From: an uncultured Pseudomonadales bacterium
GTDB lineage: Bacteria; Pseudomonadota; Gammaproteobacteria; Pseudomonadales; Azotimanducaceae
Direction: 5' to 3'
Assembly (NCBI GenBank): GCA_958296195.1
Contig: OY282455.1
Location: forward strand, 4,203,809-4,267,808
Length of the DNA stretch: 64,000 nucleotides
Part shown: positions 1 through 64,000 of the stretch, one piece after another
How the letters are laid out: every line of letters begins with the position of its first letter
How positions within the stretch are numbered: position 1 is the first letter of the stretch
The notes under the pieces: generated by a model
What the model was told of the DNA's origin: nothing
The model's database searches: none
What the model saw: only the letters and a program-made list of their open reading frames with translations
Translations under genes and position numbers: made by a program

Positions 1-210
1 TACTTCTATGACGACTGGCGCAAGGTTCGGGCGGTACTCGGCGGCACCGACGACTTTGTGCAAAGGGAAAAGCTCCAAAGGCCGCCAGGGCTCGAAGAAA
101 CGGATGCATACGAGGACCGTTACCGCTGGACCGTCAAGGGGGAATTTCACTTGAAAGCCTACAGCCGCCTCATCGAAGGGAAGCACAGCGGCGGAGGGAG
201 CGAAGATTAA
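1..210 (+). CDS. mcrB: McrB-type restriction GTPase, C-terminal end (partial)
   Basis: The window opens inside a reading frame that ends in TAA at 208-210, leaving 69 residues. The fragment starts YFYDDWRKVRAVLGG and continues through a region of charged residues to a Ser/Gly-rich tail. That opening string resembles the end of AAA+ McrB-like GTPases (a short helix around a Y-DDW-K-VLG pattern), and the next gene is an McrC homologue, which is McrB's obligate partner. The P-loop and modified-base-binding domains lie outside the window. The call therefore rests on the tail plus the neighbour. By family knowledge, McrB hexamers hydrolyse GTP and, with McrC, cut DNA carrying modified cytosines. 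Confidence 0.7.
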   Translation, partial: YFYDDWRKVRAVLGGTDDFVQREKLQRPPGLEETDAYEDRYRWTVKGEFHLKAYSRLIEGKHSGGGSED

Positions 211-268
211 GATCGTCTCCGCGACCCTCACCTGTAAGGAATGGGGCAACCTGCGCGTAGGGACGAAT

Positions 269-1480
269 TTGACAGCCAACCAAGCTGACCGCCTTTGCGC
301 CCTCGGCAAAAGGGCCAGTGAGCAGCTCAAGGCAAAGCCCACCGTTTTGGTCCACACCCATCAGGGCATTCAGGCGCAGCAGGTCGTCGGCGTTCTTGCA
401 ATTCCTGGCGCGACCTTGGAAATTCTGCCCAAGATCCAAGGCAAGGACCATCAGGTTCGCGCCGCACTCGTGCGTATGCTGGCGGTGGCCCAAAACCTCA
501 AACTGGCTGATGGTGAACTCGCCGCCTTTCAGACGCAACGGCAGGATCTATTGGAAGTCCTCATCGGGCTATTTGCAAACCGGCTGCTTGCCGCCACGCG
601 GCGCGGCCTGCCGCATCGTTATATGAAGCGAGAAGAAGATCTAAGGATCCTGCGAGGGAAGCTCAACGTGACGCGCCAACTGACCCGCCTTGCAGTCCGG
701 CCTGACCTGCTAGCCTGCCGCTTTGATGAATTTTCCGAAAATACGCCCCTCAACCGCGTCCTAAAGGCTGTGGTTGCGCGGTTGACCGGAGTGGCTCGCT
801 CCGCCGCGAATCGCCGATGTCTGGGTGAAATCAGCTCCCGCTTGGAGTTCGTGGGCGAAACGTCGGGTCCCCTCCGCGAGCAGGTGCGCCTAGACCGCAC
901 CAACCTTGTGTTCCATAACTTATACCGGCTCGCCCTTTTGTTCCTCAAAGGGGATTGGCAGACCACAACAAGCGGTGATTCGCTGGGCTTCACTCTGCTC
1001 TTTCCCATGAACGAGTTGTTCGAGAGCTTCATTGGCAAATGTCTGAAGCGCGCTCTTCCGCCAGGGGCTGTTGATCTGCAACACAGCAGGCATAACGCCC
1101 TGCGCGACCGGGAAGGCAAAGAGCTATTCCGATTGCGGCCCGATGCCGTTATCCAAACCCCGACAATCATCCTCGACACGAAGTGGAAGCCCCTCGATCC
1201 GGCCGCCAGCGACGGAAACTTCGGCGTCTCCCCATCCGACGTTTACCAAATGTTGGCCTACGCCCAAGCGTACGACGCGCAGCGCCTAATCCTGATCTAT
1301 CCTTGGCAAAGGGAACTGGGGATTGAGGAGGGCATTGCCTGCGAGTGGACCATAGCAGGAACCGAACGCCGCCTGTACATCGCCACCGTCGATGTCAGCC
1401 GCCCACCAAAACAGGTCATCGACGCTCTACGCAAAATCGTGGATCGCATGGAGGCATCCGTCTCAAGTGAAGCCGCATAG
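269..1480 (+). CDS. mcrC: McrC-like nuclease subunit of a McrBC restriction system
   Basis: The protein is 403 residues from the first conventional start (TTG). It has the McrC layout: an N-terminal half that contacts McrB, then a PD-(D/E)xK nuclease core near residues 288-308, with RLRPDAVI followed by ILDTKWK (catalytic Asp and Asp-x-Lys). Family knowledge: McrC stimulates McrB GTPase activity and cleaves modified phage DNA. Family-like sequence (TLTCKEWGNLRVG) continues upstream of the TTG in the same frame. The only plausible initiator there is ATT at 206, preceded by a GGAGGG motif and overlapping the mcrB stop. True initiation may therefore be at 206 (424 residues). Either way the gene is translationally linked or nearly so to mcrB. 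Confidence 0.85.
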   Translation: MTANQADRLCALGKRASEQLKAKPTVLVHTHQGIQAQQVVGVLAIPGATLEILPKIQGKDHQVRAALVRMLAVAQNLKLADGELAAFQTQRQDLLEVLIGLFANRLLAATRRGLPHRYMKREEDLRILRGKLNVTRQLTRLAVRPDLLACRFDEFSENTPLNRVLKAVVARLTGVARSAANRRCLGEISSRLEFVGETSGPLREQVRLDRTNLVFHNLYRLALLFLKGDWQTTTSGDSLGFTLLFPMNELFESFIGKCLKRALPPGAVDLQHSRHNALRDREGKELFRLRPDAVIQTPTIILDTKWKPLDPAASDGNFGVSPSDVYQMLAYAQAYDAQRLILIYPWQRELGIEEGIACEWTIAGTERRLYIATVDVSRPPKQVIDALRKIVDRMEASVSSEAA

Positions 1481-1874
1481 CCCGAACGGGCTGCAAATTG
1501 ATGACGGCATAACGCGCCTGTTAGATGGCGGCAAGGTGCCGTTCCGTACAGCAACCGGGAGCGGGGCACAAACGGACACCTCAGCGGACACCAGCGCCGG
1601 CCTTTTCCCCAAGGCCGATCACTGCTGGACTTGGTGGAGTTCGAAGTATAGGCGGCTGGGAATTGGATCAATGCGATGCCAATGAAGCTACACGGCTGGA
1701 AAACGCCTCTTGATGTGTACTATGGGGTCGCACTGAAACCCATGCGAAATTGCACTTAATGCTTGCATCCAAGGGAACAAAATCACTCGAAATCCGACTG
1801 GCGGTGGTGGCAAGCCGGGCGGGCCATTGGGTCGCCGGTCCAATCAGCATTGGCGGCGAACCGCAGGCATTCGG
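1481..1874. other. Intergenic, no gene supported
   Basis: This stretch of 394 bases lies between mcrC and thrB. Several short open frames cross it on both strands, but none has a recognisable motif or a good ribosome site. I see no clear promoter, hairpin or repeat. It may mark the junction between the defence module and the resident thrB locus. Confidence 0.5.
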
Positions 1875-3032
1875 ATGAACGCGGTCACGCACCTGGGCAC
1901 GGCGGATCTGCAGCGCTTGCTGGAGCGCTACGAAGTCGGTGAGTTGATCCATCACTGGCCGGCGGTACACGGCATCGAGAACAGCAACTACTTTCTGCGC
2001 ACCCGGCTGGACGGCGCAGTCCGGGAATGGGTGCTGACGGTGTTGGAGCAGGCTTCCTACGCCGGCGGCGTTCTTCCGCCTATGCTTGATCTCTGCGCCG
2101 CCGCCGGGCTGCCGGTGGCGCCCATCGTGCGCACTACCGCCGGCCGCGTTCACGAAACCCTACACGGCAAGACGGTTCTGCTGACCCCACGGCTGCCGGG
2201 CGAGCATCCGGCAACGCCGACAACCGCTCAAGTCGAAGCGCTCGGCAGCGCCATCGCCCAGCTGCATTTGGCGACGAGCAGGCCGACTTTCACCACGCCT
2301 CCCTATCCCCGAAACGCAGCTTGGTTGCATCGAGAAGCAGAAAGCGCCCGCCAACACCTACGCCGACCGGCAAACCGCCCCATTGATGCCAACGACAGCT
2401 CGCCACGGGCCGACCAGCCGGGCAATGTTCCGGCGCAAAACGACGGCGCCGCAGCGCTAGGACCGGACCAGGCAGGGGCTTCCCCGCCACGGGACCACCA
2501 TGCCTTTCAACCGGAAGGCCCGCCACCCGGTCAGTCCCTACCGTCGTCTGAAGCAGATGACGACGTTCTCCTGCTGGACGCCATGCTCGGCAACGCGACT
2601 GATGCGCTGCGCCAAGCGGAAGCCGACTGCCTGCCCAGCGGCGTCATTCACGGCGACCTGTTCCGCGACAATGTGCTGTTTGCCGACGACGAGCTCACCG
2701 GCCTACTGGACTTTCACCATGCTGCCGTGGGTTACCTGATCTACGATCTAGCCGTGGCCGCCAATGATTGGTGCAGCCGCCCCGATGGACGCCTCAACCC
2801 CAGTCAAGCCAACGCCTTGCTCGCCGCCTACCACCGCCTTCGCCCATTGACGGACGCCGAACTTGAAGCCTTTCCCAACTTCATGGCCTACGCCGCCCTA
2901 GCCTTCTGGCTTTCCCGCCTGTCCGCCGCCAGCAAGGCGCAAAGCGGCTTGCCGGTGCGCGTGAAGGATCCAGATGAATTTCGGCGCATCGGCGCCGACC
3001 GGACGATGAGGCGGCTTCGCCCACAACTCTAG
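1875..3032 (+). CDS. thrB: Homoserine kinase, type II (APH-like fold), with an unusual Pro-rich insert
   Basis: Predicted to phosphorylate homoserine with ATP in threonine biosynthesis (cytoplasm). The N terminus has the family string GIENSNYFL (about residues 34-42). The catalytic segment HGDLFRDNVLF is near residue 258 and the metal-binding LLDFHHAAVGYLIYDLA near 276, as in aminoglycoside-phosphotransferase-fold kinases. I start at ATG 1875 because MNAVTHLG is a family-like opening; an in-frame ATG at 1827 would add unrelated sequence. The protein is 385 residues, whereas this family is usually about 315-320. The excess is a low-complexity Pro/Ala/Asp-rich block at about residues 162-230, between the two lobes. 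It is a housekeeping gene standing between defence genes on both sides. Confidence 0.88.
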   Translation: MNAVTHLGTADLQRLLERYEVGELIHHWPAVHGIENSNYFLRTRLDGAVREWVLTVLEQASYAGGVLPPMLDLCAAAGLPVAPIVRTTAGRVHETLHGKTVLLTPRLPGEHPATPTTAQVEALGSAIAQLHLATSRPTFTTPPYPRNAAWLHREAESARQHLRRPANRPIDANDSSPRADQPGNVPAQNDGAAALGPDQAGASPPRDHHAFQPEGPPPGQSLPSSEADDDVLLLDAMLGNATDALRQAEADCLPSGVIHGDLFRDNVLFADDELTGLLDFHHAAVGYLIYDLAVAANDWCSRPDGRLNPSQANALLAAYHRLRPLTDAELEAFPNFMAYAALAFWLSRLSAASKAQSGLPVRVKDPDEFRRIGADRTMRRLRPQL

Positions 3033-3118
3033 GCAACTAACATGGTGATGCCAAGCGGAGACTGGGAATGGCACGGCGAAAAGCCGTTAGTCGGTTTTCG
3101 CCCAATGCAAGTGGCCAA

Positions 3119-5806
3119 CTACCGCGTCTCGGATATGGCGGGCACGAGACAGGCCAATTTCTCCAAGATCGGAATTTCAAACGGAAGGCCCAACTCATCA
3201 AGATGAGACACCACTTCGTTTTGAGCCTCTATGAAAAGAGCCATGATGTTGTCCTGGGCAGGCTCATTTGCCGAGAAAATTGGGCTTCGGGGCTTGTCCG
3301 CCAACGAATTAAGCTGAGTTATGACCTCCCAATCCCGAAGGATTTTCCATCTGCCATCCACCTGTTCTACGCCCACAGCAACCGATTGGATTGATGCATC
3401 AGCGCCAGTAATTTGGTCTCGCACGACGAAAACAAAAAGAGGATTTTCCAGTCCTGTGATCGCACTGAATGCCTCCTGCAGTTCACATGCATCCTGCAGC
3501 GCACGGTCAACAACTCGCAGCCCTACTCCGGCGACATCCTCTCCTTGCCGGGGCTGGGGTTGGCGTGCAAACAACAAGTTGTATCGACCGACGATGGCAA
3601 AGTCGTCCCTCCACTGTTTAGGTGTATTGATTTCCAAACGAAGATCATCCGCTTGCCCGGGCCGGCGGCTTCGAACAGCCAGGATTGCCTTGAAAAACGG
3701 TAGAAGATCCGGCAGGTCAACCTGAGGAATCTGCCCGGCCACCCTGCCGAAGTCAAAGCGGGCGACATGGCCCACAAGGGTGCGAACGGTTTCCACAGCG
3801 TCTTCACCACCGAAGGTGGCCGTTTCGGTGTCGAACCATCGCCGAAGCGTTTCGCCTCGCAGGTCAGATTTGGCGTCTGCGAATATTCTAGTGAACACGC
3901 TTGACGATGCCATGCCGATCACGAGCTCGCGCATATCTTCCGGATCATCCATGGCACCTTGGAACGCCAGGGTAATGCGTTCCAGCTTTTCATCTAGGAG
4001 TTCCCAAATTCGGCTCTCCACGGTGTCGGGATTGCGTACCGAAACTACATCGACGGGCTTCATCTGTCCGTAGCGACTCAAGCGTCCGACGCGCTGGTGC
4101 AGCCGCATTGGATTCCAAGGCAGGTCAACGTGAATCAAGGCACTGCAATGCTCCTGCAGATCAATGCCCTCGCCTGCCGCTTCAGTCGAAACAAGAAAGC
4201 GTACCTGCCCTCGGTTGAATCGAGCCGCCGCACGGGTTCGATCTTCCCTTAGATCGGATATTTCTCCGTCAGCGCCATGTACGCCCTCAATAAAGCCGTC
4301 CCCGTTAATGAAGGTCACACAGCCGAAGCCGTAGCGTTCAATGAGCGCATTCATGAGGAGTGCCTGAGTAGCCTTGTACTCCGTGAAGAACAGCACAGAT
4401 TGATCAGCGAAAGAACTATCGACGACATTCAGGATACGCTCGATTTTGGTCTCTTGGACGACTTCCTCCGCCGCTTCCAGTAGTTCTCCTATCGCGGGAA
4501 TTTCGTTCGGATTAAGGCTTACGCCAACAAGCGCTTCGGCGATTTGCTCTTCCAAGAGGTTGATCTCGTCAAGATTTGCAGCTTCGTCCTGGCTGCGCAG
4601 TTCGTCGACGCGCCTCACCTTTTCGGCGGTATCATCCAACCGTTCTTCAGCGTCTCTCAGCCTTGCTAGGCGCCGCTGTAGCGCTCGCCGCACCGCCGCT
4701 ACGGAGCTTGATGCGAGCTTCTGCATCGTAATGAGGATTAGGTAGACAGTACTTTGGTCTTTTTGACCTAGCCCCGCCGCGTACGCCTTGCCAGTTGCAA
4801 TGAAGTTGGTAAGCAACTCGTAAAACCGCGCTTCTTCGGATGAGTAGGCATAGGTTTCGCGTCTGGAACGTACCGGCGTAAATAGTCGCTTGCCCGACAT
4901 GTCCGTTACGGATTGCTTGTTGTTCCGTATCATCACACTGCGAAGCTTGCCCAGCTGATCCGCGAGAGATTGCTCCGGATCGAAGTCATCGGGACGAAGC
5001 AGCTTCAGGAGTGAAAGAAAGCCGTAATCTTTACCGCGATGCGGGGTACCCGTGAACAAAACCAGCGAGCGCACTCTGCCATGTTCCTGAAGACTCTCCA
5101 CTAGCTGAAAAGCTAGTGTACGGTGGCCATCCTCGTCTACGTTCATGTGGTGTGCTTCGTCAATGAACACGAGATCCCATGGCTCGGCCTGTCGCATCCG
5201 TTCCCAACGCCCGTGGCGGTCAAGACGAACGGTGTGCGCAGAAGCGATGACCCGATCATGTGTATTCCAAAAGTCATCGGCCTGTGTATCGACGTCGGGA
5301 ACATATCGCGCTACCCGAATGTCGAACATCTCGCGCAGCCGTAGTTGCCACTGCTCCACCAAACCTGCCGGGGCCAGAATAAGTAAACGGCGAACACGAC
5401 CGGAGGACAGCAACGGCGTAAGGATCAGGCCCGCCTCAATGGTCTTGCCGAGGCCAACATCGTCGGCTACAAGCCAGCGCGTAGGCCAAGACTCAAGCAC
5501 TCGCTTGCACACCCAAAGCTGATGGGGCAGGAGGGCGATGCGGGAACGGGCAAACACCCCCCAGGCGTTGTTTACCGAACGTATACAGTGCCCCAAAATG
5601 CGGGCCACCACATGGAGCGCAGGGTCTAACCGACCGGCGCTTAGCCGGGCGGCCAAGCTGTCTAGAAGATCAAGGTCTTCGGCAAGACACTCTTCTATTC
5701 CATGCGCGAAGCGCACCACCACGCTCGCGCCTTGATCAACAATGACCTCGCCTCGACCGAAGCGCCCATGCTGAGCAACCGTGCCGCTACTGAAACTTGG
5801 CATCAT
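3119..5806 (-). CDS. SNF2/RapA-type DEAH helicase-translocase of a putative defence pair
   Basis: The protein is 895 residues. The N-terminal RecA-like lobe has a Walker A segment ADDVGLGKTIEAG near residue 115 and a Walker B box FIDEAHHMN near 214. The second lobe has FFTEYKATQALL and STEAAGEGIDLQ (near 538), then DLPWNPMRLHQRVGRLSRYGQ-type motif VI sequence. This is the set seen in SNF2/RapA-like helicases, including those of several phage-defence systems. About 250 C-terminal residues are unassigned. I choose ATG 5806 because it forms an ATGA overlap with the stop of the giant upstream gene, so the two are translationally coupled. A longer open frame to 5893 lies inside that gene. The role in defence is inferred from partner and context, not from a match to a named system. 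Confidence 0.85.
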   Translation of the reverse strand: MMPSFSSGTVAQHGRFGRGEVIVDQGASVVVRFAHGIEECLAEDLDLLDSLAARLSAGRLDPALHVVARILGHCIRSVNNAWGVFARSRIALLPHQLWVCKRVLESWPTRWLVADDVGLGKTIEAGLILTPLLSSGRVRRLLILAPAGLVEQWQLRLREMFDIRVARYVPDVDTQADDFWNTHDRVIASAHTVRLDRHGRWERMRQAEPWDLVFIDEAHHMNVDEDGHRTLAFQLVESLQEHGRVRSLVLFTGTPHRGKDYGFLSLLKLLRPDDFDPEQSLADQLGKLRSVMIRNNKQSVTDMSGKRLFTPVRSRRETYAYSSEEARFYELLTNFIATGKAYAAGLGQKDQSTVYLILITMQKLASSSVAAVRRALQRRLARLRDAEERLDDTAEKVRRVDELRSQDEAANLDEINLLEEQIAEALVGVSLNPNEIPAIGELLEAAEEVVQETKIERILNVVDSSFADQSVLFFTEYKATQALLMNALIERYGFGCVTFINGDGFIEGVHGADGEISDLREDRTRAAARFNRGQVRFLVSTEAAGEGIDLQEHCSALIHVDLPWNPMRLHQRVGRLSRYGQMKPVDVVSVRNPDTVESRIWELLDEKLERITLAFQGAMDDPEDMRELVIGMASSSVFTRIFADAKSDLRGETLRRWFDTETATFGGEDAVETVRTLVGHVARFDFGRVAGQIPQVDLPDLLPFFKAILAVRSRRPGQADDLRLEINTPKQWRDDFAIVGRYNLLFARQPQPRQGEDVAGVGLRVVDRALQDACELQEAFSAITGLENPLFVFVVRDQITGADASIQSVAVGVEQVDGRWKILRDWEVITQLNSLADKPRSPIFSANEPAQDNIMALFIEAQNEVVSHLDELGLPFEIPILEKLACLVPAISETR

Positions 5807-8800
5807 GCCTCCAATCCGAACTGTATCCGCAATTCCGAGTGCTCGGCGACATACCGAAGCGGTATATCGAAACAGAAGTGTAAGTGGGGCCACTTCGGGT
5901 CCAGATTCCTTTCAAGAAACTCAAACACTGCCCGAGCCTTACCTTGATTGTCGGTTATCTCCGCCAAATCCAACCCTACCTGCTTTAGCAGATCAACGAC
6001 CTGCGCTGCGGGAACCCAGCAATCTGGAAACAAGTGTTCAGCGCGGATTACGTTCAGCCGCACCAGCTCCCGGAGGACCCAATGGAACCCGATGTTGAGC
6101 GGCGCTGGTGGTGCATCGAATTGTGATCCTGCGCCAGACAGCGCATCGTCCGCACGAGGCGCAAGTATGCGAGCCGCGCTGTACAAATGCTCGGGCCGCC
6201 GTACGGATGACAAGAGCAGGTTTCGATACTGGTCCATATATCGACTGAATTGGAAGATAGTCGGAAAGAGGGACATCCAAAGGCGATACTGAAGGTCTTC
6301 AACTGCGTGGTCCTGCCAAGTACGCAAGACGCCCATCCACGCTCGGTCGTCATCGGGTTCCAAGAAGACCTGCCACCACCCCTCTTGCTTTGCTAGCTCA
6401 ATGAACCCACGATGCTGTTCATCCTGTGTGCGGCCCAAGCTCTGGTTGGCGCCTAGAGTGAGCAAGGCAAGCCAGTGATCTTTACTACCGTCTCTTAAAC
6501 CACTAACTAGGTTGCCCCGAAGCTCGGCGGGCCATGCCTTGCATTCATACTTTGAGAGGATGGCCCGTCGCGTCTTCTCGTCTCCCCACCACTTTAGTAG
6601 TTTCCGAAAGAACGTCTGTTGTACCTCGTCGAGGGCAATATTCGGACTAGGCGGAGCAGGCAGAACAACTCTATCGGGAAATAAGGAAGCCAGAAGTGCT
6701 TTGCATCGCCAAGAATCTTCACCCAGTTCACCCATGAACGCTTGAACTTCTTTGTAATCTCCAAGCCAAGAAGGTCGGTCTGCAAGTAGCTTTTCCAGGA
6801 CTTCTGATTTCAGCTGGCCGTGCATCAGATAGCGGATTGCCGCAAGTCGGTCATCAGCGGCTAAATCGCTGTACCATCCAGCTATCATGACTGCATCCAC
6901 GCGGTGCTGACCTCTTAGCCAACGATACACACGCCAATCTTCATCGGATTCGAGATAGGCGGAGTCCAGCACCCGACTTTGGGGAGCAAAGACGGAACGC
7001 ATGCATTCGTCCTTGAAGTCGGTACAACGCGGCCAGTGATTGCCTAGTTCCTTGGGAACCAGAAGGAACTGCAGCCGGTGGCTTTCTCCATCGGCAGACC
7101 GGGCCACCATATTGTTGTGCGGTAACGAGTCATGTGGGGAAAGCAACTCTTCCTCTGCCAGTGGACGTAAGGCGTGCAACCGTTCTGGGGTTAGCTGGTA
7201 GTCCCAGCGATCAAAGAGTTCGGCCAAAACCTGCTCAGGGGTCAATTTGCACGAGGTCACAGGATCGAGCCCCCGCACCACATCCAACGGACGAAGCAGT
7301 TTCGCCACATCAACGGAAACCAAACTGCGATCCTTCAACAGAGCGGCCATCTGTGCGTCTTGCCGCGCAATCTGATCGAGCGCACGGCACCAATCCGCAC
7401 CCTCAAGTGCGCTGGCCACAACCCCTATGCGAAGATCGGGCGTTAGGGCGGGAAGAGTGGTAGCAAATGGTGGTTTGAGGCCGGAAGGTACGACCCCACG
7501 CTCGTTCATCCAAGCCGAGAGACCTAAGCCACTTCCATGAAGTCGGTGGATGAATTGCCGTCGCAGCGTGTCCTGACTGTCCAATCCGCTCGCCAAGATT
7601 TGCCAAAGCGCCCCGAGGAAACAACGCCCTCCTGGTCGGTCAACGTACGCGTCGTGCAAGGCTATCAACTCTTTCCCCAGTGCCTCTCCAAGGTCGTGGA
7701 TGGCCCGGCACGTCACTTCATCGTCCAGCGATACATGGGTTCGGCCAGGATCAAGCTTGAAGGGACCATTGACGGCGTACCCACAGCCCCAGCTCTCGCT
7801 TGTTGGCACAACGTTCCAGAGGAATGGCACCTCCTTCGGCAAGGGTGTCGGAACACCATCACGGACGCCGACCACCAACGCCAGCGTCCCCAAGCGCGTA
7901 TCGCCAGTATCAGAAGGCCTGAAACGGAGCAATTGCCAATGGCCTGCAGTGTCCAGCAAGTCCATCTCTGCACTCAAGGACCAGCCCAACGCACCCACAC
8001 ATTCGCCGTCGAATAGATGGCGGCCAGGACGGATCGGTGACGGCCCCGTTACGATGACTTCGCGTATCTGCCGGGCAAACGCCGGCAAGAACACACGAGC
8101 GTAGTCGAAGCGCCGAAACGTGCTTTCTAAGAGTTCATTGGGACCTTGTTTGCTGTGCAGAGGCAGCCGGATGCGCGTTCCTCTACGACCATCCGCGATT
8201 GGCATATCATCGTCGGACGGAATGGGCTCTTCCTTCGGCAGTAACCCGGCGGAGATGGAGAAGGCGATGAAGCCACTCACAACTGTCGGGTGTGAAGAAA
8301 GAAAATGGATGGACTTGAAACCAAGGCCAAAACGGCCAGTGGTTGCATGCTCAGAAGATTGTCCCGGCGTCTCGCCCGGCTTGGCGCTGAGATTCATGAG
8401 CATCATGTAGTAGAGGTCCTGATCCCATTGCCGCTCACGACCTTGGGGGAACGCAGCGCCACCAGTGTCGTTGACGGGACGGCCGTAGTGGATTACGTCC
8501 AAGGTATGCGCACCACCGTTTTCGTTAACTTCTATGGTGAGTCGGCAGGCATCCTCCGGTAGCTGTCTTCCTTGGATCTCGACAGCTTGCGCAAGGGCGT
8601 CGTCGGCATTCTGCGCCAGCTCGAGCAGGACGCTTTCCTCGCTGTAGCCGTAGCGACGCATCAATTCCCGCACACGTTTCCACAGAAACGCCTGATGCGT
8701 TGGCTCATCAATTAACGCCGCTAAGGCTTCGAGCGCTTTCCGTTCCTCGGTCATTGCCTGCTCAAGACCAATCGCTTCCCCAGGCTGCGCCTGTTCGCGC

Positions 8801-11800
8801 TTTCTCTGAGCGCTCTCTGCGGCCCTTAAGCCATCCCGAAGCCGTCCTTCGGAAGAAACATCAAGCTGCCGCAGTGTTAGCGGCAGATAGGCGAGGACGG
8901 ACGCACACACAGGTTGGACGTCCATCTGCGGCGACTCCGCCCAATTGCGCCACCAAGAACGGACAGTCTGCAGGTCCAATTCCAAGTGGCGAACAGCCCA
9001 GCGCTCGACGGTTCCGCCAAGCAAGTGCAGGAGGTCTTGGCGGGTCTGCCCGTCGGGCTGCACATCGCGCAGAGAAATTTCCCAAAAATTCCCTAGCGGC
9101 CTCAGAGCTGAATACATGGATTGAGGACGATGCACAGGGTCAACTGAAAATAGCGTGTCCGCTTCCGCGTCAGCGTTCATCTCGACGGAATCGCCGAGGA
9201 CATTCACCGCTACGACTACGTCTCCGCTGGCTATCCTTGGCGACGCCCAAACACTGACAGCGCACCAATTTCGGTTGTCCAAGTTGCTGCGCACAAAATC
9301 AAGGCTGATATCATCTCCAAGCCACTGCTGAGCGAGTTCCGAGATATTGCCCGAAAGCCCATCGCCGAGCACACTCAGAAACGCACCAACTGCTTGGCGC
9401 TGCACCTTGTTGCGCCAAGGCTCGAGGTAAGCATTAAGCACCTCGAACTGCGAGCCCCCTGCATTTGCGCCTGGCTCTGCCGGCATCGGGGTCGGCGTTT
9501 CGTCATTCAACCGAAGACAGGCACGGAGTTCGGAAAGCACCCGGTGTCGTCGCGCAACGCCGACCTCAGACCTCGCCACTTCCTGCGCCGGATGCCAGTT
9601 GCCATCTTGCGTAGGCAACTTCATACTCTGCAGCACACTTCCAAAGAACTCGTCGTCTTTTGAGAAAGCGCAAAGCAGTCTGCGGAAGACACGACCGCCA
9701 AGGGAGTCCTTCGCTGGTTCCTGGGCCGCTACCGCATGGAGCATTTGTGCTTGAATCCGTGGCGGCACAGGGCCACAGAGCGCCCTCGCCAAGCACACGA
9801 CTTTCTCTCGTGCCTCGGCATGGCCTCCCTCTTCCGTAACCGCGTCAAGGTCGACATCCAGCACCTGCACGACCATCGACATGAGCTTCCAGCCCTGGTG
9901 GGCATCCGCCAACGGCACCTGCAGGGCATCACGGATGAGGTCTGCGTCAACCTGTTCCGAGTCTGGCAGCAGCAAGTACCCACCAGCCGCCAGCGTAACA
10001 AGTTCTTCCGGTAGCAGCGCATCGGTGATTCGCTGCACTTGCAAGCTGCGACGAAGAGAACCGAGGACCTCTCGAACAACTGGTCCAGCCGTGCTCCAGA
10101 AAAGGGCATCGACATCTTGGGGTAGCCACTTGTCGAGGGCGCCACCATCGCCAAGCTTGCGGATGGCGTCAAGCAGTTCGTCGGGAACAATAAGCAAGTC
10201 CTCCGGTGCAATACCGCCGCCTCCGCACAACGGCAGCCAAGCTCTTTGCTTAAGCGTATTGCGCAGCTCTCGATCCTGCGGTAGCTCGATGTCGCCACGC
10301 CCGGCCGGGCGAATGCTCTCCACTATGTCGGATGCGAACTGCTCAGGTTGAACATGCTCCAACATGGCGCGGAGAACGCCGTTTCGGTCCAAGAAGGGAA
10401 CCGCTTCATAGAGATGCGCGATTTCTGGATCCGGATCAAGAATCTGCAGCTCACCTTGAAGTGCATCTGGTATCGGAACGGAATCGGATAAATTTCTGCG
10501 GCGCATCCTTACATCTATGGGCCTCCGTTTGCCATCAACACAACGATGAAGTGGCAGCCTGCGCCAGCGCTCTTGATCTGTGAGGGCGGGCCCATGTAGC
10601 GCCATAAGCAAGTGCTGCGCTTCTTCGTCTGACAGTTCGCCTCCATCCGTCGCCTCCGCCATGCCATCTTCGACCAACCCGAAGATAGCATTGGTGTCTG
10701 CTGGGGCGATCGACAGACTTTGCCTTTGTGCTGTTGGAATTTGGTCCACTAACTCCGGTTTCACCGCCCGCCAATGCTGACCTGACAGCCGCAGTGCGAT
10801 GCTTAGCGCTCTCTGCCTCTCCGCATCCAGAACGTAGAAGAGCTCAACGTCTCCGCCGACTACATTGGAAGGCTGCCCTGCAATCAACGCACGGACTGCC
10901 AAAGGGGTGCCGTCGCTATGGTCGAGATCCCGTGCAAGTCGCTGCACCATAGCCCTTCGATCTTCGGCGGCGGTGGCGAATGCTCGCGCCTTGAGAACAA
11001 CTTCGACGAGACCGTCGGTGTCTGACTGCGGAATGTTCACGCCGAATGCCGTCGTAGGTGCATTAACCAGCCACAAGTTTTCCCCAAGTGCCTTCGCCAA
11101 GTCCTTCACCGCACGCTTGCAGTCGGTACCAGCCCTGACCAGCACCCGATTTACCTTGGCCTTATCCATGATCTGTTGGGCGGACCAAGCGCTTTCCTCA
11201 TCCTCGGGAAGCCGATAGACGCGGAACAACGAAAGCGTTTCCAGTTCGTCCAACGGCCCGTCGGGTCGCCGACGGAACAATGCTTCAGCTAGTAGCAGGC
11301 TGGCGTTTCTTGTGTAGGCAGACAGCTCGGGGCCTTGCAGTTGTCGGCCCAGGATGCGGAGAGCACGGTCCAGACGCACCGCATCGGGTGCGAACGAGAA
11401 CCGTTCTGGATCGCTACAGAAGGGAGCGGGAAATAGACCTTCGCCGAATGCTTCTTCGGCGGCAAGCGCAGCGACAGCCGGGTGACTTTCCACCGGCACG
11501 GGCACCAGCCATGGCTCAGGCAACTTGCTGCAGAGGTCGCGCCAAGCCTCCTGCAACGCTTCACGATCCTCTCGTCTATCGGAGTCCGAGACTCGATTGA
11601 GCGCATGTTCCGCCAGCGCTTCTGAGAGCCAACAGGCGATTGAAGCGGCACCTGCGTGATTCCCGTCGGGCATTTGGCCAAGGGCGTACTCAATAGAGCG
11701 TACAGTCCACTCCAACCATCTCGGATATCGGAAAATCTCACGCGGAATGCTGTTGAGCAGTTGCTCGACAAATTCAACGGTCCAACCTCCAGCCCTCTCT

Positions 11801-13443
11801 CTGTTAATCAGGCATGGCTGATTGCTGTCGATGACGACAACGTCCTTCCGTGTTTTGCTCCAAGCCGAAAAGACCTTCCTCCGCAGGTCATCGGGAGCGT
11901 GTATCCAACCGGGAATGGCGGGTACCTGTAGCGCATTGGCCTTGTGCGCTTCCCATCGCACCCCTTCCTCTGTAATCACCGGCAGAAGCCATTCACGTTG
12001 AACAACCGTGTGCTGGCGATTTCCTATCGTGTTCGACTCGATCACTCCCTTCAACAGTCTGGCCGCGGCATCTTGCTCGACTCCATCAACAGCTAGAGCC
12101 AAGGCTTTGGGCAATAGAGGGAGCAACAACTCATCCTGGACAGCACGGTTCCAACGCACTCGCATGTCACTCATGCCACTTTCTCCGGCGTCTTTATCCG
12201 TTACACCGGGGATGGATCTGCGATCCTGCGATGGCCAGAAGTATCCGTGGAGAACGACCTCCCACGCTGGATGGCTGCCGAAGCTCGTCATCACGTCACT
12301 CTCACCCGGTTGCGGGTCGTCGTCAAGTGGAAGGAACACAGCCCACCGTAGCCGCCAGCCCAAACGCTGCGCTGCCTTCACTTCCGGACGTAGCACCGTG
12401 ATTGCGGCATGGGCGAGCGCTTTGCGTGGAACCGTCTTGTGGCGACCGTCTGCCCATTGGGAGGAACTTGGCCAATTATCCCGAGACCGGAGTTTCCGAA
12501 GCTCCGGGGAACCCACAGCCTCTATGCCGGACGCATGCCATCGCTCCTCACTAGTGTCGATAGTGCCTTGGAAAGGTCGCTTTTGGCATCCTAGGTCATC
12601 ATCGTAGCGTCCTATCCAGACATCTCCGTCGCGCCGGGAAACTTGACCTAATGTCCTCCGTGATGCCAAATCTTCAAAATGAGTGACATGGCTTGCACGA
12701 ATTTGGCGCAGATACCCACACTGGGCCAAGAGCAACACGAACGGATTTATTGACCCTTTAAGCCAGCCCTCGAGTTCACCAGCCGCCCTGCAGGTAGTGG
12801 CCAAACCGTAAGGTTTCCCACCGCTTCCCCGATCCAGTTGTTCGGGCTGTCGAAGTGGAATCCACAGCAACAGTCCGTTCGACGATCGGCCGAGCAGATA
12901 ATCCACTGCCTGTTGTAGAAAACTCTCATCCCCGCCACCAATGAGGTTCCAATCAGGATGGATAGGGTCTTCCCCATCTTTATCTTCTCCTGTACCTGCC
13001 CATGGATTGAGGACGCCGGCAAGCCTCTTCGAGTTTTCGATACCGACGTAGAGGAACGCTTCGCAAAGGTGGAAGATGCTCTTGAGGCCAAGACCGAACG
13101 TGCCGATTTTGCTGGCATCCTCCTCCTTCGACCCTCCGATGGCCCGATGCAGCGCCTCGTCATCCTTGGGCGAGAACGGACCATTGTTAGCCACAAGCAG
13201 CGCCGGACCATGTAGAAGACTATTGGACGCAGCGGCTGGGCCTGAGACCAGCACGACGAACTCCATGCAGCCTGCACACGCATCGTCAGCATTCTGGACG
13301 AGTTCTCGAAACACTGTGCGCCCATCCCCAACATCCTTGTAGGCGTCTTCTAACAGGCTCTGTATGTTCTTTATCTCGTCAAGCGGATGCCGGACGATGC
13401 CTAGGTGTTCTGAGTATCTCACTGTTGTCGTCGCCACATCCAA
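5803..13443 (-). CDS. Giant protein (2546 aa) with two sacsin/Hsp90-type GHKL ATPase modules
   Basis: The N-terminal module (about residues 25-300) has the GHKL N-box VFRELVQNADDAC and the lid/G-box KIGTFGLGLKSIFH. A second module near residues 1585-1790 repeats this with VLLELAQNADDALAQ and TGRFGLGFKSIHFLSSHP. These are features of sacsin-type Hsp90-like ATPases. The remaining roughly 2000 residues have no motif I recognise. There is no signal peptide or membrane segment, so it should be cytoplasmic. The start is a TTG at 13443 (GTG at 13437 is an alternative). The gene ends in an ATGA overlap with the SNF2 helicase, and a three-gene cassette lies just upstream on the same strand. Family knowledge supports ATP-dependent conformational change. 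The defence function is inference. Confidence 0.85.
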   Translation of the reverse strand: MDVATTTVRYSEHLGIVRHPLDEIKNIQSLLEDAYKDVGDGRTVFRELVQNADDACAGCMEFVVLVSGPAAASNSLLHGPALLVANNGPFSPKDDEALHRAIGGSKEEDASKIGTFGLGLKSIFHLCEAFLYVGIENSKRLAGVLNPWAGTGEDKDGEDPIHPDWNLIGGGDESFLQQAVDYLLGRSSNGLLLWIPLRQPEQLDRGSGGKPYGLATTCRAAGELEGWLKGSINPFVLLLAQCGYLRQIRASHVTHFEDLASRRTLGQVSRRDGDVWIGRYDDDLGCQKRPFQGTIDTSEERWHASGIEAVGSPELRKLRSRDNWPSSSQWADGRHKTVPRKALAHAAITVLRPEVKAAQRLGWRLRWAVFLPLDDDPQPGESDVMTSFGSHPAWEVVLHGYFWPSQDRRSIPGVTDKDAGESGMSDMRVRWNRAVQDELLLPLLPKALALAVDGVEQDAAARLLKGVIESNTIGNRQHTVVQREWLLPVITEEGVRWEAHKANALQVPAIPGWIHAPDDLRRKVFSAWSKTRKDVVVIDSNQPCLINRERAGGWTVEFVEQLLNSIPREIFRYPRWLEWTVRSIEYALGQMPDGNHAGAASIACWLSEALAEHALNRVSDSDRREDREALQEAWRDLCSKLPEPWLVPVPVESHPAVAALAAEEAFGEGLFPAPFCSDPERFSFAPDAVRLDRALRILGRQLQGPELSAYTRNASLLLAEALFRRRPDGPLDELETLSLFRVYRLPEDEESAWSAQQIMDKAKVNRVLVRAGTDCKRAVKDLAKALGENLWLVNAPTTAFGVNIPQSDTDGLVEVVLKARAFATAAEDRRAMVQRLARDLDHSDGTPLAVRALIAGQPSNVVGGDVELFYVLDAERQRALSIALRLSGQHWRAVKPELVDQIPTAQRQSLSIAPADTNAIFGLVEDGMAEATDGGELSDEEAQHLLMALHGPALTDQERWRRLPLHRCVDGKRRPIDVRMRRRNLSDSVPIPDALQGELQILDPDPEIAHLYEAVPFLDRNGVLRAMLEHVQPEQFASDIVESIRPAGRGDIELPQDRELRNTLKQRAWLPLCGGGGIAPEDLLIVPDELLDAIRKLGDGGALDKWLPQDVDALFWSTAGPVVREVLGSLRRSLQVQRITDALLPEELVTLAAGGYLLLPDSEQVDADLIRDALQVPLADAHQGWKLMSMVVQVLDVDLDAVTEEGGHAEAREKVVCLARALCGPVPPRIQAQMLHAVAAQEPAKDSLGGRVFRRLLCAFSKDDEFFGSVLQSMKLPTQDGNWHPAQEVARSEVGVARRHRVLSELRACLRLNDETPTPMPAEPGANAGGSQFEVLNAYLEPWRNKVQRQAVGAFLSVLGDGLSGNISELAQQWLGDDISLDFVRSNLDNRNWCAVSVWASPRIASGDVVVAVNVLGDSVEMNADAEADTLFSVDPVHRPQSMYSALRPLGNFWEISLRDVQPDGQTRQDLLHLLGGTVERWAVRHLELDLQTVRSWWRNWAESPQMDVQPVCASVLAYLPLTLRQLDVSSEGRLRDGLRAAESAQRKREQAQPGEAIGLEQAMTEERKALEALAALIDEPTHQAFLWKRVRELMRRYGYSEESVLLELAQNADDALAQAVEIQGRQLPEDACRLTIEVNENGGAHTLDVIHYGRPVNDTGGAAFPQGRERQWDQDLYYMMLMNLSAKPGETPGQSSEHATTGRFGLGFKSIHFLSSHPTVVSGFIAFSISAGLLPKEEPIPSDDDMPIADGRRGTRIRLPLHSKQGPNELLESTFRRFDYARVFLPAFARQIREVIVTGPSPIRPGRHLFDGECVGALGWSLSAEMDLLDTAGHWQLLRFRPSDTGDTRLGTLALVVGVRDGVPTPLPKEVPFLWNVVPTSESWGCGYAVNGPFKLDPGRTHVSLDDEVTCRAIHDLGEALGKELIALHDAYVDRPGGRCFLGALWQILASGLDSQDTLRRQFIHRLHGSGLGLSAWMNERGVVPSGLKPPFATTLPALTPDLRIGVVASALEGADWCRALDQIARQDAQMAALLKDRSLVSVDVAKLLRPLDVVRGLDPVTSCKLTPEQVLAELFDRWDYQLTPERLHALRPLAEEELLSPHDSLPHNNMVARSADGESHRLQFLLVPKELGNHWPRCTDFKDECMRSVFAPQSRVLDSAYLESDEDWRVYRWLRGQHRVDAVMIAGWYSDLAADDRLAAIRYLMHGQLKSEVLEKLLADRPSWLGDYKEVQAFMGELGEDSWRCKALLASLFPDRVVLPAPPSPNIALDEVQQTFFRKLLKWWGDEKTRRAILSKYECKAWPAELRGNLVSGLRDGSKDHWLALLTLGANQSLGRTQDEQHRGFIELAKQEGWWQVFLEPDDDRAWMGVLRTWQDHAVEDLQYRLWMSLFPTIFQFSRYMDQYRNLLLSSVRRPEHLYSAARILAPRADDALSGAGSQFDAPPAPLNIGFHWVLRELVRLNVIRAEHLFPDCWVPAAQVVDLLKQVGLDLAEITDNQGKARAVFEFLERNLDPKWPHLHFCFDIPLRYVAEHSELRIQFGLEA

Positions 13444-13510
13444 ATCGCACCGATGATCCGCTGTCGCTGATCGGGCGATAGTCAGATCATATTCTGATTA
13501 GTCTTGCCGA

Positions 13511-13918
13511 TCAGCGTTCTTCCCAGTACGCCGCGTCCGCCAGTTCTCTTGCATGCCGCACTTGCTCATCCCGGTCTTCACGAACCGAATCCGGCAGCGT
13601 AATGTCAGCATGGAGTGGATTGTTTGGCAGTGGCGACGCTTGCACACGGCGGTTGGATTGGGCTGCTTGGTCAGCGATTACTACGGCCCATCCGTAGAAC
13701 GACCTGTCTCGGTGGGATGCAGCTTCTAGGGCAATGCGGAGCGCATCTGCACGGGACGCCGTGCTCAGACGGTCAACCGAGATGTTGGTTGCGCCGGCGC
13801 GTTCAAGAAAGACGTTGTAGGGAATGGACCTTCGAGACCGCCGTGCGGTACCACTCGAAAATACGCCGCGCCCTAATTCCTCGGACGGTGCGACGCGTTC
13901 CAGAACATTATCGTTCAC
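13511..13918 (-). CDS. Small protein of unknown function, third gene of a cassette (135 aa)
   Basis: I do not recognise this family. The protein is hydrophilic, has no membrane segment, and holds a run of Arg/Ser near residues 26-32 followed by a mixed helix/strand region. Its start overlaps the end of the preceding 199-residue gene by 11 bases, so the two are probably co-translated. The 67 bases between it and the giant GHKL gene contain no clear terminator, and read-through into that gene is possible. Confidence 0.65.
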   Translation of the reverse strand: MNDNVLERVAPSEELGRGVFSSGTARRSRRSIPYNVFLERAGATNISVDRLSTASRADALRIALEAASHRDRSFYGWAVVIADQAAQSNRRVQASPLPNNPLHADITLPDSVREDRDEQVRHARELADAAYWEER

Positions 13919-14507
13919 CGTGCTTCAGCTCATCTAGGGCTTCGCGCAGAAACCCATCAGGAAGACCATCTGCGCTGGAGTATCTTGCCCTCCGATGTTT
14001 GCCGTTCAGGTTGACCATGCAAAGGGCGCCGCCCTGAGAGTCGCACAACACCATTACCGAACGACCGAATCCGCCCGGTGCGACCACTGCGATTTCGCCA
14101 TCGGGCGTCGGGTGAACTTCAAACCGGATTGGCCAGAGAGCGTACAGCCGTTGCAGGATGCGTTTCGCGTTGGACAACGCAATTTCCTTTGGCAGTGGGT
14201 ACCCTTCTTCGTCCGCTTCGTCAGGGGCCGTGCGAAGGTCTGCCATGGCGTCCTGCAGATCTCCCGAAAGAACGGATGACACGGCTAGATTGACAGTCTG
14301 TGGTCTCGCCTCGAAATAGGCAGAACGCAGCAAGACCTCACCGAGTCCACGATAGGTCATCGGAACGCTTGCTGAATGGATGGCTTCACGTCGATACGCC
14401 GGCAGTTCCGTAGAGCAATCGACTGGCATACGATAGCCCGACAGAATACCGATCAAAGGTCTTGTGAAGCTCGGTTGGGGTCCCGAGGTGCTAGTTTGAG
14501 TCAACAT
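13908..14507 (-). CDS. Protein of unknown function, second gene of a cassette (199 aa)
   Basis: I do not recognise this family. The C-terminal half looks like a compact domain: FEVHPTPDGEIAVVAP, then GGFGRSVMVLCDSQGGALCMV and NLNGKHRRARYSS. These are Gly-rich turns between short strands. There is no signal peptide or transmembrane segment. It lies 3 bases downstream of the 235-residue gene and overlaps the 135-residue gene, so the three form one unit. Confidence 0.7.
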   Translation of the reverse strand: MLTQTSTSGPQPSFTRPLIGILSGYRMPVDCSTELPAYRREAIHSASVPMTYRGLGEVLLRSAYFEARPQTVNLAVSSVLSGDLQDAMADLRTAPDEADEEGYPLPKEIALSNAKRILQRLYALWPIRFEVHPTPDGEIAVVAPGGFGRSVMVLCDSQGGALCMVNLNGKHRRARYSSADGLPDGFLREALDELKHGER

Positions 14508-14510
14508 GGT

Positions 14511-15218
14511 TTAGCGACTGGGCAGAAGAGACTGAGTGACAAGGGCGCGAAATTCATCCAAATCATTTCGCCAAGAGTCAAGAGAGGAAAGCATTGAATT
14601 CATCCTCATCTGTTGATTCGGCTCCGCGATGCCGCGGTGGATGTTTGCTTGGCAAAGCCTAAAGGAGCCAAGCTCATTCTGCCCCTCTTGGAGTTCCAGC
14701 GTGAGGCGTTTGCGCTCCATCTCGTAGATGGCCCTCAACTCGAATCGCGGCACAATGGACTCAAAGGTCATCCAGCTTCCATTGGAGCGCAGCACGTTTG
14801 ACAACTGGCTAAGCGGCGAGTTTAAAACCACGGCCTTTAGATTTATGCCAAACGCTATGTATGGAGCATGAGGCACGGTCTTCAGATAGCCCTTCGCCAT
14901 ATCTACACACTCGATGTCCTCAGGCGACAAGGCGCTCCCCTGCTGTTCGAACGTGACCCGGATCGGATCGGCCCGAACTATCAGCCCGCCCTCGAAAGTC
15001 ACTTCCGAGAGCGGCGGGGTAGTGATCGGCGGATGGTCTTCGCTCAGACGCCATTGGGTTCCCACTATCCCGTTGTGTCTCAAGAAGTCGGGATTGAGTA
15101 TCGTCGGGTTGTTGGCTTGGGCCACGACAACGACGGAGAACTCGAATAGGTCAATCTGCGCCTCTGAACTGTCCACGAATGCCCCCGGTACGGTGTCGAA
15201 ACGCACGGAGTTTACCAC
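14511..15218 (-). CDS. Protein of unknown function, first gene of a cassette (235 aa)
   Basis: I do not recognise this family. The N-terminal half carries hydrophobic beta-strand-like runs (FEFSVVVVAQANNPTILNP) and the C-terminal third is predicted helical (Glu/Arg/Leu-rich, roughly residues 160-230). There is no signal peptide. Its start lies only 16 bases from the pyrE stop on the same strand. It has no room for a full promoter of its own, and the cassette probably uses pyrE read-through or a promoter inside pyrE. Confidence 0.7.
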   Translation of the reverse strand: MVNSVRFDTVPGAFVDSSEAQIDLFEFSVVVVAQANNPTILNPDFLRHNGIVGTQWRLSEDHPPITTPPLSEVTFEGGLIVRADPIRVTFEQQGSALSPEDIECVDMAKGYLKTVPHAPYIAFGINLKAVVLNSPLSQLSNVLRSNGSWMTFESIVPRFELRAIYEMERKRLTLELQEGQNELGSFRLCQANIHRGIAEPNQQMRMNSMLSSLDSWRNDLDEFRALVTQSLLPSR

Positions 15219-15234
15219 TTCACCTAGCGGAAAT

Positions 15235-15903
15235 TCAGCCCAGGGCGCAGAATGCCCGTTGGTGCTCGATCACGGCCGCAAGCCGGTCCGCGCCAACTCC
15301 CTCTACCGCCCCCGCATTCGCTTGCTCAAGATAAGCGATCAGGTCGGTCAAGTTGGCGATGCTGATGACCGGCACGTCCAACCCGGCGGCCAAGCGGGTG
15401 GCGGCGGTTTGCCCGTCGGCCAGAACCTCTTGGCGGTCCAAGGCGATGGCGACGCCGACCAAGGTGGCGCCGGCGTCTTTGATGAGGGCGGCGGCCTCAT
15501 ATTTGGCGGCGCCGTCGGTCACTACGTCGTCGATCATGAACACGCGCCCAGCTAGGGGCGCTCCCACCAGCACCCCGCCTTCGCCGTGTGCCTTGGCCTC
15601 CTTGCGGTTGTACGCCACGCCGACGCTGCGGCCCCGCTCGGCGCAGGCGATGGCCGTGGCCACGGCGATGGGAATGCCCTTGTAGGCGGGGCCGAACAGT
15701 ATCTCGAATTCCACGCCGGAGGCTTTGATGGCGTCCGCATAGTGGCGGCCCAACTCGGCCAGTTCAGCGCCGCCGCTGACGTTGCCGAGGTTGAAGAAGT
15801 AAGGGCTGCGGCGGCCGGACTTCAGCTTGAAGTCCCCGAAGCGGAGCACTTCCTGGCGGATCATCGAAGCGATGAACGCCTGCTTGTCGAGAGGTGAGTT
15901 CAT
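15235..15903 (-). CDS. pyrE: Orotate phosphoribosyltransferase
   Basis: The protein is 222 residues, close to the usual 213. It condenses orotate with PRPP to form OMP in de novo pyrimidine synthesis. The N-terminal KSGRRSPYFFNLG is the family signature that contacts orotate. The PRPP loop is RVFMIDDVVTDGAA (about residues 119-131), and YNRKEAKAHGEGG is the flexible catalytic loop. The gene follows rph on the same strand about 156 bases downstream, as in many gammaproteobacteria. Foreign-looking genes begin directly after its stop. Confidence 0.96.
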   Translation of the reverse strand: MNSPLDKQAFIASMIRQEVLRFGDFKLKSGRRSPYFFNLGNVSGGAELAELGRHYADAIKASGVEFEILFGPAYKGIPIAVATAIACAERGRSVGVAYNRKEAKAHGEGGVLVGAPLAGRVFMIDDVVTDGAAKYEAAALIKDAGATLVGVAIALDRQEVLADGQTAATRLAAGLDVPVISIANLTDLIAYLEQANAGAVEGVGADRLAAVIEHQRAFCALG

Positions 15904-16059
15904 GGCAACCCCTTCCGCACTGCCCGCCCGGCTCTGCCCCCGCTGATGGGAGCAAGCGCCGCACCGCCTGCCTTCCCCTTGGCTGCTGTCATGGCCGTCT
16001 GGTCTGCGCAGCGGTCGGCTGCCTTCGCAGGGCGGCGTAAAACGCCTGTGGCGCCGTTG

Positions 16060-16764
16060 TCACGGCTGCCCACTCTGCGCGGCGAGCAGGGTAGGTGCCG
16101 CCAGCTTGGCCAAGGCCAGCATTTGGCTGAACTCAGCTTCGCTGAAGGGGGCCTTCTCCGCCGTGCCCTGCACCTCCAGAAAGCCGCCGGAGGCCAGCAT
16201 AACCACATTCATGTCGGTGTCCGCCGCCGAATCCTCCGCATAGTCCAAGTCCAGCACCGGCTGGCCCTTCCATATCCCCACGGACACCGAGGCGGCGAAT
16301 TCCTTGAAGGCCCGCAGCGCGTCCATTTTGGCCAGCGCATCCCGCAGGGCCACGGCGCCGCCCGTGATGGAGGCGGTTCTGGTGCCGCCATCGGCTTGGA
16401 TGACGTCGCAGTCGATGCGCAGGGTGCGCTCCCCCAAGCGCTTCATGTTGACGCAGGCGCGCAACGCCCGCCCAATGAGGCGCTGAATCTCCACGGTGCG
16501 GCCCCCTTGCCGGCCGCGCACCGCCTCCCGGTCGCCGCGGCTGTGGGTGGCGCCCGGCAACATGCCGTACTCCGCGGTGACCCAACCGGCCCCCCTGCCG
16601 CGCAGGAAACGCGGCACTTGGTGCTCCACGCTGGTGGTGCAGATCACCTTGGTGTCGCCGAACTCCACCAGCACGGAGCCCTCGGCGTGCCGCGTGTAGT
16701 TGCGGGTGATCCGCACTGGGCGCATCTCGTCAAAGGCCCGGCCGCTTGGCCGCTGGATGGTCAC
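16060..16764 (-). CDS. rph: Ribonuclease PH
   Basis: The protein is 234 residues from the GTG at 16764, matching the usual 238. I chose that start because [18 protein letters not shown] is the family N terminus; the frame stays open upstream for 46 more codons of unrelated sequence. It trims tRNA 3-prime ends by phosphorolysis. Visible signatures are [17 protein letters not shown], the phosphate-binding [19 protein letters not shown], and [17 protein letters not shown]. It is divergent from yicC with about 180 bases between, so both promoters should lie there. Confidence 0.95.
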
Positions 16765-16945
16765 TGGCTTCTCCGGCTGTGGCAATGCCTGGGAACGGGC
16801 TGCATATGAGCGCCCTAAACAAGTGTGCCACAGAGGGCTCCTGATTTCCTGACGAGAAATCTCTCCCCAGTTTGCAGCAGGTTGCCAAGGCCGAAGGAGC
16901 AACTGCGTTAGAATTCAGGCCAACGCCATCGAGCGCATGGACGCC

Positions 16946-17806
16946 ATGATGCACAGCATGACCGCCTTTGCCCGCCGTCAGGAGGCTGCGGCGGGGTTTG
17001 CAATTGCTTGGGAAATGCGCTCGTTGAACCAGCGCTTTCTGGATGTGCAGTTTCGCCTGCCCGAAGAACTGCGCTCCTTGGAGCATCCGCTGCGGGAGCA
17101 GGTCGGCCAACGGGTCAAGCGGGGCAAGCTGATATGTGTGCTGAGCCTGGAGCAAATCGGCGCCCCCCAGTCATTGGAACTGAATCGGCCGCTGCTGCTG
17201 CAACTGCTGGCGGCCTTGGAGCAGGTGCGGCGGGACGCCCCGGAGGCCCATGCCGCCAACCCCATCGACCTGCTGCACTGGCCGGGCATGTTGAAGAGCG
17301 CCGTCGCCGGCGAACCACTTGTCGCCGCAGCAACGGAGGTCTTTCAAGAGACCTTGGGCGCCTTGCTCAAGGCCCGCCGCGCCGAAGGTGAGAAGCTCAA
17401 GGTCGGCTTCTCGGCGCGGCTGGATGAGATCGACGGCATCATCGCTGAATCCAGGCGCTTGACCACTGACTTAGCCGCCGAGTGGCGGGCCAAACTCAAG
17501 AAACGACTAGCGGAGCTTGATGCCAACGTCGCCGACGGGCGGCTGGAGCAGGAAGTCGCCCTGCTGGCGCAGAAGGCCGACGTGGCCGAAGAACTCGACC
17601 GTTTGGCCATTCATCTGCAGGACGCCCGCGGCCATCTGGAAGGCCCTGGTCCCCATGGCCGTCGGCTGGACTTCATCACCCAGGAAATGATGCGCGAGGC
17701 CAACACCCTAGGCGCCAAGTCCGTGCTGCCGAAAGCCGCGCAAATCACCGTGGACTTGAAGGTCGCCATCGAGCAAATACGCGAGCAGGCGCAGAACATT
17801 GAGTAG
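16946..17806 (+). CDS. yicC: YicC-family endoribonuclease
   Basis: The protein is 286 residues from ATG 16946 (the adjacent ATG 16949 and an ATG at 16937 are alternatives). I favour the start that gives the family opening HSMTAFAR. The N-terminal domain includes the NQRFLDVQFRLPEELR region; the C-terminal domain (DUF1732-like) carries KADVAEELDRLAIHLQ and FITQEMMREANTLGAKS. By family knowledge, YicC is a stress-linked endoribonuclease acting in RNA turnover. It is followed by gmk 78 bases downstream on the same strand. Confidence 0.93.
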   Translation: MMHSMTAFARRQEAAAGFAIAWEMRSLNQRFLDVQFRLPEELRSLEHPLREQVGQRVKRGKLICVLSLEQIGAPQSLELNRPLLLQLLAALEQVRRDAPEAHAANPIDLLHWPGMLKSAVAGEPLVAAATEVFQETLGALLKARRAEGEKLKVGFSARLDEIDGIIAESRRLTTDLAAEWRAKLKKRLAELDANVADGRLEQEVALLAQKADVAEELDRLAIHLQDARGHLEGPGPHGRRLDFITQEMMREANTLGAKSVLPKAAQITVDLKVAIEQIREQAQNIE

Positions 17807-17884
17807 GCGCACAAGCAAGTGGCGGAGCAGCATCGCGCCCCCCGCAAAACTTGCCTTTGCGCCGTGCCCGTGGCCGCCAATGGA

Positions 17885-18523
17885 ATGAGTGAAACAACCG
17901 CAACGGGCGCAGCCCCAGGGCTGCTGCTCTGCATTAGCGCCCCTTCGGGCGCCGGCAAGACCAGTCTGGTGAAAGCCCTGATTGAAGCGGACGCCAATGT
18001 CGCCGTCTCGGTTTCGCACACCACTCGGCCCCGGCGCAGCACCGAGATCGATGGCGTCAATTATCACTTCGTGGATGCCGAGCGCTTCGCCGGCATGATC
18101 GACAGCGGCCAATTCCTTGAGCATGCTCAGGTGTTCGGCCATTTCTACGGCACTTCGGTGCAAGCCGTGGAGGGATTGCGCTCCGCCGGAAAGGACGTCG
18201 TGCTGGAGATCGACTGGCAAGGCGCCGCTCAAATAAGATGCAAAGCAGCGGACGTCATCAGCATCTTCGTGCTGCCGCCCTCGAAGGCGACGCTGCAGGA
18301 GAGGCTGGTCGCCCGGGGCGAAGACAGCTCTGAATCCATGGCGGAACGCTTGGAGGAAGCGCGGACCGAGGTGGCGCACTTCAAGGACTTTGACTATTTG
18401 CTGGTAAACGATGAATTCGCAGCCGCCTTGGCCGACTTGCAGGCCATCGTTCACGCCGAGCGCTTGCGCACCTCGGTGCTGCCGCACCGGGAGGAGCGCT
18501 TGATCGCCGATCTCTTGTCCTAG
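17885..18523 (+). CDS. gmk: Guanylate kinase
   Basis: The protein is 212 residues from ATG 17885. It converts GMP and ATP to GDP and ADP. The P-loop SAPSGAGKTSL is near residue 18; the GMP-binding region SVSHTTRPRRSTEIDGVNYH and the lid (EIDWQGAAQIR and RLVARGEDS) follow. The frame is open 22 codons further upstream, but MSETTATG gives the usual family length. It stands between yicC and rpoZ, the normal gammaproteobacterial order. Confidence 0.95.
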   Translation: MSETTATGAAPGLLLCISAPSGAGKTSLVKALIEADANVAVSVSHTTRPRRSTEIDGVNYHFVDAERFAGMIDSGQFLEHAQVFGHFYGTSVQAVEGLRSAGKDVVLEIDWQGAAQIRCKAADVISIFVLPPSKATLQERLVARGEDSSESMAERLEEARTEVAHFKDFDYLLVNDEFAAALADLQAIVHAERLRTSVLPHREERLIADLLS

Positions 18524-18576
18524 CCCGGCGCTGTGGCTAAACTCGCGGGTCTAACCGCAACCCTTGGAAAATCGCT

Positions 18577-18855
18577 ATGGCCCGTGTCACCGTTGAAGAT
18601 TGCCTGGACAACGTGAACAACCGTTTTGAGTTGGTCATGCTGGCCAGTCGCCGCGCCCGCCAAATGCGGGAGTTCGGGGCGGACCCCTTGGTGCCGCCGG
18701 AAAATGACAAGCCCACCGTGGTGGCGTTGCGTGAAATCGCGGAAGGGCTTATCTCCCACGAGATAATCGATGCACAGCAATCCGCTCGGGAGGAGGTTGA
18801 GCTGGAATTGGCTTTCAGCCGTGGAGATGAGGAAGGCGGCGAAATCGACTTCTGA
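18577..18855 (+). CDS. rpoZ: RNA polymerase omega subunit
   Basis: The protein is 92 residues. It opens [20 protein letters not shown] and continues with [13 protein letters not shown] and [12 protein letters not shown], the signature of omega, which aids assembly of the beta-prime subunit. The acidic C terminus is usual. The ATG lies 53 bases after the gmk stop. The end of rpoZ overlaps the start I chose for spoT, so the genes are coupled. Confidence 0.96.
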
Positions 18856-21025
18856 GTCCTATCTTGTCTCACGCCTAGCCGCACGGGCCCGGCGGGACGA
18901 CATTGCCGCTCCTTGGACTATTCATTCGTTCTGTGAGCTGCTGCAGGCCTATCTGACGGCCGAGCAAATTGACTCGGTGCGCCGCGCCCACGGGTACGCC
19001 GAGAGCGCCCACGCCGGCCAGTGGCGGCAAACCGGGCATGAGTACATCAGCCATCCGCTGGCCGTGGCCGCCATCCTTGCGCAAATGCGCATGGACCATG
19101 AGACGCTCATGGCCGCTCTGCTGCACGACGTCATTGAGGACACGGCCACCGTCAAGGCCATTTTGGGCGTCCGGTTCGGGAAACAGGTGGCGGAGTTGGT
19201 CGATGGCGTGTCCAAGCTGGCGACCATTTTCGACAGCCACGCCGAAGCGCAGGCGGTCAACTTCCAGAAAATGGTGCTGGCGATGGCGAAGGACATTCGC
19301 GTCATCATGGTCAAGATCGCCGACCGTCTGCACAACATGCGCACCATCGGCGTACTCAGCCGCGAGCAGCGGCAGCGCATCTCCCGCGAGACCTTGGATT
19401 ACTACGCCCCCATCGCCTATCGCCTAGGCATGCACAACATCAACGTGGAGCTGGAGGACCTAGGCTTCACCGCCCTGTATCCGCTGCGGGCGGAGAGCAT
19501 CAGCAACGCCGTGCAGGCGGCCCGAGGGCACCGCAAGGCGTTGATGGACGAAATCCACAAGTCCATCCACGAGGCCCTTGACGGGGAGGATATCGCCGCC
19601 GAGGTGAAGAGCCGGGAAAAGCATCTGTACTCGATTTACCAAAAGATGAAGGCCCAGCACAAGCCGTTCAAGGAAATCATGGATGTGTTTGGTTTTCGCA
19701 TCGTCGTGAAAGACGAAGGCGCCTGCTATCGCGCCCTGGGCGTGGTCCACAACCTCTACAAGCCGGTCACCGGGCGCTTTAAGGACTACATAGCCATCCC
19801 CAAGATAAACGGCTACCAATCCCTGCACACCACCTTGTTCGGCATGCACGGAGTGCCCATCGAGGTGCAGATCAGAACCCGGCACATGGCGGAGGTGGCG
19901 GACCATGGCATCGCCGGGCACTGGCTGTACAAGGGTTCGGATGAGAAGACCCGGGGCAGCCTGCGCACCCGCCGCTGGGTAAAGGACGTGGTGGAGCTGC
20001 AGCAGCGTTCCGGTAATCCGCTGGAGTTCATTGAGCACTTCAAGAGCGACCTTTTCCCGGACAACGTTTATGTCTTTACGCCCAAGGGAGACATTCTGGA
20101 GTTGCCCAAGGGATCCTGCCCTGTGGACTTCGCCTACGCCGTGCATACGGACATTGGCAACCACTGCGTGGCTTGCCGCATCGACCGCGTTTTGGCACCC
20201 CTTTCACAGCAACTGGAAAGTGGCCAAAGCGTCGAGATCATCACTGGCAAGGGCGCCGGCCCCAGTCCGGACTGGCTTTCCTTCGCCGTGTCCAACAAGG
20301 CCCGCAGCGGCATCCGACAATCCTTAAAGAGCCGTCAACGCACCGAATCCATCGCCTTGGGGCGCAAGCTTCTGAATCGCTCCTTGGTCAGTGCCGGCAC
20401 CAGCATCAACGACTTGGACTTCCGGCGGCTGCGGCGGGTTTTCAAGGAGTTTGGGGTGCGCAAGCTCGACGACGTGCTGGCCGGCGTCGGCATGGGTGAA
20501 ATCCCCTCCTACGCCGTGGCGCAGCGCCTGCTCGCCGCCGACAACCCAGATTTCCAAGCAGTGCCGGTGGAGCACGACGGCCCCGTGGCGGTGCGCACGG
20601 GGGAAGGGCTGGTCATCACCTGCGGCCGCTGCTGCGGGCCAGTGCCCGGTGACCCCATCGTTGGCCATATTACCTCCGGCAAGGGCTTAGTGGTGCATAC
20701 GGAAACATGCAAGACCATCACCAGAGCGCGGCGGCGCAAGCCCGAGCAGTTCATCCCGGCCCGTTGGACACAGACGGCTGACAGCGAATTCCTGACGCTG
20801 TTGCGCATCGACGTCAACCGTCGCAAGGGCATCATCGCCGATTTGGCCGCCTCGGTGGCCGCCGCCGACGCCGGCGTGGAGGAAATCAACGTCGCCGAGC
20901 GCAATGCCCACACCAGTTCCGTCTCCGTCGTGGTGGGCGTCAACGACCGCAACCATCTTGCCCGGGTGATGCGGCGCCTGCGCGTCATTCCCAGCGTGTT
21001 GACCATGGCGCGGGGCGGCCTTTGA
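18827..21025 (+). CDS. spoT: Bifunctional (p)ppGpp synthetase/hydrolase SpoT
   Basis: The protein is about 732 residues from ATG 18827, inside the end of rpoZ; similarity to SpoT begins near [12 protein letters not shown]. Domain order: HD hydrolase ([11 protein letters not shown] and LLHDVIEDT near residue 97), synthetase ([30 protein letters not shown]), TGS ([13 protein letters not shown]), helical/zinc-finger-like [15 protein letters not shown], and a C-terminal ACT domain. Intact HD and synthetase motifs suggest that both activities remain. The 3-prime end overlaps recG by four bases (TTGA). trmH, found between them in Escherichia coli, is absent, as in Pseudomonas. Confidence 0.95.
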
Positions 21026-23124
21026 GCGTCGCTTGCGGGGAGCCGGCAGCCGCGCTTCAAGCAGCTCGGCGGGACCCGTGCGCGACGGCGAATCCGAACT
21101 GCCCGGAGGCAAATCCCAGCGATGGTCCAGTCGTCGCCTTGAAGGGAGTGGGGCCGGCTTTGGCTGCGACCTTGGCCCGCCTCAACATCCATAAGGTGAA
21201 GGATCTGCTCCTGCATCTGCCCCACCGCTATCAAGACCGCACTCGGCTGGTTCCGCTCAAGGAGCTTCGCGTCGGTCAAGAGTGCTTGGCGCAAGGCCAA
21301 GTGGTGGACAGCCGCGTCACCTACGGGCGACGGCGCAGTTGGCTGATCGCCCTAAGCGACGGGGAAGGGACGCTACGGCTGCGTTTCTTCCACTTTGCCG
21401 CGAGACAGGTGGACGCCTTGCAGCCAGGGCGCTTCCTGCGCTGCTTCGGGGAGGTTCGCAACGGGCCGACGGGGCTGGAGATGGCCCATCCCGAGTACCG
21501 CGACTACGCTGCGCCGCCGGCCGCTCCGGAGGGCGGCCTCACCCCGGTTTATCCCGCCACCAAGGGCTTAGGCCAAACGCGGCTGCGCAGCTTGATCGGC
21601 CGACTGAGGGAGCTGGATTGGCCGCCGGACTCCGCCTTGCCGCTTGAGACGCTGCAGTTCCTGCATTTTCCACCGGCCGACGCCACCAACGCAGACATCG
21701 CCAAAGCCCAGGAAAGGGTGGCTAGGGATGAACTGACCGCCTATTACTTGGTGATGCGCTTTCGGCAAAGCCAGCGCCAGCGCCAGGAGGCGATGCCCTT
21801 GCCCAGAGCGCAACAGCTTGGCCGCACCCTGCTCGACAACTTGGGTTTCCAGCTCACCGGCGCCCAGCGGCGCGTGCTCCGGGAGGTGCTGCTTGACTTG
21901 GAGAAGCGCCGCCCCATGCTGCGCTTGCTGCAGGGCGACGTGGGCAGCGGCAAGACGGTGGCGGCCGCCTTCGCCGCCGTGCGCGCCGCCGAGCACGGCG
22001 CCCAGACCGCGCTCATGGCGCCTACGGAGGTGCTGGCGGAACAGCACTACTTGAGTTTCTCAAGTTGGCTGGAGCCGTTGGGCATTCGCGTGGCCTTGCT
22101 TACCGGCGGCCAGAAAGCCAAGGTGCGGCGGCGCATTCTGGAATCCTTGGCCGGTGGCGAAACCTTGGTTGTCGTCGGCACCCATGCGCTGATTCAGGCG
22201 ACCATATCATTCCATAACTTGGCCCTCGCCATCGTCGATGAGCAGCATCGATTCGGCGTTCACCAGCGCATGGCGCTGCGCGCCAAGGGCCATGCTCCGC
22301 ACCAACTCATCATGACGGCGACGCCGATTCCGCGCACACTGACCATGGCGCTGTACGCCGACATGGACGTCTCCGTGCTCGACGAGCTGCCACCCGGGCG
22401 CCAACCCATCACCACGCGCCTAGTCGCCGCCAGCCGCCGCGCTGAGGTGCTGGCCCGCATCGCCAAGGTTTTGGACGCCGGCCAGCAAGCGTACTGGGTT
22501 TGCACCCTGATCGAGGAGTCCGACGAGAGCTCGGCGCAGTCCGCCGAAGCCACTTGGACGATGCTGCAGGCGCAGTTGCCGGGCCGGCGCATCGGCTTGG
22601 TCCACGGCCGCATGAAGAGCGAGGAGAAGACCGCGGCGATGGCCGCCTTCAAAGCCGGGCGGCATCAACTGCTGGTGGCCACGACGGTGATTGAGGTGGG
22701 CGTCGACGTCGCCAACGCCAGCCTGATGATCGTCGAGAATCCGGAGCGCTTGGGGCTGGCCCAATTGCATCAGCTACGCGGACGGATCGGCCGCGGGACC
22801 CATGCGAGCTATTGTCTGCTGCTCTACGGCGACGACCTGAGCGAGGCCAGCCGCGCCCGCTTGAAGGTGATCCGGGAAAGCCAGGACGGTTTCCACATCG
22901 CCGAGCAAGACCTTGCCCTGCGCGGTCCCGGGGAGATTTCGGGCACCCGCCAAACCGGCGAAACCCGATTCCGGGTTGCCGACTTGAACCGGCATCTGCA
23001 CTTGATACCGGAAATCGTGCGGGAGGGAGACCGGCTGCTGACCGAAGCGCCGGCAAGGGCGGACGCCCTGCGGCTGGCTTGGGCGGAGGACGAGGCGAAC
23101 TTGGCGGGGCTGGCGTCCGTCTGA
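21022..23124 (+). CDS. recG: ATP-dependent DNA helicase RecG
   Basis: The protein is 700 residues from TTG 21022, which overlaps the spoT stop. RecG regresses stalled replication forks and branch-migrates Holliday junctions. The N-terminal wedge domain includes LKGVGPALAATLARL and LLLHLPHRYQDRT. Helicase motifs are LQGDVGSGKTVAA (Walker A, near residue 305), AIVDEQHRFGV (near 405), MTATPIPRTL and QLRGRIGRGTHASYCLL. Length and domain order are normal for the family. Confidence 0.95.
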   Translation: MSVACGEPAAALQAARRDPCATANPNCPEANPSDGPVVALKGVGPALAATLARLNIHKVKDLLLHLPHRYQDRTRLVPLKELRVGQECLAQGQVVDSRVTYGRRRSWLIALSDGEGTLRLRFFHFAARQVDALQPGRFLRCFGEVRNGPTGLEMAHPEYRDYAAPPAAPEGGLTPVYPATKGLGQTRLRSLIGRLRELDWPPDSALPLETLQFLHFPPADATNADIAKAQERVARDELTAYYLVMRFRQSQRQRQEAMPLPRAQQLGRTLLDNLGFQLTGAQRRVLREVLLDLEKRRPMLRLLQGDVGSGKTVAAAFAAVRAAEHGAQTALMAPTEVLAEQHYLSFSSWLEPLGIRVALLTGGQKAKVRRRILESLAGGETLVVVGTHALIQATISFHNLALAIVDEQHRFGVHQRMALRAKGHAPHQLIMTATPIPRTLTMALYADMDVSVLDELPPGRQPITTRLVAASRRAEVLARIAKVLDAGQQAYWVCTLIEESDESSAQSAEATWTMLQAQLPGRRIGLVHGRMKSEEKTAAMAAFKAGRHQLLVATTVIEVGVDVANASLMIVENPERLGLAQLHQLRGRIGRGTHASYCLLLYGDDLSEASRARLKVIRESQDGFHIAEQDLALRGPGEISGTRQTGETRFRVADLNRHLHLIPEIVREGDRLLTEAPARADALRLAWAEDEANLAGLASV

Positions 23125-23134
23125 CCGGCTTGGT

Positions 23135-23302
23135 TCAGCCGACCTCGAGCATTTCAAAGTCCTCTTTGCTGACACCGCACTCCGGGCAGACGAAGTCCTC
23201 CGGCACATCCTCCCACTTGGTGCCTGGAGGAATGCCCTCCTCTTCGCAGCCTTCGGCTTCGTCATAGATCCAGCCGCAGACGATGCACTGCCACTTCTTC
23301 AC
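23135..23302 (-). CDS. Rubredoxin
   Basis: This 55-residue protein starts at GTG 23302 and has two CxxC knuckles, KKWQCIVCGWIYDEA and DFVCPECGVSKEDF. These bind the single iron of rubredoxin, a small cytoplasmic one-electron carrier. The aromatic residues around the first knuckle and the IPPGTKWEDVPEDF linker are family features. It lies on the strand opposite to recG and ubiA. Pseudomonas keeps rubredoxin genes in the same neighbourhood. A partner (rubredoxin reductase, alkane hydroxylase) is not in the window. Confidence 0.93.
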   Translation of the reverse strand: MKKWQCIVCGWIYDEAEGCEEEGIPPGTKWEDVPEDFVCPECGVSKEDFEMLEVG

Positions 23303-23404
23303 TGATTGGGCGCCTGGTTCATTGTTGTTGGATCTCCCGCGAGCGTTGCGAAAGATTCGCTAACCTAACTGCCCGTTCGCCAAAATGCAACGGCGCAGTT
23401 AGAC

Positions 23405-24298
23405 TTGGGCGCTGTGCGACTCCTAAAGTCCTTTCTGCGCCCTTGGGCGGCGATCATGCGCTTGGACCGGCTCGTTGGCAGCTTCCTGCTGCTGTGGCCC
23501 ACCTTGGCGGCGCTGTGGTTGGCCGCCGAAGGAACGCCGCCGACCCATTTGATCGTGGTTTTCACCGCCGGCGTCTTCGTCATGCGGGCCGCCGGCTGCG
23601 TCGTCAACGACCTGGCGGACCGCCGCTTCGACGCCTTGGTGGAGCGCACCTCGGAACGCCCTTTGGCCACCGGCGCCCTGACCGTGCGCCAAGCCTTGGG
23701 ATTGTTCGCTGTCCTCTCCCTAGCCGCTCTGTCCCTGCTCTTTTGGCTGAACGAGCCGGCCCGCCTGCTTGCCATTGTCGGCTTTGGCGTCAGCGTGCTC
23801 TACCCGTTCACGAAGCGCTGGACCCATTGGCCGCAGGTGGTGCTCGGCATCGCCTTCAGTTGGGGGATACTCATGGCGTTTGCCGCCGTAACCGACGGAG
23901 TGCCTTCAGTGGGCTGGCTGCTGTTCGTGGCCAGCCTGCTGTGGATCGTGGCCTACGACACCCTATACGCCATGGTTGACCGGCCTGACGACCTAAAGGC
24001 CGGTGTAAAAAGCACGGCCATCCTGTTTGGGGAGGCGGACCGCCTGATGGTGGGCATTCTGCAAGGGGGCGCCCTGTTCGGATTCGCCATGGTCGGCACC
24101 CACCGCGGCTTCGGCCTGGTTTACGGCTCGGCCCTTGTGGTGATCCTAGCCTTATTCGGATATCAGCAGTTTTTGATCCGCCGGCGGGAGCGCATCGAAT
24201 GCTTCCGCGCCTTTCTCAACAACATTTGGGTCGGCTTCACCCTGTTCTTCGCCATCATCATCGAGCAAGCCGTTGGCAAGGCTCAGTCGCTTCATTGA
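23405..24298 (+). CDS. ubiA: 4-hydroxybenzoate polyprenyltransferase
   Basis: The protein is 297 residues from TTG 23405 (GTG 23414 is an alternative). This inner-membrane enzyme of ubiquinone synthesis attaches the polyprenyl tail to 4-hydroxybenzoate. The two Asp-rich prenyl-diphosphate sites are NDLADRRFD (about residue 69) and YDTLYAMVDRPDD (about 184), separated by several hydrophobic helices. The N-terminal MRLDRLVGSFLLLWPTLAAL is a family hallmark. ubiC is not adjacent. The end overlaps the next gene by 26 bases. Confidence 0.94.
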   Translation: MGAVRLLKSFLRPWAAIMRLDRLVGSFLLLWPTLAALWLAAEGTPPTHLIVVFTAGVFVMRAAGCVVNDLADRRFDALVERTSERPLATGALTVRQALGLFAVLSLAALSLLFWLNEPARLLAIVGFGVSVLYPFTKRWTHWPQVVLGIAFSWGILMAFAAVTDGVPSVGWLLFVASLLWIVAYDTLYAMVDRPDDLKAGVKSTAILFGEADRLMVGILQGGALFGFAMVGTHRGFGLVYGSALVVILALFGYQQFLIRRRERIECFRAFLNNIWVGFTLFFAIIIEQAVGKAQSLH

Positions 24299-24764
24299 CC
24301 GCTGCAACCTCGGCCTAGGACGGGCGACCGCTTGGCTGACCCTGCTGATGGCGCTGGCCACCGCCGCCGTCGTCGCGCTGCGCTACGTCTTCAGTCAGAA
24401 CACCATCCTGCTGCAGGAGGGCGTCAACGCCCTGCACGGGTTGGTGCTGATGCTGGGCATCGCCTACACCCTGCTGGAGAGGGGCCATGTGCGGGTGGAC
24501 ATCCTGCACAGCCGCTTGGCCGAGCGCCGCCGCCACGCTGTCGATGCCTTCGGCCACGCCGTCTTCCTGCTGCCGGTGGCGGCGCTGATCCTCCTGACCT
24601 CCCTGCCCTACGTCGCCCAATCTTGGCGGGTGGCGGAGGGCTCCGCGGAGGTGGGCGGCCTGCCTGGAGTCTATCTGCTGAAAACTCTGATTCCCGTCAT
24701 GGCGGTTCTGCTGTTCGCCCAAGGGCTGAGCGAACTCATCAAGGCTCTTGGCAAACGCAAGTGA
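24273..24764 (+). CDS. TRAP transporter small permease (DctQ type)
   Basis: The protein is 163 residues with four predicted transmembrane segments. Family signatures include VALRYVFSQNTILLQEGVNALHG in the first half and GHVRVDILHSRLAERRR between helices two and three. It is the small membrane subunit of a tripartite periplasmic-binding-protein-dependent importer of organic acids or similar solutes. The TTG start lies inside the end of ubiA. The large subunit follows 144 bases downstream. No DctP binding protein gene is visible in the window, so the substrate cannot be inferred. Confidence 0.85.
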   Translation: MARLSRFIDRCNLGLGRATAWLTLLMALATAAVVALRYVFSQNTILLQEGVNALHGLVLMLGIAYTLLERGHVRVDILHSRLAERRRHAVDAFGHAVFLLPVAALILLTSLPYVAQSWRVAEGSAEVGGLPGVYLLKTLIPVMAVLLFAQGLSELIKALGKRK

Positions 24765-24908
24765 AGAGCGAACCCATCAAAGGAACCCGCACAAACAAGC
24801 CGAGGGCTAACCGGGCGAGCGTTCATGATGGATGATGCGGCCACCGAGGGCGCCGCCGCTGGCCGGCGGCAAAGCCTCGGCGGCAGCTAACGCCCAGCGG
24901 ACTTACTG

Positions 24909-26291
24909 ATGGTTTCGTTCGCCCCCATCGCGCTGTTCCTCTTGGTGTTTGCGCTGCTGCTGCTCGGCTATCCAGTGGCGTTGACGCTGGCCGGCGGCGC
25001 CCTGGCCTTCGCCTTGGCGTTGGCCGCCTTCGGCCTGTTCGACCTGGAGATATTCGGCTTTCTGCCGGCGCGCATCTTCGGCATCATGAGCAACCAAACC
25101 CTCATTGCCGTACCCCTGTTCGTGTTCATGGGCGTGGTGCTGGAGAAGGCCCGCATTGCGGAGCAGTTGCTGGACGCCCTCTCCGAACTGCTGGCGCGGC
25201 TGCCCGGCGGCTTGGGCCTCGGCGTCATCCTGATGGGCGGGCTGATGGCGGCGAGCACCGGCATCGTCGGCGCCACCGTGGTCACCTTGGGCCTGATGGC
25301 GCTGCCCAACCTGCTGCGGCAAGGCTATGACCCGAAGCTGGCCACCGGCACCATCAGCGCCACCGGCACCTTGGGGCAGATCATCCCACCGTCCATCGCC
25401 TTGGTGCTGCTCGGCGACGTGCTCTCCAACGCCTACAGCCAAGCGCAATTGGCCCAGGGCGTGTTTGCGCCCAAGACCGTTTCCATCAGCGACCTGTTTG
25501 CCGGGGCGCTGCTGCCCGGAGTGGTGCTGGTGGGGCTGTACGCCCTGTATATGTGGCTGACCGCCCTGCGCTCTCCCGGCCGGGCACCGCGTCCAGCCGG
25601 AGAAGATCTGACCAGCGGCAAGCCGCGCTCCAACTGGAAGCTACTGCGAGCGCTCGCCGCCCCTCTGGGCCTGGTGCTGGCGGTGCTGGGCAGCATTCTG
25701 GGCGGCTTGGCCACGCCCACGGAGGCCGCCGGCGTCGGCGCGGTGGGCGCGATGCTGCTGGCGTTGGCCAACCGCGCCTTGCATCGGGAGGTGCTGGGCG
25801 AGGTGTGTCGCTCCACCCTGAAGACCACGGCGATGGTGTTCTTCATCCTGATCGGCGCTTCGGTGTTCTCCCTAGTGTTCCGCGGCCTCGGCGGCGACGA
25901 CTTGGTGCATGAGCTGTTCGCGGAGTTCCCCGGCGGCCAGCTTGCTGCGGTGGCGGTGGTGATGCTGGCGATCTTTCTGCTCGGCTTCGTGCTGGACTTC
26001 ATCGAAATCACCTTCGTGGTGATTCCGGTGGTGGGGCCGGCGCTGCTTGCCTTGGGCGTGGACCCGGTCTGGCTCGGCGTACTGATCGCCGTCAATCTGC
26101 AAACCTCCTTCCTAACCCCACCCTTCGGTTTCGCGCTGTTCTACCTGCGCGGCGTCACCCCACCGGAAATCCCCACCAGCGCCCTGTACCGCGGCGTCAT
26201 CCCCTTCGTCGGCCTGCAACTGCTGTTGCTGCTGCTGCTGTTCGCCTTCCCCAACCTAGCCACCTGGCTGCCGGGGCTGCTGTATTCGTGA
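24909..26291 (+). CDS. TRAP transporter large permease (DctM type)
   Basis: The protein is 460 residues with about twelve hydrophobic helices and the DctM signatures GIMSNQTLIAVPLFVFMG and GTLGQIIPPSIALVLLGD, plus LDFIEITFVVIPVVGPALL toward the C terminus. It forms the sodium-driven transport pathway together with the small subunit upstream. A hydrophilic loop near residues 215-245 is longer than in short DctM proteins, though within the range seen in this family. Confidence 0.9.
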   Translation: MVSFAPIALFLLVFALLLLGYPVALTLAGGALAFALALAAFGLFDLEIFGFLPARIFGIMSNQTLIAVPLFVFMGVVLEKARIAEQLLDALSELLARLPGGLGLGVILMGGLMAASTGIVGATVVTLGLMALPNLLRQGYDPKLATGTISATGTLGQIIPPSIALVLLGDVLSNAYSQAQLAQGVFAPKTVSISDLFAGALLPGVVLVGLYALYMWLTALRSPGRAPRPAGEDLTSGKPRSNWKLLRALAAPLGLVLAVLGSILGGLATPTEAAGVGAVGAMLLALANRALHREVLGEVCRSTLKTTAMVFFILIGASVFSLVFRGLGGDDLVHELFAEFPGGQLAAVAVVMLAIFLLGFVLDFIEITFVVIPVVGPALLALGVDPVWLGVLIAVNLQTSFLTPPFGFALFYLRGVTPPEIPTSALYRGVIPFVGLQLLLLLLLFAFPNLATWLPGLLYS

Positions 26292-26442
26292 GCATGACCG
26301 TTGGGGTGGCTTGTATCCTTAGCCCTGTCGGCGGACACGGCTTTCCCTGCTGTCCCAACGAAGCTAGTTGGTGTCTAATAGGGTTCATCAGCGCACAGGC
26401 GCCGAGCACACCAACAGGCTCACGGCAACCGGAAGCGTAGCA

Positions 26443-26583
26443 ATGGCCTTTGCACGGCAAGACACAGGGAAATGGCGGGAAGACATCCCCGGGGCGCGGT
26501 GGTTCAAGGCGGATCTGCACATCCACACGGTTGACAGGGGTGACAAGGCGTTCCAGTTGCGGCGGAAAAAGTACGGATTCTGA
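26443..26583 (+). pseudogene. Truncated N terminus of a PHP-domain protein
   Basis: A 47-residue frame from ATG 26443 ends GARWFKADLHIHT followed by about 16 more residues and a stop. The ADLHIHT string is metal-binding motif I of PHP-domain phosphoesterases, and the preceding W-ED-PGARWFK pattern is typical of large PHP/ATPase proteins. The remaining motifs and the ATPase are gone. The next gene starts 10 bases later, so this looks like the leftover of a gene replaced by the AlbA_2 gene. Confidence 0.55.
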
Positions 26584-26593
26584 GGTCGTTCGC

Positions 26594-27781
26594 ATGGATT
26601 GGCTGGAGGTGCTTAACCGAATTGAAGCCGGCGAAGACCGAATGACGGAGTTTAAGAGCGGGGTTGGGGACCTGTCGGCCATTGGCAAGGCGATTTGCGC
26701 CTTCGCCAACACCGAAGGCGGCGTCCTCATTTTGGGCATTGATGACGATCAGAATATCGTCGGGGTTCAGGAGGGTGCTGAGAAGGTTCAGGAACGCCTG
26801 ACGTCGTTCCTGCAAACGGGATGCAGCGCTTCCGTTTCCGCACAAGGCGGCAAACATCAGGACCCCAAGGGGTGGGTGCATTGGTTGGAAGTTCCGAAAC
26901 AACGTGGATTTGAACCGCTGCGCTACAAAGGGCGTGTACGGGTTCGCCGCGAGCGCAGCAGCGGCGAGCCATCGCCGACAGAGCTTCAGGAACTCTATAA
27001 CGCCTTCGGCTACATCCTAACCGAGGAACGGTCAATACAGGCCGGCACTTCCTCAGACATAGATCTGCTAAGGTTCCGCGCCTATCTGCAGAAGTTAGGG
27101 CTTGACACCGAAGAGGACCCGCAGCCGGAGGATGAGGACGACCTTCGCAACCGCGGCGTTTTGACGGAAATTGGCGGCGCTTTGCATCCTACTCTTTACG
27201 GGGTGCTGGCCTTTGGCAAGTTGCCGCAAAACTACCCGCAGACGCAGAACTTTCGGGTGGATTGCGTAGCCTACAAGGGGAAAGACCGGGCGTCTTCCGT
27301 GTTGCAGGTGGCTGAAGTCACCGGCTGCATCAATGAGCAAGTGGAAAGGGCGATAGGCTGGTTTGCGGGGCTTGGGCGGTTCGAATCCTATCAGGATCTA
27401 ATCCGCAAAGACCGGCCGTTGTTGCCCAGGCCGGCAGTTCGGGAGGCGCTGGTTAACGCCGTTGCCCATCGAGACTACGCAATCATCGGCTCGAAGATAT
27501 TATTCGAAGTCTTTTCCGATCGCGTGGATGTGACCAGTCCTGGCGGTTTGCCCAACCACATGAGCGTCGCAAGCGTACGCGCCGGCGCTCTTCCCCGGTC
27601 GCGGAACGAACTGTTGGCCAACTACATGCTCACTTTGGGGTTCATGGAGAAACGGGGGCGGGGCTGGTTGGTGATGGGCAAAACCATGCGCGAGTTTAAC
27701 GGAACCGAACCGGAAATTGCCCAGGACGAGGGGCGCAGCTACGTCAGGATCACTTTCCGGCTTGATCCGATTGGGGAGTAG
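26594..27781 (+). CDS. AlbA_2 (AAA_4) / RecG-like ATP-binding protein
   Basis: The protein is 395 residues from ATG 26594. The frame is open upstream, but MDWLEVLNRIEAGED is the family-like start. The N-terminal AlbA_2 (Schlafen-type) domain shows MTEFKSG, AICAFANTEGGVLILGIDDD (about residues 17-60). The C-terminal part carries RPAVREALVNAVAHRDY, SKILFEVFSDRVDVTSPGGLP and the RNELLANYMLTLGFMEKRGRG winged-helix-like region found in COG2865 proteins. These are often linked to mobile or defence regions. Their function is not firmly known; some are transcription regulators or nucleic-acid binders. Confidence 0.85.
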   Translation: MDWLEVLNRIEAGEDRMTEFKSGVGDLSAIGKAICAFANTEGGVLILGIDDDQNIVGVQEGAEKVQERLTSFLQTGCSASVSAQGGKHQDPKGWVHWLEVPKQRGFEPLRYKGRVRVRRERSSGEPSPTELQELYNAFGYILTEERSIQAGTSSDIDLLRFRAYLQKLGLDTEEDPQPEDEDDLRNRGVLTEIGGALHPTLYGVLAFGKLPQNYPQTQNFRVDCVAYKGKDRASSVLQVAEVTGCINEQVERAIGWFAGLGRFESYQDLIRKDRPLLPRPAVREALVNAVAHRDYAIIGSKILFEVFSDRVDVTSPGGLPNHMSVASVRAGALPRSRNELLANYMLTLGFMEKRGRGWLVMGKTMREFNGTEPEIAQDEGRSYVRITFRLDPIGE

Positions 27782-27960
27782 AAGTGCCTGCGCCTCCAAT
27801 TTCCCAATACATTGAGCGTTCTGCTTTCAGATCATTTGATGGGCAATGCCCTCAATGACTTGGAGGTGTGGCAACGCTTGGGTGAGGCTTGCCACAGGAG
27901 GGATGTTCCGTTCAGGGTTTCGGTTCAACTAGAATAGCGCTCCACCTCCGCAATGAAGCA

Positions 27961-29367
27961 ATGTTATGCGCTGCACACACTGGCTTTCGACCCGGGGCGG
28001 TCCCGGCCGCCGCAGTTGGGAGGGATGACGTCTTGGCCCAATTAGCGGCCTCGGGACCCAAGGTTGCGGTGATCGGAGCGGGATTTTGCGGCCTAGCAGC
28101 GGCCTACGAGCTTGGTCGGCGCGGCATCCGCGCTACGGTTTTGGAAATGGACGGCGAGGTGGGCGGTTTAGCCGGCAGCTTCGCCACCGAAGGCGAACCC
28201 CTCGAAAAATTCTATCATCACTGGTTCACTAGCGATGTCCACATGATGGACTTGATTGGCGAACTGGGCCAGTCGGACAAGGTGGTGCTGCGCCCGTCCC
28301 GCACTGGCCTGTACTACGCCCATGACTTCTTCAAGCTGTCCACGCCCCTGGACCTGCTGTGTTTCTCGCCCCTGCCGCTGGCCAGCCGCATCCGCTTGGG
28401 GCTGCTGGCCTTATGGGTGCGCAGGATTCGGAATTGGCGCAGCCTGGAGGACGTCACCGCCGCCGATTGGTTGCGGAAACTGGGTGGCGAACGTGTTTAC
28501 CAAGTGGTCTGGGCACCGCTGCTGCACGGCAAGTTCGGCAGTTTGGCGGAAGAGGTGGCGGCCGTCTGGTTCTGGAACAAGCTGAAGCTGCGAGGCAGCA
28601 GCCGCGGCGGGAGCGGCAAGGAGCAACTGGCTTACTATCAGGGCGGATTTTCGGCCTTGGCGGACGCCTTGGTCGCGGCCATTAGAGCGCAAGGCGGCGA
28701 CATCCAACTGAACAGGCCGGCCACCGGGCTGCAGGTGGACGGCCAGCGAGTGGTGGGAGTATGCACGAAGGAAGGAACGGTCGCCGCCGATGGCGTCGTC
28801 GCCACCCCGGCGCTGCCGGTCATCGCGGACTTGGCGGCGGCGCACACATCGGAGGAGTACGCGACGGGGTTGCGCCGTATTCGGTACTTGGCCAACGTAT
28901 GCGTGGTGCTGGAGCTGGACCGCAGCCTTTCAGACATCTATTGGCTGAACGTCAATGATCCGAACTTCCCCTTCGTGGGAGTCATCGAGCACACCAACTT
29001 CGAACCCGCCTCCTCCTACGCCGGCCGCCATATCGTCTATCTATCCCGCTATTTGCCGGACAGCGACCCTTTTTATCAAATGTCTGATGAAGAGGCGACG
29101 GCGCTTACCCTGACGCACTTGCGGCGGATGTTTCCAGACTTAAGCGACGAACGCGTTCTCGCCTCTCACGTCTGGCGCGCCCGCCATGCACAGCCAGTGG
29201 TGGAGCGCGGCTACCGCCGGCTGATTCCGTCGGCGCAAACGCCGCTGCGCAATCTATTCATCGCCAGCATGGCGCAGATCTACCCCCAGGACCGAGGCAC
29301 CAACTACGCCGTCAAGCAAGGGCGCGAGGCAGCCCAACTCATGGCCGAGGCGCTGGTTAGAGGCTAG
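27961..29367 (+). CDS. FAD-dependent amine-oxidase-like oxidoreductase
   Basis: The protein has about 468 residues from ATG 27961; TTG 28033, 13 codons before the FAD motif, is an equally good start. The Rossmann dinucleotide site is KVAVIGAGFCGLAAAYELGRRG, followed by EMDGEVGGLAGSF. The C-terminal FAD-contact region is RNLFIASMAQIYPQDRGTNYAVKQGRE. The YHHWFTSDVHMMDLIGELG motif occurs in a subgroup of flavin oxidoreductases related to protoporphyrinogen oxidase/UDP-galactopyranose mutase that I associate with glycan or lipid clusters. The substrate is unknown. It stands alone between accessory genes. Confidence 0.82.
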   Translation: MLCAAHTGFRPGAVPAAAVGRDDVLAQLAASGPKVAVIGAGFCGLAAAYELGRRGIRATVLEMDGEVGGLAGSFATEGEPLEKFYHHWFTSDVHMMDLIGELGQSDKVVLRPSRTGLYYAHDFFKLSTPLDLLCFSPLPLASRIRLGLLALWVRRIRNWRSLEDVTAADWLRKLGGERVYQVVWAPLLHGKFGSLAEEVAAVWFWNKLKLRGSSRGGSGKEQLAYYQGGFSALADALVAAIRAQGGDIQLNRPATGLQVDGQRVVGVCTKEGTVAADGVVATPALPVIADLAAAHTSEEYATGLRRIRYLANVCVVLELDRSLSDIYWLNVNDPNFPFVGVIEHTNFEPASSYAGRHIVYLSRYLPDSDPFYQMSDEEATALTLTHLRRMFPDLSDERVLASHVWRARHAQPVVERGYRRLIPSAQTPLRNLFIASMAQIYPQDRGTNYAVKQGREAAQLMAEALVRG

Positions 29368-29427
29368 CAGGCACCAAAGCAGCTTTTTTTCGCATTGCCT
29401 ACATTCGCTTCAGAGATCCCGTACGCA

Positions 29428-29545
29428 AAACCGGAGGAACCACCCATGAGGCCGCTGCCCGCCAAAGCGGCGCTGCCGACCGACCGGCCGCAGCGTCCTT
29501 AGCCCTTGTCGCCCTACCCCCAAGCCTCGCCGACCCGGAACTGAT
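29428..29545 (+). pseudogene. Decayed N-terminal fragment of an Uma2-family gene
   Basis: The bases around the GGAGGAACCACCC ribosome site and ATG 29446 match the start regions of the two intact Uma2 genes at 30622 and 39943. The fragment encodes MRPLPAKAALPTDRPQRP and then a stop at 29500-29502, and the similarity continues for another 40 or so bases in a changed frame. It is a remnant of a third copy, with no nuclease core left. Confidence 0.6.
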
Positions 29546-29573
29546 TTTTGGAACGTGCGGTGGCGGATGGTGG

Positions 29574-29601
29574 TTGACAACCTGAACTGCCCACTTAGAA
29601 T
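29574..29601 (+). promoter_or_regulatory. Sigma-70-like promoter upstream of the NYN gene
   Basis: A perfect -35 hexamer TTGACA (29574-29579) is separated by 16 bases from TAGAAT (29596-29601, 5 of 6 matches to consensus). Transcription would start near 29608, about 68 bases before the NYN ATG and directly ahead of a terminator-like hairpin. This is one of the best sequence promoters in the window. Confidence 0.65.
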
Positions 29602-29618
29602 GGGCAATCATCAGGCTA

Positions 29619-29664
29619 ACCCCCCCCGGGATTTCGCTGGCGACAGCGCCCCGGGGGTTTTTCT
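29619..29664 (+). terminator. Terminator-like hairpin in the leader of the NYN gene
   Basis: An 8-bp GC stem pairs CCCCCGGG (29623-29630) with CCCGGGGG (29650-29657). It encloses a second 5-bp stem, CGCTG/CAGCG (29635-29639 with 29644-29648), capped by a GCGA tetraloop. The outer stem is followed by TTTTTCTT, the pattern of an intrinsic terminator. It lies between the promoter at 29574 and the NYN start at 29676. It may end transcription from the upstream oxidoreductase, or attenuate the NYN gene itself. Confidence 0.6.
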
Positions 29665-29675
29665 TGACGCCTCCC

Positions 29676-30302
29676 ATGCCCCAACCCCGCTCCACGCTCT
29701 TCATTGATGGTGCCAACTGGCATTACGGACTCAAATCCATCGGCGTGGACAGCGGCCGGCTCAACTACAGCCGCATGGCTCGGAAATTGCTGATTGATCG
29801 GGAATTGACGGAGATCCGCTACTATGTCGGTAGGGTTTCTGGCGATCTCCAGAGAGTCCGAAGGCAAAATCGGTTCTTGAGGCGTCTTGAGGAACAGGGA
29901 CTGCATGTCTTTCGAGGGCGCGTTGAGAAGAACTGGATGGCCCCGGAGCGGAATCCCGTCATTCAAGAGCTGCGGGAAGTGATAGCCGAATCGCAGGCCG
30001 CCCTGCCGAGCGACTTTGTCGAGAAGCTAAATGCCTTGTGCCTTCGACGGACACCCTACTATGTTGAAAAGCAAGTGGACGTTCGCATCGCAGTCGATTT
30101 GGTTGGCATGGCGCATCGCAATGAATACGATGTGGCCTATTTGCTCTCGGCGGACGGCGATTTCGTTCCGGCCGTGGAAGAGGCAAAGCGCTTCGGGAAG
30201 CGAGTTTTCGCCGTCAGCGCCCAACAAGGAAGGCAACTGGCAAAGGCCGTGGATGCATTCATCCCCCTGCCCTTGGAGTGGTTCCTCGACTTGCGGGAAT
30301 AA
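29676..30302 (+). CDS. NYN-domain (LabA/DUF88-like) putative ribonuclease
   Basis: The protein is 208 residues from ATG 29676 (TTG 29664 would overlap the hairpin). NYN proteins are PIN-like metal-dependent RNases. The first acidic site is TLFIDGANWHYGLK. The later acidic residues sit in KQVDVRIAVDLVGMA and DVAYLLSADGDFVPAVEEAKRFGKRV, the usual three-Asp arrangement of DUF88. There is no fused domain and no partner gene. Leader structure upstream suggests regulated expression. Such genes are common in accessory and defence-rich regions, and the target RNA is unknown. Confidence 0.85.
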   Translation: MPQPRSTLFIDGANWHYGLKSIGVDSGRLNYSRMARKLLIDRELTEIRYYVGRVSGDLQRVRRQNRFLRRLEEQGLHVFRGRVEKNWMAPERNPVIQELREVIAESQAALPSDFVEKLNALCLRRTPYYVEKQVDVRIAVDLVGMAHRNEYDVAYLLSADGDFVPAVEEAKRFGKRVFAVSAQQGRQLAKAVDAFIPLPLEWFLDLRE

Positions 30303-30442
30303 GTGAAATCCGCGCTCTCTGCAAAGTCCGTGGCCCCGATCATGGGCAAGGCGTTCAGCCCTTCCGCATCAATAAACTCCACCACCCCGGACAGTCGCTC
30401 CAATCCATGCGGCCTGTGAACACTGTTTCTTTTGAAGCAGGC

Positions 30443-30621
30443 AACACTCGCTGCAACTGCAATTGCAGAGATTTCCTACAGACAAGGCCCTTGACGATGC
30501 CGCAACCTGCCGCCCATCGCCCGAACGCACGGAAGCGGGGAGGCCCACTCCCCTTCAAATATGCTACCTTTCCCCGCAGCAGGAGAAGCGGCGCCCGCGC
30601 CCGGAACCGGAGGAACCACCC
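30443..30621 (+). repeat. Conserved upstream block of Uma2 copy 1
   Basis: This stretch is closely matched by 39764-39942 ahead of the second Uma2 gene, including a perfect 12-bp palindrome CTGCAATTGCAG (30457-30468), the run CAAATATGCTACCTTTCCCC and the GGAGGAACC ribosome site. The repeat continues through most of the coding region (to about 31340). The conservation upstream of the ATG suggests that the gene was duplicated together with its control region. Confidence 0.7.
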
Positions 30622-31440
30622 ATGAGGCCACAGCCCGCCCAGCCAAGCGAAGCGCCGCTCCCGGCCCGGCCGGCCGCAGCGCCCCTGTCGCCCGCCACCT
30701 CCCCGCCCCGGTCGGTCGCTGCGCCTTTGGCCCCCGTCGGCCTGCGCCCCGCGCCGACCAGCCAAGTGGAGGATCCGCTCTACCCCAGTTCGGACGGCCA
30801 ACCCATGGCTGAGAACACTTGGCAGTTCGAGGTGATGGTGGACAGCGCGGCGGCCCTGCGCAGCCGCTACCGGCGCAACCCGGACGTGTTCGTGGGCGGC
30901 GACCTGCTGATGTACTACGAGCGGGGGGACCCCACGCGGCGGGTCGCGCCGGACGTCTTCGTCATCTTCGGCGTGCCGGATCATCACCGGATGAGCTACA
31001 GGCTATGGGAGGAGGGCAAGGCCCCGGACTTCGCTCTGGAGGTGGCCTCGGAGTCCACTTGGCGGGAGGACGTGGGGCGCAAGCGGGACCTGTACGCCAA
31101 GTTGGGGATCGGGGAGTACTGGCTGTTCGATCCGCAAGGGGAGTTCTTTGACCCACCGCTGCGTGGGCTTGTCCTGCAAAACGGGGAGTACGGCGAATTG
31201 CCGGGGCGGATGGAGAACGGCGTTCGGGTGCTGCGCAGCCGGGTTTTGGGGTTGGACCTGCGGGCGGAGGGCAGCGCCCTGCGCTTCCGGGACCCTGTGA
31301 CAGGGGAGGACCTGCGCACCCTAGAGGAAGCCGAGGCTCGGGTTCGGGTGTTGGAGGCCCAGTTGGCCGCCGCACACCGAGCGCCTGCCGATGCTTCGGC
31401 ACCCGGCAACATTCAAGATGCTGGCTCGGGCGAGGATTGA
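30622..31440 (+). CDS. Uma2-family (DUF820) putative PD-(D/E)xK nuclease, copy 1
   Basis: The protein is 272 residues from ATG 30622, eight bases after a GGAGG site. A Pro/Ala-rich N-terminal linker (about 45 residues) precedes the Uma2 fold. Candidate active-site residues are in RRVAPDVFVIFG, FALEVASEST and RKRDLYAKLGIGEYWLFDP, the D, E-x-(S) and K spacing of restriction-endonuclease-like Uma2 proteins. A C-terminal coiled stretch (LEEAEARVRVLEAQLAAA) follows. Uma2 genes multiply in some genomes and their role is unsettled. This copy is nearly identical to 39943-40803 over its first 240 residues. Confidence 0.85.
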   Translation: MRPQPAQPSEAPLPARPAAAPLSPATSPPRSVAAPLAPVGLRPAPTSQVEDPLYPSSDGQPMAENTWQFEVMVDSAAALRSRYRRNPDVFVGGDLLMYYERGDPTRRVAPDVFVIFGVPDHHRMSYRLWEEGKAPDFALEVASESTWREDVGRKRDLYAKLGIGEYWLFDPQGEFFDPPLRGLVLQNGEYGELPGRMENGVRVLRSRVLGLDLRAEGSALRFRDPVTGEDLRTLEEAEARVRVLEAQLAAAHRAPADASAPGNIQDAGSGED

Positions 31441-31834
31441 GGGGACGCGGAGTGTCTTGAGGACGGGGCAAGCGCGGAGGGCGGAAGGCTGACGCCGAGC
31501 AAAACGCCTTAGCCCGCACCTTTCAGGACTGATCACGCCTTCGCAAAGCGGCCAGCCGGGTTTACAGTTCCGCAATGTGGGCCTCAGCTTCCTCATAGGT
31601 GCGGAAGTCCTTCCCCGTCCCCAGATCATGGAAGCGCAGACTCCCGCCTTCCGCAGGAGCTTGCCCTAGCGGGGGTCACCGGCATGGACGAGGCGAACGC
31701 ATGGCTGCGCACGATGCACCTGCCCGCGGCTGGATTCCGTCAATGTGCGGGCGGCTTCCATTGAGCCACGCGAGTTCACGACGCAATTCCTCCGAGTCGT
31801 GTAAAATATCAACCGAACGGCGAGGATATGGACG
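31441..31834. other. Intergenic with an Uma2 remnant; otherwise no gene
   Basis: Of these 394 bases, 31562 to about 31650 hold a fragment of another Uma2 gene on the minus strand (separate entry). The last 40 bases contain an AT-rich TGTAAAATATC and a GAGGA site that probably serve the glycosylase-like gene at 31835. Nothing else is supported. Confidence 0.5.
31562..31650 (-). pseudogene. C-terminal fragment of an Uma2-family gene, opposite strand
   Basis: Read on the minus strand, this encodes PAEGGSLRFHDLGTGKDF, then RTYEEAEAHIAEL and a TAA stop at 31562-31564. It aligns with the Uma2 tail of the neighbouring intact gene (RAEGSALRFRDPVTGEDL, RTLEEAEAR). A TGA in frame a few codons upstream cuts it off from any body. 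The orientation is opposite to the intact copies. Confidence 0.6.
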
Positions 31835-32917
31835 ATGCCCAATCTGCTCTGCGAATTGGAGCGGTATCTGCACCAATGGCGGGATCATCTTTCCACGGCT
31901 TGGCGCGACAGGCTGGATGGCGTGGAGCCGGACTTTGACGCTGTTCCCAGAGATGCATCGCTCGATCGGAATGCGCAGATCGTGCCGGTTTGGCGTAGGC
32001 AGGGCGGTGTTTTCTATGCGTTGGAAGGCATCGATCCTTGCGATGTGGGAGTCGTCGTAATCGGCAACGATCCGTATCCCGACCCGCACCGGGCTACTGG
32101 TCGCTCTTTCGAGCAAGGCAACCTGACCGCATGGATAGACGATTTGGCGCAGCCCGGTCGCGTCACGCCCAGTCTGCTGAGTCTGGTCTGCGCTGCCGCC
32201 GCGCTGCTCCCAAACGCGGAGGGGCTTGGGCTGGATCGCGCCCGTCTCGACAAACGTCGAGAAACACTTCGGCGCGGGTTGCAAAACGGCCAAGTCGTGC
32301 TACTGCCCCCCAGGTCCATGTTTGAGAGCCTGACAGGGCAAGGTGTGCTTTGGATCAACCGCACCCCCACCATAAGCGTCGTGCGCAACGCCGGCGGGCG
32401 TCGTCAAGGGAGGGGGTGGCAAGCGATCGAAAGACAGCGAAAGCTGCACCGGGCGCTATGGCGTCCAGTCACAAACGCCATCGTTTCCTTGTTGGTGCAG
32501 GAGGCGGAGACGAGACCTGTCGTCTTCGCGTTGTTCGGCGGTAAAGCCAAAAACCTCCAGGGACGGATCGAAGCCTGCGGGAGATATCTGCGCGTTCCGG
32601 TGGAAAACCTTCGATTCGTGAAGAGCGGGCACCCCTCCAAGCCTCGATATTTTTTCTGCTCCGGAAACCCTCTTGGGCGGATCAACGACGAATTGGCCGA
32701 TCCCATCGACTGGTGCGGTCCTGCCACGGGGCGAACAGCGACTAATCACTCGACGCACCTCTCAACGGCCCCCCAACGTACTCGCGGCAGGGCAGGGACG
32801 CCGACGGTACGAACCTCCGACCGATTGGCCGCTGGCGCGTCTGCGCACTCCGCCGCGATCATGGCTCGCACGGTCGGCAAATACCGTACGACCCTGAGGC
32901 AACTTGCCGAAAGGTAA
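31835..32917 (+). CDS. Divergent uracil-DNA glycosylase (UNG-like) family protein
   Basis: The protein is 360 residues from ATG 31835. It has counterparts of the family 1 UNG motifs in order: VVVIGNDPYPDPHRATGRSF (UNG GQDPYHG; catalytic Asp and Tyr kept, Gln and His changed), TPSLLSLV (UNG PPSL), GVLWINRTPTI (the uracil-reading Asn kept), FALFGGKAKN, and HPSKPRYFFCSGNPLGRIN (motif HPSP; His kept). It is longer than UNG (about 225 residues). The last roughly 55 codons, from 32750, look unrelated and may be read-through into debris of the following Doc locus. It could be a genuine DNA repair enzyme or a defence protein acting on modified bases. Confidence 0.72.
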   Translation: MPNLLCELERYLHQWRDHLSTAWRDRLDGVEPDFDAVPRDASLDRNAQIVPVWRRQGGVFYALEGIDPCDVGVVVIGNDPYPDPHRATGRSFEQGNLTAWIDDLAQPGRVTPSLLSLVCAAAALLPNAEGLGLDRARLDKRRETLRRGLQNGQVVLLPPRSMFESLTGQGVLWINRTPTISVVRNAGGRRQGRGWQAIERQRKLHRALWRPVTNAIVSLLVQEAETRPVVFALFGGKAKNLQGRIEACGRYLRVPVENLRFVKSGHPSKPRYFFCSGNPLGRINDELADPIDWCGPATGRTATNHSTHLSTAPQRTRGRAGTPTVRTSDRLAAGASAHSAAIMARTVGKYRTTLRQLAER

Positions 32918-33095
32918 GCGGCGCCACTACCGGCTGACGCTCGACGACGCGCTGGACGCGCACGAGCAGGCCTTGGGTTTCGGTGGACTGCCGGGCGTCA
33001 TCAACCTCGGTTCGATCGAATCCGCCATCGCCCGTCCCTACTCCGGTTACTACCGTGCCATCCGTCGCAAGGCGGCGGCTCTTTCGGCCATTTTG
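32904..33095 (+). pseudogene. Truncated Doc/Fic (death-on-curing) toxin gene
   Basis: From TTG 32904 the frame encodes YRLTLDDALDAHEQALGFGG, then INLGSIESAIARPYSGYY and KAAALS, a clear match to the N-terminal 60 residues of Doc-type Fic proteins. The downstream HxFx(D/N)GNKR catalytic motif is missing. After about 33095 the frame runs on into unrelated sequence and the antisense of the next gene. A few residues just upstream (MARTVGKYRTTLRQLAER) may be the end of its antitoxin. Confidence 0.65.
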
Positions 33096-33263
33096 ACGCC
33101 ATGCACCGCATGCGCGTGGGCCAATCGCCCCATGTGGATTTCCACACCCCTATTGGATGGCTTGCCTACGGACCGCCTTACCCAGGACATTTGGCCCTTG
33201 ACCAATACGGCGGCGCAAGACATTCCAAAGGGACCGGCGGCCAAGGGCTGCAAGGCTCCGCTT

Positions 33264-34703
33264 TCAGCGGCGAGAGGAGCTCGGAGAGGATCGGATCAAC
33301 GGCACCAGCCCAGCAATGATCTGCGGCAGCCGCTCCACCAGATAGAGCGGCAGGGACAGCAGTTGGTAGCGTACCTGCTCGACGCCACTGCGGCGCCGCA
33401 CCTGCGCTTCCACCGTTTGCAGCGCTGGTGGATTGGCGTCAAAGCGGACGGCCAGGGGCGCTCGCCTTTCGGCAACGAACTGATGCAGGGACTTCAGGGC
33501 ACCGGCTTTGCCCGCCTTCACTTCAATGGGCAGGATGTGGCCGCTGAATTCGGCCACGTAGTCCACCTCCGCGTTGTTGGAGCGCCCTTCGCGCAGCCAG
33601 TAGGTCAGCTCCCGGTTTGGCCGTTCGGCATGGAGATGCTGCAGGTGCTGGCCGACGAACTGCTCCGCCGCCGGGCCTGCGTTGATCAGTTCCAACTCGG
33701 TCTGCGCCCTGACGGTTTGCCAGTTGAGGCCACACAGGGCGTTCATCAAGCCGATGTCCAGGAAGATGAGCTTGAAGGCCGCCTCCTTCAACTCGGCCTG
33801 CAGTGGCAGCCCAGAGCAGTGGCTGTGGGTGACCTTGGCGACCACCCGCGCCATGGCCAGCAGGTCGATGTCCCGGCGAATGGTCGCGCTTTGGTCGTCG
33901 CGGGAGACGTTGCTGTACTTCACCTTGCGCCCCACCTGGCGGGCGGCGAAGTTGAACACGCGCAGCATCCTGGCGAGGTCGCGGCGGGCGGCGTACTTGG
34001 GGAAGTCGTCCCGATAGGTTTCGACGATGCTGGCCTGAACGGCGCTGACGGCCCGCAGGTCTCCCGATTCGGCGTAGGTCCCGACGGCCTCCGGCATTCC
34101 GCCAATGAAGCGGTACAGACGCAGTGCCTCCAACAGCCGCCCGTGAACCAAGGGATGCAGCATTGGCGGCGCACCTTCTCCGCCCCATGCGAAGGTTTCG
34201 ATTGCTTCGGCGAGCCGCTCCTTGCCTATGCCCTTCAGGAATTCAGTGAACGTCATCGGCCCTAGATGCAGGTATTCGACGCGGCCCACCGGCATGGGGA
34301 AGTTGTGCTCCGCCAACGCAAACTCCATGAGGGACCCGGCGGTGATGACGGGGCGCTCCGGCATGTCCTCCAGGAAGTACCGAAGCGAGGCGAGGGCATG
34401 GGGAGCGGCTTGGATTTCGTCCAGAAACAGCAGGCTCCCGCTCGACAGGGGCCGGTCGGCCACGGCGCCGATGAGATTCAGGAGGGCGGCCGGATCGTTG
34501 CGGCCCGGCTGGGATTCGGCGAACGCCCCGGCGAGGTCAGGATGCCGCTCCAAGTTGACGGCTACGAGGTCCAGGCCGGCGGCCTCGCAGAACAGCTCCA
34601 CCAGCGTGGACTTGCCAACCTGCCGCGCCCCCCGGATGACCAACGGCTTGCGCCGGGCGCTTTGCAGCCAATTCCGTAGATGCTGTAGCTGATGGCGGTG
34701 CAT
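33264..34703 (-). CDS. AAA ATPase with DUF4143 domain
   Basis: The protein is 479 residues from ATG 34703. The N-terminal ATPase has PLVIRGARQVGKSTLVELF (Walker A) and GSLLFLDEIQAAPHALASL (Walker B), then VITAGSLMEFAL. The C-terminal DUF4143 region carries AEVDYVAEFSGHILPIEVKAGKAGAL, a PD-(D/E)xK-like acidic core with E-x-K. Proteins of this type are widespread, usually single genes in variable regions, and of unproven function. It is convergent with the Doc remnant. An AT-rich segment with TATACCCATAAAATAATAAT on the coding strand lies just upstream and may hold the promoter. Confidence 0.88.
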   Translation of the reverse strand: MHRHQLQHLRNWLQSARRKPLVIRGARQVGKSTLVELFCEAAGLDLVAVNLERHPDLAGAFAESQPGRNDPAALLNLIGAVADRPLSSGSLLFLDEIQAAPHALASLRYFLEDMPERPVITAGSLMEFALAEHNFPMPVGRVEYLHLGPMTFTEFLKGIGKERLAEAIETFAWGGEGAPPMLHPLVHGRLLEALRLYRFIGGMPEAVGTYAESGDLRAVSAVQASIVETYRDDFPKYAARRDLARMLRVFNFAARQVGRKVKYSNVSRDDQSATIRRDIDLLAMARVVAKVTHSHCSGLPLQAELKEAAFKLIFLDIGLMNALCGLNWQTVRAQTELELINAGPAAEQFVGQHLQHLHAERPNRELTYWLREGRSNNAEVDYVAEFSGHILPIEVKAGKAGALKSLHQFVAERRAPLAVRFDANPPALQTVEAQVRRRSGVEQVRYQLLSLPLYLVERLPQIIAGLVPLIRSSPSSSRR

Positions 34704-35228
34704 GGGCGGGAAAGTAGCATCATTAACGCCAAAAAGCAATCTTTGATTATTATTTTATGGGTATATTTTTGTGATCGGTCGTGTTGGTTCACTATCATCG
34801 GGCGTCTGGGCGCTCCCCAAGCAGGGCGATGTGGTCGTGGCTCTCTACACTTGGCAACTGCAAACTCCCAATCCGGCCTATATCGCGGATTGCCGCGAGC
34901 GGACCGAAATCATCAATATAGCCCCTAGGGACAAGTGCGACACTTTACGGGCCGCACCTCGGTCAAATTTCTTGACCGCCTGAACATAGCGGCGTTTAAT
35001 GGGCGCTACAGACGCAGTGGGCCGTGGAAGTGACGGTTGCAGTAGGTCTCATCAACATGAAGGGCGTGTCTTCGACTGTCAAATACCGTTTTCAAGGTCG
35101 TATGCCAAAGCTGCAAGGATGGCTATTCCGCTTTCTCGTACGCCATATGCTTGGTGGGATCGTATAGAGGGATTCAAAGGACTAAAGGACGAGATACTAA
35201 ACTCCTTGGGTGTTCGAGAGAGCGGCAG
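34704..35228. other. Intergenic, no gene supported
   Basis: About 525 bases. The left end is AT-rich (34728-34790) and probably contains the promoter of the DUF4143 gene. Short open frames on the plus strand (for example 34771-34983) have no recognisable motif. The rest resembles worn-down coding DNA that I could not assign. Confidence 0.4.
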
Positions 35229-35741
35229 ATGAATCAGATACTGAACCTACAGATGCAGCTATTGCTTGCGCAGTACGGGCGCAAACAGGTGTTGGAAGTG
35301 CTAGCGGCAGTTGACGACTTCGACTTAGCGCATATTCAGCGCGAGCTTCAATCGGCGCGAGCGAGGTTAGAAGCTAAAGCGAGGAAAAGGAGAAACACTC
35401 GCCGAAAGAGTGCGCAAGAGCTAGTTGAAGCGGCCAACCTCAGCTCCGACGTCAAACCGTTGATAGAGCAGATCGCCTTAGCCTACGAGGGAAGGGAGTT
35501 GCTATCGGAATTGTGGCGGGTGAGGGAGTTTCTAGAGTCTGAAGGAGTTGACGCCAGCAAATTGCGGTCACGGGCTGATGCCCTACCGAAACTTATAGCG
35601 GTCCTCGCCAATCATCCACGGGAGAAACTGGAAGAGGTGATAGCTATTTGGCAGGAGCGCGGCGACCGAAACGACTTGGCCCTGCTCACCGATGCAATTT
35701 TGGGTTCCACCAAGAGGACTGCGTCAGTCAGCCGGGTTTAG
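35229..35741 (+). CDS. Hypothetical helical protein (170 aa)
   Basis: I do not recognise the family. From ATG 35229 the protein is almost wholly helical and charged. It has a Gln/Leu-rich start (LNLQMQLLLAQYGRKQVLEV), a basic stretch near residues 50-65 (KARKRRNTRRKS), and two Glu/Leu-rich helices ending IWQERGDRNDLALLTDAILG. There is no membrane segment or signal peptide. The basic patch would allow nucleic-acid binding, but this is only inference. It stands alone. Confidence 0.6.
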   Translation: MNQILNLQMQLLLAQYGRKQVLEVLAAVDDFDLAHIQRELQSARARLEAKARKRRNTRRKSAQELVEAANLSSDVKPLIEQIALAYEGRELLSELWRVREFLESEGVDASKLRSRADALPKLIAVLANHPREKLEEVIAIWQERGDRNDLALLTDAILGSTKRTASVSRV

Positions 35742-35904
35742 ACTCTCATGGCGCGGATATCAATCGCCATATTCATGTGCCTGATACTTTTATGCGTCTA
35801 GTTCCAGCCGAACTCAGAGCCACAAAATGTGTTCGAATTCTAAAAGCTGGCCATTCTAAGTTTCATCTGCAGAAAGCTCCAACTGACTAAAAATACTGCT
35901 CACA
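35742..35904. other. Short spacer
   Basis: This spacer separates the hypothetical gene from the ATPase remnant. I see only stop-rich frames and no clear signal. Confidence 0.4.
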
Positions 35905-36171
35905 TCACCCGATTGTACAAAATCCAACTATGTCATCAGGCCTAATCAACACAGTTAGCTTCTCGGCCGCCTATTCCTCTCCCATGGCAGCCTGAAACAA
36001 AGCAGACTTGCCCATGCCCTTGTGCCCTACCAACACCCGTAACGGGAGGTCAGTCACGGCCTGCTTGTAAGTATTGTTTTTAAAGTAATGCTGCTGAAGC
36101 CGCTCAATAGACACATTTTCAGCTACCTCATAACCAAAGAGTGCTTGGATTTCTTGCTCCCTAAACGCCAA
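35905..36171 (-). pseudogene. Broken N terminus of a P-loop ATPase (Sll1717-like)
   Basis: From TTG 36171 the frame encodes LAFREQEIQALFGYEVAEN, SIERLQQHYFKNNTY and then a P-loop, RVLVGHKGMGKSALF. A TAG follows at 35971-35973, after which the same frame continues with KLTVLIRPDDIVGF to a second stop at 35905. Similarity on both sides of the TAG shows a gene broken by a nonsense mutation and then truncated. Proteins with this opening are often single-gene or paired defence-type ATPases, though I cannot name the group firmly. Confidence 0.55.
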
Positions 36172-36572
36172 CGCACCCCTTGTCCCACCTGCTCCCCCGA
36201 CGATGTGGTGGTAGCTTAAACTGGTGCTTTGGAGCAAGCAACCCCTTGATCTCCCCCACCCGAGGCGATTTTGCAGTTATGTACAATCTGTTGATTTGAT
36301 CCCTGAAATTTTGGAGCCGAACATTTGCTTTCGGCTGTACTGCAATGCTCATCGAATTGGGTTGCAAGGAGAGCTCGGCATGTTGGTGTTGGGCTTGGCG
36401 GGGACGGTGGATTTGCCAGTCGTGCAGGCGTATCGGGACGGCCACTCTTTGATCTTAACTTGCAGTGCGCACGGCACCGATGCCATAGAGTCGATTGCTG
36501 CGTCGGAAGCAGCTAAAAGGGCTTCTCAACTTTCCTGTGCAATCCCTTGGTGAAACCTTAGCGGGGGCCATA
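36172..36572. other. Intergenic, no gene supported
   Basis: About 400 bases. A plus-strand open frame (36224-36553) has no motif and no convincing ribosome site. I see no repeat or hairpin worth calling. Confidence 0.4.
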
Positions 36573-37103
36573 TCAACCACCAAAATAGGTGTTGCTTGCA
36601 AAATACCCAATGCTAATGCAACTAGCCCACAACAGGGGAGCGTACAGGAACTTTCGGTAGAGGCTGAGATTGCATCTGAATACATGTGCCGGAATTGCGA
36701 TAAAAAGCAGCACGGTTATAGAAATGAGACGCATTGTTGAGTCATAGTCCTTTGGGAAAATAGTCCAGGCTAGGGCTATGAAGAGTACAGTGACAGCCAT
36801 CCAAAAGGAGACTAGATTTAAATGCAAAGGCACCATATTACTATTTGAAAATATGTATGTTCCTACCAACCAACATAGAACTACCAACATAGCCACTCCA
36901 GCAACATATTTGACATCAATACGAAAATCGAGCAATTGCCAGAAAAAACTAAATTCAAGAATGACGATCGTCACGGCGATAGTAGATGCAGCAAGGGACT
37001 CCTCCACATCCAACTGACGTTCATCATCTATTACCAAGCTTAGTGTTGAAACGTACGCCTGCAGCAACCTGCTGACGTATTCTCTAACTTTGGCTATCAT
37101 CAT
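36573..37103 (-). CDS. Multi-pass membrane protein of unknown function (176 aa), third gene of an AT-rich cassette
   Basis: A short cytoplasmic helix (residues 1-35, with the acidic run DDERQLDVEES) precedes four or five hydrophobic segments, including AASTIAVTIVILEFSFFW, VAGVAMLVVLCWLVGTYIF, FWMAVTVLFIALAWTIF and LISITVLLFIAIPAHVF. I recognise no family. The start forms an ATGA overlap with the end of the 297-residue gene, so the products are probably made together. The DNA is visibly richer in A/T than flanking genes, which suggests transfer. Confidence 0.75.
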   Translation of the reverse strand: MMIAKVREYVSRLLQAYVSTLSLVIDDERQLDVEESLAASTIAVTIVILEFSFFWQLLDFRIDVKYVAGVAMLVVLCWLVGTYIFSNSNMVPLHLNLVSFWMAVTVLFIALAWTIFPKDYDSTMRLISITVLLFIAIPAHVFRCNLSLYRKFLYAPLLWASCISIGYFASNTYFGG

Positions 37104-37993
37104 TGGATAGGCTCCCTAGCTGCAGATGGCGGCACCACATTCATTTGGTAGTGGAATGATCGAGGAACAACGACGTCAATTGCTTCTCCACTATAGGATA
37201 AAGTCATGCGCAACATGCTACCACCCTCAATATTGCTTGTGAACCCAATCCAAGAGGTTAGAGGCCGGTCTGATCTAACGCGAATCAGGCGCTCCGCCGC
37301 CAATACAGGCCTGGGCTTGACCAATAACGCCTTTTTGACATAGATATATGTGTCTTCTTGCCATAAAAACTTTTCGTGCCAACTTGCTAGGATTTGTTTT
37401 ACACCATTATCAATGGTTCCACTGCCTAGGTGGTAATCTCGAAAGGATTCTTGAGGGTTTTTTGAGGTGCTTCCAGAAGTCAGAAATTCATGAATCGTTC
37501 TAAAGGCATGAGGAACATACTCAGCATTTTTGAAGTAACCATTTCTGAAGACAGAAAGTTGCTGATCTTCAGTATATGACGTACTGACGTATACCAACTG
37601 GCTGCTATCGGACGCAGGTACTGCCCAGCGAAAATTCATGCTAGAAGGGGAATCCTTGACGGTTATAAGGTGAGGGGCTTTAGCCGAATTTTGTTTGCAG
37701 ATCAGAACTCGGTCTGACGGCAGACATACAGCCATCTGATACTCATATTTTCTCTCTCTCTGTAGATTATCGCAGCTAATGTTTTTGGACTCGCAGAGAG
37801 AGTTAGAGACGGCCAGTTGAGGGGCCAAAACTACAACTGGCATATAGAGGAAAAGCCAAAACGGGCTTTGTTTTGGTAATCCATATGCCTTTGGCTGGCG
37901 GAGTATAGGTATACACCTATCCGCAGGCCCTGCCATTATCTCTTGCAAAGCCATTCCTATGGCCTGAATCCTTATAGCTGTTGGATTTGCCAT
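37100..37993 (-). CDS. Signal-anchored protein of unknown function (297 aa), second gene of the cassette
   Basis: A hydrophobic segment at about residues 44-62 (FWLFLYMPVVVLAPQLAVS) could be a signal anchor, placing the following 230 residues outside the inner membrane. That part has two Cys close together (SLCESKNISC) and a C-terminal beta-rich stretch. ATG 37993 is the first start; ATG 37954 is an alternative. The start overlaps the 92-residue gene by 22 bases and the end overlaps the 176-residue membrane gene by four. I do not recognise the family. Confidence 0.7.
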   Translation of the reverse strand: MANPTAIRIQAIGMALQEIMAGPADRCIPILRQPKAYGLPKQSPFWLFLYMPVVVLAPQLAVSNSLCESKNISCDNLQRERKYEYQMAVCLPSDRVLICKQNSAKAPHLITVKDSPSSMNFRWAVPASDSSQLVYVSTSYTEDQQLSVFRNGYFKNAEYVPHAFRTIHEFLTSGSTSKNPQESFRDYHLGSGTIDNGVKQILASWHEKFLWQEDTYIYVKKALLVKPRPVLAAERLIRVRSDRPLTSWIGFTSNIEGGSMLRMTLSYSGEAIDVVVPRSFHYQMNVVPPSAAREPIQ

Positions 37994-38250
37994 GAAAATA
38001 CCTCATTAAAGACAAATCGCTTTCCTTTGATGGCGGCACTGGTGTAGAGCCGCTGCGACCGGTCTTGGAACCATATGGACTTCGACGATGTCCGGGCTCG
38101 GGACTTTTCACGCTCTCTTTGCTGCTGTCGCCCCTGCTTGATGTGGTCAAGATGCTTCATCAAGGGAGCAAGCTGCTGGGCGACCAGCCCGTTGGCTTGC
38201 TGATAGTCGATGGATTGCTTATCCGTTGGATCTTCTTCGGTGCGCGGCAT
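37972..38250 (-). CDS. Small charged helical protein (92 aa), first gene of the cassette
   Basis: The protein has a Gln-rich helix (DYQQANGLVAQQLAPLMKHL) followed by a strongly charged stretch (KQGRQQQREREKSRAR). No family is recognised. It is supported mainly by position: same strand, overlapping the next gene, with coding-like composition. It is the least certain of the three. Confidence 0.5.
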   Translation of the reverse strand: MPRTEEDPTDKQSIDYQQANGLVAQQLAPLMKHLDHIKQGRQQQREREKSRARTSSKSIWFQDRSQRLYTSAAIKGKRFVFNEVFSWQIQQL

Positions 38251-38802
38251 GGCTTTGCATCAAGGGTTTTTTCCGTCACGGCCGACTTCTGTGGTCTCAG
38301 CTCTGTTATTACCATTAGTCTCCATTGGTGTCAACACCCCGGTCAGCCTGAGGGACTTGCGCTATGGGTTTTTTTTGGGGTTGCCCACCGAGCGCGGCGG
38401 CGTAGCGCCGTTCCTAGCCTCTTTTCGGTCGTTGCTTGGCAGGCCGGGCGCTGGTTTGGCGAGTTTTCCCGTGCCGGAGGCAAGCACCTCCCCGAATGCA
38501 CATGACCCGTGCGCGTCCAAACTTGTGAGTGCAGTCTCCGGGCTTGTGCGGGCTGGCCAAGCACGGTCCCAACGGCGAACCGATGGCGGATGGCGAACTG
38601 GCCGCGGCCGCGTAGCGCCAACCGCCGGCCTTCAGGATGCAATCCGGCTCTACGGGAAACGCCAAAGCCTTGCCCGCGCCCACCGCAGCCAAACCGGCCA
38701 CTTCTATTTATTGCTAACATCTCCAGATCACTTTGTGTGCGCTTGCCAGCAATATCTGCTAGCATCATCCTTGGATCCTGTCATCGCCTAGGGAGACAAG
38801 CC
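38251..38802. other. Intergenic, no gene supported
   Basis: About 550 bases between the minus-strand cassette and the plus-strand toxin-antitoxin pair. Both should have promoters here, but I cannot place boxes with confidence. Long open frames on both strands (for example minus 38414-38701) look like high-GC shadows. Homopolymer T runs occur near 38260 and 38370. Confidence 0.4.
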
Positions 38803-39060
38803 GTGGGTTCCACCATTACCGTTCGTGACTTGCCGCCTGACGACAAGTCTTGGCTGCAGCGTGAGGCGCGCCAGCTTGGTGTCTCGATGGAGGCGCTGGT
38901 TCGCCGGATCATCCGGGACAAGAGGGAGCAAGCACAGCGCCGCATGGCGCCATCGGACGTAGCGAGACGGCACTTTGGGCCGAGCCACGGCATTGAACTC
39001 TGCTTGCACCGCGGTTATGGCTACCGACAGGTGGAGTTCCCGGCCGGAGAGGATGAGTGA
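38803..39060 (+). CDS. FitA/VapB-type antitoxin
   Basis: This 85-residue protein starts at GTG 38803, after a GGGAGA ribosome site. The N-terminal ribbon-helix-helix fold is seen in STITVRDLPPDDKSWLQREA and LGVSMEALVRRIIRDK, the FitA pattern for DNA binding. The C-terminal tail would wrap the toxin. It overlaps the PIN gene by four bases (GTGA), the usual antitoxin-toxin order. The operon is expected to be autorepressed through its promoter. Confidence 0.88.
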   Translation: MGSTITVRDLPPDDKSWLQREARQLGVSMEALVRRIIRDKREQAQRRMAPSDVARRHFGPSHGIELCLHRGYGYRQVEFPAGEDE

Positions 39061-39509
39061 GCCCGTCCGTTGCGTACCTTTTGGACACCAACGTTGTTTC
39101 GGAGATGATGCGTCCCGCTCCGCTGGCACGGGTTGTGGAGTATGTGGACTCGGCGGCCGGCGCTGGACTCGGCATTGCCTCCGTAACCGCGTGGGAGATA
39201 TTGAACGGCATCGGGAAACTGCCCGCCAGCCAACGCCGGGACGACCTCCGCAAGCGTTTTCTCCACTTTCTGGAGGACTTGACCGAAGGCCGAATGTTCG
39301 ATTGGACGCTTGAAGACGCGCAAGTTTGCGCGAGGATCATGGAGATCAAGCGACACCGAGGCGAACCCCTAGACGGGCACCTGCCCGACGCGATGATCGC
39401 TGCCGCGGCGCTCAATCGCCGCCTCACGGTAGTGACCAGAAACGAGCGGGAGTTCAGAAACACCGGTGTTTCCCTCGTCAATCCATGGACGGAGTCGCTC
39501 TCGATGTGA
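39057..39509 (+). CDS. FitB/VapC-type PIN-domain RNase toxin
   Basis: The protein is 150 residues. The PIN motif YLLDTNVVSEMMRP gives the first Asp and Glu; ASVTAWEILNGIGKLP gives the conserved Glu; GHLPDAMIAAAALNRRLTVVTRN supplies the last Asp residues. The acidic set is complete, so the enzyme should be active unless held by the antitoxin just upstream. By family knowledge, such toxins cut tRNA or rRNA. The GTG start sits inside the antitoxin stop. Confidence 0.9.
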   Translation: MSPSVAYLLDTNVVSEMMRPAPLARVVEYVDSAAGAGLGIASVTAWEILNGIGKLPASQRRDDLRKRFLHFLEDLTEGRMFDWTLEDAQVCARIMEIKRHRGEPLDGHLPDAMIAAAALNRRLTVVTRNEREFRNTGVSLVNPWTESLSM

Positions 39510-39763
39510 GACGCAGCCTGGGGTTGCCGCTGTCGGATACGCGGTGGCGCCAACGATGTCGTTGCTGCAAATGCGGCTCTGCACCGGCGTAGTCGGGTAC
39601 GACAGACAGATCGGACTCGCGATAGGCGATGAGCACATCAACGTCCGCCCAGCAGCATCGTTGGGGCTTCACCTTTTTACGTCACCCACTCCGTTGCGCA
39701 CCTCATCGTGTCTTTGCGCTCGATGCCTAGGATCTCCGCAGTTCTGCCGAGAGTGAAGCAAGC
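39510..39763. other. Intergenic, no gene supported
   Basis: The 254 bases between the toxin stop and the Uma2 upstream block hold no supported gene. A minus-strand stretch encoding ADVDVLIAYRES faintly recalls a nucleotidyltransferase acidic site but is too isolated to call. Confidence 0.4.
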
Positions 39764-39942
39764 AACATGCGCTGCGGCTGCAATTGCAGAGATTTCCTAC
39801 AGACATGGCCCTTGACGAAGCTGCAACCTGCGGCCCATCGTCCGAACGCACGGAAGCGGGGAGACACCCTCCCCTTCAAATATGCTACCTTTCCCCACAG
39901 CAGGAGAAGCGGCGCCCGCGCCCAGAACCGGAGGAACCAGCC
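39764..39942 (+). repeat. Conserved upstream block of Uma2 copy 2
   Basis: This block is nearly the same as 30443-30621, with the palindrome CTGCAATTGCAG at 39778-39789, the CAAATATGCTACC stretch and the GGAGGAACC ribosome site. Together with the coding region it forms a direct repeat of roughly 890 bases, 9.3 kb from the first copy. Confidence 0.7.
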
Positions 39943-40803
39943 ATGAGGCCACTGCCCGCACAGCCAACCGAAGCGGCGCTCCCGGCCCGGTCGGCCACAG
40001 CGCCCTTGTCGCCCGCCACCTCCCCGCCCCGGCCGGTTGCAGTGCCTTTGGCCCCCGTCGGCCGGCACCCTCCACCGATCAGCCAAGTGGAGGATCCGCT
40101 CTACCCCAGTTCGGACGGCCAGCCCATGGCTGAGAACACTTGGCAGTTCGAGGTGATGGTGGACAGCGCGGCGGCCCTGCGCAGCCGCTACCGGCGTAAC
40201 CCGGATGTGTTCGTGGGCGGCGACCTGCTGATGTACTACGAGCAGGGGGATCCCACGCGGCGGGTCGCGCCGGACGTCTTCGTCATCTTCGGGGTGCCGG
40301 ACCATCACCGGATGAGCTACAAGCTGTGGGAGGAGGGCAAGGCACCGGATTTCGCTCTGGAGGTGGCCTCGGAGTCCACTTGGCGGGAGGACCTGGGGCG
40401 CAAGCGGGACCTGTACGCCAAGTTGGGGGTTGGGGAGTACTGGCTGTTCGATCCGCAAGGGGAGTTCTTTGACCCGCCGCTGCGGGGGCTTGTCCTGCAA
40501 AACGGGGAGTACGGCGAATTGCCGGGGCGGATGGAGAACGGCGTTCGGGTGCTGCGCAGCCGGGTTTTGGGGTTGGACCTGCGGGCGGAGGGCGGCGCCC
40601 TGCGCTTCCGGGACCCCGTGACAGGAGAGGACCTGCGCACCCTTGAGGAAGCCGACGCCCGCGGGGATCAAGAAGCAACCGCCCGCCAACGAGCGGAAAC
40701 CGCCAATCGGACAGCACAGGCCCGCAACGCGGAGTTGGAGGCTCGGGTTCGCGCCTTGGAGGCCCAATTGGCTGCTGCTTCTCCCCCAAGTCGGCGGAAT
40801 TGA
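39943..40803 (+). CDS. Uma2-family (DUF820) putative PD-(D/E)xK nuclease, copy 2
   Basis: The protein is 286 residues from ATG 39943. The Pro/Ala-rich linker, nuclease-like fold (RRVAPDVFVIFG, FALEVASEST, RKRDLYAKLGVGEYWLFDP) and tail are those of copy 1. The difference is an extra segment of about 28 residues in the C-terminal coiled region (DQEATARQRAETANRTAQAR), so that tail length varies between copies. No partner gene is adjacent. Function is unknown beyond the fold. Confidence 0.85.
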   Translation: MRPLPAQPTEAALPARSATAPLSPATSPPRPVAVPLAPVGRHPPPISQVEDPLYPSSDGQPMAENTWQFEVMVDSAAALRSRYRRNPDVFVGGDLLMYYEQGDPTRRVAPDVFVIFGVPDHHRMSYKLWEEGKAPDFALEVASESTWREDLGRKRDLYAKLGVGEYWLFDPQGEFFDPPLRGLVLQNGEYGELPGRMENGVRVLRSRVLGLDLRAEGGALRFRDPVTGEDLRTLEEADARGDQEATARQRAETANRTAQARNAELEARVRALEAQLAAASPPSRRN

Positions 40804-40950
40804 ACCAGCTTGGGAGGTGGCGACCTTCCCTCAATGTGCGCAATTTTCGATTGCCGTTGGTGGCTGGGCAGCGGCGTCATGGCGCTGTTTTACGATGGCG
40901 GCGCGGCCAAACGCGGCCAATGTGCGCCAATGGCGGAAACGTCAGGCGGA

Positions 40951-41400
40951 TCACCGCCGGCCAGGCGAGCCGCACCGTGGCGCGATGCATGGCGTACAGG
41001 TCGATGAGGAAATCCGGCAGCAGAAACGAAAGGTCAACAAAGCACGTCCCATGCCGTAGCCAAGGCGAGGGCGCAGATTGGTGGCGTCCAGAGGCTTTGG
41101 CAGGTAGAGGAAGACGCCGCTGCGATAGAGCTCGTTGGCCAAGGCGACGTTGTTTTCCGAGCCGGTGACCAGAATCATGCTTTCCGGCCGGCACACCTGC
41201 ATCAGCGCCGGCACATAAACAATGAGATTGTGCTCGCCATCCAGATCAACCAGCAGGATTTCCGGGGGGCGATCCGTTCGGAACGTCCAAGCGGCATTGC
41301 GTACGGTGCCGCGCTGCACCTTCGCGTCCCGGTCCATTTCCTGAACCACCCGCCGGCTGGCGGCGTCATTCAAAAAGGCGGCAAGTGCTGTTTCTGCCAT
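40951..41400 (-). pseudogene. Truncated TadZ/CpaE pilus-assembly protein (pseudo-receiver domain only)
   Basis: Of its 149 residues, the first 120 resemble the receiver-like domain at the N terminus of CpaE/TadZ: ALAAFLNDAASRRVVQEMD, PEILLVDLDGEHNLI and ELYRSGVFLYLPKPLDATN. The MinD-like ATPase that should follow is absent. After ALLTF the sequence turns into Cys/Arg/Pro-rich nonsense, consistent with a deletion or frameshift. CpaE localises the Tad pilus. Here only the end of the locus remains. Confidence 0.6.
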
Positions 41401-41453
41401 GGACGCTGCGCTATTGAATTCAAGTTAGCCTCTACGCAAGGCGGCTGGCTGAC

Positions 41454-41656
41454 TCAATCATCGCCGCCATCGCCGCGCCAATCACGCACGGCTTGCACGG
41501 CCTGCTCGGCGTGGGGGGAACCAGTGGACACTTTGGCGGACTCCTGCATGACCTCCTGCACAAACTGCACCTGTGCACCGTCCTCCAATCTTGCGGACTG
41601 ACAGGCTGCAAGCGGCAGGATTATGCAATCAAAGCCAAGGCCAAACACCGCCTCAT
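41454..41656 (-). pseudogene. Frameshifted small lipoprotein upstream of the cpaE remnant
   Basis: ATG 41656, seven bases after GGGAGA, opens MRRCLALALIA and then a stop. The frame one base away continues with ILPLAACQSARLEDG, a lipobox (LAAC), to a stop at 41454. Together the two frames make a normal lipoprotein signal, so one base has been gained or lost near 41620. A small lipoprotein just before cpaE suggests a Tad-locus CpaD-like gene. The mature part is only about 45 residues, much shorter than CpaD, so the identity is uncertain. Confidence 0.45.
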
Positions 41657-41746
41657 AAGGTTCTCCCCATTGCCATTGGTTGGGGCGGATTCCATCACCG
41701 GCACCAGCGGACGGTAAAACGACCAACCGTCAGCCCGATGTTGCGT

Positions 41747-42286
41747 CTAAGCGTCGGCAAAGCCGTACTCCCGCGCAGCGTCCGCAATCCAACGGCGGAC
41801 GTAGTCGGCGTAGCTGCTGCGCACCATGAGATCGAAAGTCCCGTCGGCATTGGCGGCGACGAGCGCGGTGGCCTTGGCGAAAACGGTTTGCGCACAGCGG
41901 CCCGGCGCAAAGACGCGGGAGTGGAAGTCGTAGGGGCTGGACTTGCGCAGCACCTTGCCCGCATCCGGCCCGGCCAGGTTGAACAGGGCGTAGGCGCCGC
42001 TGACATCGACCACTGAGTAGCGCTCGCCAACGGCCTTGCGCAACGCGGCTTCCACGTCCGCCGTCATGCTCGGCAGGAGCGCCAGCCATTCGTCGGGGCC
42101 GAGCCAATACAGCGCCCGGCCCCTCGCGTAGTTGAACGTGCAAGGCGCCGTTGGCGGGTTCAGGCCGAGCGCTGCGACGACGCCCCACCGGAAGCCCGGA
42201 TTCGCATGGTCGCCGCGCAGGTTGAGAACGCTTGCGCCCACAATGGGGCGCAGCGCCACGCCGCACCCTGCTTGTGGTTCAGACAT
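41747..42286 (-). CDS. soxG: Sarcosine oxidase gamma subunit
   Basis: The protein is 179 residues. It is the small structural subunit of heterotetrameric sarcosine oxidase. The family pattern is visible in LNPPTAPCTFNYARGRALYWLGPDEWLALLP, VVDVSGAYALFNLAGPDAGKVL and DGTFDLMVRSSYADYVRRWIADAA, a fold related to the GcvT C-terminal domain. The start overlaps the soxA stop by eight bases, so it is the last gene of the operon. Confidence 0.9.
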   Translation of the reverse strand: MSEPQAGCGVALRPIVGASVLNLRGDHANPGFRWGVVAALGLNPPTAPCTFNYARGRALYWLGPDEWLALLPSMTADVEAALRKAVGERYSVVDVSGAYALFNLAGPDAGKVLRKSSPYDFHSRVFAPGRCAQTVFAKATALVAANADGTFDLMVRSSYADYVRRWIADAAREYGFADA

Positions 42287-45200
42287 GCTGGCGCTCCCCC
42301 TTGGGGTCGTAGAACACCGGGCTGACCACCTGCGCCGCCAAGGTGCGGCCGTCCGCCAGCGGACAGTGAACGATTTCGCCCATGCGCCTGCGCCCGTTCC
42401 TGAGCATGGCCAAGGCGATGGAGCGGTTCAGCGCGGCGCTGAAGTAGCTCGAGGTGACATGGCCCTGCATGTCTACCGGCGGCCGGCCGGGTTCATTGAC
42501 GATCTGGGCGCCTTCGGGAAGCACTGCCTCCGCCGCCAAGGTTTTGAGGCCGACGAGCTGCGGTCGGTCGGGACGCTGGTGATCGGCTAGGCTGAGGGAA
42601 CGGTCGCCGATGAAGCCGAAGGCGGGCGCCTCGGAGGCGTCCTGCGGCTTGGGCGACGGCCGCACCGCCCAGCCTAGGCCCATGTCATCAGGAGTTTGGG
42701 TGCCGTCGGTGTCCTGGCCGACGATGATGAAGCCCTTTTCCGCCCGCAGCACATGCATGGCTTCGGTGCCGTAGGGCCTGATCTCGAATGCCTCCCCGGC
42801 CTCCAGCAAGGCGTCCCATAGAAACTGGCCGTGCTGGGCGGGAACGTTTACCTCAAAGCAAAGTTCGCCGCTGAAGCTAATGCGGAACACCCGCGCCGGC
42901 CGGCCGGCCACCTGGCCCTGCCGTGCGGACATGAAGGGAAAGGCTTGGGCGGACAGATCGATGTCCGCACAGACTTGGCGCAGCACCTCCCGGGCCTGGG
43001 GTCCCGCCACGGCCGCCGTGGCCCAGTGGTCCGTCACCGAGGTCAGGTAAACCTTAAGTTCCGGCCACTCGGTCTGCCGCCAACGCTCCAGCCAAGCGAA
43101 CACCGCCTCCGCGTTGCCGGTGGTGGTGTGCAGCAAATAGCGGCTTTCGCCGAGGCGGACGGTGACGCCGTCGTCGAAGATGGTGCCGTCCTCCTTGAGC
43201 ATGAGGCCGTAGCGGCAGCGGCCCACGCCGAGCTGCAGGAAGCGCCCCGCATAAACCCGGTTCAGGAACAGCGCCGCATCCGGCCCCTGAATGTCGATCT
43301 TGCCGAGAGTGGAGGCGTCCATAAGTCCGACACCGCGGCGCACGGCCAGGCATTCCCGGTCCACGGCGTCCTGCATGGCCTCGCCCGGCTGCGGATAGTG
43401 CCGAGGGCGCTTCCAACGGCCCACGTCCTCCCAAACCGCCTCCCGCGCTTCATGCCAGCTGTGCATGGGGGTGTGCCGTTCGGGGTCGAACAGCCCGCCA
43501 ACGTCCCGGCCGGCGATGGCGCCGAAGCTGACCGGCGTGTAGGCCGGCCGGAACATGGTGACGCCGGTGTCGGCGATGCTGCGGCCCAAGGCGGCGGCTA
43601 GGATGGCCACGCCGTTGACGTTGCTGAGCTTGCCTTGGTCCGTGCCGAAGCCAAGCGCCGTGTAGCGCTTGACATGCTCCACGGACTGGTAGCCCTCCCG
43701 AGCGGCCAGCTCGAGGTCCGCGGCGGTGACGTCGAGCTGCATATCGACGAATTGCGGCGGCGCTTGGCTGACGGGCTTGGTGTGGGGAACCAGAAACAGC
43801 GCTTGCTGCGGCGCCTCGGCGGGTGCATCGCAATCCGGCAAGGCGAGGCTGACTTGCCCATCGCCAAAACCGGCCAGCCGCGCCGCCGCCGCTCCGGCCT
43901 GGGCGCCTTGGAGCAAGCATTCGCGCAGCCCGAACGCGCCTGCCGCGGCACCGGCGGAGCGCGTCTGCTGACGAGGCTCACCGGGCAGGAACGCCGCTGC
44001 CGCGTCGCTCCACACCGGCTTGCCGCCGGCTTGGACACTTAGGTGAATGGTTGGGCTCCAGCCGCCGGAACTGGCGATCAGGTCGCAGTCCAAACGGCGC
44101 GGCGGGCCGGCCAATTCGACGCCGGCGACCGGCCAATGCGCGGCGCCGTTTGGCTCTTGCGCCTCCTTGGCCGATTTTTTATCCGACGGGCCGCCGGCGG
44201 CGATGCGGAGCGGCGCGACGAGGGCACCGCGCACCCGCTTGCCGCCCACGGCTGCAATGACGCCGTGGCCGGCGATCACCTCGATGCCGGCCGCCCGCGC
44301 TTGCTGCGCCAGTGCGCCGTCAGGCTGTGGCCGGGAGTCCACCACCGCGGTCACTTCGCGCCCAATCCGCCGCCAGTCCAACGCGGTGCGGTAGCCGTTG
44401 TCGTTGGTGGTGCAGAGCAGCAACCGCTCCCCAGGCGCCACGGCGTAGCGGTTGACGTAGGCGGACAGGGCGGAGGCCAACATGACGCCCGGAACATCGT
44501 TGTTGGCGAATACGAGGGGCCGCTCCAAGGCGCCGGTGGCCAGCACGGTCTGCTTGGCGCGGACCCGGTGCAGGCGTTGCCGCGGCGCCGCTGGGACAGT
44601 CGAAGCGGCACCTTGCGCCAGCGGTTGGGCGACTAAGCCCAAATGGTCGGTGCGGCGCTCCAGAATGGTCACGAAGTTGTGGTCGTGATAGCCGAACGCC
44701 GTGCTGCGCAGCAGCAATTGCACTGCGGGGAAAGTCCGCAATTCCGCCACAGTCTCGGCAACCCATTGCGCAGCGGCGGCGCCGTTCATTTCTACTGTGG
44801 AGGCCAACAGGCTGCCGCCGAATTCAGGCTGCTCATCGGCAAGAATCACCCGTGCGCCAGCGCCGGCGGCCTGCAGGGCCGCCACTAGACCGGTCGGGCC
44901 GCCGCCCACCACCAGCACGTCGCAGTGCTGGTTGAACTTGTCGTAGAGGTCCGGGTCCGGGCCGGCCGGCGGCGCACCCAAGCCGGCGGCGCGGCGCAGC
45001 AGGCGCTCCCAGAACATCCACAAGCGTTTGGGACGCATGAAGGTCTTGTAGTAAAACCCGGCCGGCATCAGCCCGGCGCAGGCCCCGGCCAAGGTTTTCA
45101 GGCTTCGCTTGGCACCACTGTGCGCCGCCAAGCCCTCGTAAAGCTCCACCTGAGTGGCGCGCAGATTCGGGACGCTTGCGGCGCCCTCCCCCAAGGTGAC

Positions 45201-45422
45201 GATGGCGTTCGGCTCCTCCGCGCCTTGGCCGATGAGGCCCCGGGGGCGGCCGTGCTTGAAACTGCGCCCGACTAGATCCACGCCATTGGCCAGCAGCGCG
45301 GAGGCCAAGGTGTCCCCGGCAAAGCCCTGCATGGCCCGGCCGTCGAAGCTGAAGTTCAACGGCTTCGACCGGTCAATGCGTCCACCGGCGGCTAGGCGGC
45401 GCGGCTGGCCGTTGGCCGGCAT
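42279..45422 (-). CDS. soxA: Sarcosine oxidase alpha subunit
   Basis: The protein is 1047 residues. Domain order: an N-terminal ferredoxin-like region (FSFDGRAMQGFAGDTLASALL), an NAD-binding Rossmann domain (DVLVVGGGPTGLVAALQAAGAG, near residue 167), and a C-terminal GcvT-like tetrahydrofolate domain from about 640 (DVGRWKRPRHYPQPGE, GPDAALFLNRVYAGR, GQDTDGTQTPDDMGLGW). The enzyme oxidises sarcosine to glycine, passing the methyl to tetrahydrofolate and making hydrogen peroxide. It shares one base with the soxD stop (TGATG). The family is usually about 965-1005 residues; this one is slightly long. Confidence 0.95.
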   Translation of the reverse strand: MPANGQPRRLAAGGRIDRSKPLNFSFDGRAMQGFAGDTLASALLANGVDLVGRSFKHGRPRGLIGQGAEEPNAIVTLGEGAASVPNLRATQVELYEGLAAHSGAKRSLKTLAGACAGLMPAGFYYKTFMRPKRLWMFWERLLRRAAGLGAPPAGPDPDLYDKFNQHCDVLVVGGGPTGLVAALQAAGAGARVILADEQPEFGGSLLASTVEMNGAAAAQWVAETVAELRTFPAVQLLLRSTAFGYHDHNFVTILERRTDHLGLVAQPLAQGAASTVPAAPRQRLHRVRAKQTVLATGALERPLVFANNDVPGVMLASALSAYVNRYAVAPGERLLLCTTNDNGYRTALDWRRIGREVTAVVDSRPQPDGALAQQARAAGIEVIAGHGVIAAVGGKRVRGALVAPLRIAAGGPSDKKSAKEAQEPNGAAHWPVAGVELAGPPRRLDCDLIASSGGWSPTIHLSVQAGGKPVWSDAAAAFLPGEPRQQTRSAGAAAGAFGLRECLLQGAQAGAAAARLAGFGDGQVSLALPDCDAPAEAPQQALFLVPHTKPVSQAPPQFVDMQLDVTAADLELAAREGYQSVEHVKRYTALGFGTDQGKLSNVNGVAILAAALGRSIADTGVTMFRPAYTPVSFGAIAGRDVGGLFDPERHTPMHSWHEAREAVWEDVGRWKRPRHYPQPGEAMQDAVDRECLAVRRGVGLMDASTLGKIDIQGPDAALFLNRVYAGRFLQLGVGRCRYGLMLKEDGTIFDDGVTVRLGESRYLLHTTTGNAEAVFAWLERWRQTEWPELKVYLTSVTDHWATAAVAGPQAREVLRQVCADIDLSAQAFPFMSARQGQVAGRPARVFRISFSGELCFEVNVPAQHGQFLWDALLEAGEAFEIRPYGTEAMHVLRAEKGFIIVGQDTDGTQTPDDMGLGWAVRPSPKPQDASEAPAFGFIGDRSLSLADHQRPDRPQLVGLKTLAAEAVLPEGAQIVNEPGRPPVDMQGHVTSSYFSAALNRSIALAMLRNGRRRMGEIVHCPLADGRTLAAQVVSPVFYDPKGERQHV

Positions 45423-45691
45423 CAGGGCTCATCCCCCATTGGATAGACCTTGAGGACTGCGTAGCTCACCGTATCCCGAAGGACGTTGAAGTAGCGTCCG
45501 CAGCCAGCCGCGTGGCGCCACATTTCGCGGTGCGCCCCCCGCGAGTTGTGGCGGAAGTGGAGATAGTCGCCCCATTCCCGGTCGGTCAAAGCGGGCGGGT
45601 GAGGCGGGCGGCGAACATGAGCCTCACCACCGTAAGCAAACTCCTCTTCGCTGCGCAGCTCGTGACAGTAGGGACAGCGGATTTGCAGCAT
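45422..45691 (-). CDS. soxD: Sarcosine oxidase delta subunit
   Basis: The protein is 89 residues with the zinc-binding set RCPYCHELRSEEEF near the N terminus and a later Cys in HAAGCGRYFNVLRDT, plus the SoxD string DREWGDYLHFRHNSRGAHREMW. It is a small structural subunit required for the tetramer. Normally it follows soxB directly; here soxB is 9.8 kb upstream, beyond the lasso island. The soxDAG part therefore needs its own promoter. A TATAAT on the minus strand (45784-45779) is the best -10 candidate, without a clear -35. Confidence 0.94.
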   Translation of the reverse strand: MLQIRCPYCHELRSEEEFAYGGEAHVRRPPHPPALTDREWGDYLHFRHNSRGAHREMWRHAAGCGRYFNVLRDTVSYAVLKVYPMGDEP

Positions 45692-45813
45692 GGAACTTGA
45701 AGAACCAAGAAAACTTGCGTACGGTGCGGTCTATGCAACCAGCCGCCAAAGTTCATGAAACCAGAGGCATCCAGAGGCATTATAAGGGCACTGGTCGGCA
45801 AACTCGATTGCAC

Positions 45814-45840
45814 GGATAATATATCTAGATGTATATTTTC
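45814..45840. promoter_or_regulatory. AT-rich imperfect palindrome between soxD and the oxygenase gene
   Basis: An A/T-rich island in GC-rich surroundings is centred on TCTAGA (45824-45829) with arms ATATA / TGTATAT that pair with one mismatch. It lies between the divergent soxD and oxygenase genes, about 45 bases ahead of the latter. It could be an operator or promoter core, but I cannot assign a protein to it. Confidence 0.35.
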
Positions 45841-45881
45841 TGACCATGAAGCCTAGCGCTTTCCTCGATCGTTGACCTCCT

Positions 45882-46751
45882 GTGACAAGCTCGATTTGGC
45901 TGCGCCCTGAGTTACGAGATGCGCTGCTGGGCACAGGAGGTCTCCGCGCTCAGGCCGCGGCAGCCTTGCAGCGACGCGCACTTGACGCCGACGCATTGTG
46001 GCAGATCGGAGACATGGAGCGGGGGGACGGCCATTTTACGGCCGCACATCAGGCATATCGGCGCTTGTGTACGCTCCGCCCCGGCGACCCTTGGGCCTCT
46101 TGGCTATGCGCGATCACCGGCAGCCATCGTTTGCCGGCGCCGCCACCGGGCGTTCGGGCGGCGCCGTTCGTGCAGATCCCGAACTTCCTGACCTCCGCAG
46201 AGGGAGAACGCTTGTTGTCCTGGGCGCAGAACGAGCGCGGACGCTTCGCACCGGGGAAGGTGGGGCCAAGTGGAAAGCGCCGAGTTGACATCTCCGAACG
46301 CCGCGGATTGGCGGCGTCTTCCAAAGCCTGCAAAGACATTGGCGCATGGCTCGTCCCGAAGGTGCGCGCCGTGCTGCCAACCGTCTCGGCGCGGCTGCGG
46401 CTGCAGGGTTTCGATAACTGCCGGATCGTCCCTGTGGCGGTGGCGTATCTCAACGGGGGCTACGGCCGCCCGCATTGCGACCCGCCACCCCTTCTCGGCA
46501 ACTGCTATTTTCACGCGCAGCCGCGCCGCTTCTCCGGTGGCGACTTGTTGCTCTACGATACGGAAGTCGAGACGGGGGACTTCAAAGCCTGCGCGTTCTC
46601 GCGGATCGAGCCGGCCGCCAACAGCATCGTCTTCCATCCCGGCGCCTATATGCATGAGATCACTCGCGTGGTCTGCGGGACGGACCGCTTCACGGACGCA
46701 AGGTTCGCCGTGACTTGCACAATCTGGCCGAATGGCGGCGCAGGAACGTAG
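45882..46751 (+). CDS. 2-oxoglutarate/Fe(II)-dependent oxygenase (prolyl-4-hydroxylase-like)
   Basis: The protein is 289 residues from GTG 45882. The first 80 residues are helical and TPR-like (ADALWQIGDMERGDG, AAHQAYRRLCTLRPGDPWA). The catalytic double-stranded beta-helix shows the metal pair in GRPHCDPPPL (His-x-Asp), GDLLLYD, and the distal His in FHPGAYMHEITRVVCG; an Arg follows for 2-oxoglutarate. It would hydroxylate a peptide or small molecule. It is the only divergent gene of the lasso island, facing away from soxD, so its link to the lasso product is by location only. Confidence 0.82.
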   Translation: MTSSIWLRPELRDALLGTGGLRAQAAAALQRRALDADALWQIGDMERGDGHFTAAHQAYRRLCTLRPGDPWASWLCAITGSHRLPAPPPGVRAAPFVQIPNFLTSAEGERLLSWAQNERGRFAPGKVGPSGKRRVDISERRGLAASSKACKDIGAWLVPKVRAVLPTVSARLRLQGFDNCRIVPVAVAYLNGGYGRPHCDPPPLLGNCYFHAQPRRFSGGDLLLYDTEVETGDFKACAFSRIEPAANSIVFHPGAYMHEITRVVCGTDRFTDARFAVTCTIWPNGGAGT

Positions 46752-46852
46752 TTGTGTGACCTGTTGAACATCCGCCATGCCGAGCGGCCCGGCCTCGCCG
46801 CTGGTGGCCCTGCTGCCGAACGCCGCGAGGCGGCTCGGGCGGGTCATCCCGT

Positions 46853-47731
46853 TCACGCTCCCGCGGCGCCTTCCCCGGCCAGGAACGCCTCGGCGTCTCG
46901 CAGATAGCCGAACCGCTCCATGACCGGCCCGTGCGCGTCCACCAGCGCCCGCACCTGCCGCGGGCGGAGCGCGGTCCGCCAAGACCCCGCCACGCCGGCC
47001 CGGAAGAAGGACGGCGACGGCGGCTGCTTCTCCTCGAACCCGATTTCCTCCTCCTGGGCGCGCAAACGGGGGAAGGCGGCGTGGTCGATGGCCCGCGCGA
47101 GGCGCGCGCCATCCCAATCGAGGCCGGCGAAGCGGACGATCGCGCCGAACGCGGCCCGCGGGTTCGCCAGCAGGTCCTCGTACCGCGTGACATGCACCGG
47201 CAGTTCCCCTTGATCCAACCAACTCGACACATGCCCGCTCCACGTCAGCAGCGGGATCGGCAAAAAGGTGGATAGGCTGGGCCGGGCGCCCCCTAATGTG
47301 GCAGTGGAGTGGTTCATGAACGTCACGGTGTCGTCAATGGTCTGGTGCATTTGGTGCGCGTAGGAAACCACCACGTCAAGGGGATTGCGGACCAAGTAGA
47401 TCACGCCGGCCGTCGCCGCCTTCGGAAACAGGGCCGCGCCGCTTGGCGTGTGGACGCATGCCTCGTGGACTTTGACGAAGGCCGGCGGCGGCATGGCCTC
47501 GGCAAGGGCCTCGTGCAGCAGCGGGCGGTGGCGCATGATTTCCTCCGGCGTCATGTCCGACGAAGGCAGCCCGAGAAACTCGTCGAACGTAAAGCGGACG
47601 CTGGCGGCGCACCAGCCGATCAGGGCGTTGATCGAAGCCGGCTCGCCGGCCTCGTGCAAGTAGTTGGTCAGCACCGCCCGCAGCCAAGTGTTGCCGGACT
47701 TGGGGTAGGAGGCGAGCCAGAAAATCGACAC
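46853..47731 (-). CDS. Sulfotransferase, second of the lasso island
   Basis: The protein is 292 residues from GTG 47731; the frame is open further up, but SIFWLASYPKSGNTWLRAVL is the family N terminus and contains the PAPS 5-prime-phosphosulfate loop. The 3-prime-phosphate site is YLVRNPLDVVVSYAHQ; FVKVHEA provides the usual Lys-x-His catalytic region. It transfers sulfate to an alcohol or phenol. It is the last gene of the minus-strand lasso set, 16 bases after the HPr-kinase-like gene. The lasso core offers Tyr13 and several Ser/Thr as possible acceptors, but this is inference. Confidence 0.88.
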   Translation of the reverse strand: MSIFWLASYPKSGNTWLRAVLTNYLHEAGEPASINALIGWCAASVRFTFDEFLGLPSSDMTPEEIMRHRPLLHEALAEAMPPPAFVKVHEACVHTPSGAALFPKAATAGVIYLVRNPLDVVVSYAHQMHQTIDDTVTFMNHSTATLGGARPSLSTFLPIPLLTWSGHVSSWLDQGELPVHVTRYEDLLANPRAAFGAIVRFAGLDWDGARLARAIDHAAFPRLRAQEEEIGFEEKQPPSPSFFRAGVAGSWRTALRPRQVRALVDAHGPVMERFGYLRDAEAFLAGEGAAGA

Positions 47732-47747
47732 GGATGCTCCCTTGCCG

Positions 47748-48710
47748 TCACCCGGAAGCGCCGGCCGCAGGCGAGCCCGTCTTGGCCTCGCATTCGCGCT
47801 GGTCGCGCTCCCGCAAAGATCGCTCGATCTCGTCCGCCAGCGCATTGATCCGAAACGGGTGGGCGGGCCGCTCCACTCGGGCGATCGGCACCTGCCCCGC
47901 CATGGCCGCGACGGCGCGAAAATGCACCGGGCGCTGGCCGAGCGCGTGCAGGCATCGCTTGCGGTAGGTGTGTTGCAACAGACACTGGAAGGCCGTGTGG
48001 AGTGTGCATGTCTCGATCTCGATGCCGCTCCGGTTGTGGGGCCTCAGCATGTAGGCGGCACGCACGGCCAAGGGGGTGATGCAGAACCGCTCCATCGGCA
48101 GCAGGTATTTCTCGATGCTTTCCCGCACTTTGCCCCGCGTCCGAGGCCACCAACCCAATTCGTCCAGGGCGTCTGTCCACAGGCGCACGGTGGGAAACGC
48201 GGGCAACGCCGTCGGACGTCCGCCGGGGTCCAGGAGGACGCCGGTGACGTCGTCGGCGAGCATGGCGTACCCCCGTTTCAGCATTGCCGAGAGCAGCGAA
48301 GACTTGCCGGCGCCGGAGGAGCCGAGAAACAACACGGCGCCGGCCCGAGTCTCGATGGCGCTGGCGTGCAAGGTGACGACGCCCCGCTGCTGCAACAGCG
48401 CGGCAAACACCGAGCCGGTGAGAAACACGCCCACGTTGTGATCGCTGCCGTGCGGCTCAACCAGGATGTTGCGGCCTTCCGTGACCAGATACCGCGCCAC
48501 CCCGTCCACGTTGATCAGGAACGCACCGGGCGTGCCTTCCCACAGCCTGGTTTTGATGACGGGCGCGGGCAGGGCCGCGGGCACCGCGCCGACGCGAATG
48601 GCGACGTCCGGCTCTTGGTCCGGGGCGCTGGGAGAGGGGGCAAAGGGCAAGGCGATGGGAGAGTGCATCCGCAGCCCGTAGGCCATGTAGTGGTGGAGCG
48701 CGCGGCTCAC
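47748..48710 (-). CDS. HPr-kinase-like protein (lasso-peptide tailoring kinase type)
   Basis: The protein is 320 residues from GTG 48710 (ATG 48686 is an alternative). The C-terminal kinase fold of HprK is seen in LHASAIETRAGAVLFLGSS and the P-loop GSSGAGKSSLLSAML (about residue 128), then MLADDVTGVLLD with the paired Asp. The first 100 residues replace the HprK N-terminal domain (GVARYLVTEGRNILVEP). Proteins of this shape occur in many lasso clusters and some phosphorylate the C-terminal Ser of the peptide. Here the predicted core ends Ser16-Leu17. There is no HPr or PTS gene nearby, which supports the lasso role. Confidence 0.85.
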   Translation of the reverse strand: MSRALHHYMAYGLRMHSPIALPFAPSPSAPDQEPDVAIRVGAVPAALPAPVIKTRLWEGTPGAFLINVDGVARYLVTEGRNILVEPHGSDHNVGVFLTGSVFAALLQQRGVVTLHASAIETRAGAVLFLGSSGAGKSSLLSAMLKRGYAMLADDVTGVLLDPGGRPTALPAFPTVRLWTDALDELGWWPRTRGKVRESIEKYLLPMERFCITPLAVRAAYMLRPHNRSGIEIETCTLHTAFQCLLQHTYRKRCLHALGQRPVHFRAVAAMAGQVPIARVERPAHPFRINALADEIERSLRERDQRECEAKTGSPAAGASG

Positions 48711-48797
48711 GCGAGAGTCGCTCCCGCGCCCTCGAACACCTTAAAGATGAAGTGGACGCGGTCCTGATCGCCGCCGTTGAACGCGCGTTGCCATTTT

Positions 48798-48953
48798 CTA
48801 GCCGTGTAGCCGTGTGGAAGAGGTTGGGCCACTTTTGCCTTCAATGAAATGTCCTATTGCTCTGATGGTCGGTTTGGTCAAGGGCTTCGGCGTCGGCGGG
48901 TCGGTCAGGTCTTCTGAACCAGCACAGGCCGTCGTTCCCGCTTGTGCCCGCAC
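48798..48953 (-). pseudogene. Second lasso-precursor-like peptide, apparently decayed
   Basis: A 51-residue frame from GTG 48953 carries PKPLTKPTIRAIGHFIEG, which matches the leader motif of the main precursor (KKPWTKPIVRIIA). It ends KSGPTSSTRLHG. The tail has no Thr at -2 before a Gly and no Asp/Glu at ring positions 7-9, so a lasso ring cannot be drawn. DNA upstream (around 48943-48985) also matches the DNA just after the cyclase gene (52631-52680), suggesting duplication. It could be a decayed copy or an unusual RiPP. Confidence 0.5.
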
Positions 48954-49002
48954 CTTGAACTCTGGGCGTGGCGTCAGCTTGGAGTCCGTTGACAAGGACG
49001 GG

Positions 49003-49848
49003 TCACATGAGGGCGTAGCCAAAATAGTCAAGGAGGTCCCGATGCGCCCGGAACACGCGATTGAACGCCGCAATATCCTGGGCGTCAAGGCGCGCGATCT
49101 GCCGGGCGTTCATATCGGTCAGCATGTCTTCGTAGTCCTTCACCCGGAGGCGTTGCCGCAGGTTCAGATCGTCGAGCTCGGGAACCAGCGCCCGAATCTC
49201 CTGCGCGACTCGCTCAGGCTGGGCGCACATTGTCTCGTAGGTGAAGAAGACCCCGCGGCTCCGGTGTGCCTCGATGTTGCGGCGCTGCCAAGTCAGGCAG
49301 GTGACGACGTGGGTCGCCGCGGTCTCGGGCAAACTCCTGCCCTGCGCCGCGAACTGGCTCCAGTGCCGGACGAGTCTGGTGCGGTAGCGTCGGCAGATCC
49401 CTTCGCAGACCGCGTAGGGATTGCGCACCATGAACAGGAACCGAGCGTTGCCGAAGTGTTGCGCCAACTGGTCCACGCAGAGGACATGCGGCGGCGATTT
49501 GGTGACGAACACCGAGGCGTGGGGGCTTCTGGCGCGGGCCTGGAAGTACCAGGTCTTGCGGGTGCGCGGCCAGTTGTAGCGGCCCGGGTCCGCGAAGGCG
49601 GCCACCCAACTCGGTTCGGCGGCCCAGATCAGACGGGGGCTCGGGCAGCCGGGCTCCACCGGCTCCCTAGGGCGCGGCCCGGCGAAGCCGCGCATCCCAT
49701 GACCTTCCCGGGGCAGACTCCAGGTCGCTCGGCAGGTCGCCAGCGCCTTGCTCAGGAAGGACGAGCCGCTGTTGTTCTGACAGATGACGAACAGATGCAT
49801 GGTGATCACCCGCTCCATGTCGCGCCCGGCGCCGTACATGCGGGTCAT
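49003..49848 (-). CDS. Sulfotransferase-family protein, first of the lasso island
   Basis: The protein is 281 residues from ATG 49848, which overlaps the glycosyltransferase stop (ATGA). The N-terminal ICQNNSGSSFLSKALATC is the nucleotide loop, with Asn/Ser replacing the common Pro-Arg-Ser. The 3-prime-phosphate motif is FLFMVRNPYAVCEGICRR, followed by ATHVVTCLTWQRRNIEAH and FFTYETMCAQPERVAQEI. A longer open frame to 50532 lies antisense-free but inside the glycosyltransferase gene and is not coding. It is distinct in sequence from the second sulfotransferase of the island, so two different sites or substrates are plausible. Confidence 0.82.
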   Translation of the reverse strand: MTRMYGAGRDMERVITMHLFVICQNNSGSSFLSKALATCRATWSLPREGHGMRGFAGPRPREPVEPGCPSPRLIWAAEPSWVAAFADPGRYNWPRTRKTWYFQARARSPHASVFVTKSPPHVLCVDQLAQHFGNARFLFMVRNPYAVCEGICRRYRTRLVRHWSQFAAQGRSLPETAATHVVTCLTWQRRNIEAHRSRGVFFTYETMCAQPERVAQEIRALVPELDDLNLRQRLRVKDYEDMLTDMNARQIARLDAQDIAAFNRVFRAHRDLLDYFGYALM

Positions 49849-50789
49849 CCGGCGTCCCTTTCGTCCTGCGGCTTGAGCCTGCGGCGCAGGTACACGCTCG
49901 CCAGGATGTCCACGTAGGTGTCGTACCAGAGCTTGAACATCGGCATCGGTGGGCGATCCGGACTGCCTCGTGTCCAGTGGAGCATGGCGTCCGGCATCCA
50001 CGGTTTTACGGCTTCGCTGAAGTGCAGCACCTTGGCGCTGCCGGCGTCCACCCCGTCCTTCGCCCGGATGGCCGCTGCCCAGGGCAGCAGGAAGTTGTAG
50101 GTCCATCCGACCAGCGTCTGTCGCCCGGCGAAATACCGGTTCAGGATGAGTTGATCCGTGTGCGTGATGGGGGCGTCGTCCCAGGTCTCCGGGGACACCA
50201 AGGCCACGAGGTCCGCATGGCAGCGCTCGCCGGTGAACCGCTCGTCGATCAGCAGGAAACCGGCGTTGAAGGTCCGCTCGAAGACGCCCGCGGGGCCTGC
50301 CGGCGCCTCGGGCGGCAGGGGCGCGAAACTGGCGGCGTCCCGGCGCTTGTCGCGCAGGGCCACGGCGTCGCCGCAGCACAGCAGCGGCTCGTCGCGGTCG
50401 AACAGGTCGTCGACGGGCGCTTGGACCAGCACGTCGCTGTCGTAGAACAGCACCTTGCGGTAGCCTCGCAGCCGGAAGGCTTCGAGCGAGTAGAGCAGGG
50501 CGGGTTGTGCGAAGTCCGGGCGCGCGGCGCACAAGCCGGCCAGCCGGGTGCGCAGCCCGGGCGAGACCGGCTCGAACCGCACGCCATCGATCGCTGCGGT
50601 GAGCCGCATGCGGTTCTCCGCGGACAGATTGTCGTGGATGACTTTGATGTCGCCATCGAAGCGCGGATGGTGTTTAAGGAAGGACCGGAGGGTGACCAGC
50701 GTGCCCGGCACGAAGCGGTCCGTGGTCGCGGTGGCCAAGCAGATTTTCGAGGACCCGGCAGGAACCCTGGGCAGTGGCACGACAGGCAT
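49845..50789 (-). CDS. Glycosyltransferase family 8-like protein
   Basis: The protein is 314 residues from ATG 50789. The GT-A fold signatures are ICLATATTDRFVPGTLVTLRSF at the N terminus, the DxD metal site VLFYDSDVLVQAPVDDLF (about residue 116), FNAGFLLIDERF and THTDQLILNRYF, then KVLHFSEAVKPW. This fits GT8-type retaining transferases. It starts 21 bases after the precursor stop and is coupled to the sulfotransferase. In this place it probably modifies the peptide, although glycan or lipid acceptors cannot be ruled out. Confidence 0.82.
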   Translation of the reverse strand: MPVVPLPRVPAGSSKICLATATTDRFVPGTLVTLRSFLKHHPRFDGDIKVIHDNLSAENRMRLTAAIDGVRFEPVSPGLRTRLAGLCAARPDFAQPALLYSLEAFRLRGYRKVLFYDSDVLVQAPVDDLFDRDEPLLCCGDAVALRDKRRDAASFAPLPPEAPAGPAGVFERTFNAGFLLIDERFTGERCHADLVALVSPETWDDAPITHTDQLILNRYFAGRQTLVGWTYNFLLPWAAAIRAKDGVDAGSAKVLHFSEAVKPWMPDAMLHWTRGSPDRPPMPMFKLWYDTYVDILASVYLRRRLKPQDERDAG

Positions 50790-50809
50790 TTCTGCAGAAG
50801 ACTCGCCTG

Positions 50810-50998
50810 CTACAAACTGAAGAAGTACCCCGAGTTTTCAGTCGTACCCGATTTGGGTCCGCCTTTCGTCAGCAGCGCACCGTCCTTAGCAATAATCCTC
50901 ACGATCGGCTTGGTCCAAGGTTTCTTCGGTGCGCCAGCCGCCGTTTCTGCTTCTGCTTGGGGGGGGGGGAGGGGGGGGGGGGTAATTTCATCAGCCAT
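50810..50998 (-). CDS. Lasso peptide precursor (62 aa), predicted core of 17 residues
   Basis: The leader starts at ATG 50998 after an AGGAGA site. It has a Pro run (ITPPPLPPPQAE), then KKPWTKPIVRIIAKDGALLTK. Family rule: Thr at -2 before a Gly that closes a ring on Asp/Glu 7-9 residues on. Here LTK precedes the core GGPKSGTTENSGYFFSL, with Glu at position 9 and aromatic Tyr13, Phe14, Phe15 as possible plugs below a G1-E9 ring. The W-x-KP-V leader motif resembles the site bound by PqqD-like B1 proteins. The encoded Pro run comes from two long G tracts (50959-50982 on the plus strand), which makes this frame prone to slippage or read error. Confidence 0.8.
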   Translation of the reverse strand: MADEITPPPLPPPQAEAETAAGAPKKPWTKPIVRIIAKDGALLTKGGPKSGTTENSGYFFSL

Positions 50999-51057
50999 AG
51001 TTTGTTCTCCTAGCCGTTGGATTGGTGAATCCTAACATTGCTGCTTGGAAGAGGGAG

Positions 51058-51086
51058 AATATAGACCGTCGCGTCTGCTGTGTACA
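51058..51086 (-). promoter_or_regulatory. Promoter of the lasso precursor gene
   Basis: On the minus strand, TGTACA (51086-51081) and TATATT (51063-51058) are separated by 17 bases, a reasonable -35/-10 pair 60 bases ahead of the precursor ATG. The -35 box ends exactly at the target duplication of the insertion sequence, so the element sits just upstream without breaking the promoter. Confidence 0.55.
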
Positions 51087-51102
51087 GGTCCGCGTCGCGT
51101 CC
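51087..51102. repeat. Target site duplication, left copy
   Basis: GGTCCGCGTCGCGTCC is found here and again at 52615-52630, immediately outside both ends of the insertion sequence. All 16 bases are identical. Confidence 0.85.
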
Positions 51103-52614
51103 TGTCAGCCCAAAGCTGTAATGTCCCCTTTCTCCAAAGTAGAAATGTCCCCTTTTGGCTGTGCCGGAGGGCGGGCGGATGTCGGAAGGACTGGTGTTGA
51201 TGAGCGGCAAGAAGGCGGACAGGCTTGGCGTGGTCAGGGACGCGGCGGAGGGTCGGATTCGGCAGCGCCAGGCGGCCGAGCGGCTGGGCTTGGGGGTTCG
51301 CCAGGTCAAGCGCCTGGTGCGGCGCTATCGGGAGCGGGGTGCGTCGGGGTTGGTGTCGAGGCGCCGGGTTCGGCGGCCGAACAACGCGATTGCGCCGGAG
51401 GTGCGCGGGCGGGCGATGGACTTGGTTCGGGAGCGCTACGCGGACTTCGGGCCGACGTTCGCTCGGGAGAAGCTGGTGGAGGTTCACGGCTTCAGGCTGT
51501 CGGCGGAGACGCTGCGCAAGTGGATGCTTGAGGACGGCCTGCGGCGGGCCAAGCCGCGCCGGGGGGCGCCGGTTCGCCAGAGGCGCCCCCGTCGTCCGTG
51601 CTTCGGGGAGCTGGTTCAGGTCGACGGCTCGGAGCACGCCTGGTTCGAGGACCGGGGGCCGCGGTGCTCGCTGATCGTGTTCATCGACGACGCGACCAGC
51701 CGGCTTTTGGCTCTGCGGTTCGTCCCGGCGGAGACCACCGAGGCCTACATGGAGGTGCTGCGCGGCCACTTGGGCGGGCATGGCCGCCCGGTGGCGGTTT
51801 ATTCGGACAAGCATGGGGTCTTCCGGGTGAACCATCGGGAGCGCGAGGGGGAGCTGACGCAGTTCGGGCGGGCGCTGAGGACGCTGGACATCGAGCCGAT
51901 CCATGCGGGCAGCCCGCAGGCGAAGGGGCGGGTGGAGCGGGCCAACGGGACGCTGCAGGACCGCTTGGTCAAGGAGATGCGGCTGCGGGGCATCGACGGC
52001 ATGGAGGCCGGCAACGCCTTCCTGCCGGAGTTCATGGAGGACCACAACCGGCGCTTCGCGGTGGAGCCCCTTTGCCCGGCGGACGCGCACCGGCCGGTGC
52101 TGCACGACGCGGCGGAGCTGGGCCTGATCCTGTCCCTGCACTCGACACGCAAGGTGTCGAGGAGCCTGACGCTCCGCTACCGCGGTCGGGAGCACCAGAT
52201 CCAGGTTCGGGGCCAAGGCTACGGACTGCGCGGCGCCCGGGTGACGGTCTGCGAGGGCTTCGACGGGCGGGTGGCGATTCTTCGGGACGGGCGGCCGCTT
52301 GCGTTCCGGGTGCTGGCCGAGGGGGAGCCGCCCGTTTCCGTGGAGGACGAAAAGAGCGTCCGCCATGCGGTGGACCGGGCCAAGGCGCGCCAACAGGCAC
52401 GCCCGAACTGGAAGCCCGCCCCGGACCATCCTTGGAGGCGGGCGGCGCACGTCGGCGCCGAGCGCACCGCGGCGGGGCCGTGACTTCCGGTCGCTCCGCT
52501 CCCTCCGTTCACGGCCCCGCCGCCCCCCGGCGAATCCAGCGACGGCCGCCAAGGAACCGGAAAGGGGACATTTCTGCTTTGGAGAAAAGGGGACATTTCT
52601 GCTTTGGTTTGACA
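51103..52614 (+). mobile_element. Complete insertion sequence, 1512 bp, ISNCY-like
   Basis: The ends are inverted: the left end reads TGTCAGCCCAAAGC, then a short stretch to AATGTCCCC, and the right end, reversed, reads TGTCAAACCAAAGCAGAAAT and the same. The AAATGTCCCCTTTT motif occurs twice at each end. One transposase gene fills the interior, and a 16-bp direct duplication flanks the element, so it appears complete and fairly recent. It lies between the cyclase and precursor genes of the lasso cluster, in opposite orientation to them. Confidence 0.9.
51179..52483 (+). CDS. DDE transposase of the insertion sequence
   Basis: The protein is 434 residues from ATG 51179. The N-terminal helix-turn-helix is RQRQAAERLGLGVRQVKRLV. 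The integrase-type catalytic core has Asp in GELVQVDGSEHAWFE, Asp in VAVYSDKHGVFR and Glu in KGRVERANGTLQDRLVKEM, the complete DDE triad. The C-terminal domain (LTLRYRGREHQIQVRGQGY) is as in ISNCY/ISPlu15-like proteins. No frameshift or stop is seen, so it should be active. Confidence 0.92.
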   Translation: MSEGLVLMSGKKADRLGVVRDAAEGRIRQRQAAERLGLGVRQVKRLVRRYRERGASGLVSRRRVRRPNNAIAPEVRGRAMDLVRERYADFGPTFAREKLVEVHGFRLSAETLRKWMLEDGLRRAKPRRGAPVRQRRPRRPCFGELVQVDGSEHAWFEDRGPRCSLIVFIDDATSRLLALRFVPAETTEAYMEVLRGHLGGHGRPVAVYSDKHGVFRVNHREREGELTQFGRALRTLDIEPIHAGSPQAKGRVERANGTLQDRLVKEMRLRGIDGMEAGNAFLPEFMEDHNRRFAVEPLCPADAHRPVLHDAAELGLILSLHSTRKVSRSLTLRYRGREHQIQVRGQGYGLRGARVTVCEGFDGRVAILRDGRPLAFRVLAEGEPPVSVEDEKSVRHAVDRAKARQQARPNWKPAPDHPWRRAAHVGAERTAAGP

Positions 52615-52630
52615 GGTCCGCGTCGCGTCC
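52615..52630. repeat. Target site duplication, right copy
   Basis: Identical to 51087-51102. Together they define the insertion point 67 bases after the cyclase stop. Confidence 0.85.
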
Positions 52631-52697
52631 GGTTGTGCCCTCCCCTTGAAATTTGGGCGCAGCCTGGACGGACCCCGGGGCGCAGCGTTTTGTCCGG

Positions 52698-54536
52698 TCA
52701 GAAGTCAAGGAACTGCACGGCGTTGTGAATGGGCATGAGTTGCGGCTTGGCCCGGAACAGGTCCGGGTCCAGGCGCTCAAGGAGGCGCGGCATGTCGATG
52801 AAGCGGGCGCGGGATGGTGCGGCGCCGGTGGCCAGCGCCCGCCGGACCACCGGCAGGGCCTCGGCGAAGGATTCGATGAACGGCTCATAGCGGGCCGGAT
52901 CGGCCTTGCTCGAGTTCCAGCAGAGTTCGGGCGGCAGTACCGACCGGAGCGCGTGGCGCATCAGCCAGCGGGTCTGCCGCCCGCGCCTGAACTGCTCGGG
53001 CGGCAGGCCCAGCGCAAACTCCAGCAACCGGCGGTCCAGCAGCGGGTAACGGTACTCCATGCCGTGCGCCGCGCCGCTCGCGGCCCACCCTTCGATGCGT
53101 TGGCTCAGATGCCCGGCCTGCAGCATCTGTAACTGCGTGTCCCGCACGCCGACCTGCCGGGGAATTCGCCTGGGCGCGGGTTTCACGCGGCGGGCGAACG
53201 CCGGGTCAATGAGCCAGCGCCGATGACGAAGCCCGTCTCCTCGCCGCAGCCTGCGAAGGATGCCCGGCAGGTCGGGATGCACGAGGGGCAGCGCGACGCT
53301 CGCCAGGAACTTGATCGGGTTGACCTCGCGGGCGCGGCCCTCGGTGAGCAACCTCAGCCAGCGCCCGGTGAGGAGCAGGTGCGCGTGGTGGCCGTGGCCG
53401 TTGAACGACGCGCCCTCGTCGCCGCCCCATCCCGACAGCAGCACGCGCACGCCTTGTTCCGCGGCGCAGCGCTGCACCACCATCTCGTTCGGGTGGACGT
53501 GGACGCCGGGGCAGGCCCCGTCGCGCCGCAGCATGGCGACGACGTCGCCCGGGCTCGGCGCCCGGTGAAAGACCTGGATCCCTTCCTGCGCGCACACCGC
53601 GGCGATGGCGTCGTACTCGGCCGCGTGAGACTCGCTGGGTGGGTGGTCGCCAAGCGTTGGCAGCCAACTGAAGGCGAGCGGCGACGGCCGGCCTTGACGC
53701 CGCAATTCACGGGCGGCCAACACCGCAATGCTGGAGGAATCCAGGCCGCCGCTGAGGTGCACGCCCACGGGGTCGGGGCCGCGCAAACGGTCCGTCACGG
53801 CCTGCGCGTAGAGATTCAGGAACTCCTCGGCGTAGGCGTCGTCGGAGGCCGCTCGAGCCGCGGGCGCATGCTCGGGACGCCAGTACCGTTCCAGCCGTGC
53901 CTCTCCACCCTTGATGGTCAGCGTATGGCCGGGCGGCAGCTTGCGGACCGCCTTGAAGAACGTGTGCGTCGTCGTTCCCAGCATGGGGCGCGTCAAGTGC
54001 GCCGCCACGGTGGCTTCATCCAGTTCGCCGGAGACGCCGGGCGCGGCGAGCACGGCTTCGACGGCGCTGGCGAAGACGAGGCCTCGCGGCGTCTGGGCGT
54101 AGTGGAAGGGCCGGGCGCCGGCGTGGTCGCGGGCGCAGAAGAGCACGCGCTGCTTGGCGTCCCATACGGCGAAGGCGTAGTCCCCGAGCAGGTGGGTCGG
54201 ACACGCCCGGCCCCAGCGCGCGTAGGCTCGGAGAATGAGTTCGTCGTCGGTGACGTCGGCCCGGTCGGGGTGAGGGACGCCGAGGGCGTCGCAGAGCGAC
54301 TCGCGGTCGTCAAGGCGGGCGTCCGCGGTGAGGGCGAGGCCGGTCGCGGGGTCGAAGCGGGGCAGGCGGTCGGCTCGCTCGCCCTCCGTCCCCGTGCGCC
54401 GGCAGCCGAGCCCAACGCCTGCGTCCGTCCACGTCGCGCCGTCGGCCCCGTAGTCGGAGAGTGCCGCCAGCATGGGGTCGAGGCCGTTTGCGCCCTCCTG
54501 GCGACGGAGCTGGCATCCGCAGATGGCGCGCATCAC
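52698..54536 (-). CDS. Asparagine-synthetase-like lasso cyclase (C protein)
   Basis: The protein is 612 residues from ATG 54536. The N-terminal glutaminase-like domain (GLALTADARLDDRESLCDAL, GDYAFAVWDAKQRVLFCARDHAGARPF) lacks the Cys at position 2 needed for glutamine hydrolysis (MMRAICG). The C-terminal ATP-pyrophosphatase domain has the VHLSGGLDSSSIAVLAAREL loop and LLSGWGGDEGASFNGHG. This is the pattern of lasso cyclases, which adenylate the Asp/Glu side chain and close the macrolactam. The PqqD-like gene lies 65 bases upstream. A plain asparagine synthetase is less likely given the context. Confidence 0.88.
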   Translation of the reverse strand: MMRAICGCQLRRQEGANGLDPMLAALSDYGADGATWTDAGVGLGCRRTGTEGERADRLPRFDPATGLALTADARLDDRESLCDALGVPHPDRADVTDDELILRAYARWGRACPTHLLGDYAFAVWDAKQRVLFCARDHAGARPFHYAQTPRGLVFASAVEAVLAAPGVSGELDEATVAAHLTRPMLGTTTHTFFKAVRKLPPGHTLTIKGGEARLERYWRPEHAPAARAASDDAYAEEFLNLYAQAVTDRLRGPDPVGVHLSGGLDSSSIAVLAARELRRQGRPSPLAFSWLPTLGDHPPSESHAAEYDAIAAVCAQEGIQVFHRAPSPGDVVAMLRRDGACPGVHVHPNEMVVQRCAAEQGVRVLLSGWGGDEGASFNGHGHHAHLLLTGRWLRLLTEGRAREVNPIKFLASVALPLVHPDLPGILRRLRRGDGLRHRRWLIDPAFARRVKPAPRRIPRQVGVRDTQLQMLQAGHLSQRIEGWAASGAAHGMEYRYPLLDRRLLEFALGLPPEQFRRGRQTRWLMRHALRSVLPPELCWNSSKADPARYEPFIESFAEALPVVRRALATGAAPSRARFIDMPRLLERLDPDLFRAKPQLMPIHNAVQFLDF

Positions 54537-54601
54537 GCGCCGTTCCCGTGGGGTCGGAAGTGGGTCATGTCGCCCGATGTGCCGTCCAGGGTCCGAATGG
54601 T

Positions 54602-54952
54602 CTAGGCCTGATCGGATTGAACGTGGATGATCCTCAGGGTGCTCGCCGCTTGCAGGAATTCCAGAGTATCGCGGCGGCAGACGTCGAGATCGACGTCGTA
54701 CTCGGCCGCCAGCGCGTCGCAGATTTCGGCGGTGGGCCGGGCGGTTTCCAACAATGTCCAGATTTTCGCGGCGACCGGACCGAATTCGTAGTACTGCTCC
54801 TCGTCAACGTCCATCATGATGATGACGTCGTCGAGATCCGTGAAGACGATGGCTTCGTTGCGCACCACCCGGGAGGTGAGTTCGATGACTGCGTCTGATT
54901 GACTTGGGGTGTCGCGGTCGCTTTGGTTGTTAGGCGCATCCTTTGACATCAT
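54602..54952 (-). CDS. PqqD-like leader-binding protein (lasso B1, RRE)
   Basis: The protein is 116 residues from ATG 54952. PqqD signatures are in AIVFTDLDDVIIMMDVDEEQYYEFGPVAAKIWTLLE and the helical end DALAAEYDVDLDVCRRDTLEFLQ. By family knowledge, such proteins bind the precursor leader through a winged-helix/strand fold and present it to the peptidase and cyclase. A free-standing B1 normally has a separate B2 cysteine peptidase. None is found beside it. It starts the operon; DNA upstream is transposon debris. Confidence 0.85.
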   Translation of the reverse strand: MMSKDAPNNQSDRDTPSQSDAVIELTSRVVRNEAIVFTDLDDVIIMMDVDEEQYYEFGPVAAKIWTLLETARPTAEICDALAAEYDVDLDVCRRDTLEFLQAASTLRIIHVQSDQA

Positions 54953-55062
54953 GGTTCCTAGATTCAACTCACAAACGCGATTTCTCCCCGGCGGCGGGGA
55001 TGGGTGGGCTGGCATAATGCAGGCTGTCCCGTTCCCCCTGCTACAGACGAAGGAGAAAGCGC

Positions 55063-55242
55063 ATGCACAGCCAGCTCACCCAAGAGCAAAGATGCCAGAT
55101 CGAGGCGCTCGCTTCCATAGGCGAGAAGCAGACGACCCTCGCCGGCGTGGTCGGAGTTCACCCGTCCACCATCAGCAGGGAGACGTCCCGGAACCAACCG
55201 CCAGGGAAGCAAGGCTGCTTGGGCATTCGGGAACTGACATGA
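55063..55242 (+). pseudogene. IS30-family transposase fragment
   Basis: From ATG 55063 the frame reads HSQLTQEQRCQIEALASIGE, TLAGVVGVHPSTISRETSRN, the helix-turn-helix at the start of IS30-type transposases. It ends after about 59 residues without the DDE core. It marks a past insertion at the right end of the lasso island. Confidence 0.7.
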
Positions 55243-55425
55243 ACAAACAGACATTTGGCAGCGTTTGGGACGCTATTGAGGCAGCGGGAGGCTGCGCAGC
55301 TTTTGGGCATTTCGCAGCCGCGGGTGAGCACCCTGATGAAAGGCAGCTACGAGTCGTTTCGCTTGGACACCTTAGTTGAATTCGCTTTAAGGTGCGGGCG
55401 CACCATAGACATTAACGCCGGCTAA
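55239..55425 (+). pseudogene. XRE-family antitoxin gene with internal deletion
   Basis: It begins MNKQTFGSVWDAIE, the opening of HigA2-like antitoxins. A deletion then brings in another frame that reads REAAQLLGISQPRVSTLMKG, SFRLDTLVEFALRCGRTID and a stop at 55423. About 35 residues in the middle are lost and the frame is shifted, so no working protein is expected. No toxin gene is adjacent. Confidence 0.6.
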
Positions 55426-55436
55426 CAAACCCAACA

Positions 55437-55452
55437 AGCAAGGACGCTTGCT
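55437..55452 (-). terminator. Small hairpin after soxB
   Basis: AGCAAG and CTTGCT pair perfectly around a GACG loop. On the minus strand a T/G-rich run follows, so it may be a weak terminator for soxB. The U-tract is poor. Confidence 0.35.
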
Positions 55453-55471
55453 GATAGGCTGGTTGCGGGTT

Positions 55472-56722
55472 TCAATGGGCCACGCCGGCGGCCCCGTGCT
55501 CGTCTATCAGCGCCCCTGTGTGAAAGCGCTCCAAGCTGAACGGCGCGGCCAGTGGATGCGGGCGATCGTTGGCCAGCGTGTCGGCGAACACGTAGCCGGA
55601 ACCGGGCGTGGCCTTGAAGCCGCCGGTGCCCCAGCCGCAGTTGAAGTACAGCCCGTCCACCGGCGTCTTGCCGATGATGGGGCAGGCGTCCGGGCAGACA
55701 TCGACGATGCCGGCCCATTGCCGGTTCATGCGCACCCGGCCAAAGGCCGGAAAGAGTTCGCACACCGCCTGCAGAGCCTGTTCGACGACATGGAAGGAGC
55801 CTCGCTGGCCGTAGCCGTTGTAGGCGTCCGCACCGGCCCCGATCACCAGATCGCCCTTGTCCGACTGGCTGATGTAGCAATGCACCGCGTTGGACATCAC
55901 CACGGTGTCCAGGCAGGGCTTCAAGGGTTCCGAGACCAGCGCCTGCAGGGGGCGGGACTCGATTGGCAGGCGCAGCCCGGCCAGCGCCGCCAAAACTCCG
56001 GAGTGGCCGGCCGCCACGCAGCCGACCTTGTGCGCGCCGATGAATCCTCGGCTGGTTGCCACGCCCACCGCGGCGCCTTTTTCGATGCGAATGCCCGTCA
56101 CCTCCGTATGCTGCAGCAAGTCCACGCCCAAGGCGTCCGCGGCGCGGGCGAAGCCCCAGGCCACGGCGTCATGGCGGGCGACGCCGCCGCGCGGCTGCCA
56201 AGAGGCGCCCAACACCGGATAGCGGGCCTTGGGCGAACAGTTCAGCAAAGGAACCTTCGCCTGCACTTCGGCGGCGGTCAGCACTGCGCCGTCGATGCCG
56301 TTCAATTGGTTGGCATTGACGCGCCGTTCGATGTCCCGCATTTCCTGCAGGGAGTGCCCCAAGTTGAGCACCCCCCGGGGGCTGAACATGACGTTGAAGT
56401 TCAGCTCCAGGCTTAGGTTCTCCCATAGCTTGAGGGCGAACTCATAGAGGTGCGCCGCCTCGTCGCGCAGGTAGTTGGAGCGCACGATGGTGGTGTTGCG
56501 CCCGGTGTTGCCGCCGCCGAGCCAGCCCTTCTCCAGCACCGCCACGTCGGTGACGCCATGTTCCTTGGCCAAGTAGTAGGCGGTGGCCAAGCCGTGCCCG
56601 CCGCCGCCGACGATGACCACCTCGTAGGCTTCCCGCGGCGTCGGGCTGCGCCAGGCGGGACGCCAGTTCTCATGGTGGCGGGCGGCGTGCTTGACGAGGT
56701 TCAAAAAGGAGTACTTCTCCAT
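55472..56722 (-). CDS. soxB: Sarcosine oxidase beta subunit
   Basis: The protein is 416 residues from ATG 56722 with the usual opening [12 protein letters not shown]. The FAD site is [41 protein letters not shown] contains the His known in SoxB to hold FMN covalently. The C-terminal [20 protein letters not shown] closes the FAD pocket. This subunit oxidises sarcosine. It is intact, but its normal neighbour soxD is 9.8 kb away. If the operon was once continuous, soxB keeps the original promoter, in the 430 bases shared with the RND genes. Confidence 0.95.
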
Positions 56723-57153
56723 GCTCAAGCAACCCGCTTGCAGACTGTTGGACGGAATCTTCCGCTCACCTTCAAATTCACCCTTGATTCATCCTCAGCC
56801 AAGCCGCCGGCCCCATACCGCCAAGGCGCATCCTAGACGCGCCGCGGTTGCGTTCCAAGCATAGGCCGAAGCGGCCACGCCACCCAAGATTCGCTGGACA
56901 AAGGATTTCCGGCCCCTACAATTGCCTCCACCGATTTGGAGTGACCAAATTGGCCGCAACACCCACATTCAACGGGCAACGCTGGATTTTCAACGGGCAA
57001 CGCTGGATTTTCGGCGAACAATGCAGCCCATGCACACCATGCACAAGCAGACCGCCGAGCTTTTTTCGGCGAAATTTTGTCCCGACGCCGCCAGACCAAG
57101 TATAAGCCGCCATCGGATGCGGTGCTTCATCCAACGGTGGAGGCGGTGACGCC
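56723..57153. other. Intergenic region between soxB and the RND operon
   Basis: These 431 bases separate the divergent genes and should hold both promoters. The one clear structure is a 21-bp tandem repeat (56968-57009). Open frames that cross it are low-complexity shadows. No known operator was recognised. Confidence 0.45.
56968..57009. repeat. Perfect 21-bp tandem duplication
   Basis: The 21-base unit beginning TTCAACGGGCAACGC and ending TGGATT occurs twice without change, with the first two bases of a third copy. It lies in the soxB/RND intergenic region. Confidence 0.8.
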
Positions 57154-58332
57154 GTGAACTGGGAATGGCTGATCGCCGCCTCCGCGAAGCGTCAATGGCT
57201 GCTTCCCAGCCTAGTCATCCTCGCGGCGCTCTGCGGCGCCGCGCTGCTCATCTTGACCAGCCCGCAGGTGGAGCCCAACAGCCCGGAACCCTTGGCGCCT
57301 ACGGTGCGGGTGCGGGAAGCCGTTCCCCAAGCGGTGCGTTTGCTCGTGCATTCGCAAGGCACGGTGGTGCCGAACAAGATCACCGCGCTGATCCCGGAGG
57401 TGGCCGGGCGAGTGGTCTGGATTGCCCCAACGCTGGTAAACGGCGGCTATTTCCAGCAGGGCGACGTCTTGTTGCGGCTGGACGACAAGGACCACCGCTC
57501 CGCCCTGCAGCGGGCGCAAGCGGCCTTGACTCGGGCGGAGGCCGAATACGACCACGCCCGCTACGAATATCAACGCATGCTGAGCTTGGAGCAACGCAGA
57601 CTGGCCAGCCGCTCGCAGATGGAGAACGCCTTGAAGGAGTCTCGGGTCAAAGAGGCGGCCCAGCAGGACGCCCGCGCCAACCTGGACCAAGCACAGCGGG
57701 ACTTGCAGCGCACCGAGGTTAAGGCGCCCTTCACCGGGTTGGTGCAAAACGAGTCGGTTGACGTCGGTCAGCTAGTCGGTCGCAACTCCGCGGTCGCCAC
57801 CCTCTACGCCGTTGACCAAGTGGAGGTGCGCCTGCCCATTGCAGACCGGCAACTCGCCTTCCTCAGCCTTCCAGTCGGGCAACGGGGCGCCCTGCCCGAG
57901 GGCCGGCAACCGGCCGTCCAGCTTTCCGCCGACTACGCCGGCCGCACCCTGGGCTGGCCCGCTCGCATCGTCCGCACCGAAGCGGAAATCGACGTCGCCA
58001 GCCGCATGGTGAACGTAGTCGCCCGGGTGGAGGCCGATAGCCACGCGGATCTCCCAGCGGTTGGTTTGTTCGTTGAGGCAGAAATCGAGGGCTTGCTGGT
58101 CGATGACATCGTGGTGATGCCGCGCAATGTCCTGCGCAACGGCAACCGGGTGTTGATCGTCGATGCGGACAATCGCCTGCGCTTCCGCGACATCGAGCCC
58201 TTGCGCCTGTACCAGGACGACGTGCTTATCCGCAGCGGGCTGGCGCAGGGGGAGCGAGTTTGCCTCTCCACCTTGCAGACCCCCATAGAGGGGATGCGCG
58301 TTCTCCCCATTAAGGAAGCCGCAACCGGCTGA
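57154..58332 (+). CDS. RND efflux periplasmic adaptor (membrane fusion protein)
   Basis: The protein is 392 residues from GTG 57154. A signal anchor near residues 18-36 (LPSLVILAALCGAALLILT) is followed by the lipoyl half-motif GTVVPNKITALIPEVAGRV, a coiled-coil hairpin (about residues 115-190) and the second half PFTGLVQNESVDVGQLVGR, then beta-barrel and membrane-proximal domains. It links an RND pump to an outer-membrane channel. The pump gene starts 13 bases downstream. No outer-membrane factor is present, so one from elsewhere would be used. Confidence 0.9.
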   Translation: MNWEWLIAASAKRQWLLPSLVILAALCGAALLILTSPQVEPNSPEPLAPTVRVREAVPQAVRLLVHSQGTVVPNKITALIPEVAGRVVWIAPTLVNGGYFQQGDVLLRLDDKDHRSALQRAQAALTRAEAEYDHARYEYQRMLSLEQRRLASRSQMENALKESRVKEAAQQDARANLDQAQRDLQRTEVKAPFTGLVQNESVDVGQLVGRNSAVATLYAVDQVEVRLPIADRQLAFLSLPVGQRGALPEGRQPAVQLSADYAGRTLGWPARIVRTEAEIDVASRMVNVVARVEADSHADLPAVGLFVEAEIEGLLVDDIVVMPRNVLRNGNRVLIVDADNRLRFRDIEPLRLYQDDVLIRSGLAQGERVCLSTLQTPIEGMRVLPIKEAATG

Positions 58333-58345
58333 TCGGAACCCGTTC

Positions 58346-61300
58346 ATGCACACCGCCATCGCTTGGTTTACGCGCAATCCGGTCGCCGCCAACTTGCTCA
58401 TGAGCTTGCTCTGCATCAGCGGAATCATGTCGTTGCTCGTCGTCAATCAAGAAGAGTTCCCCAACATTGACCCACAGGTGGTGTCCATCACCGTGCCCTA
58501 CCTGGGCGCCGCGCCGGCCGAAGTGGAGCAGGGCGTGTGCATTCGCATCGAGGAGGCCATCGATGGCGTCGAAGGCATCGACAGCATGCAATCCAACGCC
58601 GGCGAAGGCGCCTGCAACCTCATGGTGGAGCTGGAGCTTGACGCCGACCCAGTGGTGGTGCTGAACGAAATCAAGAGCCATGTGGATGGCATCAACAGCT
58701 TCCCGGTGGAGACCGAGAAGCCCATAGTCTCCAAGTTGTCCCTGAACCGGCAGGTGGTGCAGGTCGCCGTGTCAGGCGACACCAGCGAACGCGCCCTCAA
58801 GGAGGTGGGTCAAAGGCTGCGCGACGGCATCGCCGCCTTGGACGGCGTCTCCCAAGTAAGCCTCAAGTACGTTCGCCCCTACGAGATATCCATAGAGGTT
58901 TCCGAGCAGGCCCTGCGGCGCCACGGCATCACCTTGGAGCATGTGACCCACGCCGTCCGCAACAGTTCGCTGGACATGCCCGGCGGCACCATCAAGTCCG
59001 AGGGGGGGGAGATACTCATCCGCTCCAAGGGGCAGGCCTACCACGGCGAGGAGTTCGAAGCCATCGTGGTGCTGACCCGCACCGACGGCCACAAGGTCAC
59101 CCTGGCGGAGATCGCGGACATCCGCGACAGCTTTGAGGAAGGCGACCTGTACGCTCGCTTCAACGGCAACCCGGCGGTGGTGGTCGATGTGGCGCAGGTG
59201 GGGGAGGAGGACCTTCTGCGAATCGCCGAGGACGTCAAGGGCTACGTCGCCGAGGCCCAGCGCATGGCGCCGGAGGGGTTGACCTTCACCATCTGGACCG
59301 ACACCTCCGTGGAGCTGATAGATCGCCTCAACGCCTTGAAAAGCACCGCCGGCGGCGGCCTAGTGCTGGTGCTCATCATATTGGCGCTGTTTCTTCGCTT
59401 CCGCCTTGCCATGTGGGTGGCGGCCGGCATTCCCATCGCCCTGTTGGGCTGCATCGGCACCTTCCCCTACGTTGACGTCAACATCAGCACCCTGACGGTC
59501 ATCGCCTTCATTCTGGTGCTGGGCATTCTGGTGGATGACGCCATCGTGGTGGGGGAGCGCGTCCACGCCCATGAACAACTGGGCAAGGGCCGGGTGCAGG
59601 CCGCCATTGACGGCACCCGGGAGGTCTCCATACCAGTCATCTTCGGGGTGCTGACCACGATGGCGGCGTTCCTGCCCTTGGTGCTCGTGGAAGGCCGCCT
59701 GGGGGACTTCTTCGGCTCCATCGGCTTCGTGGTCATCATCGCCCTCGTCTTCAGCATCATCGAATCCCAATTGATCCTGCCCGCCCACTTGGCCTATCGC
59801 AAGCGCGACCAGGAGGGCGGTGGCTTCATCAGCCGCTGGAACCGGATGCAGGGGCGCATGGCGGACGGCCTGCAGCACCTGGCCGACCGCTACTACCTGC
59901 CGCTGGCGCGGCGCGCCATCGCTAGGCGCTACCTCACCGCCGCCATCGGCGTGGCGGTGCTGATTCTGGCCTTGGCGCTGATTGCCAGCGGTCGGGTGGT
60001 GTTCAGCTTTTTCCCATCCATTGAAGGCGACCGCATCTACGCCGCGGTGGAGCTGCCGGAAGGGGTCCCGGTCGAGGAGACCATTCGCGCCGCCCAACAG
60101 ATTGAGCGGGCCGCCTTCGAGTTGAACGAAGAGCTTGCCGAAACCCTGGGACTGGAGAGCGGCCCCATCGCCAACCAACTGACCAGCATCGGCACGGCCG
60201 TGAGTCGGGACGGCCCCGGCCGCCCGCCGCAGCCCGGCCGCAGCCACTTTGCGGAGATCGTCGTTGAACTGCCGTCCGACGTATTGGACGATCTCAGCAC
60301 CAAGGAACTCGCCAAGCGCTGGCGCGAGCTGGCCGGCCCCATCCCCGACGCCGTGAAGCTGACCTTCAACGCCGATCAGTTCTCGGTGGGGGAGCCGATC
60401 AACTACGAGATCAGCGGTGCGGACGTGGACCAGCTGCGGGCGGCGGCGGCGGAGCTGCGCGCCGAGCTCAGCCGCTACGCCGGGGTCTTCGACATCGCCG
60501 ACTCCTTCCGCGCCGGCAAGCAGGAGATCAAGCTGAACTTGCTGCCGGAGGCGCGCAACCTGGGCCTCACCTTGGGAGATCTAGCCCGCCAAGTGCGCAA
60601 CGCCTTCTACGGCGCCGAGGCGCAACGGGTGCAGCGCGGCCGGGATGACCTGCGGGTGATGGTGCGCTTTCCTGAAGAGGAGCGAAGGTCCCTCGGCAAC
60701 CTGGAGGACATGTACATCCGCACCCCGGACGGCAAGGAAGTGCCCTTCCACAGCGTCGCCCAGTTCGAGTTGGGCCGCGGCTACTCCTCCATTCGCCGTG
60801 CCGACCGACAACGGGTGGTCAACGTGACGGCCGATGTTGACCGAGCGCAGATCCGGCCGGAGGAGGTGATGAACAGCCTCGACAGCGAAGTGCTGCCGAA
60901 GCTGAAGCGCAAGTTCCCCGGCATCCGCATCAACAAGGAGGGCGAACAGGAGGAGCGGGACGAAGGCATGATGGCCTTGGCCCAAGGCGCTCTGCTTTCA
61001 TTGGTGATGATCTACGGGCTGCTGGCGGTGCCGCTCAGAAGCTATGTGCAGCCGCTGGTCATCATGAGCGTCATACCCTTCGGCGCGGTGGGCGCCATCT
61101 TCGGCCACTGGGTGATGGGAGTGCAGCTCATGTTCTTCTCGGCCCTCGGCATGGTGGCGCTTTCCGGCGTGGTGGTGAACGCCAGCCTCGTGCTGGTGGA
61201 CTACGTCAACCGGCGGCGGCGGGAGGGCATGTCCGTGGATGAAGCCTTGGTGACCAGTTGTGGGGTGCGCTTCCGAGCCATCATCTTGACTTCGGTGACC

Positions 61301-61516
61301 ACCTTCGTCGGTCTCATCCCGCTGATGAGCAACCAAACGCCGAACACCCTGCCCTTCATCCCCATGGCCATCGCCCTAGCCTACGGGGTGCTGTTCGCCA
61401 CGTTCATCACTTTATTCTATGTCCCCGTGCTGTACCGCATCGCTGAGGACATCTTCGGCTGGAATCCCGTTACGCAAGGCATGGGCAAGGCTGAGGCGCA
61501 GGCCGCTGAGATCTGA
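58346..61516 (+). CDS. RND-family efflux permease
   Basis: The protein is 1056 residues, typical for HAE-type pumps. It opens HTAIAWFTRNPVAANLLMS. Periplasmic loops hold LELDADPVVVLNEIKSHVDGI; transmembrane helix 4 holds LVLGILVDDAIVVGERVHAHE, with the paired Asp used for proton relay; the C-terminal half repeats the fold with LSGVVVNASLVLVDYVNRRRR. The two halves and about twelve helices are intact. It is the inner-membrane proton/drug antiporter. The substrate cannot be told from sequence. Confidence 0.94.
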   Translation: MHTAIAWFTRNPVAANLLMSLLCISGIMSLLVVNQEEFPNIDPQVVSITVPYLGAAPAEVEQGVCIRIEEAIDGVEGIDSMQSNAGEGACNLMVELELDADPVVVLNEIKSHVDGINSFPVETEKPIVSKLSLNRQVVQVAVSGDTSERALKEVGQRLRDGIAALDGVSQVSLKYVRPYEISIEVSEQALRRHGITLEHVTHAVRNSSLDMPGGTIKSEGGEILIRSKGQAYHGEEFEAIVVLTRTDGHKVTLAEIADIRDSFEEGDLYARFNGNPAVVVDVAQVGEEDLLRIAEDVKGYVAEAQRMAPEGLTFTIWTDTSVELIDRLNALKSTAGGGLVLVLIILALFLRFRLAMWVAAGIPIALLGCIGTFPYVDVNISTLTVIAFILVLGILVDDAIVVGERVHAHEQLGKGRVQAAIDGTREVSIPVIFGVLTTMAAFLPLVLVEGRLGDFFGSIGFVVIIALVFSIIESQLILPAHLAYRKRDQEGGGFISRWNRMQGRMADGLQHLADRYYLPLARRAIARRYLTAAIGVAVLILALALIASGRVVFSFFPSIEGDRIYAAVELPEGVPVEETIRAAQQIERAAFELNEELAETLGLESGPIANQLTSIGTAVSRDGPGRPPQPGRSHFAEIVVELPSDVLDDLSTKELAKRWRELAGPIPDAVKLTFNADQFSVGEPINYEISGADVDQLRAAAAELRAELSRYAGVFDIADSFRAGKQEIKLNLLPEARNLGLTLGDLARQVRNAFYGAEAQRVQRGRDDLRVMVRFPEEERRSLGNLEDMYIRTPDGKEVPFHSVAQFELGRGYSSIRRADRQRVVNVTADVDRAQIRPEEVMNSLDSEVLPKLKRKFPGIRINKEGEQEERDEGMMALAQGALLSLVMIYGLLAVPLRSYVQPLVIMSVIPFGAVGAIFGHWVMGVQLMFFSALGMVALSGVVVNASLVLVDYVNRRRREGMSVDEALVTSCGVRFRAIILTSVTTFVGLIPLMSNQTPNTLPFIPMAIALAYGVLFATFITLFYVPVLYRIAEDIFGWNPVTQGMGKAEAQAAEI

Positions 61517-61558
61517 CATTTCTCCCATCCCCGAACGAGGCGCACACTCGGCCGCCGG

Positions 61559-62713
61559 CTACAGTGCGTCGGCCAGCGCGTTGATGAGTGCGGCTCGGTG
61601 CTCGCGCAGTGCGTCGTCCCCGGCGTTCGGCCAGGCGGCGTGCTGGGCGATGACGATGTTGCGGACCGGGTCTATCCAGATCTGCTGGCCGAAGATGCCC
61701 AAGCCGCCGTATAGGCCGCCCCCGAACAGCCACCAATAGTAGCCATAGCCCTCATAGGCCGGGGATGGTGCAACGGACTCCCCTATCCAGCCCTCCGGCA
61801 ACACCCGTCGGCCTAGGGGCGTAACCCCGTCCTTTAAGGCGAACAGGCCGATCCGGGCGTAGTCCCGCAGGGTGGCGTTGATGCAGCAGCCTCCGTACTC
61901 CACCCCGCCCGGCTGGTCGATGACCCAACTGCCGTCCGCCTCCATGCCGAAGGGTTGCCAGATTTTGTGGGAGAGGTAGGTGGCCAGGTTGTTGCCGATG
62001 GCCGCCCGCAACAGCGCTCCGGCGATGCTGGTCTCCCCGGTGTTGTAGTTGAACTTGGCGCCGGGGGGCGCAACCCTGGGCAGAACGCGCATGTGTTCCA
62101 CTAGGGCCATGCCGCCGCCGGGGGCCTTGGCGGTGTCTGAATTCGGGTCCGCATAGTCCTCGTTCCAAGCCACGCCCGATGACATTTGCAGGATGTGCCT
62201 GATGGTCACCGCGTCGTAGGCGCCGCCCTTGAGCCGCGGCAGGTAGTCCACCACTGGATCGTCCACGCTGGCGATGTAGCCGTCCTGAATGGCTGCCCCA
62301 ATGAGCATGCTGACCACGGACTTGGCGACGGAGAAGGATATCCAGCGGCTGCTGGCGTCGTTGCCCAAACCGTACCGCTCCAAATGCACCTTGCCGTCCT
62401 TGACGGCGATCAGCCCGGCGATGCGCTGGCTTTGCATGTAGTCATCCAGGCTGCGGCGCACCCCTTGGTGCTTGTAGCGAAAGTCTGCAAAGTCGCTGTG
62501 GGCGGGAACCAGGGGATAGGCATGGGCGCCGGCCTTGATCTCCCGGGTGGGATAAAGGCTGTCGATGGCCCGGTAGCCGATGATCTGCTGCTCCGGCGAC
62601 CAGAACAGAATGCCCTCCCCGCCATGCAGGTCCACCTCCTCCGCCCAAGCCCCCCACGCCGCCATGCAGATGGCGGCCAGCGCCCAAGTGCGCATCTGCC
62701 TCACTGCGCCCAT
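61559..62713 (-). CDS. Serine hydrolase, class C beta-lactamase-like, exported
   Basis: The protein is 384 residues from ATG 62713, which follows a GAAGGAGAAG ribosome site. The signal peptide is VRQMRTWALAAICMAAWGAWA. The active-site SxxK is in RWISFSVAKSVVSML and the Tyr-x-Asn equivalent in AKFNYNTGETS, with HILQMSSGVAWNEDY between. This fits the beta-lactamase/esterase EstB family (PF00144). The precise substrate is unknown. It is convergent with the RND operon with only 42 bases between. Confidence 0.88.
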   Translation of the reverse strand: MGAVRQMRTWALAAICMAAWGAWAEEVDLHGGEGILFWSPEQQIIGYRAIDSLYPTREIKAGAHAYPLVPAHSDFADFRYKHQGVRRSLDDYMQSQRIAGLIAVKDGKVHLERYGLGNDASSRWISFSVAKSVVSMLIGAAIQDGYIASVDDPVVDYLPRLKGGAYDAVTIRHILQMSSGVAWNEDYADPNSDTAKAPGGGMALVEHMRVLPRVAPPGAKFNYNTGETSIAGALLRAAIGNNLATYLSHKIWQPFGMEADGSWVIDQPGGVEYGGCCINATLRDYARIGLFALKDGVTPLGRRVLPEGWIGESVAPSPAYEGYGYYWWLFGGGLYGGLGIFGQQIWIDPVRNIVIAQHAAWPNAGDDALREHRAALINALADAL

Positions 62714-63148
62714 AGCTTCTCCTTCAAGTGTGCAGCCCAAATGTGATCGCCCCAGCGAAGCCAACCGGCCCCGAGCGAGGCGCATCGCCGTTGTGCAGTT
62801 TACCTTCGCTTGAGTAGGGCGTTGCGCCTAAACCTTTAGTGTGGTGTCCCGCAAATAACCACACCTTATCTACGGGTCTTTTTGGGCTCCTGGCTGCGTT
62901 GCTCCGCCTTGTGTGGAGCCCGCCACACGGCGTTGTCGCGCCTTGCCAGGAACCAAAAATCCCTCGCATCCAAAGCGCACTCATTTACGGGACAGCACAC
63001 TAGGTTGGCGTCACCGCCTCGCTCCGTTGCAGCGCCGAACAGGATTGGATTTGACCGGGAAGGCTCTGGGCGCTGATTCGACGGATGTGCCATGATGGGC
63101 GGTCTCGATTAGGAAAATCCGCCTGCCGGCGGATGCAAGGAGGCATTT
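62714..63148. other. Intergenic with a palindromic element
   Basis: This gap lies between the divergent serine hydrolase and SDR genes. It holds the 90-base palindrome described separately, and just before the SDR start a 7-bp hairpin, ATCCGCC-TGCC-GGCGGAT (63117-63134), three bases ahead of an AAGGAGG ribosome site. Confidence 0.6.
62874..62963. repeat. Long imperfect palindrome, possible MITE/REP-type element
   Basis: The left arm (from 62874, GGGTCTTTTTGGGCTCCTGG) and right arm (to 62963, GCCAGGAACCAAAAATCCC) are inverted copies with few mismatches. Further inward GTGTGG and CCACAC pair around a six-base loop. The whole 90 bases could fold into one long hairpin. No gene is inside. Confidence 0.65.
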
Positions 63149-63856
63149 ATGGGCCAGGAAATTTGTTTGATTACCGGAGTGGGTCCCGGCACCGGCAAGG
63201 CCCTGGTCGAGCGCTTTGCCGATGCCTATCAAGTGGCCATGCTGGCCCGCAATCGCGAGCGGCTTCAGGGGATTGAGGAGGCGGTGCCCAACACAAAGGG
63301 CTATCCCTGCGATGTGGCCGACCCGGAACAGCTGCAGACCACTCTAGCGGCGATCAAAGCCGAGCTTGGCGCTCCCTCCGTGGTCATCCACAACGCCGTG
63401 GGCGGCGCTTTCGGCAATTTTTTGAGCATCGACCCGGAGGCGCTGAACCGCAATTTTCAGATCAACACCACGGCCTTGCTGCGCTTAGCCCAAGCCACGG
63501 CCCCGTCCATGATCGACGCCGGCCAAGGCGCCATCCTCTGCACCGGCAACACCGCCGCCTACCGGGGCGTGGAGAACTTCGCCGGGTTCGCGCCCACCAA
63601 GGCGGCGCAACGCATCCTCTGCGAATCCATGGCCCGCCACTTAGGGCCAAAGGGCGTGCATGTGGCCTTCATCGCCATCGACGCCGTCATCAACGTGCCT
63701 TGGACTCGCAAGCGCTTCGCCGACCAACCCGACGACTTTTTCTGCCAGCCCAAGGACATCGCCGCCGAATGCTGGCACGTCGCCCATCAACCGCGCTCCG
63801 CCTGGAGCTTCAACGTCCTGATCCGCCCCCATCGAGAGCCTTGGTCCATCTCCTAG
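63149..63856 (+). CDS. Short-chain dehydrogenase/reductase family protein
   Basis: The protein is 235 residues from ATG 63149, six bases after AAGGAGG. The cofactor site is LITGVGPGTGKALVERF, close to the SDR Gly pattern; VVIHNAVGGAFGN replaces the usual NNAG. The catalytic region is non-classical: AILCTGNTAAYRG gives the Ser/Thr place, but the Tyr-x-x-x-Lys is not in standard form; AGFAPTKAAQRILCESMARHL has a Phe where Tyr is expected. It may be an atypical or inactive SDR. A hairpin overlies the leader. Confidence 0.82.
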   Translation: MGQEICLITGVGPGTGKALVERFADAYQVAMLARNRERLQGIEEAVPNTKGYPCDVADPEQLQTTLAAIKAELGAPSVVIHNAVGGAFGNFLSIDPEALNRNFQINTTALLRLAQATAPSMIDAGQGAILCTGNTAAYRGVENFAGFAPTKAAQRILCESMARHLGPKGVHVAFIAIDAVINVPWTRKRFADQPDDFFCQPKDIAAECWHVAHQPRSAWSFNVLIRPHREPWSIS

Positions 63857-63889
63857 GTGGTTCCGCATGGCTCTTCGCTGCGGCGGCCG

Positions 63890-64000
63890 CTAGGTGCTCC
63901 CGTACAAGTGCTTGACGTGCTCCCGTCCAACGCCAACAATGGCGGCGTCTGTCCGGTGCCAAGGGGTGCAGCCATGCCTTTTGAGGAACAGCAGGAAGTC
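63890..64000 (-). CDS. C-terminal end of a gene running off the window (partial)
   Basis: On the minus strand a frame enters from the right edge and ends in TAG at 63892-63890, giving 36 residues that begin DFLLFLKRHGCTPWHRTDAA and end REHVKHLYGST. The composition is coding-like, but I do not recognise the family. It could also be an open frame by chance. Confidence 0.35.
   Translation of the reverse strand, partial: DFLLFLKRHGCTPWHRTDAAIVGVGREHVKHLYGST

Follow-up and report, generated by a model that had tools for sequence, protein, structure and literature searches.

Does a lasso-peptide gene cluster with a large set of tailoring enzymes form a complete pathway by itself, or does it depend on genes elsewhere in the genome? 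The question is raised by a cluster in the window (the whole stretch of DNA analysed, 64,000 nucleotides long, at 4203809-4267808 of its contig), for which the initial annotation proposed a product carrying phosphate, sulfate, sugar and hydroxyl groups. The genes it named are all present (Table 1): a 62-residue precursor, an asparagine-synthetase-like protein lacking Cys2, a PqqD-like protein, an HPr-kinase-like protein, a GT8 glycosyltransferase, two different sulfotransferases and a divergent 2OG-Fe(II) oxygenase. The assignment to lasso peptides is also supported: the B1 and C proteins match lasso models best, albeit under the cut-offs, and the precursor has a WxxP leader motif and a predicted core with Gly1, Glu9 and Thr at -2. 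However, a PF13471 search of the whole genome places no B2 leader peptidase in the cluster, so a complete cluster in the window can be ruled out. The window is probably one spoke of a genome-wide lasso-peptide system, in which mobile cassettes are served in trans by a B1/B2 hub.

Table 1. Genes and gene remnants in and around the lasso-peptide cluster, numbered from the first nucleotide of the window.
Feature	Position	Strand	Evidence
TPR plus 2OG-Fe(II) oxygenase, transposed copy	45882..46751	+	93.7-94.7% nt to copies in L034, L090, L091, L092
50-bp fragment of another locus's C gene	46751..46800	+	96% to L034 10926-10975
Sulfotransferase ST1 (Sulfotransfer_1), YPKSGNTW motif	46853..47731	-	PF00685 E 2.2e-22; 88% identical copy in L039
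HPrK-like lasso kinase	47748..48710	-	Weak HprK-related matches; 81% identical copy in L039
Aspartyl/asparaginyl beta-hydroxylase C-terminus, remnant	48707..48787, approximate	-	Matches end of L078 ORF
Decayed second precursor, reads PKPLTKPTIRAIG...	48798..48908, approximate	-	Translation; synteny with L039 precursor upstream of HPrK
Sulfotransferase ST2 (Sulfotransfer_3), start codon uncertain	49003..49848	-	PF13469 E 6.7e-13; 9 paralogues aligned
GT8 glycosyltransferase, DSD motif	49845..50789	-	PF01501 E 2.6e-17
Precursor A, 62 aa	50810..50998	-	One of 24 own-genome matches to precursor HMM A1
ISNCY-family transposase	51155..52483	+	NF033594 441.5 bits, cut-off 250
C, lasso macrolactam synthetase	52698..54536	-	SGGLDSS motif, no Cys2; PF00733 E 1.9e-34
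B1, PqqD-like RRE protein	54602..54952	-	PF05402 E 4.5e-16
SoxB	55472..56728	-	Cut off from soxD (45422-45691) and soxA (42279-45422) by the cluster
RND adaptor and pump adjoining the cluster	57154..61516	+	RND_mfp 151.8 bits, above cut-off; RND permease 437.3 bits, below cut-off

On the minus strand the gene order is B1, C, precursor, GT8, ST2, remnants, HPrK-like kinase and ST1; on the plus strand, the ISNCY transposase lies between C and the precursor, and the oxygenase beyond ST1. The missing B2, the transposase, the opposite orientation of the oxygenase and the remnants of a second precursor and a beta-hydroxylase had not figured in the initial annotation. The longest reading frame of B1 begins at 55015, but its start was taken at MMSKD, in agreement with a broken B1 copy in L039. 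Its top NCBIfam model is lasso_PqqD_Bac, at 55.3 bits (cut-off 80), and C reaches 366.5 bits against lass_lactam_cya (cut-off 525) versus 186.2 bits against asparagine synthase. The N-terminus of C reads M-R-A-I-C-G, without Cys2, and its closest kin (86%) is found in locus L078 of OY282460. For the HPrK-like protein, the Pfam and NCBIfam matches are all sub-threshold and a comparison with PDB sequences gave no match at E <= 0.01, but the His-Lys-Asp-Asp residues of lasso kinases (described as such in excerpts of PMC9266682) are present in the translation.

The oxygenase likewise has a sub-threshold Pfam match (E 7.2e-4), but its HxD...H...R set is invariant in seven homologues, and the top PDB match of its AlphaFold model (pLDDT 73.7) is a 2OG-Fe(II) oxygenase (Foldseek E 3.6e-9). 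In L034, L090, L091 and L092, the homologue sits directly upstream of C; the window gene is a transposed piece and not obviously part of the window pathway. In the remnant of the second precursor the invariant Trp is gone and the ring Glu is absent, and the beta-hydroxylase frame of L078 (PF05118 E 8.5e-11) is longer than what is left of it here. Different segments match different loci: B1-C is 89.7% identical in nucleotides to L078, HPrK-ST1 90.5% to L039 and the oxygenase about 94% to L034. The genes soxB, soxD and soxA are adjacent in the genus-mate G001, and here the whole lasso cluster sits between soxB and soxD. This position, together with the missing B2, the remnants and the transposed oxygenase with its scrap of C, makes the window a mosaic. 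The dN/dS of C against its closest partner is 0.73, a value inflated by extra upstream codons, as reading frames for dN/dS and dS ran from stop to stop; the kinase gives 0.70 and 0.68. These high values may reflect relaxed constraint on C and HPrK. As to the RND adaptor and pump beside the cluster, one may speculate that they export its product.

The 62-residue precursor has no family match. Its predicted core is GGPKSGTTENSGYFFSL, with a Gly1-Glu9 ring; the region of the putative cleavage site reads T-K before and GGPKSGTTE after the cut, giving a small N-terminal residue and an acidic one (Glu/Asp) within positions 7-9. A leader motif built on Trp and Pro is general among lasso peptides, and both residues are invariant in all 16 aligned precursors of this genome. 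The window leader carries it as WTKPIV (residues 28-33), which agrees with the motif [Y/W]xxPx[L/V/I/F/A] given for discrete lasso RREs in excerpts of PMC13381572. Since the motif recurs at 24 places in the genome (E <= 1e-5) and at none in eight genus-mates, the window precursor is more than a chance frame; in other genomes, its family adjoins C, GT8 and ST2, so the refuting condition set in the initial annotation fails. A looser core pattern, [SAGT][GAS]x6[ED], fits 14 of the 19 distinct precursor tails of this genome and 22 of 43 tails from relatives (one of these 43, from L100, being a frame artefact), so ring size or cleavage site varies. Within one leader family of nine members, identity is just 16% for the interiors of the rings (9 pairs of equal length), against 48% for the tails (16 pairs) and 81% for the leaders (36 pairs); the last value arises partly by selection, as the pattern used to choose the family fixes about half of the leader, which leaves the ring value unaffected.

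The tails also bear on possible acceptor residues. Lasso kinases phosphorylate a C-terminal Ser, according to excerpts of PMC8498205 and PMC9266682, and such a Ser ends 15/19 tails here and 38/43 in relatives. The window precursor is an exception, ending in FFSL, which makes a phosphate on its product doubtful; the window kinase could act on precursors of other loci. A conserved Tyr, weighed as a possible partner of ST1 or of GT8/ST2, occurs within the last 12 residues of 17/19 and 42/43 tails, respectively, but gave no clean link to either. It is also found in L108-L110 and L113, where the stretches examined showed no GT8/ST2, while several precursors lack it in Halomonas-type loci that carry HPrK but no ST1 (L117, L126, L133, L137 and L139).

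Lasso genes are scattered over the whole chromosome of 4.31 Mb. An HMM built from 16 of its own precursors finds 24 matches (E <= 1e-5), 22 of them stop-free and two with a stop. Ten C genes without stops were found at E <= 1e-60: nine of the window type, of which the other eight are 56-66% identical to window C, and one divergent. A second copy of the divergent C is frameshifted, and two C fragments also occur. There are four intact B1 genes and a truncated one, two B1 belonging to a divergent locus at 2.126-2.139 Mb, and 15 GT8 matches (13 full-length and one gene split in two). Units of precursor, GT8 and ST2 with no C found nearby exist as well (L036). Remnants of C, B1, precursors and B2, the last with two stops, indicate that some loci are decaying.

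A single B2 gene, at 1215804-1216157, exceeds the PF13471 cut-off, and also that of the lasso-B2 model NF033537 (71.1 vs 33 bits); one processing enzyme thus stands with 22 stop-free precursor matches, many of them unlinked. It lies 3.04 Mb from window C, measured linearly along the contig; on a circular chromosome the distance would be shorter. An NTP_transf_5 gene overlaps B2, and an RND adaptor and pump come after B2; in L078, B2 and NTP_transf_5 domains are fused, with an ABC transporter downstream. One precursor (1222878) is about 7 kb from B2, and none of the ten C genes is within 15 kb of it. A weak second PF13471 match (22.8 bits, cut-off 26) exists in a frame of 545 residues, a point against one shared B2.

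At the thresholds used, the eight genus-mates have no C, precursor or GT8 of the window kind; GT8, with 15 matches here and none where C and precursors are lacking, follows the lasso system. A further family member (G016) has one distant C match (E 1.8e-68) and no precursor match, and a search of plasmids with C returned 354 records, all below 60% identity. The closest C loci are on OY282-series MAG chromosomes, whose labels read uncultured Pseudomonadales or Gammaproteobacteria; we would guess them to be of sponge origin, and a literature search for four of the OY282 records found no paper naming them. In seven of these relatives, the matches to C and to the precursor and the B2 above cut-off number 13, 21 and 1 (G042), 6, 19 and 1 (G039), 6, 5 and 1 (G040), 5, 3 and 1 (G038), 4, 4 and 1 (G041), 3, 5 and 1 (G043) and 2, 2 and 2 (G044), the precursor counts being lower bounds because the HMM was made from the precursors of the present genome. 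Six outgroup genomes (G045, G047, G048, G049, G050 and G051) each carry a single C and a single B2; another, G046, carries one B2 with one complete C match and two partial ones. A B2 above cut-off is present in all 15 examined genomes with such a C.

Distances set relatives and outgroups apart. Of the 39 C matches in the seven relatives, four partial ones were left out, and five of the 35 full-length ones have B2 within 15 kb, against five of five in outgroups; the latter figure excludes the fragmented G046 as well as G047, where C and B2 are on different contigs, and is nearer to four independent cases, as the C of G045 and G048 are nearly identical. All distances are linear. In G038, G040, G041 and G042, one C still has both B1 and B2 within 15 kb, so the scattering may be recent. 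Single loci with two C near one B2 occur elsewhere (L130, L134, L141, L145 and L147), so these genomes are not alone in having several C per B2. In Sphingorhabdus soli (L115) and Citromicrobium (L135), GT8, ST2, HPrK and ST1 sit beside B1, C and B2, which places the tailoring set in a cluster type already known.

How the cassettes came to be scattered can be approached through C. In a tree of 48 C rows, the nine window-type C of this genome fall into nine separate lineages, six with a close partner in another genome; those of L039, L045 and L048 are on long branches. It is a quick tree with SH-aLRT support only, and 12 of its 45 inner branches are open. Genome labels need 37 changes on it (shuffled mean 33.7), thus copies are not grouped by genome. 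Recent amplification within the genome as the source of the many C was considered and is rejected on the nine lineages of this tree. For 15 of 16 tested partner pairs between genomes, dS is 0.04-0.24; the remaining pair, L039-L084, has 0.81. The dS of SoxB, a single marker followed in seven genomes (in G038, no SoxB passed the threshold), is 0.51 against one genus-mate and 0.80-1.03 against six relatives with several loci. Judged from these sequences, horizontal movement of cassettes best explains the low dS of C relative to SoxB. B2, with dS of 1.36-1.94 between this genome and its relatives, appears to have moved between some lineages too, as its fusion differs between G039 and G042 by a dS of 0.33, where SoxB gives 1.03.

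That the window nevertheless encodes a self-contained hypermodified pathway, with all four kinds of group on its product, seems to us quite improbable. Its enzyme genes do lie within 9 kb and show recognisable motifs, and the Sphingorhabdus soli and Citromicrobium loci combine the same tailoring enzymes with B1, C and B2. Here B2 is absent, the precursor ends in -SL rather than -S, the oxygenase is a transposed copy on the opposite strand with a piece of another C gene attached, and rearrangement is evident from what is left of a second precursor and a hydroxylase; the product initially proposed is not borne out. We also think it unlikely that the cluster is a decaying, IS-split mosaic of pieces from other loci that makes nothing, function being left to those loci. 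The transposase between C and the precursor, the two remnants, the segments matching L078, L039 and L034, and the dN/dS of C and HPrK (0.73 and 0.70) speak for it, but the main genes have uninterrupted reading frames with visible catalytic motifs, and given the C-less units of precursor, GT8 and ST2 elsewhere, the insertion need not break an operon.

A different objection is that the scattered cyclases work independently of B2, with another cellular protease removing the leaders and no shared hub. Pseudomycoidin offers a precedent, as it was reportedly synthesized without leader and leader peptidase. In lanthipeptides, unclustered proteases are known (excerpts of PMC8960859). We give this a low probability, as all 15 examined genomes with such a C have B2 and the leaders keep their RRE-binding motif; an unrelated protease could cut some leaders.

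The reading we prefer, a shared B1/B2 hub, starts from gene counts, gene positions, conserved motifs and the low dS between most cassettes of different lineages, and from these we infer action of B1 and B2 in trans, acceptor residues, an order of steps, export and formation of a product. Precursors, C and tailoring enzymes would reside in many scattered, mobile cassettes. A few B1 proteins would bind the common leader motif W-x-K-P of the scattered precursors, which fits its invariant Trp and Pro, general as these are in lasso leaders, and the one distant B2 would cut the leaders in trans. Each hypervariable core would then be cyclized by the C of its own locus and decorated by an oxygenase and by the GT8/ST2 and HPrK/ST1 pairs close by, possibly across loci. 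The multi-locus relatives support the hub by repeating the ratio of many C and precursors to one B2, as in G042 and G039. Several observations weigh against it: loci are decaying, the window C pair and HPrK have a high dN/dS, B2 itself moves, the divergent locus has two B1, four relatives retain a C close to both B1 and B2, three C are on long branches, and the C pair L039-L084 has a dS of 0.81. More tentatively, and with the chances somewhat under even, the hub may make its host a recipient for horizontally traded cassettes that hold only precursor, cyclase and tailoring genes, within a closed exchange community. Traded cassettes would then be useless outside hub carriers, and the hub would define the community, which would build up a wide combinatorial range of lasso peptides bearing sulfate, sugar and phosphate.

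The tailoring set, a combination that the initial annotation knew from no characterised lasso peptide, has precedents at the genomic level; the genome-wide layout is the surprise. Excerpts of earlier papers already mention HPr kinase and sulfotransferase in lasso clusters (2014, PMC4289311), sulfotransferase, nucleotidyltransferase and its fusion to B2 (a 2021 review, PMC8498205), and highly modified clusters of sponge microbiomes with sulfo-, glyco- and nucleotidyl-transferases (2022, PMC9426513). A similar gene run with lasso B2, nucleotidyltransferase, sulfotransferases, PqqD, asparagine synthase and glycosyltransferase appears in part of PMC10040529. In the literature covered, which leaves out most subscription journals, we came across no case of a single B2 shared among many lasso loci.

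Genome mining for lasso peptides usually looks for compact A-B-C units. Should over 20 precursors depend on one B2 and a few B1, rules that expect B2 in the cluster would overlook most of this repertoire, and the hub enzymes, being broadly tolerant, could serve to make lasso libraries. Between genomes that are otherwise distant, most cyclase pairs have a low dS, a sign of trade in RiPP cassettes; a few proteins would suffice to test the idea of a shared hub.

Among known systems, the lasso families of sponge microbiomes resemble the present one in their sulfo-, glyco- and nucleotidyl-transferases and oxidoreductases; the excerpts of PMC9426513 describe clusters and give neither per-genome counts nor a single B2 or mobile cassettes. 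Phosphorylated lasso peptides of the paeninodin type share separate B1 and C, the WxxP leader, an HPrK homologue with His-Lys-Asp-Asp and the C-terminal Ser seen in 15/19 of the tails here. Unlike them, the present system has a distant B2, no ABC exporter seen in the cluster, a window precursor ending in -SL, added sulfotransferases and GT8, and many loci per genome. Pseudomycoidin, made with a kinase and the nucleotidyltransferase PsmN, may have a counterpart in the NTP_transf_5 gene that adjoins and overlaps B2 here and is fused to it in L078; in contrast, our nucleotidyltransferase lies outside the window and would serve a multi-locus system. In prochlorosins, one promiscuous enzyme acts on many precursors with variable cores. 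The present system is alike in having one shared processing enzyme for many variable-core precursors, but here the leader peptidase and the RRE are shared and it is the ring-forming enzyme that has multiplied.

The lasso cluster interrupts a sarcosine oxidase operon (window 45422-56728), and three related MAGs, G039, G043 and G044, likewise have no soxD near soxB; of 18 soxB loci compared, 13 have soxD as a neighbour. Further lasso-related regions of the source genome are listed in the table.

Lasso-related regions elsewhere in the source genome
Loci	Coordinates	Feature
L034, L035	G000:C1:185281-210438	Densely packed lasso genes
L040	G000:C1:1211553-1217503	Tightly packed row of NTP_transf_5, B2 (leader peptidase), RND adaptor and RND pump
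L043, L044	G000:C1:2126238-2139170	Second, divergent lasso type

The dense region contains two full macrolactam synthetase (C) genes together with several genes for GT8 glycosyltransferases, ST2 sulfotransferases and oxygenases; its three copies of the precursor all have the same core. Leaders of the divergent type carry W-T-E-P, and its genes comprise two for the PqqD-like B1, two for C (one frameshifted), the lasso kinase HPrK, the sulfotransferase ST1 and oxygenases. At L048 (G000:C1:3382156-3384060), one open frame of 726 aa holds two GT8 domains; similar single frames occur in G040, G041 and G042 (723, 981 and 983 aa), and all may be fused enzymes. In L040, the B2 frame overlaps the end of the preceding gene, and the RND proteins are a possible candidate for an exporter common to the loci.

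Elsewhere in the window, two ORFs (30463-31440 and 39784-40803) are closely similar to each other and appear to resemble Uma2-type proteins. At 3119-13443, possibly a defence island, a DrmD-like helicase (938 bits), DrmD being a DISARM component, adjoins a 2546-aa protein with a TmtA-like match at its N-terminus.
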